A stretch of 33,072 nucleotides of DNA, from positions 1 to 33,072 of IMG/VR virus record IMGVR_UViG_3300010354_000319; one strand, 5' to 3'. The position numbers and the translations under genes were made by a program. Of the stretch, positions 1 to 33,072 are shown one piece after another. The stretch comes from a virus. The notes below the pieces were generated by a model. It saw only the letters and a list, made by a program, of their open reading frames with translations. It did no database searches and was not told the DNA's origin. Within the stretch, counting starts at the first letter, position 1, and each line of letters opens with the position of its first letter.

Positions 1-1278
1 GTTGGCAGCAAGACACTCAAGAAGAGGGCTACCACCAGTAGTATTAACTGAGAGATCGTTGATGGTTGTAATACCACGATACCCAGTAGAAGCAGTGAGC
101 TCATTATCAAGCTCGTAAGCAGTATACGAATTACCATCGGCAAAACGAATTTCATTGTTTTGAAGTTGAGTGTTATCTACACCAGCAGCAGAGATGGTTA
201 CATGTCCATTTGCGTCTACATCAAAGTCTTCCTGATCGAACGATGCAAGACCTTTTTGACGAGTTGTAACTAGGGCAAGATGTCTCCATGATACTGTTCC
301 ATCTGAAACATCTCCAGAAGTATGTGTAGGAGCAGTAGCACCAGAGGTTCCTGCGTTAAGTGCTTGATATAATCTTCCACCATTAGTTACTTTATCATAA
401 CGAGAATATGCAGTGCCAGTTACCCATGCTGATGCAGTTGTTCCTTCTACTGCAGTTGCAATTGGAAAGTCCGTCGCTGCAGTAAATCTTCCCCATTGAT
501 CTACAGTAAATTGAGTTGCTTTGATTGTTTGAGATGCACTTGCAACTGTAGGAGTATTATATGTTCCTGGATTAACAGTTGTATTAATAAGATCTAGAGT
601 TGGATTGCCAGTTACACCAGCAGGATTAACTACTGAGATTCTTCCTGCTGTACCAGTAATAGTTCTAGTAGCAATATTACCGTCAGAAACGCGAGCAATA
701 ATACCCGTAGTAGTTAAATCTGCAATTCCTTGTAGGTCTCTATCGAATGCTTGGGCAGATTCTCCTTCAATTGTTCCATCGAGGTTATAATCTGCAATAT
801 TATTTGGATTAGATCCATCTATAATTCTACCTTTAGCATCAACAGTAACTTTTGTATAATCACCAGTACTATTAATAGTTCCATCATAATGAGGTAGTGA
901 TGGAATAATCTGCAATCCTGTTGACAAGTTCAAGTTGGCAGAACCATCAAAAGTAGATGATGCTGTAACATCTCCCGTCAGTGCAATTTGACGAGTATTT
1001 GCAAGACGAGTAGCAGTGGAAGAGTTTCCGATTAAAGACGCAGTTATAATTCCAGCTTGGAAATTTCCATCAGCATCTCTTTGTACTAAAGTACTTGGAG
1101 TGTTGGTAATTGATTCTAGAGGTCTTTCGTATTTTAACGAGTTCCATGTAGTAACACCATCACCGATTTTAATACGTCCAGTATCGATTTCGATTCCAAG
1201 TTCACCAATGGCTAACGTTGGATTAACGTTTGACCACTCTTGTGCGGATCCTCTTCTTAATTGTATTCTATTTGCCAT
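1..1278 (-). CDS. Tail-fibre-like protein, 5' part (partial, runs off the window)
   Basis: The frame is open from the ATG at 1278 to base 1, giving 426 residues with no stop. The N-terminus MANRIQLRRGSAQEWSNVNP continues to LAIGELGIEIDTGRIKIGDG and TTWNSLKY. This is the Mtd-type N-terminal domain that heads many phage fibres and tropism determinants. Next comes a fibre phrase with ATRLANTRQIALTGDVT and FDGSANLNLST, then VTVDAKGRI repeats. At ~298-335 lies GRLYQALNAGTSGATAPTHT with DGTVSW, a carbohydrate-binding-like or fibre knob module common in marine phages. The last visible residues read NTTGGSPLLECLAAN. The upstream leader holds AAAGGA about 20 bases before the ATG, too far for a classic ribosome-binding site, and nothing better is nearer. 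It has its own late promoter. It is probably a host-recognition fibre or a baseplate-attached spike. Confidence 0.88.
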   Translation of the reverse strand, partial: MANRIQLRRGSAQEWSNVNPTLAIGELGIEIDTGRIKIGDGVTTWNSLKYERPLESITNTPSTLVQRDADGNFQAGIITASLIGNSSTATRLANTRQIALTGDVTASSTFDGSANLNLSTGLQIIPSLPHYDGTINSTGDYTKVTVDAKGRIIDGSNPNNIADYNLDGTIEGESAQAFDRDLQGIADLTTTGIIARVSDGNIATRTITGTAGRISVVNPAGVTGNPTLDLINTTVNPGTYNTPTVASASQTIKATQFTVDQWGRFTAATDFPIATAVEGTTASAWVTGTAYSRYDKVTNGGRLYQALNAGTSGATAPTHTSGDVSDGTVSWRHLALVTTRQKGLASFDQEDFDVDANGHVTISAAGVDNTQLQNNEIRFADGNSYTAYELDNELTASTGYRGITTINDLSVNTTGGSPLLECLAAN

Positions 1279-1320
1279 TGGTAATTATCCCAAAGTCCTT
1301 TAAGGAATTAATCTCTTATA

Positions 1321-1328
1321 TATTTATA
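1321..1328 (-). promoter_or_regulatory. T4-type late promoter (TATAAATA) for the fibre gene
   Basis: The minus strand carries an exact TATAAATA, the consensus recognised in T4-like phages by the gp55 late sigma factor. It sits in the only sizeable intergenic gap in the window, immediately downstream of the terminator and 42 bases before the fibre gene ATG. The T-tract of the terminator runs straight into the first T of the promoter. I noticed no other exact minus-strand match in the gaps between genes. Confidence 0.7.
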
Positions 1329-1355
1329 AAAAAGAAGGGAGACGCTAATCTCCCC
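1328..1355 (-). terminator. Rho-independent terminator after the wedge operon
   Basis: On the minus strand a perfect 6-bp stem GGGAGA/TCTCCC encloses the 6-base loop TTAGCG and is followed directly by TTCTTTTTT. It lies 6 bases past the stop of the 67-aa gene. This is a short but GC-rich hairpin with a good U-tract in an AT-rich genome. Confidence 0.75.
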
Positions 1356-1360
1356 GCTTA

Positions 1361-1564
1361 TTATTCTTCTACAGTATCTTCTTCTTGGTCTTCTTCTTTT
1401 CCAATATATTCTAAAGCTTCAATTGCACCCAAAAGTTTTAATGCTACAGTTTCGTTTTCCTTAATTTTTTGTGCTAACTGCTGATTTTCATTGATTAATG
1501 TTTGATATCTATCACGAAACTGCAATAAAAGTTCTTCTGGTGTTGTTTTTTCAATTGTCATCAT
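1361..1564 (-). CDS. Small acidic coiled-coil protein (67 aa), unknown function
   Basis: The protein is a predicted helix throughout: TTPEELLLQFRDRYQTLINE, then NQQLAQKIKENETVALKLLG and AIEALEYIGK, ending in a very acidic tail EEDQEEDTVEE. There are two adjacent ATGs, at 1564 and 1561. The AAGGAG sequence lies 4 bases before the first and 7 before the second, so the second is the better start and the true product may be 66 aa. Either way the start lies inside the 3' end of the 78-aa gene, overlapping by 11-14 bases. The gene is the last before a terminator. A small fibre or assembly chaperone is possible, but this is only a suggestion from size, coiled coil and position. Confidence 0.75.
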   Translation of the reverse strand: MMTIEKTTPEELLLQFRDRYQTLINENQQLAQKIKENETVALKLLGAIEALEYIGKEEDQEEDTVEE

Positions 1565-1787
1565 TTTTCTCCTTGACTAATAATTTAAGTAATGTTTTAA
1601 TCTCGTTCATATCAGATGAAAGATTGCTTACATCCTTTTTAAGTTGTTGCAATTCTTCTTTTTCTTTTTTTAAACGATTATAATTACTGAGATAAGCATC
1701 ATGCTCAGTACTATTATTATTTAGTATAGCATGAGTGAAAGGATCCCTGATGAGATCCTTATTATTTTTTACTGGTATAAAATCCAT
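1551..1787 (-). CDS. Small coiled-coil protein (78 aa), unknown function
   Basis: This small protein starts MDFIPVKNNKDLIRDPFTHA, followed by a polar segment and then a heptad-patterned charged helix over residues ~38-75 (NRLKKEKEELQQLKKDVSNL, then IKTLLKLLVKEK). The helix predicts a coiled coil. I recall similar short proteins with the MDFIPVKNNKDLIRDP opening next to large structural genes in marine T4-like phages, so it is a real conserved gene and not a chance frame. The start is 2 bp after the stop of the 2415-aa gene and has no clear ribosome-binding site, which suggests coupled translation. It could be a minor virion component or an assembly factor for a neighbouring fibre; nothing in the sequence decides. 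Confidence 0.8.
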   Translation of the reverse strand: MDFIPVKNNKDLIRDPFTHAILNNNSTEHDAYLSNYNRLKKEKEELQQLKKDVSNLSSDMNEIKTLLKLLVKEKNDDN

Positions 1788-1789
1788 AA

Positions 1790-4700
1790 TTAAGTTGCTA
1801 ATGCTAATGCTCTAAAATATTTAAACTGTGGAATCTCTGCTTGGTTTGGAGAACTCATACAAATTTTAATTTGGAATTTTGTAAACTCTAAACCAGTTGC
1901 GGTATATTCATAAGGTCTGAATACATAGACGTTATCTGGAAGAACTGGTTTATCAGATCCACCATCCCCATTAAAGAATGACCACGATAAAGTATCTTCT
2001 AATCCAGAAAATCCTGGAGGAACAATTCTATAACATACTCTAAAATTAGTGTTGGATGATTTGTAAGCATCAAAATAAACTTTAATGGATCTTGAAATTT
2101 GATTATCCAGAGAAATCATTTTTGTAATATAGACAGCAGCATGAGGATCATCTACAAACTGTTCTGCAGCAACCCAATTATCTGGATTGTTAATCCTATT
2201 TGTTGTTGTAATTAAACTAGATCTATCCAAATCTACAACTGGAGTTACTAAATCAGATGAACTGCTCAATAACATTTCCATAGTAAATGATTTTTGCCCT
2301 GCTAATTTAACCTCTTCATTTACTTGAGAAAGAATTAATTTTTGGGAGTCTAGCATATTCAGGGTATTCAAAGTTACATCGTTGTATGTACCATCATTTA
2401 CAAATGATATTTCTGTGGGATTGCCATTTGAAATTGAAGAACCGCTAATTGTATTAATCCTAGAAACAATTTTTGTTTTGGATTGGGTAACGGTTTGGAC
2501 AGATGGAGTAATATATTCAAAAGCAACATTTTGGGAAGCTTCTCCTGTAATTCCACCGCCTTTTATACCAGAAGTAGAGACTGAGGTTGTTCTAAGATCA
2601 TAAGTATCCAAAGTTGGATTTAAAAGTTCGGTATGAGTTTTATTAATTTCTACAAGTGGAATTCCATCAAGATTGTAGCACTCTACAAATTCTCCTTCAA
2701 TATGAGAAACTGCAGTCGATCCATCCAATCCTCTTCCATTTGTTTTGATTGTGATTGTAGTTCCATCATTACCTATTGATTCATATGCCATAATCTCACT
2801 ACCTACTTTAATGTAACCTGGATTTGTATTTGAAATCGCAAGACCATTAATCGTAGTATGGAAAGCAGATGCATCGGATACAGTTAAACTCAAATCTGTT
2901 AATGAAATAGTACTCTTTAATGTTGTTGGAGGTATTTCAGAAGTAATACCAGTTAATCTCACTTGGTTTGTAGTATCATGCATTCCATGATTACTATGGA
3001 AAACAGTAACTCTCTTAACTGAAGATGAGAATGTTGGAGTTAAACTTAAGTATTCTTGAGTACTATCACCAGAATAACTACTATTTTCTTCATCATAAGT
3101 AGCACTCATACTTGGAGAACCAGATTGGTTTAGTGTTTCACCATCAGAAAATATATTAGATACATAATTGACGGTAATTGTATTTGTACCACTATTCCAA
3201 TTCGTAACAATTGCCGTTGCTCCACTTGTCGCACCAGTTATAGTTCTACCAACCACAAATCCAGAACCAACTGGAGATGTTACTGCGATTTCAGCAGTAG
3301 ACTGACTACTAATAATTGGATACGTAACTGTTCCACCGATGCTACTTCCTTGCAAGAACGTTCCATCAACGTTATCAACTATTAATTGATATGGTGATGT
3401 TGTAGTAACAAACTCTTTAATTGTTGCAGATGCATTTGTAGTTTGTTGATAAATTCTTGCTCCTTTAGTAAATAATGACATTGAAGAGGATAGAATTAAT
3501 GATAGCGTTGGCGTCAAAGTTAAAATTGGATTTTCTCTCAATTTTATAATACCTCTATTTCCTCTTCCTAAAGCGGCATTGTTAAGAACAAGTTTACCAC
3601 TTAAGGGGCCAAATTTAGCTCTATAGATATTAAACTTAAGGTCTTGTAACTGGTTTGGAGTCCAAGTAGAAGCGTTCTGCGACTTAAATAAGACACCAGC
3701 ATAAGGTTGCGATGAAATAGTTCTATCACCAGTAATATCAACTTCTCCCATTTCCGAGATCCATACTGTATACTTGTTTGAATCTGAGAATAGAACAAAG
3801 CAATATTCTTCAGTATCACTTAAATATACTGGTGCTGGGAATACAAATGAAGTTGCGATAGATGCATTTTCAGATACTTCTACGTCTTCTGGATAAACTG
3901 TAACTGTTGATAGTGGAAGAATTCTATTTGTTGGAATTCCACTTTCCATTACTCTCAATTGTCCACTTACAGGAACATTAGTATCTTTGGAGTTGAAAAA
4001 TATTTCAACTTTAGAAAGATAGCAACCACCCTTTTCTTGAACAATAAACGATTGTGCTAATGGATCCCAATAACCAATCTGAACCTGTTCGCTTCTGGTT
4101 CTCACAGTTGTTCTTTCATCAGATAAAGGAATAGTTTCAACATCAGCATTTCTTATAGAAAGAACTGTTTCCTGGGAAGTTTCTAAAACACCAGTAGCTT
4201 CATATGTTACTTGTGCAGATGAAGATGTTGTATCTCCTGGTAATGATACAGCATCAGATTCGCTAGTAGTCAGTTTAAATAATCTTCTGCCAGTTGCCCA
4301 CTTTGGATTAGTTGATGTCGTTGCAGATGGGATAAAGAACGAACCTTTAAATGATCCTCTAGGATCTGAGATTAATCTTCTATCTTTTATAACTGCTTTT
4401 GCTCCAGAAGATAATCCAGTAACTATATAATTAATTTGAATATTTCCAAAATAATCCGAACTCACTTGCTCAGATAAAGAATTAATATCAATATTTAAGT
4501 ATGCAGTTTCCGATGAATATACGTCAAGAAGTTCTTCCGATGTGTATGGGTTATACTTATAACCATCATTTAGAATTGCAACTTTAGCTCTAAACATAGT
4601 TGTTTGTAGACCTGTCGATGAAATTTCATCAACCGATACAGTTTCCCCAACCTGGAATGGTATACTATTAGTATTTGAATTTAAAGTTGGATTTTTAATT

Positions 4701-7700
4701 AATTCAATTAATTTTGGAATAACAAAATTAGTAACAGAAACATTATCAAAGAAAGCATAGAACCTCGATGATGGTTTTAATCTCTCCGCTTTAATTCCAA
4801 TATTTCTTGAACGAATCCAAGGAATAGATGTTTTATTAATAATTCTAGAACCAAGGCTCTGATTATCGAATCTTTCAATTAATCTCTGTTGAGTACCAGT
4901 TCTTCTTTCAATAATACCAGTTGTGGTTGTAGTTCTTGTGCCATATACAGGTTGCCATCTACCAACAGGGCCTAACCATCCTCTCCATTCACCTCCAGAA
5001 GTGCTGGTTTGAGCACCAGACCAATCTTCTACCCATGATCCCCATTGTTGCGGACCAAATCCATTTTGGTCTGCATTAATTTCTTTAGCTTTTGATTGAT
5101 AATCCCCTTCAACACGAACAATATTTACAGGAGCAATTTCAGTTTCAATCCAATCATCGCTGGTTGGATTAAGTTCAATTCCACCTAAAAATGTAAATAC
5201 ATTGAATGGATTGACATTTTCGATTCTGGAAGCATAAGGTTGAGATATCAATAACTCATGAGCATAAGGTAATGTGATTAAACCTTGATTCCTAACAACA
5301 TTAGAAGATGCAGTTTGATTATAAATTAGAGGGACATTTGTGGTGTAATGAGAAGGGCGAAGAATTCTTTCTGCATAATCAATAGCAGCAGAATAATCAT
5401 CATTGTTTAAATCAATAACATTCTGATTTTCAAAAGAGTCTACAAAAAATCCATTTTTAAACTTATCGTTACCAAATTCATCTTGTATTGTTAATGTATT
5501 TGTTTCCTGCTCAAGAAGAGTTAATACACTGTAGTATTCTACATTTTGCACTCTCTTGTCAATTAAACCAATATCCCTCATCGTATATCTTTTAATATTT
5601 TCTTTAAATATTAAAGAATCTGTGTCGGGATCAAATCCATATGGATTGTGTCCGATTGTTGCAATTAACATTGCATTATTAGGATTATCTGGTGGAGATG
5701 GGATCTCTTCAGATTTACCTTCTACAATGAAAAATCTTCCATCAGTATCAACAAATAGTTTATCAATTCTCTTTAAATAATATGAGTAATCGCATCTAAA
5801 ATCCGAATCTGGTTTTGGTATATCAAAAATAGTTGCTCCGTCATTTGGATTAAATGATCTACTTGCAAAATCAAATGTCGAACAATTTAACTGGAAAGGA
5901 TCTGCTAAAGTTCCAGATCCACTTACTAAAGTAGTTATTGCTGGTCTAAAATCTAAAACATCTCTTAATTGTTTTGTGGTTACTAGTGTCGATCCACCAC
6001 CAGCAGAAGAAGTAAATGCTGGGATATCTTCATATGCAGTTCCAACATAAGAATTTATATTAAAATAATCTCCAGTTGATTCATGTGAATAATAATCAGC
6101 AACAATTTTTAATTTGCGAATAGGTGTGTTTGATCCTTTTTTTCTAACTAGTTTTGAAACATCATAGAAAAATTCTTTTTGGTTTGCATCTAAAATAAAC
6201 GATGAAGTAATATTTTTACTACCTTGATTAATGGAACCTGTTGCATCACTAATTAATGCAGTTACAGTATTGCCATTACTATCAATACCAGTTACAGTTT
6301 CATTTTGTTGGAAAGGAATAGAATTTTCATATACTAAAGAAAGTCTTAAATTTCCAGAATTAAAATCTACAACAAAAGCTTTTGCTCCTGAAGTTTTTCC
6401 TGTAACTAAAGTACCTGTTGCGAAAAATGATGCTTCTACTAATGTAATGTATGGTATTACAGCTTCATTATCATCTACAGATTCATATACAGCTCTTAAA
6501 TTATATACATCAGTATGTCCAAAAGATATATTTTTATCTTCAATTCTAATACCATAAATGTTGGAATATGAAAGTCCATACTGTATTTGATCACTTGATT
6601 TATTAGTTCTAGTTACTTTCCAAATGCCCATTTTATTAGCATTCTTAACTTTTTCAATAACTACGTTTTTTGATACTGCAGCATTGAATCTTACCGAAGT
6701 TATACCTACTAAGTTTGTTACGGTAATTGTAGATCTTGGAATTCCACTAGTATTAAATGTTGTATATGCTGGATCTCCAGAAACATCATTTTGAAGTATT
6801 AAAACATCACCAATATTGTAAGAAGAACCTCCAGAAACTCCAGTTACAGTTAAATTATAATTTTCTGTTTCTACAGCTTCAAATTGTAAGTTCTCTGCAA
6901 GAGAAATTGTAAAACTATTACTTGTAATTTGAGATTCATAAGTTCTTCTTATGATCATGCTCTCATCAGTAATAGTCTTGATTGATTCTTTTGGCATTTC
7001 GGTAAATAAATCCGAATTTTGTAAATCCAAAAGATTTGGTCTAATTCTAATTAGGGTATTGTATTGATCACCTATAGTTGGTGTAAATCCATTTGAAGGT
7101 GTTACTAAAAATGTCTGATTTGTATATGTAAATACAGATGCGGTATTTAAATCAGCTGGAACTGGGTCTACAACAAAATATTCAGTTGGAGAAATATATA
7201 TCAAATCTCCACATCTAATTTCTGGAGAAATATTACTATTATAACCAACTAAAAGTCCTTGTCCACCATCTTCGTCATAGGTAAAATAATCACCTGTTAA
7301 TTTAACTGATTCTGCTGCTATAAAATCACCACTTAAAATAACTGTGTTTGAACTATTTCTGCCTACAAATTGTCTAATGTCCGAATATTTGTATGTATAT
7401 AGATTGGTTATTGTTGCCTTATCATTACCATCAATTTCAATAACTTCTCCACTTCTAAAATCTCCAACTACATTTATTAAAGTTATTGTTTGTCCAGTAA
7501 AAGATGTTCCTCCTCCTGAGGGAATACGAAGGTATCCTTCAGCTCCAGAACTTTTACCTCTAATTAAGGAACCACCTTCAATAGTAACGGAAGTAGTAAG
7601 ATATAGTTTAGTGAACAAGGAGATGTCAAAAAGGTGTGCATCGTACACATCATTTAAATCTCCTTGTGCAGTATCAGTTCCACTAGAAGAAAATTCCCAA

Positions 7701-9037
7701 CTAGAAATTCTAGCGAGACCAATTATATCTCCTTCTACAGATCCTGGAGTTACTGTATATTGATCTCGTAATTCTATAACTTGATAAGAGTCTCCAATAT
7801 CAGGTCCACTCAAAACTGGAGATCCATAAACATTATTTACCTTTGCCGTATTTCCCAATTCAAAAGGTATAATATTATTTTGTAATGATTTATATGATCT
7901 TGGTTTACGTAGATCTAGATATGTTGGTGCATCTCTAGTAATCGGATATCCTTTGAGATAAACTTTTCCAGGAGAAATTTGAACAGTAAACAATTCTTCA
8001 GATGCAAGAACTCCAGTATCCTCGGTATATGTTCCTGGTAGATATACACCATTATTAAATCCATCATTTAAACATTCTCTCACCTTTACATCGAAAGGTT
8101 TGATCATAAAATCACCAGCTACATCATAAGTTTGAGATGCAAAACGCTTCTCCAATTCGCTATATTGAGTATCATCAACTTTTAGCTCAACTTTTCCATT
8201 TTTTAATCTTAAAAGTTCGTAGAAATTTTTGTCTGCATCATCATCAATATCTTTCTTGACTAATGTTGCTTTTAATTTAAATCTATGTGCTCCAGGAGCA
8301 GCATAGTTAGAGGATCCAGCAGCATTATCATTCAAGGATGAATCATCCTCAGAAGTGATAATAGATTCTGAAATTTCCAATCCAATTCTATAAGTTGGAT
8401 TGATAGCATACTGTTCTAAAATTAAACTTTGATATGCGACATCTACAAAAAATCCACGAATAAAATAAACACCATTATTAACATATGCTACAGATCCAAT
8501 TCTAGTAGAGTTATTTGGAATTAACTGAGCTACAGGAGTTCCTACTTCAATAAGAGTTGAACCAAATGTAATGTCTGTGTTTACAATAATTTGCTCATTA
8601 TTGGAAAATTTTCTTACAGTTTTTTCGGCACCACCAGATTCGGTATACTTTATATAAAGTGTTATAAATCCATCAACAGATTCCGAAGATGAAATTGTAT
8701 TAATAACTTCCGCTTTTACTCCACTCGATAGACCCGTGATGGTTTTTCCTAGTAATTCTAATCTGTAATTTTCTACTTCAGAACCTAAAAATGCAGATTG
8801 AATTAAAATGCAATCAACATTATTATCCCATCCAACTTGACCAGGAATTACCATGGCACCATCTTTAAATAGATGTGTTCCAACACTCTCTACTTGATTT
8901 TGTAAAATAGTTTGTAGAGTGGTTAGTTCTCTAGCCTGAATAGGAAATCCAGGTCTAAACAAAACTTTGTAGAAATTCTTATACTTGTCAAAGTCATCAT
9001 AATAAGGACTAACGTTCAGGTTGGTATTTTGTGCCAT
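1790..9037 (-). CDS. Large DUF4815-type baseplate/fibre structural protein (2415 aa)
   Basis: The N-terminus carries SPYYDDFDKYKNFYKVLFRP and GFPIQARELTTLQTILQ, the opening of phage DUF4815-type structural proteins. Typical landmarks follow. These are GHTDVYNLRAVYES; LRDVLDFRPAIT; the KRYTMRDIGLIDKRVQNVEYY segment (~1147-1170); DYAERILRPSH; WDPLAQSFIVQEKGGCYLSK (~1655); and, near the end, PQFKYFRALALAT. Between them lie several TG-SGA beta modules (ITGLSSGVKAEVI, VTGKTSGAKAFVV, ITGATSGATAIVT) and an EIMAYESIG to GRGLDG module also seen in the giant and 706-aa proteins. There is no signal peptide or membrane segment. AGGA precedes the ATG at 9037. The gene follows gp8 where T4 has genes 9 and 10, so it probably replaces the peripheral baseplate and fibre-attachment proteins. 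That role is inferred from position. Confidence 0.85.
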   Translation of the reverse strand: MAQNTNLNVSPYYDDFDKYKNFYKVLFRPGFPIQARELTTLQTILQNQVESVGTHLFKDGAMVIPGQVGWDNNVDCILIQSAFLGSEVENYRLELLGKTITGLSSGVKAEVINTISSSESVDGFITLYIKYTESGGAEKTVRKFSNNEQIIVNTDITFGSTLIEVGTPVAQLIPNNSTRIGSVAYVNNGVYFIRGFFVDVAYQSLILEQYAINPTYRIGLEISESIITSEDDSSLNDNAAGSSNYAAPGAHRFKLKATLVKKDIDDDADKNFYELLRLKNGKVELKVDDTQYSELEKRFASQTYDVAGDFMIKPFDVKVRECLNDGFNNGVYLPGTYTEDTGVLASEELFTVQISPGKVYLKGYPITRDAPTYLDLRKPRSYKSLQNNIIPFELGNTAKVNNVYGSPVLSGPDIGDSYQVIELRDQYTVTPGSVEGDIIGLARISSWEFSSSGTDTAQGDLNDVYDAHLFDISLFTKLYLTTSVTIEGGSLIRGKSSGAEGYLRIPSGGGTSFTGQTITLINVVGDFRSGEVIEIDGNDKATITNLYTYKYSDIRQFVGRNSSNTVILSGDFIAAESVKLTGDYFTYDEDGGQGLLVGYNSNISPEIRCGDLIYISPTEYFVVDPVPADLNTASVFTYTNQTFLVTPSNGFTPTIGDQYNTLIRIRPNLLDLQNSDLFTEMPKESIKTITDESMIIRRTYESQITSNSFTISLAENLQFEAVETENYNLTVTGVSGGSSYNIGDVLILQNDVSGDPAYTTFNTSGIPRSTITVTNLVGITSVRFNAAVSKNVVIEKVKNANKMGIWKVTRTNKSSDQIQYGLSYSNIYGIRIEDKNISFGHTDVYNLRAVYESVDDNEAVIPYITLVEASFFATGTLVTGKTSGAKAFVVDFNSGNLRLSLVYENSIPFQQNETVTGIDSNGNTVTALISDATGSINQGSKNITSSFILDANQKEFFYDVSKLVRKKGSNTPIRKLKIVADYYSHESTGDYFNINSYVGTAYEDIPAFTSSAGGGSTLVTTKQLRDVLDFRPAITTLVSGSGTLADPFQLNCSTFDFASRSFNPNDGATIFDIPKPDSDFRCDYSYYLKRIDKLFVDTDGRFFIVEGKSEEIPSPPDNPNNAMLIATIGHNPYGFDPDTDSLIFKENIKRYTMRDIGLIDKRVQNVEYYSVLTLLEQETNTLTIQDEFGNDKFKNGFFVDSFENQNVIDLNNDDYSAAIDYAERILRPSHYTTNVPLIYNQTASSNVVRNQGLITLPYAHELLISQPYASRIENVNPFNVFTFLGGIELNPTSDDWIETEIAPVNIVRVEGDYQSKAKEINADQNGFGPQQWGSWVEDWSGAQTSTSGGEWRGWLGPVGRWQPVYGTRTTTTTGIIERRTGTQQRLIERFDNQSLGSRIINKTSIPWIRSRNIGIKAERLKPSSRFYAFFDNVSVTNFVIPKLIELIKNPTLNSNTNSIPFQVGETVSVDEISSTGLQTTMFRAKVAILNDGYKYNPYTSEELLDVYSSETAYLNIDINSLSEQVSSDYFGNIQINYIVTGLSSGAKAVIKDRRLISDPRGSFKGSFFIPSATTSTNPKWATGRRLFKLTTSESDAVSLPGDTTSSSAQVTYEATGVLETSQETVLSIRNADVETIPLSDERTTVRTRSEQVQIGYWDPLAQSFIVQEKGGCYLSKVEIFFNSKDTNVPVSGQLRVMESGIPTNRILPLSTVTVYPEDVEVSENASIATSFVFPAPVYLSDTEEYCFVLFSDSNKYTVWISEMGEVDITGDRTISSQPYAGVLFKSQNASTWTPNQLQDLKFNIYRAKFGPLSGKLVLNNAALGRGNRGIIKLRENPILTLTPTLSLILSSSMSLFTKGARIYQQTTNASATIKEFVTTTSPYQLIVDNVDGTFLQGSSIGGTVTYPIISSQSTAEIAVTSPVGSGFVVGRTITGATSGATAIVTNWNSGTNTITVNYVSNIFSDGETLNQSGSPSMSATYDEENSSYSGDSTQEYLSLTPTFSSSVKRVTVFHSNHGMHDTTNQVRLTGITSEIPPTTLKSTISLTDLSLTVSDASAFHTTINGLAISNTNPGYIKVGSEIMAYESIGNDGTTITIKTNGRGLDGSTAVSHIEGEFVECYNLDGIPLVEINKTHTELLNPTLDTYDLRTTSVSTSGIKGGGITGEASQNVAFEYITPSVQTVTQSKTKIVSRINTISGSSISNGNPTEISFVNDGTYNDVTLNTLNMLDSQKLILSQVNEEVKLAGQKSFTMEMLLSSSSDLVTPVVDLDRSSLITTTNRINNPDNWVAAEQFVDDPHAAVYITKMISLDNQISRSIKVYFDAYKSSNTNFRVCYRIVPPGFSGLEDTLSWSFFNGDGGSDKPVLPDNVYVFRPYEYTATGLEFTKFQIKICMSSPNQAEIPQFKYFRALALAT

Positions 9038-9053
9038 TTTTTTCCTATTCTAA

Positions 9054-10586
9054 TTAAAATTCGATAACGATCTTAATGTCTTCGATTTGATCGCTTGCGC
9101 GAGAAATCGATCTCCTATTATCTATATAGATAACATCTCCAGTGCTTCTTTGAATTTCTGGAAATGCATAACCAGCAGTGAAAGACATACCCAAATCATA
9201 TTCAGTATTATTAATTGTTCTAGTTGAAGTACCAGGAACAGCAGGGAAGTTTACATCTGGTTCTGCTGATGCTCCAGAAGAAGAACCAATTACTACATTA
9301 CCACCTTCAAATAAATTTAGAGAACCAGTAACTTCTGGATAAATACCATCAACTCTATTTTGATAATACTTTAGAACTTTTGTCACAGAATTCCAAGAAA
9401 TAACTCTTCCCCTAGAAGTTATTTGTTGACCGCCAACAGTTCTAGTTTGAGTAATAATTTCATCAACAACAAAATTTCCTTGGAAAGTTGGGGGGAAAAT
9501 AATTGCTCTAGTTGAGCTCAAAGTTAAACTATCAGAAAGTTCTTCTGTATTGTACTTATATGGGTTTACCAATAATCCAATTCTTCTATAATCATTATCA
9601 ATTGGAAAATCTCCAGATCCTTCTGAATAAGATAATTTTGCATTAACCATTACTCGGAATCCACCCAATTCAAATGCAGGATTATATCCATGACCTCCTT
9701 GAGGAGGAATGATAACATCGATGGTTCCACCAGTTCCAGTACCAATACCGTTGACACTATCAATAATAACTTGACCAAAAGTGTATCCTATACCACCAGA
9801 AGTTACAGTTGCATTGACAATTTTACCACCATCAACAACTATGGAAACTCTTCCACCATTTCCATCGCCAACAATAGGTATATTATCATATGTTCCATTA
9901 TTATAACCAGATCCAGAAGCAGTAATTACAACGGTATCTATCTCTCCTGCTACTGCATTAGTTTGAACGGCAGCATCAGATAAAACTGGAATATAATCGG
10001 AAGAAAAGAATTTGAGAACTTGTGCAACTGGAATCGTATACATAAATTTCCATCTGTAACCATCAGCAGTAGTTACAATGGAAGTAGATGTACCTGTAGG
10101 TTCAACCGTGGATGGTTTTCCATTAGGATCAGATGGAGAAGTACCATTATAAATGCACTTATACACTTGATATGTTGAATTAACAACATAAAAATCAGAT
10201 TCGTATAAACGTGTAGATCCCGACGCGGCAGTTTTAGTCGGTGAATAATCATGACGGTACATATCGTAAATATAACCTAAACCACCAGTAGTTTTTTCTG
10301 GTGGAGTCCAATCAATACGACGAACTACTTGAATAGTATCATTTGATAGTACTCTCTTTAGAGAAATCATATCATCATATAAGTCTGTGTATTGTTCAAA
10401 ACTATCAATGGCCTGGGGCGGATTATTTTCATTATCCCAAGGTTGAGGTCTGCCAATAAAAACATATAAACGATCTCTATCCATTCCAGCAACCAAATCC
10501 GATGCTTCTGGGTCTGGACCTTCTAAAGATTTAATAAATTTAGATGCCGAATAAATTCGAAATTGATCTGTAAGAAGTGCTGACAT
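9054..10586 (-). CDS. gp8: Baseplate wedge protein gp8, enlarged by beta insertions
   Basis: This 510-aa protein is a homologue of T4 gp8 (334 aa), which forms a dimer in the wedge and binds gp7, gp6 and gp10. Matching landmarks are FIGRPQPW (43-50; T4 FGRSEPW), VVRRIDW (87-93; T4 VIPRRDW), DGYRWKFMYTIP (175-186; T4 DGYVWEYLFEIP), and RRIGLLVNPYK (334-344; T4 RQISIITNPLE). The C-terminal block GDVIYIDNRRSISRASDQIE matches T4 GEMIYMENRPPIIMAMDQTE, including the final hydrophobic IVIEF. The extra length comes mainly from two insertions: ~215-300, made of GSGY and GIGY beta repeats, and ~350-480, containing a RVISW strand and an SGASAEP turn. AGGG lies about 7 bases before the ATG. The gp8 identity is strong; the roles of the insertions are unknown. 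Confidence 0.93.
   Translation of the reverse strand: MSALLTDQFRIYSASKFIKSLEGPDPEASDLVAGMDRDRLYVFIGRPQPWDNENNPPQAIDSFEQYTDLYDDMISLKRVLSNDTIQVVRRIDWTPPEKTTGGLGYIYDMYRHDYSPTKTAASGSTRLYESDFYVVNSTYQVYKCIYNGTSPSDPNGKPSTVEPTGTSTSIVTTADGYRWKFMYTIPVAQVLKFFSSDYIPVLSDAAVQTNAVAGEIDTVVITASGSGYNNGTYDNIPIVGDGNGGRVSIVVDGGKIVNATVTSGGIGYTFGQVIIDSVNGIGTGTGGTIDVIIPPQGGHGYNPAFELGGFRVMVNAKLSYSEGSGDFPIDNDYRRIGLLVNPYKYNTEELSDSLTLSSTRAIIFPPTFQGNFVVDEIITQTRTVGGQQITSRGRVISWNSVTKVLKYYQNRVDGIYPEVTGSLNLFEGGNVVIGSSSGASAEPDVNFPAVPGTSTRTINNTEYDLGMSFTAGYAFPEIQRSTGDVIYIDNRRSISRASDQIEDIKIVIEF
9685..9945 (-). repeat. GxGY insertion module in gp8 with a paralogue in the giant gene
   Basis: Residues ~215-300 of gp8 read as an SGSGYNNGTYDN turn, PIVGDGNGGRVSIVVDG, a VTSGGIGYT turn and VIIPPQGGHG. 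The giant protein contains the same order at about 22140-21880: PILGDGTGGKVSILVDG, then VTDPGKGYT, then VVIPPKG. T4 gp8 has no such segment. The likeness is strong in protein but diverged in DNA, so it points to an old shared module or strong selection on the fold and not to a recent copy. Confidence 0.75.
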
Positions 10587-10630
10587 TAATCTACCCTAAT
10601 GTTGTATTGATCTCATACTATATTTAGTTG

Positions 10631-12751
10631 TTAAAATTCATCATTTCTAACAACTGTAAGATAATTGATAGTGCCTATTCTCCATGAAGCACCATTCTGC
10701 CCTGTAATTAATTCTCCACCTAATATTGCTTGTCCCACAGCACCCGATCCAGTGGTATCTCCAGGAGCATTAGTAAATGTAACAACAGGTTCTTCCGTAT
10801 AACCATATCCACAAACCCCAATTTCAATAGCAGTTACTTGATCGCTAGTTATATATGAGACAGCTGTGGCAGTACTAATAGAATCATCGATTGTAATTTC
10901 TGGTGGCAATGTATATCCCTGACCAGGTTCCATAATACGAATATCAATTATAGAACTATTTTGTGAAAATTCATAGATATATCCAATATCGGGATCTCCC
11001 GTATCATAAGGAACAGTGTCTTCAACAACCAAAGTAAATGTATCTGGATCCCAAGACACTACAGTTGCTTCAATTAAAGATTCTACTCCAGTTACAGTCT
11101 CCCCAACAATAAAGGGTACACTATTATAAAAATCTGGATTACTGATATTCATTTTAATTTCTATAATAGCTTTATGATCAATCCCTTCATCCAATAAACT
11201 AGCATCTGTAATTGTTGCAGTTTTCGATGGAACTGAGGAATCTTTAATTTGATCTCCAGGTAAAAAGAGGGTTGTATTTTGTCCACCAACAGTTTCTTCA
11301 ATACCATATAGAGTTGATGGAATTCCACCATCTAAATTAATTTGATTTTCAAAAGAAGTTCCAGTATTAATTAAATCTGGATATCCATCGCCAGCACCAT
11401 CTAGTTCTGCAGTGTCTTGAAATGCTTTATTTAACAAAACTGTTGGTGGTTCGGTTAATTGATAGATTATAGAGTCTTCCAAGTCCACTATAATATGAGG
11501 TAATTCAAAAGTATTTGAAGAATCTGATATACCAGCATCAAAAGATACTGGTGATTTTTCTCCTGGACTTCCTCCATCAATAAAAGCTAATTCATCAATT
11601 TGGAAAATTACAAAAAGTTCTCTAGTAGATGGATTCCAATCATATACTATTGCAATTTTACTAGAAGAAGATTCCTGAGTTCTAATAACTCTATCACCAA
11701 TAAAAAAATTATAAGTACTGAGTCCAGTATCAGGATCATTTTGAATTGTATCTAAAACAACTCTTTGATCATATCTAAAATTTAATCCTCTTGTACATCC
11801 AGTAAATCTATTTGAATCTTTTCCAGTATAACGAATAAGTTCCTTTTCTAAAAGTAAAACACCACTTCCAGGATACGGATCTGTATTTGAAACATAAATG
11901 GATGTATCTGCTCTTCCTATATTTGTAGTAATGCCAGTTAAATTATAATATTTTAAATTATATGACTGTCTATTTCTAGCAACCCTTTTTAATTTTACCT
12001 TTCTTGTGAATACTATACTTGGCGGAGACGTATAACCTGAACCTGGATCAGTAACTTCTATATTTACTAATGATCCTTGACTCACAGATGCCTTTCCTTT
12101 GGCTCCAAGTCCTCCCCCACCAACAAATAGAATATATGGTTCTTCTAGATAAAATTGACCAGGATTGGAAATTGAAATATTATTTGATAAAATGCCCTTT
12201 GTGTCTATATCTGCTGCTCCAGATGCTCCAATCCCTCCGCCTCCAGTAATCGATAGAAATGGAGGAGTTTCATAACCTCTTCCCGAATTTAAAATTGATA
12301 GACCTGTAACTGTTTTTGATATTGCTCTAATATCTGCTCCCGAACCACCTCCACCCAAAACTTCGGCAGTTACATCATAAAAATGACGATCTCCATTTTT
12401 AGTTACTTGAATATAATCTACACTTCCATCATCTTTCAGTATAACTTTTGCAGCTGCTTCATCGGGCAAATCCTCTCCTTCTGGGACATTTGGAGATAAT
12501 GATACTCTTAGTGGATCATATCCAAGTCCAGGATCTATTACCTCAACAGCAACAATTTTACCATTTCTGATGACTGGATGTAAATTTGCATCTCTTATTG
12601 GAGTACCACAATTTTGTATAATTAAAGTTGGTGGTTGATCTGGATCGTATTCGCTTCCACCATTTTCGATAACAACAGAATCGACCCCAAGAGTTTGTGG
12701 GTTAAAAACTGGTGTAATTATAGCTCCAAATCCAGGTACTATTGTTGCCAT
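10631..12751 (-). CDS. Structural protein rich in GGxGY beta repeats (706 aa)
   Basis: I recognise the style but not a named family. The protein opens MATIVPGFGAIITPVFNPQT and runs into beta units of the GGxGY type: GGSEYDPDQPP, PGLGYDPLRV, SGRGYETPPF, PGSGYTSPPSI. Two glycine clusters (GGGGIGASG and GGGGLGAKG) lie in the first 260 residues. Then comes a segment ELIRYTGKDSNRFTGCTRGLNF, also present in variant form in the giant and 2415-aa proteins. A TG-type module (VGETVTGVESLIEATVVSWD) and two last GxGY units follow, before a C-terminus ending TINYLTVVRNDEF. There is no catalytic motif, signal peptide or membrane segment. The start has GAGG about 12 bases upstream. Its place between the protease and gp8, and its shared modules, indicate a baseplate- or fibre-associated virion protein. 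Confidence 0.8.
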   Translation of the reverse strand: MATIVPGFGAIITPVFNPQTLGVDSVVIENGGSEYDPDQPPTLIIQNCGTPIRDANLHPVIRNGKIVAVEVIDPGLGYDPLRVSLSPNVPEGEDLPDEAAAKVILKDDGSVDYIQVTKNGDRHFYDVTAEVLGGGGSGADIRAISKTVTGLSILNSGRGYETPPFLSITGGGGIGASGAADIDTKGILSNNISISNPGQFYLEEPYILFVGGGGLGAKGKASVSQGSLVNIEVTDPGSGYTSPPSIVFTRKVKLKRVARNRQSYNLKYYNLTGITTNIGRADTSIYVSNTDPYPGSGVLLLEKELIRYTGKDSNRFTGCTRGLNFRYDQRVVLDTIQNDPDTGLSTYNFFIGDRVIRTQESSSSKIAIVYDWNPSTRELFVIFQIDELAFIDGGSPGEKSPVSFDAGISDSSNTFELPHIIVDLEDSIIYQLTEPPTVLLNKAFQDTAELDGAGDGYPDLINTGTSFENQINLDGGIPSTLYGIEETVGGQNTTLFLPGDQIKDSSVPSKTATITDASLLDEGIDHKAIIEIKMNISNPDFYNSVPFIVGETVTGVESLIEATVVSWDPDTFTLVVEDTVPYDTGDPDIGYIYEFSQNSSIIDIRIMEPGQGYTLPPEITIDDSISTATAVSYITSDQVTAIEIGVCGYGYTEEPVVTFTNAPGDTTGSGAVGQAILGGELITGQNGASWRIGTINYLTVVRNDEF

Positions 12752-12774
12752 ATATCTGTATAACCTCTATTTAT

Positions 12775-14439
12775 TTATTGCCCATAATAGGATTTACGTC
12801 TTGGGAAGACTTGGCCACTAGTCAATCTTTCCCCCTTAATTTCTTCTATATGTCCACTTGTTTTTCTTAATGTATCAATATAAAGATATAAATTTGGGCT
12901 TCCCTTACTACAGGTTACATCAGTGAATCCGCCACCACTACTATTAAATGTCATATCATTTTCAACGGAAGTTTTATTTAAATAATTACGAGCATCGGAT
13001 TGAGTATATCTTTCTTTTCCTGTTGCTGCAACAGCAATAGCACCACATACTTGAGGTGATGCCATACTTGTTCCATCAATAGCATAATAATAATCTGGAC
13101 CACCATATTTCGAATCATATAGTCCAAGACTATTAAATGATGAGATAATATTGTCTCCAGGAGCAAATACATCAATTCCAGGTCCATACTGAGTATATGT
13201 GGATCTTCTAAAATCTGAGTAACTACTTAATGCTCCCACTGTTATAGCACCAGAATCTGGAGAATTTGGCCATGCACCTCTATTATAATATACTACTTGT
13301 GAATTTGTTGTAACTACATAATTATTCCAATCTTGATCTGTAGGATCAGCAATCATTAAATTGTCATTTCCCGCAGCTCCAATAATCACAACACCATCAT
13401 CTATAGCATCTTGAACATCTGCCGTCACTGCAGCATTCCAAGAAGGATATGCATCCAATCCCCAAACTAAACCAAAATCAGTAGTAAGACCGTATTCTGT
13501 CCATCCAGAAGGACCAGGATTACCAGAAGTGTAAATATTACCTCTATAATAAATTGAAGATACACCACTAATTCTAAAATTGTTGTTTGGCATATAAACA
13601 ATGCCACCATAACTATGATTGGTTATGGTTGGATTTCTTTTTCCTGTGGTGGGATTTATTGGTTTATATTTATGGAATGCTCTAAGATAATCAAATATCA
13701 ATAATGCTGGTACTGATTGACCAGACTGCCAAGATGCTGTTACTGCTAAATTGTAAATATTTGCTTCTCTTGCCCAACCATAATATTTCCCAGCTGCAGT
13801 TCCAGTTACATGAACACCATGAAATTGAGGATTTGAACCATTTGAATAATATGAAATGCTTCCAGTTGGGAGAGATTGACCGTCATCGTCAATTGATGCA
13901 ACATAAGAATTTAATTCATTGAACCATTGATATTCTACAAATCTAGAGTTATTTGTTGACGGACTGCGAAACTCATTACAATCATATGACACTGGATCAT
14001 CAACAATTACTATATCAACATGTTGACCACTATTATATACATTAACACTATCTCCAACATTTTCTTGTTGGCCAGTTCCAAAGGAATATTTTCTTCTTTG
14101 GTTGGAAACACCAGCACAGTGTAAATGACCCCACTGCAAATCTGTTACCGAAATTGTTGCTGCTCCTACAGTATCATCTTTCCAAAATATACCGCTTTTT
14201 GAATATGATGAATAATTTACAGTTGTTTGTGGTCTAATCTGAAAACTATCAACTGCTTCGACACCCCAAACTCTCGGATCTTGACGCAGTTGTTCCGCTT
14301 GCTCCTCAGTCATTATATAATGAGTATTTCTACTTAATGGACGCTCTAATGCAAGAGTGAATCCAGTAAGTTTCATTTCATTATAAAATTGTTGTAGATC
14401 TTCTTTATTGTAAAGTGTTACTACATATTCTTTATCCAT
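12775..14439 (-). CDS. Subtilisin-like serine protease (peptidase family S8) with I9-like propeptide
   Basis: This 554-aa protein shows the complete S8 catalytic set. Asp147 lies in VDIVIVDDPV, His207 in FHGVHVTGTAAG, the oxyanion-hole Asn358 in IIGAAGNDN, and the nucleophile Ser458 in DGTSMASPQVCGA. Residues 1-70 resemble an I9 inhibitor propeptide: YVVTLYNKEDLQQF at the start and EEQAEQLRQDPRVWGVEAVD at the end. The enzyme may therefore be made as a zymogen that cleaves itself between about residues 64 and 100. No signal peptide or membrane helix is visible, so it should act inside the infected cell or on the virion. The start is fixed by GGAGTCCT eight bases upstream, inside the end of the preceding gene. 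It sits between two structural genes, which suggests either a virion component or a processing enzyme for baseplate or fibre proteins. The last ~50 residues (KTSGHIEEIKGERLTS onward) lie outside the usual S8 fold. Confidence 0.93.
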   Translation of the reverse strand: MDKEYVVTLYNKEDLQQFYNEMKLTGFTLALERPLSRNTHYIMTEEQAEQLRQDPRVWGVEAVDSFQIRPQTTVNYSSYSKSGIFWKDDTVGAATISVTDLQWGHLHCAGVSNQRRKYSFGTGQQENVGDSVNVYNSGQHVDIVIVDDPVSYDCNEFRSPSTNNSRFVEYQWFNELNSYVASIDDDGQSLPTGSISYYSNGSNPQFHGVHVTGTAAGKYYGWAREANIYNLAVTASWQSGQSVPALLIFDYLRAFHKYKPINPTTGKRNPTITNHSYGGIVYMPNNNFRISGVSSIYYRGNIYTSGNPGPSGWTEYGLTTDFGLVWGLDAYPSWNAAVTADVQDAIDDGVVIIGAAGNDNLMIADPTDQDWNNYVVTTNSQVVYYNRGAWPNSPDSGAITVGALSSYSDFRRSTYTQYGPGIDVFAPGDNIISSFNSLGLYDSKYGGPDYYYAIDGTSMASPQVCGAIAVAATGKERYTQSDARNYLNKTSVENDMTFNSSGGGFTDVTCSKGSPNLYLYIDTLRKTSGHIEEIKGERLTSGQVFPRRKSYYGQ

Positions 14440-14440
14440 A

Positions 14441-15190
14441 TTAGGACTCCATTTGAATATAAGTAATAGTTACAGTAATTGACTGTGTAGATCCACTTTT
14501 ATTTACAACTTTTAAATAAACATTATTCGATGGGGTAGTATCATCATTCCAACCAATAGTTCCTGGTGTAATTTTTTGAGTTGAAGACCCAGTTGTAATG
14601 ACCTCAGCAATTACACCTGACCCTGGAGTGGGATCTACATTTTCACTCCTACTGGAATCGGTAGTTCTGCTCGTCGAATCGGTATAAACAGTTACCCAAG
14701 CGGCCGCTGAAGTTTGAATTTTTAATAATGCATAAGTTTTTGATGCAACAATAGTTATATTGTCGGAACCGTTATTTGCAATCGAAGCAGTAGAAGCAGT
14801 TGCAGTAGTTCGTTCTGGGATAAAACTTACAGGTATATTACTAAGATCGTTATAATCTCCACTTGTGGCAACTGTAGAAAGTGTTGGTTTATTTAAAATT
14901 GATGAAACTCCACTTTCAGATTGCCAATCAGATTGAACTTGAGCAGCAGGAATCGTTGGTCTTCCTGATAAATCATAGTAATCTAATTGCGAACTTACAA
15001 AATTAGTTCCATTACTTCTTAATACATTTCCAGATGTGACTGATGAAATATTTACTTGGAGATTTGTTCCATCTCCAAGATAATTATATATCTCATCCAA
15101 ATTGGAATTAATCTTTTGGGCACCAGATCTAATACTATCTCCAGTGCCATCATTAGCTTGAGAACCTACACTTATAAGTTGTTTTGCCAT
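14441..15190 (-). CDS. Fibre-like structural protein with NDGTGDS N-terminus
   Basis: This 249-aa protein begins MAKQLISVGSQANDGTGDSI and continues with RSGAQKINSNLDEIYNYLGD. This N-terminal module recurs in marine T4-like phages at the head of many tail-fibre and baseplate-associated proteins, where it probably anchors or trimerises the chain. A low-complexity middle contains DLSGRPTIPAAQ and LNKPTLST, short phrases common in fibre shafts. The last ~120 residues form a beta-rich domain: TTATASTASI, then KTYALLKIQTSAAAWVTVYT, and a final SITVTITYIQMES. This type of C-terminal domain is found in marine phage structural proteins. The start has an AGGAAA ribosome-binding site about 9 bases upstream. 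The gene ends 1 bp before the protease ATG, so the two are probably translationally coupled. The exact location in the virion cannot be told. Confidence 0.75.
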   Translation of the reverse strand: MAKQLISVGSQANDGTGDSIRSGAQKINSNLDEIYNYLGDGTNLQVNISSVTSGNVLRSNGTNFVSSQLDYYDLSGRPTIPAAQVQSDWQSESGVSSILNKPTLSTVATSGDYNDLSNIPVSFIPERTTATASTASIANNGSDNITIVASKTYALLKIQTSAAAWVTVYTDSTSRTTDSSRSENVDPTPGSGVIAEVITTGSSTQKITPGTIGWNDDTTPSNNVYLKVVNKSGSTQSITVTITYIQMES

Positions 15191-15215
15191 TTTTTTGTTT
15201 TTCCTATGTATCTAT

Positions 15216-18200
15216 TTATGCCTGGTCAAAAGTAATTACGACGTTATCGAATGTTGCATCATCATCGTCAAATTTAAATCCAAATCCAGGGTCAATTCCA
15301 GGATTATAAGTATCAACTAAAATCGATGGGTAATTATAATTTGATCCTCTATTTACAACGTCAATTCTAGAAATTCCAACTAAAGCTTTTGCTTGAGCAT
15401 CGAAACCAGTTGCCGAATCGAAAGCAACTGTAGGTCTTGATGTATATCCGTTACCACCAGAAGTTAGTTGTAACTTAGATACTCTTCCTGTAATTATGCT
15501 CGCTAAAGCCTCTGCATTTCTTCCTAAAACTGATCCAAGATAATCAAAAGTAATTAATGAGTTTGATGATTCAATAACGGCAACGGTTCTAGACTGATCT
15601 TCAGATTGGATCTCCAATTGATCACCTGCTTCGATTGGCGGAATCACCGTCGCTGCAATAACATCAGCATCAGAACCAATATAGGAGAATGCTACAAAAG
15701 TAGATCCTGCTCTTGGAACTTCGGCAAATATAATTCTAGAACCAACCAATTGGAAGGAAACTCCAGGTTCTTGAATAACTCCATTTAACGAAACAATAAT
15801 ATTATTTTCTGGTTTTATAGTTGTTGATTGAACTCCAGCGGTAAGAGTTAGTGAATAAAATACTTCATTTAGTTTCAAGTTAAAGCTATTTCTTAGTGAG
15901 TCGAATTCAAATCCAATATCATCTAATTGCCTTAACTTACCTACATATACAGCATTAAAAGATCCACCAGAGTCAGGAGCTTCACTAAATTGAATAGTGT
16001 CGCTATATGCGGTATATGATGTTCCTGGAGGTTGTAATATTCCATTAACAAATACTAACATATGACCATCTGAATCAGGGAAATATTGATCTCCGTTATT
16101 TGTTGTTAATTTGAAGGTAGTCTGAGTTCCATTAAATCCTAAGAAATATCTGGAGATTGATCCTTCAATTTTAACAACATTAGATATAATTGATTTATAT
16201 CCATAAGATCCTACTACTTGTGCGTTTAAATTAAATGTTCCAGTTACTTCAGATAGATAATAACGATATCCACTTCCTTGAGATGTTATTTTTTCAATTC
16301 TTCCATATGCGGCACTAGGAGTTGTTAAAACAGAGCTTACTTCTGCATATCCAGATGGGTATTGATCACCAGGTACATAGTACGCAATTAAATCACCAAT
16401 TTGGAATATATCATCATTCACAATATTTCCAATGTAAAGATATGCTGTAGATCCTCCAGGTAATATTTCATAATTAATTACTGTTGCTTCTCTTCCGAGA
16501 GGTAAGTTGTCAAATACATTTTGAACTTTTTCTCCCACTGGGAAAGTTGTTAGATTTTCGTCTAAAAGTGAAAGTGTTAGTCTATAAGTATTTGTTGTTT
16601 GAATTACGTCTCCAAGTTGTGCAGATAATCCTTCAAGATTTATTACATCAATATAATATGAACTTAATGATGAGTATACTCTTCTTGTTGGTAGAAACTC
16701 CCCGCTAATTGCCTCAGTTTCTAAAATTAATTTCGAACCAGTATTAGAAATCACAGGTGCATAATTATAATCATAGTTAGTCACTCCAATTTCAGCATGA
16801 GAATATAATCCTTTTGCATATTGATTTGATGCAAATCCACCAATTACATTAGTCAGTTGAACTCTATTTACAATACTTGTTATTGTTGCAGTGAAGTTTA
16901 CTGGATTTAAAAGAACATCATTTTCATTGAAAGGACCTTGATTTACTAATACATCAATATAACTTACAAATTCACCATTTTCGATTGAAATAATATTACA
17001 AGTTACCGATGGTTGACCTTGAACTGTTAGTTCCTGATTTACCTGGAACACTTCAGTAGCAGTTGTGTAGTCTATCTCAAATCTTAGATAGATATCCCTT
17101 ACAGTTCCCCTATTGTAGATTATGGATTCAATTTCACCTGCTTCTCCTGAAGTTTCACCATAAATATAATCCCCAACTGCAATTTCATTTGAAATCGGCG
17201 TGGTTCTTATTCTTACTGGATATGATTTTGATGGTACTGTAATAGAATTACTTGATACTATTGAGTTATTATCAATATAATCTGGATTGTTCAGAACACC
17301 CAAAAGAATATCCATTTCGTCATCAATAAAGTTTTGGATTTCTGTTAAAGAAGCACCAGAAATACTAACAGAAGCATCAGTATACGCATATTGTCCTGAG
17401 GCAGTTGCAGGAGAAGTTAAAGTTTCTGAAACTGCCTGCTTAAGATAATCTTTTACCCTATTGTAAGTATAGATACTCTGAATTAATTCTCCTTCGAGAG
17501 ATAGTACGGTTCCTGTAGTTGCATCTATATATGAAGTTGCAGCCTCAATAATAGCAGAATTTCCATCTGTTAACAAATCATAAACAATAGCATTCACAAC
17601 ATATCCAATATCTCTTAAACACTTTGCATTTCCTCCTGGAACACTAAATCCTGCATAATTATTAAGAGTTCCTTGAAGTGATTCGTACTTAATATACTCT
17701 TTATTGAATAGAATTAATTTTGCCGCATCTCTGTATAATTTATTGGAATCACTTTCAGATTGACGAGTAACATGATTCATATTACCGTTAGTAACTGCAG
17801 TAGTTAATATAGAAGTTAAAGTTGTAATTGAAGATGCTACATTGGCACAATCGCCAGCAGTATAAACTCCCTCTTGTCCAGATTGATCTCCAATTACAGT
17901 ATTATCAAAATATTGAGATAGTGTAGAATATCCACCAATAGTAATTACTTCATTTCTCATGGCTTCAATTGCCATGTCTCTTGCTTGATTAAATGCGTAA
18001 TTGGATTGAGTTTGCTCTCCAGACAAATATGAATTTATTGTATATACTTGAGCATAATCAAAGGTGCGAGCATTGCCCCCATTTCTTAAATCGTATACCA
18101 AAGCAGTTAAAATATCAACAATATCATCAATACAATTTTGATTGCCATTTGGAACTGAGAATCCAGGATAATTTGCCAGCATTCTTCCAACTGCAACTTC

Positions 18201-21200
18201 CGCAATTAAAGTCTTATTAGACTCGATTAAATTCGAAGCATCATAATATCTTCCATAATAGGAATTTCTCTCTGGAATCAAAATACCAACAGCAATATTG
18301 AACAGTGTATCTACGGAAGCTTTAATTCTTTCGCAGTTTCCACCATAAGTTCCATCATCAGGAATAATGGTTAGATCTTTATACTTAGATGCTGTAGCAC
18401 CATAAGTCGTGTTATACTCGGTTGCTGTTGTACCATTAATAATCCAATTATCAATGGCATATTGGCAAAGTTGATTAACTTTTTCAATTGCAACTACAGT
18501 AGGTAGTAACTCATCTTTAACATATTGAATATTGCCATTTCCAATATAATATTCCATAGCAGAAATAATATTTGCATTTCCACCAGTTAGAAGATCTGTA
18601 ATAATGGAAGGAATTATATAATCAGTTATATCTCGTTCACATACAGTTGGAGATCCATTAGGATAAGTAAATCCAGAATAACTTGTACCATTTAAAATAT
18701 ATGTGAAATATGATTCGATATAACCAGTTGCTTCTTGAGCAATATAATCACGGTTAAACCATAATTGATCTGCAGCATCTCTATAAATTTGAGCTGCTGG
18801 AGCAATAATATCATTAATCTGCTCCCATAATGAATTTATATTAGATCTAACATTAGCACAGAAAGGACTGGATGGATCAATCTGTATTCCAATCGGCGCA
18901 ATGGGAAGAACATCAGTATACAATGGAGTCAAACTTAATTCACCAGAAATAGCTTGCTGACATAGCTCACTCATCTGAGTATGTGCATAGAGACTTTGTA
19001 ATGCTTGTAATTGTATGTAATTTAAACCGCCTTCAGCATTAATATAGAATCTAGCAGCAGTTATGGATTCATAACTGCCTCCATTTTCGATATCTGTAAT
19101 TACAGCATTTAATAAGAGAGATAGATCTAATTTACAACGATTTGTACCATCAGAAACTGATCCTGGTATATCTCCAGGAATTACTAAATCTGGGTAGCGA
19201 GATTTCATTCTTCCAGCTGCTTCATCAATAATGTACGTAGAATTTAAACGGAGTAAATTTGCAGCATCTCTGTATCTGTGTTGAGTATCTTCATCGATTT
19301 GACCTGTGATGATTGTATCAAGTCCAACATCAATTTGATTCCCTATAAATGGAGTTTCGTTGTAATTTGATGATATTGCAGAAACTCCACTACCATTAGT
19401 AATCTCCTCACCTAGATTAAATGAACCTGTTGTTGAACCTACAAAAATAATTTTTAATGCATAATTAATTCCTATTATTTCGGCATAAGCACCAGAAATG
19501 GAACCAGTAACTGTTTCTCCAATGTTGAAATTGCCACCAGATAAGTTATAGTATGAGAGTTTTTTGACTTTAAAAGTTTCTCCTTCTGCAAAAGATCCAG
19601 TTTCATTGATATATGAAATTTCAATATTTTGTATGAGATCATCTTCTATTACTAAATCTGATCCTACATTATAGTCAAAATCCAACACAATATTAGTAAT
19701 ATCTTCATATGGAACAAATTTAGTTTCTGCTTTCAAATTAAAGTCATTAATATCAACTACTTCCGCTAGTGACTTACTAATATCATCCACAATAACATTA
19801 GGATTAACTGGATTAACTATCCTATTAAACAATAATCCAAAGAAAGAACTTTGATCGCTAATAGTTATAGATGATATAAATTCTCCCGTTGCTGGATCTT
19901 GATATGGTGATATGGAGACTATTTTTGCAACCACTCCAGATTTAGCACCAAGAATATAATCGTTTAGTGCTATTTCAAGAAGACCTGATGGACTTTCATA
20001 AGTTCCTGAAGTTTTACTAATAATAATATTATTTGTTACCGTACTGGTTTCAGTATCTAGATTTATTTCTTCTACTTTTGCAGTTTTTTGTTTAGTATTA
20101 CTTATCTTTTCCCCAAATTCAAAGACGTTTGCATTAACAAGTTCTTCTTGCGAATCTAAAGTACAATTTAATCCAGTTACAGAAGAAATGATAGTTTCTC
20201 CATCCTGGAAACCAGCTCCAGTAATATCAAATACTTTAAGTGTGTTGGATGTAGATGATACAATAGTAGCAACAGTATTAGAAGTCAAACCACGAATACT
20301 ATTTCCTAACTCTGGTAAAATGCCAGAAACATTACTTATATTTAACTGATAGGTACTTAAGAATAATAATGTTGCCTTAGCATAACTAACTTTAGTTGGA
20401 GCTGCTGGTGGTTCATTAAATACAATATTACCTTGCTGAACTTCGAATGTCTGGCCAGGAGCTTGGGAGATACCGTTTATAACAATCATAAATTGACTGG
20501 TATTTGCAATAACAGTATTTCCATCAATGGTTAATGGGAATGAAGTTCTTTCTCCATCAAATAAATTAGAAATATCATCTAACCTTTGTACAACTGAGGT
20601 TAAAATTTCTTCGGAAGAAGTAAGTCTTGTTGATCTAAATAAAACCTGTGTATTATCAAACTCTTGATATATTGGCTCTACCAAAGCAAAATTTTCTATA
20701 TTTGCAACTACAGAGCTTTCTATTAAATTTACACTCTTAGTTAATTCAAAATCAGTCCTATCATTTAATCCTTTACCTCCACCAGCAATATCAATTTCAC
20801 CAAATACTTTAAATCCAGCTGGGTGAGTGCTTTCAATCAAAGTATCTCTCCATTCTCCAATAGAAACTGGAGATTTGATATTATATGAGAAAGTTTGATA
20901 TAGATAGGAATCTTGTATTCTTTGAACAATTTCACTTGGTTTACCAATGTCATCAATAAACTTACCAACTGTTTTTGTAATTGAGTCTACTTCAAGAACT
21001 CCCTTAGCAATATTAATATCCTGAATAGTTCCACTTGCTCTTGATACTACTCCAGTTACTTGTAACCCTACAGTAAATTCTCCATCAACATTGGTTACTT
21101 TTAATAATCTTGGACCTATTTGCCATCCATCGTTAACTGAAACATATCCAGTAGCACTTGCATTTTCTAAAGAATCTCCTTGATAGATCAATTCACCAGA

Positions 21201-24200
21201 CAAGAATCTTCCAGTCTCAACAACAGATACAGCTGAACCACCAAAGGAATCCGTTAAAATAATTTGTCTTCCTGTACCAGCATTAGCAAATGAAATGTAA
21301 TTTCCACTAAGAGCATCTTGAGGGGTTAATGCAATTCTTAGTTGGTTATCTTCTAAACCAGAGTCTCCTCCAGAAATAGCGTAATAAAGTTGTGTTTGTG
21401 AAATGAAACCAAATGAAGTTAATGGGAATGAAGCACCCTCACCCAAATCCTGAACTTGGAATTGTACTGTAGCACCATTTTGAATGCCATGTGGGAATGC
21501 AAATTGGAATAGTCCAAGATCTAAGTTGACAACATAAGTGAAACTGGATTTTAATTGTATATCTGGTGAAGAAGAATATCCGTATCCTGGGTTTTTAATT
21601 ATAATATCACTAATACGACCATTCTTAATTAATGCTTGGGCACTTGCACCAGATCCACCTCCACCAGTAATTACTACTTCTGGTGGAGTTGTATAACCAG
21701 TTCCAGGATCTACAATTTTAATACTACTTAATATGCTAGTATTGATTAATTGTAAATTGACTGGGAACGTAATTTCTGGTCTTAATGTATAGTCATGAGT
21801 ATAATTAAAACCGAAATTATTATTTTTTAATTTTTTAATCTTACCTACATTTTCTCCTTGAGTAAATATTGATGCTCCAGTTCCTTTTGGTGGAATAACT
21901 ACAGTTAATTCAGCACCAGATCCAAGTAGTTCTGGACCTAAAATTCCATCAATCGCATCAACGTCAATATACGCAGTTGTGTATCCTTTTCCAGGATCCG
22001 TCACTGTAACTTCTATAATTTGTCCTGCGGGATCAGATGTTCCATCAACTAAAATTGATACCTTACCTCCAGTTCCATCACCAAGAATAGGAACACCAAA
22101 GTATTCACCAGCTTCATATTCGGTGCCAGGATTTACAATATCAACTCTTTCAATTTTTCTAGATGATTGAATATCTCTAATAATGGGTAATTTTTTATAA
22201 AATCCTCCACCATTAACCAACCTAATTCTAGAAATTGATCCAACAGCTTTCGGAGAAGTAGTTGAATATGAAGAATATGCAGTTGTAGCTGCTTTTTCTG
22301 GTTCAAAAGAAATAACAAATTTCATTACATTTGGTCCTTCTGTGATTGATCCTCCACTCAAATCAGTAATTTCAAAATTTCCAATATAAGGACTTGGTAG
22401 TATATCAATATAAGAAAGAGAACTTACTGGTCCGTCTTCAGTGAGATTTGATGGATCAGCATAATAACTAATATTTGCAACATCATCAGTGACTTTAAAT
22501 GAAATAAATGGAGAATTGCCAGGTTCATCAAATCCAGGAGTTCCTTTTCTTATGATATTTTTGAATGTGTATTCAATTTTATATAAATTATCTCTATAGA
22601 AGGATAAATAATGCCCCTGCATTGATGAATCCGAAGTATCGAATGTGTATTGTTGTCCGTATATAAATTTAAATATTGGAGTTTTTACAAAGATACTTAC
22701 TATTTCAGTAGATAATTCTGAAGTTGGATTTGATCTTAATTTAACAATAAATTCTTTCTTTGAAATTATAGTATTAATGTCAAATGTTCCGTCCAATGAT
22801 TCATACTGGGGAGATGATTCACAATAAACAATACTATCCGCCGTTAAATAATGGGATACATCGGATCTAACAAAAATTAAATCAGTAGTGTCAATTGAAT
22901 CAACTTGAATAATTCTTTTTAAATTAGTAATTACACTAATTTGTGATACTCCAGTTAATCCTGTTATAGTAGTCTCTTGTTTATCCGAAGTAAATGAAAT
23001 TTGACTTGAAGTTATGGTAACAACAGATCCAATAGTATATGGAGATCCCGCTACAGTATTATCTATTCTTATTAAATAATCTTCCTCAGAATAATCTTTA
23101 AACTCTGCAGAAAGTTCTACGGGTATCGCAAGATCAAAAGATCCTAAGACAGTATTATCGACATTTGCAAAAACATAGGCATCAATTTCATTGGTATATA
23201 AATCGGAACTTTCCAGACGACCAGTATTTAAAGAAAATGATCCAGTTCTATCTGATACAGTAATCGTATTATTAATTAAATCTTTTTCAACAATTTTGCC
23301 AGTTGCTATAGTAGATCCTATATTATTATATTGAATTAGAGTTGTTCCAATATTATAATTAAAATCTTGATTCAGTGTCAATTTAACAACATTATCAATC
23401 TTCGAGGCATTAAAATATTTGAAATAAAACTTATCTAAAACTTTTGCCGAAACTTTAACTTTTTTACCACCTGTGGATGGAACAGTTGCAGTCCTAGAGG
23501 ACCATATATCTCTATAATTTTCAAATTGTTGAGATGAAGATGTTGTAGAAGATGCTGTAGTATAACTAAAATCTAAAATTTGGAATCCTTCTCCAGCCAA
23601 AAGATAATTAGAAGAAATTAAATCTGTATTGAAATCGGAACTCATTACAGAGTATAAATTTCTTGTTAATACTAAATTATTGTTTGATAACGTTATGTTA
23701 CCTAACCTCACAGAGTCGGAATTCTTATCACATTTGATCATAAATGTTCTTCCAGGATACCAATCATGATCAACATTACCAGATGCAGTTCCATAATCCA
23801 CGGTTCCATATGGATCATTAGGAACTGTAGATACAATATAATTGCTATATCTAATATCATCAATATTCATCGGCCAAGAAGAATATGATGTTGTGGAACC
23901 AAACTCAATATCAGTTGGGTTCATATTTAAATTCTCACTTATGGTAGCAATTTCAGTACCATTCCAATTCAATGCATACGTAGTAACACCATTCACATAT
24001 TCTTTAGTTAATGAAAGATGTACCCAATCGGAAACTAAATCCGTAGCATATGTATTTGCTGTAGTTTGTTGAGTTACAGTGCCACTATCATTGCTTAATA
24101 GAAGTGTACCAGGAGAGGTTGTATCCGAGTGTACGACAACTTTTACTCCATTAACTCCATCTGTAGCACGAATTAAAATTGGTTCTTTTGCGGAAGCTAG

Positions 24201-27200
24201 ACTATCCCATTTAATCCACTCCTCAATAGTCCAATTATTATTATCTGCGGTTAGAGAATCTACCGAAAGTTTTGCATTCTGTTGAGGTGAATAGTATGAT
24301 CCATCAAACACTCCATCACCATAATTAATGTATACATCTCCAGTATCAACTAAATTGTTAGATCTTCCAGTTTTATCATCAAAGGCGTTACCTTCTGCAT
24401 TAAATAAGAATTGTGTTCTATTTTGCTCTACTGTACCAACAATAATTTGATCTCCAGAAGAATCCGAAACACAAGAAATTGCAGTATAGCCTCTTGTTAA
24501 ATCTTGATCTTCTATAGTATATGAATTAATAATCGTACCATCATATTTGTATTTTAATACACCAAAGGATTTTGAGAGATTGGAATCTACAATTGAATAT
24601 GCAACTGTTATATGTCCAAAAATATCTATCGAACAATTTGTTGCTGACGTTGAAATATTAGATCCTATTCTTGTAATTAAATTGTATACAATCTCACCAG
24701 AATTGTTTAGTCTTAATAATTGAATTCTTTCTCGATTACCTGTAGATACTACTTCTGGTGTTGAAGTCAAATAAAGTTGATCATATTCATCAATAATAAA
24801 TGATATGTTTGTAAATTTATATCCACTTAAAGAATATGTCTTAGACCATGATACTTTAATTGAATTCGATAGTACGTATAATTTTGTGACTAATATATTG
24901 TTAGTATTACTAGAACCAACAACAAAAATATTATTATTGCTATCTACTTTAATCTCATAAATTTTTTCGCTTAATGATGATGATGTTATTTTTCTCTTAG
25001 AAAGAACATCACCAGATGAATTCAGTAAAACAATAAATCCATCATCAGAACTAACTGTATTTGTATTAGTATAACCAGCAATAAGAATATTATCACCTAT
25101 ACATGCTACGCTAGTAACATAATCCGATCTTGTAATACCACTTATACCAGCAAGGTCAATTTTCCAAGAGAGCGTTGCATCTGATCCTGTTGAATTCTCA
25201 ACAAACCTACAAACAAAAACGTCTGGATTAAATGCTGCGGTTAGAGTTTGATTTGGATATGTTCTTCCAACAACATACAAATTGTTCAAATTCTTAGCAG
25301 CTGCTACAAATTGGAATTTTGAAGTATTTGATGTCGGTAATGGCGAATTAAATACTTTACCATAAATTAAAACACCATCACTATTATATTTTGTGAAATA
25401 TCCTTTATCGGATAATTGAGAATCTCCCGTTTCATTGCTAATATCAACTTTAGAACCCATTACATAGAAAGATTTATCTGTAGTTACTAAAGTATTATAT
25501 GGAACTAATTTGTAATTATCTTCATAAATTTCATCATAAAAATAATCTGCTTTCTTTTTGGATTCTGGATGTGAAATTCGAATAATTGGATCTTCTAAAT
25601 AACCAGTTCCAGAATTGACAATTTCTATATTTGATATAATACCCGTCGAACTAATTGGCACATTTAACTGTGCATGTTGTCCAGAATTAGATTCTATATC
25701 TATGAATGGTTCTATATCTGGATCATAACCAACACCTTCTTGTTCAATGATAATTTTTTCAATACCAGTAACAGAGCGAACACTAATAGTTTTGCTACTT
25801 GGTTCCATTAATGGAGTTGTAGTAACATTAACAGTATCACCAACTAATAAATCATGTGGTTCTGTAGTTTGTAATACTCCTTTAAATTCATCTAAATTGG
25901 AATCATATTCATAATTATATGATTGAATGGTTTTTCCTTCTATTTCTGCAATTCTAGCAGAGGCACCATATCCACCAGTGTTAGTATCATCAAATACTAA
26001 TCTATCATTAACTTGATAATTTTGACCACTATTTTCAATTAAAAATCCTGTAATTTTTGCATCTTCAAATTTAGTTGTTGTTTCTACTTCAATATCAACT
26101 TTGGATGCAATATCAACTTTGGGGAAATAATCAAAAACTTCAAGTTTTTGCTCTTCAAACATCACATCAGGATCATCAATTTCATCCTGACTAATTATAC
26201 CATCTTTATTTTCATCTTCAATTTCAAATAGAAGAAGATCACCATTTTCTAGTGTGAGTGCATTGGTAGTTTGATTTGGAATTCTCTCTACATCAATATC
26301 AACATTCTCAAATGGAGCTCTATAACGAACAACACCAGAAGGAATATATGACTGAGTTGCAAACTGATTTAAGTTCCAAAGATCAGGAGAAGAATAATAT
26401 TTTGGTCCTATAATATAAGGATATTCAGAAACTCCAGCAGGATCTAAAGTTACAAAATAAGCATAGATACCATCGGGAAACTCTGGTGTTTTTGTAAATC
26501 TACCATTGTATTCATCTAGGTAAGTTGCAAGACTATTAAAATTGTACTCATAATCATCAGTGAAAGTACCTGCTGGATACTCACTTAATAGTGGACCTTC
26601 AATTCTAGAAGGAGATGGATTGGTATTTTCATCGTATATTAAATTAGTTTTTAACGAGTAACTACTTCTAATTGGTACAATGCTGCTCGATAATGATGTT
26701 GGATCCTGAAAACCATATGGACCATAGATAGGATTACCGTCAAAAGCCCATCCTAAAATTGGAGAGTGGGTTACAGAATCTCTTTCCTGCAATTCACCAG
26801 ATATTAAGTCTAAGTTATCTCCTAAAACATAACGTAATTGTTTTGGATTAGATATATGAGCGTATTCTCCTCCATACTGAGAATTATATCCAACAAAAAT
26901 AGATCCATTTGCATAATCAAAATTAGTTGTTTCATTGAGATTAAATGTCCACCTATAAATTTCAGATTCGAATACTGCATCACTGCCAATGGATTCTAAT
27001 CTAATTTGTGTTGTTCCCTGATTGTAACCAATTCCTCTATTTAAAATTTGAATAGATACAACTTTTCCTAGAGATGTTCCTTCAGAAGATATTGTAGCCT
27101 TTGCAACAGCACCAAATCCATCTCCAGTAATAATAACTTTTGGAGCTGTTGTATAACCAACTCCAGCAGCAATAATAGCAATAGAAAGAATTCTTCCATT

Positions 27201-30200
27201 ACTTACATATGCTTGAGCAGCTGCACCTTGACCACTACTCAATTTAATTTGAGGAGCACTAGTATAACTTGTACCTGGATTAGTTAAATTTACGGATTTG
27301 ATTGGACCTCTAACTACAGATCTAGCAGTTGCACCAGATCCACCACCACCAGTAATCGTAACCGTTGGTTCTTTAGTGTATCCTGTACCTACAGAATTCA
27401 TTAAAACTCTACTTACTACACCGTTCGTAACTACAGCAGTAGCAGATGCTCCTATACCATCAGATCCGTAGATGGAAACTAGAGGAGCACTAGTATACCC
27501 ACTTCCACCATCGATGACTTCAATTTCGACAACAGATCCATTAACAATAACCTCTGCAGATGCATCAAATCCATTTCCTCCCTCAAAAGACAAAATTGGT
27601 GGAGTTGCTGCATCGTAATCTTGTCCAGAGTTAATAACATTAATATTAGTTACAGGGCCAAACTCATAATAATTTTGAGATTTGTAATTCCATATCGAAA
27701 CACCATTTACAAAACTTCCAACTGGTCCTGGAATAGTACTAGTTTTCAATGAAATTGTATTTGCAATTCTTGGAAATTTATATAATTTTCTTTGATTTCC
27801 TGGTAATAACGCAGTTCCAATAAACGGACCAATTTTATAATTTGGTATACCAGATGCGGCAACATATACATCAGTAGAATTTATAAAAGTATTTTGAATA
27901 TTTGATGGGAATCTACTAATCGAAGTGTTTATTGATTGTGTATCACTTTTACCAGTATTTAAATCAATAGAAATAAGTATATTACCTTGAGGATTTAATA
28001 CTGCGGGTTGAGGTAATGTGTACTTAAATACGGTTTCACTTTCTCTAGATGTGACTAAAAATGATCCATTATATACAATCGGATTTGCGCCATAAATCGT
28101 AACTTGATCCCCAACAAGAAGACCATGAGGATCAAAACAAGTAACTGTCGCTGTTTGGTTATTTACGCCGCCATAAATTATAGTATCTACCTTGAGTAAT
28201 TTTTTAACATTATATAACCAACTAGTAACTATTTTTGAATTATCATCTGCACCTAATTTTGCAATTGCGAGTTTGTCACCAGAAAGATAATAACTACCAT
28301 CATCAATTAAATTTGTTTGATTTGCATCAATAATACCCAAAATTGATAATACAACTTCTTTGTCTGTTCCTCTATTAGCATAGATATAAAAATTAGATTC
28401 AACAGTACTTCCAGCATCCCAATTTTGTGCTGAAGAACCAGAGATACCTCTTGTACATTCAATAAATTGTGTCAGTGATTTTTCTTTGTATCTAATTATT
28501 TCATTTCCAATTACAACTTCTCCATTTCTTTCTGGCCATCCAATAGTAGAATCAACATCAATAACTAAAACTTCTGGAGTTATACTTTGTACTAATTTTG
28601 TTGTATAAGGAATTACAAACTTTCCTTGAATTGTTTCTTCAGATAAAATAAGTTCATATACATCATATTTTGATGTTTGAATCGCAGTATAATTTTCAAT
28701 TAAAGCTGAAGCATAAAGTACATTAGTATCTACAGCATCTTCAACTTGCTCTAGTAGTGAATCTTTTAAGTATAAAGGATTTCCTGATACAATTTTACAT
28801 CTTAAAATTGTATCAATTGACCAAGATGCTGCTGATGGTTTAATAATTTGATCTTTTGGATACGTTACATCTACAGATGCTCCATAAAGAAGTTTAAACA
28901 GATATTTAACTGAATAAACAGTTCCTTTTGATGCATAAAAATCTTTAATAGTGCTTATAATATTTGATACATTTAATTGGTTTGTATCTAATTCGGGAAA
29001 GTTTGGTAGATATCCAGAGGTAATTTTATCGATAATTTTTTTCAAAAAGATGCTATCAACACTCGTAACTGTAGATCCTAAGTTATGGTAAGATGCTATC
29101 GATTCCGATTCAGATTTAAATACTAAATTATCAGTTGTGTCATATTTTAATAATCCACTAACTCCTCTAGCACAATTTACAAATTGCGATTTAACATATT
29201 CACTTCCAGTGTTAACTAGTTCAAAACCAGTTACCTCATCAATTCCTATTTCACTTGAAGCTCGTGCAGATGGCGAAGAAGAAATGAAGACTTTTGGTGG
29301 ATATTGAGATGAATATCCAGTTCCAAAATCAACGATATTAATATCAATGATTTCACCATTAAATATAGTTGCAACTGCTTTGGCTCCAGTGCCACCAATA
29401 GCATTTCCTAAATTATCTTTTCTATCGTCAACTATATAAACACTTGGAACATCTTCATACCCAAAACCACCACTTAGCAATTCTATATTAATAACTCTAC
29501 CAAAATCATCAACGGAAACATCTAATATCTGAGCTCCTGTTGGTTGAATCACCTTTACTCTTGGTAATGTTGTCGAATCATATCCAGTACCAGGAACAGT
29601 GATAATAACATCGATAACATGTCCGTCCGAGTCTAGTACGGCAGAAGCAGCTGCTTGAATACCATTTTCTTGCTGTGGTGGATCTATATAAATTTCTGGT
29701 GCTGTGGTATATCCAAAACCTCCATCAACTACATCTATGCTTAAAATTGCACCATTCGATACAATTGGATTATTTACTTCTGCTCCTGTTGGATTTACAA
29801 ATTGAATTCTAGGAACAGTTTCATAACCAGATCCACTATTAGTTAATGTAATTGATGAAATATTTCCACTAGCATTTACAGTTGCTTTTGCTTGAGCTGT
29901 TGTGCTTCCTGATTGTGCTGGGGATGATATTACCACTATTGGTGGATTTACTTCCGAATATCCTTTTCCGCCTTCCAATAGTGTTACTGTTTTTAGTCCC
30001 CCAACTAAAGATTTTGCAGTAGCATATTGACCAGAAGATCCAGTAATACTTACTTTGGGAGAATTTGCTAGTGTATATCCACTGCCACCAAATTTAACTT
30101 GTATTTTTTCTACTTCGCCAAGAGTATTGACTACAGAATAAGCAACAGCACCAGACCCATAGTTAACTATTGGTGCTGATATATAAGAGATATAAATTGA

Positions 30201-31043
30201 TTGCTGAGGTACTTCTTTAAAAATTACGTAATCATTAAAAACACTGTAATCCTGTAGAGGTACTAGTAATCTTCCATCAACAATAGCTACTGTTAAAACT
30301 GTTGATGCTGGAATATATTGAGAATTATTTTTTCTTAATGGATATATAACTTCATTATTAGTTCCTGGAGTAATATTATCTAAGATATCAATATTGTTTG
30401 AATCGTATCCTTTTAAATATCTTATACTAATATCAGTAATAGTATCCGATAAATTAATTGCATCAAATTGTCTTGGCGCAGTTGTAAATATAAGTTTATC
30501 ACCTAAAATAGTATAATCTACTTCTGGTGTTAAATACTCATTATAGATTTTGACTAATACATGTTGAGATGAAGGTGGGAAAACTGGAACATTATTTAGT
30601 TTTAGATCAAATTGCTTTTTAATACCATCAAATTCTTGATATGGATTTGTTAATTCTAAAATCTTTTTTTGAAATTCTGGATATGATAATCCAGCAGATA
30701 AAATAACAGATGGAGATTTTTTTAATGATTCGTAGTAAATTATCTCATCGTCAATCAGTATAGTTCCGTTATTTTCTACAAATCCATCTGTAGTTTCTAC
30801 TTCGATATTAGAAGTATCATCAGAAATACTAGCTATTAAAGATGTATTTCCATCTAATTTTGTTAGATCATATTTAGATAGATTAAAATAATCAGAAAGA
30901 TTATTTAAAACTCCTATAGGACCAGCAACCTTTTCCTGAGACTTATAATAATGTGATAAAAATCTCTCAAATAGAGGACTGTTATCTTTAATAAAATCTG
31001 GAAGTTGATTTAGAACGGAAAGTGATACTGATGCTTGTTGCAT
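15216..31043 (-). CDS. Giant multidomain virion protein (5275 aa), N-terminal part gp7-like by position
   Basis: One uninterrupted frame encodes 5275 residues, about half the window. It follows gp6, where T4 has the 1032-aa wedge initiator gp7. Residues ~690-733 carry FYASKGTVYSVKYLFKLLYG and YPKDQIIKPS, a motif I associate with phage baseplate proteins, so the first ~900 residues may be the wedge part. Visible regions in order: GGxGY beta repeats (~308-590 and ~1140-1315); a YHYH-like domain (~1425-1550); a canonical EF-hand loop DENKDGIISQDE (1610-1621); propeller-like repeats (~1845-2210); a LamG-like region (~2212-2405); more GGxGY repeats (~2935-3170); TG-SGA beta modules (~3280-3880); four Cys-marked helical repeats (3924 to ~4580); and NGxxQxPGxxF modules near the C-terminus. 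No signal peptide or membrane segment is seen. The start has a purine-rich GAGAGAG upstream. A virion role is strongly supported; wedge identity is inference. Confidence 0.85.
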   Translation of the reverse strand: MQQASVSLSVLNQLPDFIKDNSPLFERFLSHYYKSQEKVAGPIGVLNNLSDYFNLSKYDLTKLDGNTSLIASISDDTSNIEVETTDGFVENNGTILIDDEIIYYESLKKSPSVILSAGLSYPEFQKKILELTNPYQEFDGIKKQFDLKLNNVPVFPPSSQHVLVKIYNEYLTPEVDYTILGDKLIFTTAPRQFDAINLSDTITDISIRYLKGYDSNNIDILDNITPGTNNEVIYPLRKNNSQYIPASTVLTVAIVDGRLLVPLQDYSVFNDYVIFKEVPQQSIYISYISAPIVNYGSGAVAYSVVNTLGEVEKIQVKFGGSGYTLANSPKVSITGSSGQYATAKSLVGGLKTVTLLEGGKGYSEVNPPIVVISSPAQSGSTTAQAKATVNASGNISSITLTNSGSGYETVPRIQFVNPTGAEVNNPIVSNGAILSIDVVDGGFGYTTAPEIYIDPPQQENGIQAAASAVLDSDGHVIDVIITVPGTGYDSTTLPRVKVIQPTGAQILDVSVDDFGRVINIELLSGGFGYEDVPSVYIVDDRKDNLGNAIGGTGAKAVATIFNGEIIDINIVDFGTGYSSQYPPKVFISSSPSARASSEIGIDEVTGFELVNTGSEYVKSQFVNCARGVSGLLKYDTTDNLVFKSESESIASYHNLGSTVTSVDSIFLKKIIDKITSGYLPNFPELDTNQLNVSNIISTIKDFYASKGTVYSVKYLFKLLYGASVDVTYPKDQIIKPSAASWSIDTILRCKIVSGNPLYLKDSLLEQVEDAVDTNVLYASALIENYTAIQTSKYDVYELILSEETIQGKFVIPYTTKLVQSITPEVLVIDVDSTIGWPERNGEVVIGNEIIRYKEKSLTQFIECTRGISGSSAQNWDAGSTVESNFYIYANRGTDKEVVLSILGIIDANQTNLIDDGSYYLSGDKLAIAKLGADDNSKIVTSWLYNVKKLLKVDTIIYGGVNNQTATVTCFDPHGLLVGDQVTIYGANPIVYNGSFLVTSRESETVFKYTLPQPAVLNPQGNILISIDLNTGKSDTQSINTSISRFPSNIQNTFINSTDVYVAASGIPNYKIGPFIGTALLPGNQRKLYKFPRIANTISLKTSTIPGPVGSFVNGVSIWNYKSQNYYEFGPVTNINVINSGQDYDAATPPILSFEGGNGFDASAEVIVNGSVVEIEVIDGGSGYTSAPLVSIYGSDGIGASATAVVTNGVVSRVLMNSVGTGYTKEPTVTITGGGGSGATARSVVRGPIKSVNLTNPGTSYTSAPQIKLSSGQGAAAQAYVSNGRILSIAIIAAGVGYTTAPKVIITGDGFGAVAKATISSEGTSLGKVVSIQILNRGIGYNQGTTQIRLESIGSDAVFESEIYRWTFNLNETTNFDYANGSIFVGYNSQYGGEYAHISNPKQLRYVLGDNLDLISGELQERDSVTHSPILGWAFDGNPIYGPYGFQDPTSLSSSIVPIRSSYSLKTNLIYDENTNPSPSRIEGPLLSEYPAGTFTDDYEYNFNSLATYLDEYNGRFTKTPEFPDGIYAYFVTLDPAGVSEYPYIIGPKYYSSPDLWNLNQFATQSYIPSGVVRYRAPFENVDIDVERIPNQTTNALTLENGDLLLFEIEDENKDGIISQDEIDDPDVMFEEQKLEVFDYFPKVDIASKVDIEVETTTKFEDAKITGFLIENSGQNYQVNDRLVFDDTNTGGYGASARIAEIEGKTIQSYNYEYDSNLDEFKGVLQTTEPHDLLVGDTVNVTTTPLMEPSSKTISVRSVTGIEKIIIEQEGVGYDPDIEPFIDIESNSGQHAQLNVPISSTGIISNIEIVNSGTGYLEDPIIRISHPESKKKADYFYDEIYEDNYKLVPYNTLVTTDKSFYVMGSKVDISNETGDSQLSDKGYFTKYNSDGVLIYGKVFNSPLPTSNTSKFQFVAAAKNLNNLYVVGRTYPNQTLTAAFNPDVFVCRFVENSTGSDATLSWKIDLAGISGITRSDYVTSVACIGDNILIAGYTNTNTVSSDDGFIVLLNSSGDVLSKRKITSSSLSEKIYEIKVDSNNNIFVVGSSNTNNILVTKLYVLSNSIKVSWSKTYSLSGYKFTNISFIIDEYDQLYLTSTPEVVSTGNRERIQLLRLNNSGEIVYNLITRIGSNISTSATNCSIDIFGHITVAYSIVDSNLSKSFGVLKYKYDGTIINSYTIEDQDLTRGYTAISCVSDSSGDQIIVGTVEQNRTQFLFNAEGNAFDDKTGRSNNLVDTGDVYINYGDGVFDGSYYSPQQNAKLSVDSLTADNNNWTIEEWIKWDSLASAKEPILIRATDGVNGVKVVVHSDTTSPGTLLLSNDSGTVTQQTTANTYATDLVSDWVHLSLTKEYVNGVTTYALNWNGTEIATISENLNMNPTDIEFGSTTSYSSWPMNIDDIRYSNYIVSTVPNDPYGTVDYGTASGNVDHDWYPGRTFMIKCDKNSDSVRLGNITLSNNNLVLTRNLYSVMSSDFNTDLISSNYLLAGEGFQILDFSYTTASSTTSSSQQFENYRDIWSSRTATVPSTGGKKVKVSAKVLDKFYFKYFNASKIDNVVKLTLNQDFNYNIGTTLIQYNNIGSTIATGKIVEKDLINNTITVSDRTGSFSLNTGRLESSDLYTNEIDAYVFANVDNTVLGSFDLAIPVELSAEFKDYSEEDYLIRIDNTVAGSPYTIGSVVTITSSQISFTSDKQETTITGLTGVSQISVITNLKRIIQVDSIDTTDLIFVRSDVSHYLTADSIVYCESSPQYESLDGTFDINTIISKKEFIVKLRSNPTSELSTEIVSIFVKTPIFKFIYGQQYTFDTSDSSMQGHYLSFYRDNLYKIEYTFKNIIRKGTPGFDEPGNSPFISFKVTDDVANISYYADPSNLTEDGPVSSLSYIDILPSPYIGNFEITDLSGGSITEGPNVMKFVISFEPEKAATTAYSSYSTTSPKAVGSISRIRLVNGGGFYKKLPIIRDIQSSRKIERVDIVNPGTEYEAGEYFGVPILGDGTGGKVSILVDGTSDPAGQIIEVTVTDPGKGYTTAYIDVDAIDGILGPELLGSGAELTVVIPPKGTGASIFTQGENVGKIKKLKNNNFGFNYTHDYTLRPEITFPVNLQLINTSILSSIKIVDPGTGYTTPPEVVITGGGGSGASAQALIKNGRISDIIIKNPGYGYSSSPDIQLKSSFTYVVNLDLGLFQFAFPHGIQNGATVQFQVQDLGEGASFPLTSFGFISQTQLYYAISGGDSGLEDNQLRIALTPQDALSGNYISFANAGTGRQIILTDSFGGSAVSVVETGRFLSGELIYQGDSLENASATGYVSVNDGWQIGPRLLKVTNVDGEFTVGLQVTGVVSRASGTIQDINIAKGVLEVDSITKTVGKFIDDIGKPSEIVQRIQDSYLYQTFSYNIKSPVSIGEWRDTLIESTHPAGFKVFGEIDIAGGGKGLNDRTDFELTKSVNLIESSVVANIENFALVEPIYQEFDNTQVLFRSTRLTSSEEILTSVVQRLDDISNLFDGERTSFPLTIDGNTVIANTSQFMIVINGISQAPGQTFEVQQGNIVFNEPPAAPTKVSYAKATLLFLSTYQLNISNVSGILPELGNSIRGLTSNTVATIVSSTSNTLKVFDITGAGFQDGETIISSVTGLNCTLDSQEELVNANVFEFGEKISNTKQKTAKVEEINLDTETSTVTNNIIISKTSGTYESPSGLLEIALNDYILGAKSGVVAKIVSISPYQDPATGEFISSITISDQSSFFGLLFNRIVNPVNPNVIVDDISKSLAEVVDINDFNLKAETKFVPYEDITNIVLDFDYNVGSDLVIEDDLIQNIEISYINETGSFAEGETFKVKKLSYYNLSGGNFNIGETVTGSISGAYAEIIGINYALKIIFVGSTTGSFNLGEEITNGSGVSAISSNYNETPFIGNQIDVGLDTIITGQIDEDTQHRYRDAANLLRLNSTYIIDEAAGRMKSRYPDLVIPGDIPGSVSDGTNRCKLDLSLLLNAVITDIENGGSYESITAARFYINAEGGLNYIQLQALQSLYAHTQMSELCQQAISGELSLTPLYTDVLPIAPIGIQIDPSSPFCANVRSNINSLWEQINDIIAPAAQIYRDAADQLWFNRDYIAQEATGYIESYFTYILNGTSYSGFTYPNGSPTVCERDITDYIIPSIITDLLTGGNANIISAMEYYIGNGNIQYVKDELLPTVVAIEKVNQLCQYAIDNWIINGTTATEYNTTYGATASKYKDLTIIPDDGTYGGNCERIKASVDTLFNIAVGILIPERNSYYGRYYDASNLIESNKTLIAEVAVGRMLANYPGFSVPNGNQNCIDDIVDILTALVYDLRNGGNARTFDYAQVYTINSYLSGEQTQSNYAFNQARDMAIEAMRNEVITIGGYSTLSQYFDNTVIGDQSGQEGVYTAGDCANVASSITTLTSILTTAVTNGNMNHVTRQSESDSNKLYRDAAKLILFNKEYIKYESLQGTLNNYAGFSVPGGNAKCLRDIGYVVNAIVYDLLTDGNSAIIEAATSYIDATTGTVLSLEGELIQSIYTYNRVKDYLKQAVSETLTSPATASGQYAYTDASVSISGASLTEIQNFIDDEMDILLGVLNNPDYIDNNSIVSSNSITVPSKSYPVRIRTTPISNEIAVGDYIYGETSGEAGEIESIIYNRGTVRDIYLRFEIDYTTATEVFQVNQELTVQGQPSVTCNIISIENGEFVSYIDVLVNQGPFNENDVLLNPVNFTATITSIVNRVQLTNVIGGFASNQYAKGLYSHAEIGVTNYDYNYAPVISNTGSKLILETEAISGEFLPTRRVYSSLSSYYIDVINLEGLSAQLGDVIQTTNTYRLTLSLLDENLTTFPVGEKVQNVFDNLPLGREATVINYEILPGGSTAYLYIGNIVNDDIFQIGDLIAYYVPGDQYPSGYAEVSSVLTTPSAAYGRIEKITSQGSGYRYYLSEVTGTFNLNAQVVGSYGYKSIISNVVKIEGSISRYFLGFNGTQTTFKLTTNNGDQYFPDSDGHMLVFVNGILQPPGTSYTAYSDTIQFSEAPDSGGSFNAVYVGKLRQLDDIGFEFDSLRNSFNLKLNEVFYSLTLTAGVQSTTIKPENNIIVSLNGVIQEPGVSFQLVGSRIIFAEVPRAGSTFVAFSYIGSDADVIAATVIPPIEAGDQLEIQSEDQSRTVAVIESSNSLITFDYLGSVLGRNAEALASIITGRVSKLQLTSGGNGYTSRPTVAFDSATGFDAQAKALVGISRIDVVNRGSNYNYPSILVDTYNPGIDPGFGFKFDDDDATFDNVVITFDQA
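17290..19280 (-). repeat. Fourfold Cys-marked helical repeat within the giant protein
   Basis: Four diverged copies of a 163-179 residue unit begin at residues 3924, 4087, 4266 and 4437. Each opens with a helix of the type YRDAAxLxxxNxxYIxxEAxG (YRDAANLL, YRDAADQLW, YYDASNLI, YRDAAKLI). Next comes a short linker ending in a cysteine, then a second helix CxxDIxxxxxAxxxDLxxGGN, and a third segment leading to Y-x-x-x-x-L. Between copies a further cysteine precedes a helix: CANVRSNINSL, CERIKASVDTL, CANVASSITTL. The composition is alpha-helical, in contrast to the beta-rich rest of the protein. I recall similar segments in other marine myovirus structural proteins but know no assigned function. 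Confidence 0.75.
23830..25510 (-). other. Propeller-like repeats followed by a LamG-like region, within the giant protein
   Basis: Residues ~1845-2210 contain repeated blade-like phrases of the SBBP or beta-propeller style, such as DSNNNIFVVGSSN, DEYDQLYLTS, DIFGHITVAYS and DSSGDQIIVG, each preceded by a strand with a W-x-K or L-x-N turn. The next ~190 residues (~2212-2405) look like a LamG or concanavalin-type jellyroll: an FNAEGNAFDDKTGRSNN opening, NWTIEEWIKWDS in the middle, then DWVHLSLT and a closing NIDDIRYSNY. Such folds commonly bind glycans. The assignment is from sequence pattern only. Confidence 0.6.
26181..26216 (-). other. EF-hand-like calcium-binding loop within the giant protein
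   Basis: Residues 1610-1621 read DENKDGIISQDE. All canonical EF-hand loop positions are satisfied: D1, N3, D5, G6, I8, S9 and E12. The flanks are acidic, with LLFEIE before and IDDPD after. Only one loop is visible, so this is better called a calcium-binding loop of the type also found in dockerins and surface proteins than a paired EF-hand domain. Confidence 0.7.
26390..26770 (-). other. YHYH-like domain within the giant protein
   Basis: Residues 1426-1444 read HSPILGWAFDGNPIYGPYG and are followed, about 75 residues later, by LDEYNGRFTKTPEFPDGIYAYF and a closing YPYIIGP. The G-x-x-x-DG-x-PIYGPYG signature, the LDExNGRxxxTPE-PDG-Y-YF block and the final YPY-IGP are the hallmarks of the YHYH family, known mainly from secreted or surface-associated proteins of unknown biochemical function. 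The eponymous Y-H-Y-H segment is changed: the second block reads YAYF where many relatives have YHYF. No activity is claimed. Confidence 0.75.
27100..27625 (-). repeat. Second GGxGY beta-repeat array in the giant protein
   Basis: Four to five tandem units are encoded, at residues ~1140-1315. They include GGSGYTSAPLVSI, VGTGYTKEPTVTI, PGTSYTSAPQIKL and AGVGYTTAPKVII, each followed by a G-x-GAxA turn and a short V-x-NGxVxxI strand. Units here are more regular than in the first array, which suggests more recent duplication or homogenisation. The array ends about 110 residues before the YHYH-like domain. Confidence 0.8.
29240..30125 (-). repeat. First GGxGY beta-repeat array in the giant protein
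   Basis: This stretch encodes about six tandem units of roughly 40-50 residues. Each has an [L/V]xxGGxGYxxxP turn, a short strand, a G-A-xA segment and a VxxxGxIxxIxxxxxG strand; examples are SGSGYETVPRI, GGFGYTTAPEI and PGTGYDSTTLP. The pattern predicts a stacked beta structure. The same unit recurs at about 27100-27625 and 21530-22240, once near the gene's 3' end, and in the neighbouring 706-aa and gp8 genes. Confidence 0.8.
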
Positions 31044-31079
31044 TGTTTATTTACTCTCTCTTTGTACTATTTAACAAGT

Positions 31080-33035
31080 TTATGAGAAACAGGATCCGCC
31101 TCCAGTTGAAGCAACTGGACTTGCGAATTCGAATGTAATTGGTGAAGGTGAGAAGGTTGTAGGATCGCCTGCAGATGCCCCTGGTCCTGTTTCAGGTATG
31201 GAAGATCCTATGGTTATAGCTGGGACAGGAATGGACACTATAGATCCTGCAGGAACATTAATAGATCCAGTATTTTTTGGTTTAATTGATACAATCAAAA
31301 CTGATGGACCTGTGCCAGCTGGATCCAAAATAGTTGTTAATGGTCCAACAATAACTTTTCCTGTATCGCAATTATATGATCCAACATTAGTATTTGTAAT
31401 AATTTTTTTATTATTTTGAACATAATAACTAATTAATTTCCCTGCACCATCATCCTGTAAGTATTGGGGTTCAGTTATTCCAGGAGTATAAAATCTTGAA
31501 GATCTTATAGTTTCACCAGCAGCAGAATCACATGCACAATCTAACTGTATATTAAAATCAAATGTCCATGATTTTGGGGTAGTAAGATTTTCATATGGAA
31601 TTTGTTTATATGGTGTTAATCCAAATTGAATGTCATTAATATTTGGATCGGAATCGAGAATAATTTTTTGTAATTGTGATAATGATACAGTTTTTCCAAA
31701 ATTTCCAAGATCTTCTCTATTTCCATATTCTTGTATAGCAGCAAGAATTTTCTTTCTAATATCATCTGAAGTATTTTGATTCAAATCACTATTCGATAAA
31801 ACACTCCTAAATGTATTTGCTGAAACGAATAAAGATAAATTGATAAAAAATTCTTCTGGATCTACAATAACAGTTTCTATGGATGCCATAGAATACGGTT
31901 TTAATTTTGATGTTAAATCTTTTTTTGTCAAATTATTTAATTTATTACCAGTTTCAGTTTTAATTGCAATAACTACCTTTCCATAACTAGGAGGATTTAG
32001 TAATTCGCCTCCAAAAGCATTGACATATTTAGCATTTGGATATATACTTTTTACAATAGATTCATAGTCGTTTGATGTAACTGCTCTATTTTGTGCAGAA
32101 TAGTATCTTGGTGCATTAAACTTTATTGAATTTAAAGTTTCTGCAGCAGAACCAAGTTGGGATTTATCTAATACGACTAAAGTTATATTATCTACGGGTT
32201 GATTATTAGAGTCAATAATTTGACCAATATATCCCATCACATTTATATTATTTGCAACACTTCCAGAAGTTTTAACATATTCAAAGTAAACAACTTCATT
32301 ATCAATTAATTTTCTCCCTACAATATCATCACCAAAAGTTAGTTCATACCTTCTGTCATCAACTTCATTTAAAAAATATATTTTATCTGTAGACTCTACG
32401 TAAGTTACATTATTTATCTGATTGTATCTGTCATAGGTGGTTGACTGCAAATCTGGTTTTACAAAAACTTTAACAGTTTCAGTATCTACATTATCATTTG
32501 GTATGATAAAATGTTGCTGAACACTATTATTTACAGTATATTGATATGAAAGTAAATTTCCCTCATAAATTTTTAATGAATCAAAACTAGCAACTCCAGT
32601 TGATCTGTTTACAGATGCAGTTTTATCATCTAATACAACAAAAGTATATGATACACCATTAATACTCCCAACTGCAACATCTCCCTTTTTAAGTGTTACT
32701 GTTGATGGATATGTACCATCAACACCTATAGATGTCTGTGCTGATAATGATATACATGCTTTAGAAGCAGAAATCGATCTAGGTGTATAATTTAAGGATC
32801 TTGCAAGAGAAACGACATTATCTCTGATAGATGCAGAATCCAAAAATAATTCATTGATCGCCATGTTAGCATTAAAAGCACTGTAATAAGTGTTATATGC
32901 TAATACGTCAATCAAATACGAGAGAGTTGATCCAGTAAAATCATAATCGGTAAACTCATTTCGAGTTCTTAAATATGATTTAATAGACTCCCTAATATCA
33001 TCAAAATCGATATTTACTAAATTGGTAGGTTTCAT
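31080..33035 (-). CDS. gp6: Baseplate wedge protein gp6 (Baseplate J-like)
   Basis: This 651-aa protein is the T4 gp6-type baseplate wedge subunit; T4 gp6 is 660 aa. In T4, gp6 dimers form the continuous ring that holds the wedges together and couples baseplate change to sheath contraction. The first 95 residues are characteristic of the family: an acidic N-terminus with DFDDIRESIKSYL, then FTDYDFTGSTLSYLIDVLAY, then NMAINELFLDSASIRDNVVS and an SLNYTPRS segment. The middle carries YELTFGDDIVGR, the Baseplate_J-type core, and a later RAVTSNDYESIVKSIYPN segment, also typical of J-like wedge proteins. The C-terminal 60 residues are Gly/Pro/Ser-rich and end in GGGSCFS, which looks like an added tail. 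The start at 33035 has AAAGG upstream and overlaps the preceding stop. The 36-bp gap to the giant gene suggests one transcript. Confidence 0.93.
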   Translation of the reverse strand: MKPTNLVNIDFDDIRESIKSYLRTRNEFTDYDFTGSTLSYLIDVLAYNTYYSAFNANMAINELFLDSASIRDNVVSLARSLNYTPRSISASKACISLSAQTSIGVDGTYPSTVTLKKGDVAVGSINGVSYTFVVLDDKTASVNRSTGVASFDSLKIYEGNLLSYQYTVNNSVQQHFIIPNDNVDTETVKVFVKPDLQSTTYDRYNQINNVTYVESTDKIYFLNEVDDRRYELTFGDDIVGRKLIDNEVVYFEYVKTSGSVANNINVMGYIGQIIDSNNQPVDNITLVVLDKSQLGSAAETLNSIKFNAPRYYSAQNRAVTSNDYESIVKSIYPNAKYVNAFGGELLNPPSYGKVVIAIKTETGNKLNNLTKKDLTSKLKPYSMASIETVIVDPEEFFINLSLFVSANTFRSVLSNSDLNQNTSDDIRKKILAAIQEYGNREDLGNFGKTVSLSQLQKIILDSDPNINDIQFGLTPYKQIPYENLTTPKSWTFDFNIQLDCACDSAAGETIRSSRFYTPGITEPQYLQDDGAGKLISYYVQNNKKIITNTNVGSYNCDTGKVIVGPLTTILDPAGTGPSVLIVSIKPKNTGSINVPAGSIVSIPVPAITIGSSIPETGPGASAGDPTTFSPSPITFEFASPVASTGGGSCFS

Positions 33036-33072
33036 TAACTCGATGGCCTTTCTAGTATGAACTGATTTGTTA
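33035..33072 (-). CDS. 3' end of an upstream gene, possibly gp25-like (partial)
   Basis: Only the last 11 codons are visible, reading TNQFILERPSS followed by TAA. The final A of that stop codon is the first base of the gp6 ATG, so the two genes overlap in a TAATG arrangement typical of translationally coupled phage genes. In T4-like marine phages the gene before gp6 is often the baseplate wedge gene 25, and a hydrophobic strand ending in LER would suit such a C-terminus. That identity is a guess from position. A second reading frame, in phase with gp6, is also open to the window edge, so gp6 could instead begin further upstream. The stop-start overlap makes the separate-gene reading more likely. 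Confidence 0.4.
   Translation of the reverse strand, partial: TNQFILERPSS

Follow-up and report, generated by a model that had tools for sequence, protein, structure and literature searches.

The giant protein encoded at 15216..31043 on the minus strand of the window, a 33,072-base IMG/VR fragment, is identified by comparison as wedge protein gp7 from a T4-like cyanophage of the Kyanoviridae, its core divided in two, and it carries four tandem phycobiliprotein-fold (globin-like) domains at aa 3923-4586. Since these domains keep the pigment-attachment cysteine, the virus particle itself may carry a light-absorbing pigment. The giant gp7 family is known; unreported in the literature found is a phycobiliprotein-fold module with an intact bilin site, present also in other cyanophage tail proteins. 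Searches of the open-licence literature returned no paper describing virion proteins with phycobiliprotein-fold domains.

All real genes in the window lie on the minus strand, in the order gp6, giant gene, gp9/10-N-like gene, S8 subtilase, phrog_708 wedge protein, gp8, a 2415-aa protein and an Mtd_N tail protein. The giant ORF begins with ATG 36 nt past the stop codon of the baseplate wedge gene gp6 (31080..33035, minus strand; PF21379, phrog_219), encodes 5275 aa and matches phrog_701 over all three thirds. Its 5276 codons are free of stops, compared to a longest run of 198 and a mean of 120 in 100 dinucleotide shuffles of the window, in agreement with the 15.8-kb open frame directly after gp6 described in the first-pass annotation. 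Orthologues in the same slot of S-CREM1 (5422 aa) and S-H38 (5512 aa) are 54-56% identical to it over almost the full length, so an assembly fusion is ruled out as the origin of the frame. Downstream on the same strand are the gp9/gp10-N-like connector (14441..15190; PF07880) and the S8 subtilase (12775..14439; PF00082), a conserved neighbor that holds this position in S-CREM1 and S-H38 too and might process baseplate proteins. The gp8 wedge protein (9054..10586, minus strand; PF09215, phrog_438) is followed by the 2415-aa protein (1790-9037; DUF4815, phrog_358), whose same-place counterpart in P-SSM4 and phiN3 is annotated as VrlC, and by an open-ended tail protein at 1-1278 that combines an Mtd_N domain with a weak carbohydrate-binding module. 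A Gly-rich beta repeat, GGxGYxxxPxVxIxGGGGxGA, is common to the giant and to the products of 10631-12751 and 9054-10586, and occurs in several baseplate/neck proteins of these phages.

Identification as gp7 was obtained with a 35-row profile of giant residues 1-960, for which T4 gp7 was the top PDB match. The match is short and covers one motif (T4 733-760; E 0.004-0.012 against the PDB and 1.5e-5 against the T4 genome), pairing the T4 site DFYATKGIEDSYKFLFKLLYNEDVEI with FYASKGT of the giant (aa 702-708; window 28920-28940, minus strand). Against the T4 genome the wedge-core profile matched a single frame, of gene-7 length, and it matched proteins of ~1000 aa in the Sinorhizobium phiN3 and Pelagibacter HTVC008M genomes. 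The profile was needed, as phmmer with the giant N-terminus alone found no match in the PDB, and Pfam gave only a sub-threshold wedge match on the giant. An AlphaFold model of the N-terminal 960 residues reached pLDDT 78, with low values in the motif region itself. Foldseek with this model returned no significant match, T4 gp7 being merely top-ranked. Alignment of giant 735-917 with T4 gp7 about 761-857 gave VIA Z 8.5-8.7 (overall range 8.0-8.7 over 77-93 residues) with the motif in register, at low motif-region pLDDT. Other phage tail and capsid proteins share an EF-Tu-like beta barrel predicted at aa 811-885 (28389-28613).

The core itself is split. Its first piece (aa 1-108; 30720..31043, minus strand) aligns with the gp7 start of S-CAM9, P-SSM2, P-HM1, S-PM2 and S-H34, and the second piece (aa 617 to about 955-960; 28164..29195, minus strand) contains FYASKGT and the T4 gp7 profile match, the sole match in the T4 genome. 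Between them lies a beta-rich array (aa 109-616; 29196..30719, minus strand). This array is considered an insert because the same five cyanophage gp7 proteins lack it, joining giant residue 108 straight to about 613-623. Placement in the gene 7 slot and the link to gp7, proposed in the first-pass annotation, were thus borne out by the T4 gp7 top match, the single T4 frame of gene-7 length and the in-register alignment of the predicted fold. Its tentative assignment of residues 1-900 to the wedge protein holds for aa 1-108 and 617-955 and fails for the inserted aa 109-616. Relative to T4 gp7 (1032 aa; PDB 5IV5, 5HX2), the giant has the same position after gp6, the FYxxKG motif and a predicted post-motif fold that aligns, but it is five times longer, its core is split by the beta array, and it bears phycobiliprotein-fold and other appendages. 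By length the giant is mostly fibre-like repeats, and its PHROG label is 'virion structural protein', as would be expected of a tail fibre with the wedge protein encoded elsewhere; however, no gp7 was found elsewhere in the S-CREM1 and S-H38 genomes, where the giant ORF is the sole full wedge-core match in profile searches, and gene order and structure agree with gp7, making a fibre-only identity extremely unlikely.

Beyond the core, the gp7 protein extends C-terminally by about 4300 residues, consistent with the more than 4000 appended residues first proposed. Appended beta repeats and other modules occupy aa 960-3922 (19278..28166, minus strand), including a YHYH domain (PF14240, E 6.8e-28; aa 1321-1535, 26439..27083, minus strand). 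The C-terminal beta-rich region (aa 4585-5275; 15219..17291, minus strand) ends in a stretch resembling the inserted N-terminal array, with giant aa 4970-5243 matching orthologue residues 141-379. The beta repeats and the helical modules described by the first-pass annotation are present, as probably is its lectin-like module; the helical modules are the phycobiliprotein-fold domains, which it had not recognized. Other phages share this architecture, which the first-pass annotation had proposed as distinct. Proteins in the gp7 slot range from 1006-1032 aa (phiN3, T4) through 1.9 kaa (S-H34, S-CREM2) up to 7312 aa (P-SSM4, annotated gp7), and the giant N-terminus was matched in 480 phage records; a giant gp7 is therefore ordinary for Kyanoviridae (1.9-7.3 kaa), a known family already annotated as gp7. 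The window adds one more member, about 55% identical, which shares the slot, N-terminal core and appended modules of the other phrog_701 proteins (P-SSM4, S-CREM1, S-H38) and differs only in its length and in the number of modules. In S-CREM2, mass spectrometry detected the gp7-slot protein in virions (PMC10665884). We infer that the gp7 core would anchor the protein in the baseplate wedge, with the extension projecting as a built-in appendage.

The four tandem domains lie on the minus strand at 18798..19277 (r1, aa 3923-4082; Cys84-like C3970, Cys153-like C4062), 18273..18785 (r2, aa 4087-4257; motif CERD, C4135, second cysteine C4237), 17787..18248 (r3, aa 4266-4419; C4304, second cysteine C4399) and 17286..17735 (r4, aa 4437-4586; KCLRDIGY at the single cysteine C4475). 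Pfam Phycobilisome (PF00502) scored 41.4 bits, compared to a cut-off of 22.2, over aa ~4418-4541, a stretch overlapping r4. With single-sequence phmmer, one copy matched the phycocyanin subunit CpcA at E 6.5e-4 and another matched smURFP weakly. A 41-row profile of the domains (A1) matched 164 PDB chains, the best 60 of which are phycobiliproteins or the related 8u0f, and hhalign against cyanobacterial CpcB and CpcA gave E 1e-7 to 5e-8. The AF2 model of r4 (pLDDT 92, pTM 0.88) returned structure lists filled with phycobiliproteins in both Foldseek and VIA, with VIA Z 15-17 (best 17.1, 2.4 A over 147 residues). Identity to phycobiliprotein structures is only 11-17%, and the case accordingly rests on the sum of the tests. 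As Pfam, profile, hhalign and AlphaFold agree, the helical modules of the giant are assigned by comparison to the phycobiliprotein fold. Like CpcA, CpcB and CpeB (PF00502), the domains have the fold, the Cys84 and Asp87 positions and often a cysteine at the Cys153 place; unlike them, they stand in tandem inside a virion protein and have a variable Arg86. The N-terminal X-Y hairpin used by phycobiliproteins in alpha-beta pairing was not seen in the aligned part, the structure matches beginning at chain residue 25-33, past the hairpin.

Conservation within these domains is concentrated at the putative bilin site. Across 71 phage domains below 80% identity, the Cys84-like residue is conserved in 97%, the Asp87-like residue in 99% and the second cysteine in 76%, while Arg86 is only about half conserved. 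The Cys84-like and Asp87-like columns are the only invariant columns of profile A1 besides one Asn, and distant isolates gave comparable counts (60/66, 63/66 and, for the second cysteine, 50/58). The bilin cysteines of 42 CpcB and 45 CpcA sequences all fall in the Cys84-like column. The second cysteine lies in a GDC motif ahead of the last helix, like beta Cys153, and aligns to column 153 in the 9 rows where alignments extend there; its equivalence to Cys153 is suggestive only, and weak outside the motif. Two or three cysteines are common per domain, with a second one present in 76-86%, which would fit disulfides or metal binding that stabilize the fibre outside the cell. In contrast, r4-type domains have a single, equally conserved cysteine, at the Cys84-like position, so that this residue does not serve an intradomain disulfide, and the two positions are those of beta Cys82 and Cys153, which are far apart in the phycocyanin structure. 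A disulfide or metal role is thus considered quite improbable, and a bilin site is preferred.

Phycobiliprotein-fold domains were found in 360 phage records, all from cyanophages except one marine virus, and are absent from the T4, phiN3 and HTVC008M genomes. Among cyanophage genomes searched whole, the lyase gene cpeT (PF06206) was present in 24/25 with domains and 0/6 without (Fisher p 1e-5), and in ACG-2014f the domains were forecast from the presence of cpeT and then confirmed. A 154,990-base ACG-2014b record with cpeT and no domains was left out of this count, as it is about 17.7 kb shorter than its domain-bearing siblings and its gp7 frame is shortened to 3544 aa; the missing 17.7 kb is probably an assembly gap, and counting the record against the association gives p 5e-5. 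A portal-protein tree leaves five independent contrasts, four agreeing and none opposing (p 0.125), so that under tree control the association is consistent, not proof. A search of IMG/VR for complete genomes that would add independent contrasts returned mostly fragments. The window is a fragment, and any cpeT of its own would lie outside it. Most species examined in the S-PM2 clade have cpeT some 1 to 4 kb upstream of a domain-bearing tail gene, which in S-PM2 sits just before gp12. GenBank places 16 tRNAs within this 3779-aa S-PM2 tail gene (160000-180000), apparently through wrong coordinates in that entry. Other bilin genes did not follow the domains. The S-type lyase (PF09367; CpeS family) was rejected as a partner: S-H34, a genome lacking both domains and cpeT, was the only one in which it was found. 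Bilin reductase (PF05996) did not discriminate, being present in 6/16 genomes with domains and 1/7 without; P-SSM2 has the reductase and neither domains nor cpeT. Phage CpeT, a T-type bilin lyase related to CpcT (4o4o) and 5hi8, occurs in nearly all domain-bearing genomes as an enzyme separate from the giant protein.

From the conserved residues and the gene association, it is about an even call that at least some of the domains carry a covalent bilin loaded by CpeT. Loading would take place inside the infected cell, on the conserved Cys84-like and often also the Cys153-like cysteine, with bilin supplied by the host or by phage PebS/PcyA. T-type lyases are known for Cys153 and not Cys84 (PMC10452541), which counts against CpeT loading on the Cys84-like site. 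An alternative accepts the same gp7 and fold but takes the domains as apo-structural parts of a long fibre, either spacers or assembly modules, with cpeT serving host phycobiliproteins only. Consistent with this, the cysteine is lost in the readable domains of P-SSM4 and in part in P-SSM7 and P-RSM4, all three of which keep the fold and cpeT; B23 has domains with the cysteines kept and no cpeT; Arg86 is not kept; and we know of no pigmented virion on record. The spacer explanation does not account for the bilin-site Cys and Asp columns being conserved above all others in a family otherwise ~30% identical, or for cpeT tracking the domains across genomes, and is judged somewhat short of an even chance. 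The restriction of the domains to cyanophages, away from T4, phiN3 and HTVC008M, could also suggest mimicry of host phycobiliproteins, with the domains acting in or on the host (e.g. binding a host lyase or linker) rather than carrying pigment. However, the domains belong to virion baseplate and tail proteins, which are outside the cell at adsorption (cf. PMC10665884), and mimicry is highly unlikely.

Under the preferred pigment reading, a weaker step is that the chromophore might switch the state of the tail fibre or baseplate with light and so contribute to light-dependent adsorption. Adsorption of S-PM2 is said to require light (work ascribed to Jia, 2010), P-SSM2 reportedly adsorbs in the dark (ascribed to Liu, 2019), and phage CpeT is said to bind phycoerythrobilin and to have failed to load host phycoerythrin (ascribed to Gasper, 2017). 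P-HM2, which carries a bilin reductase gene along with the domains and cpeT, fails to adsorb in the dark (PMC7112961), and in one experiment in darkness it did enter some of the host cells (PMC5082946). The cases bearing on a link with light dependence number only four, and such dependence may have other causes. Taken whole, from gp7 core and projecting appendage to CpeT-loaded bilin domains and light-linked adsorption, the reading stands roughly in balance.

The role of phage cpeT is described in the literature as unresolved and the role of pcyA/pebS as a mystery (PMC3037559), and the failure of some cyanophages to adsorb in the dark has lacked an explanation (PMC7112961, PMC2984593). If pigment were found, the function of the phycobiliprotein-fold module would be new. 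A virion substrate encoded by the phage itself would, if true, answer the cpeT/pcyA/pebS question, and virion bilin domains would be a candidate sensor for the failure to adsorb in the dark. Both the pigment and the light-sensor ideas are testable with existing isolates. In its broadest and more doubtful form, the proposal is that cyanophage virions would be chromoproteins, that CpeT and PebS/PcyA would act in virion maturation and not in host metabolism, and that the bound pigment would make adsorption light-dependent.
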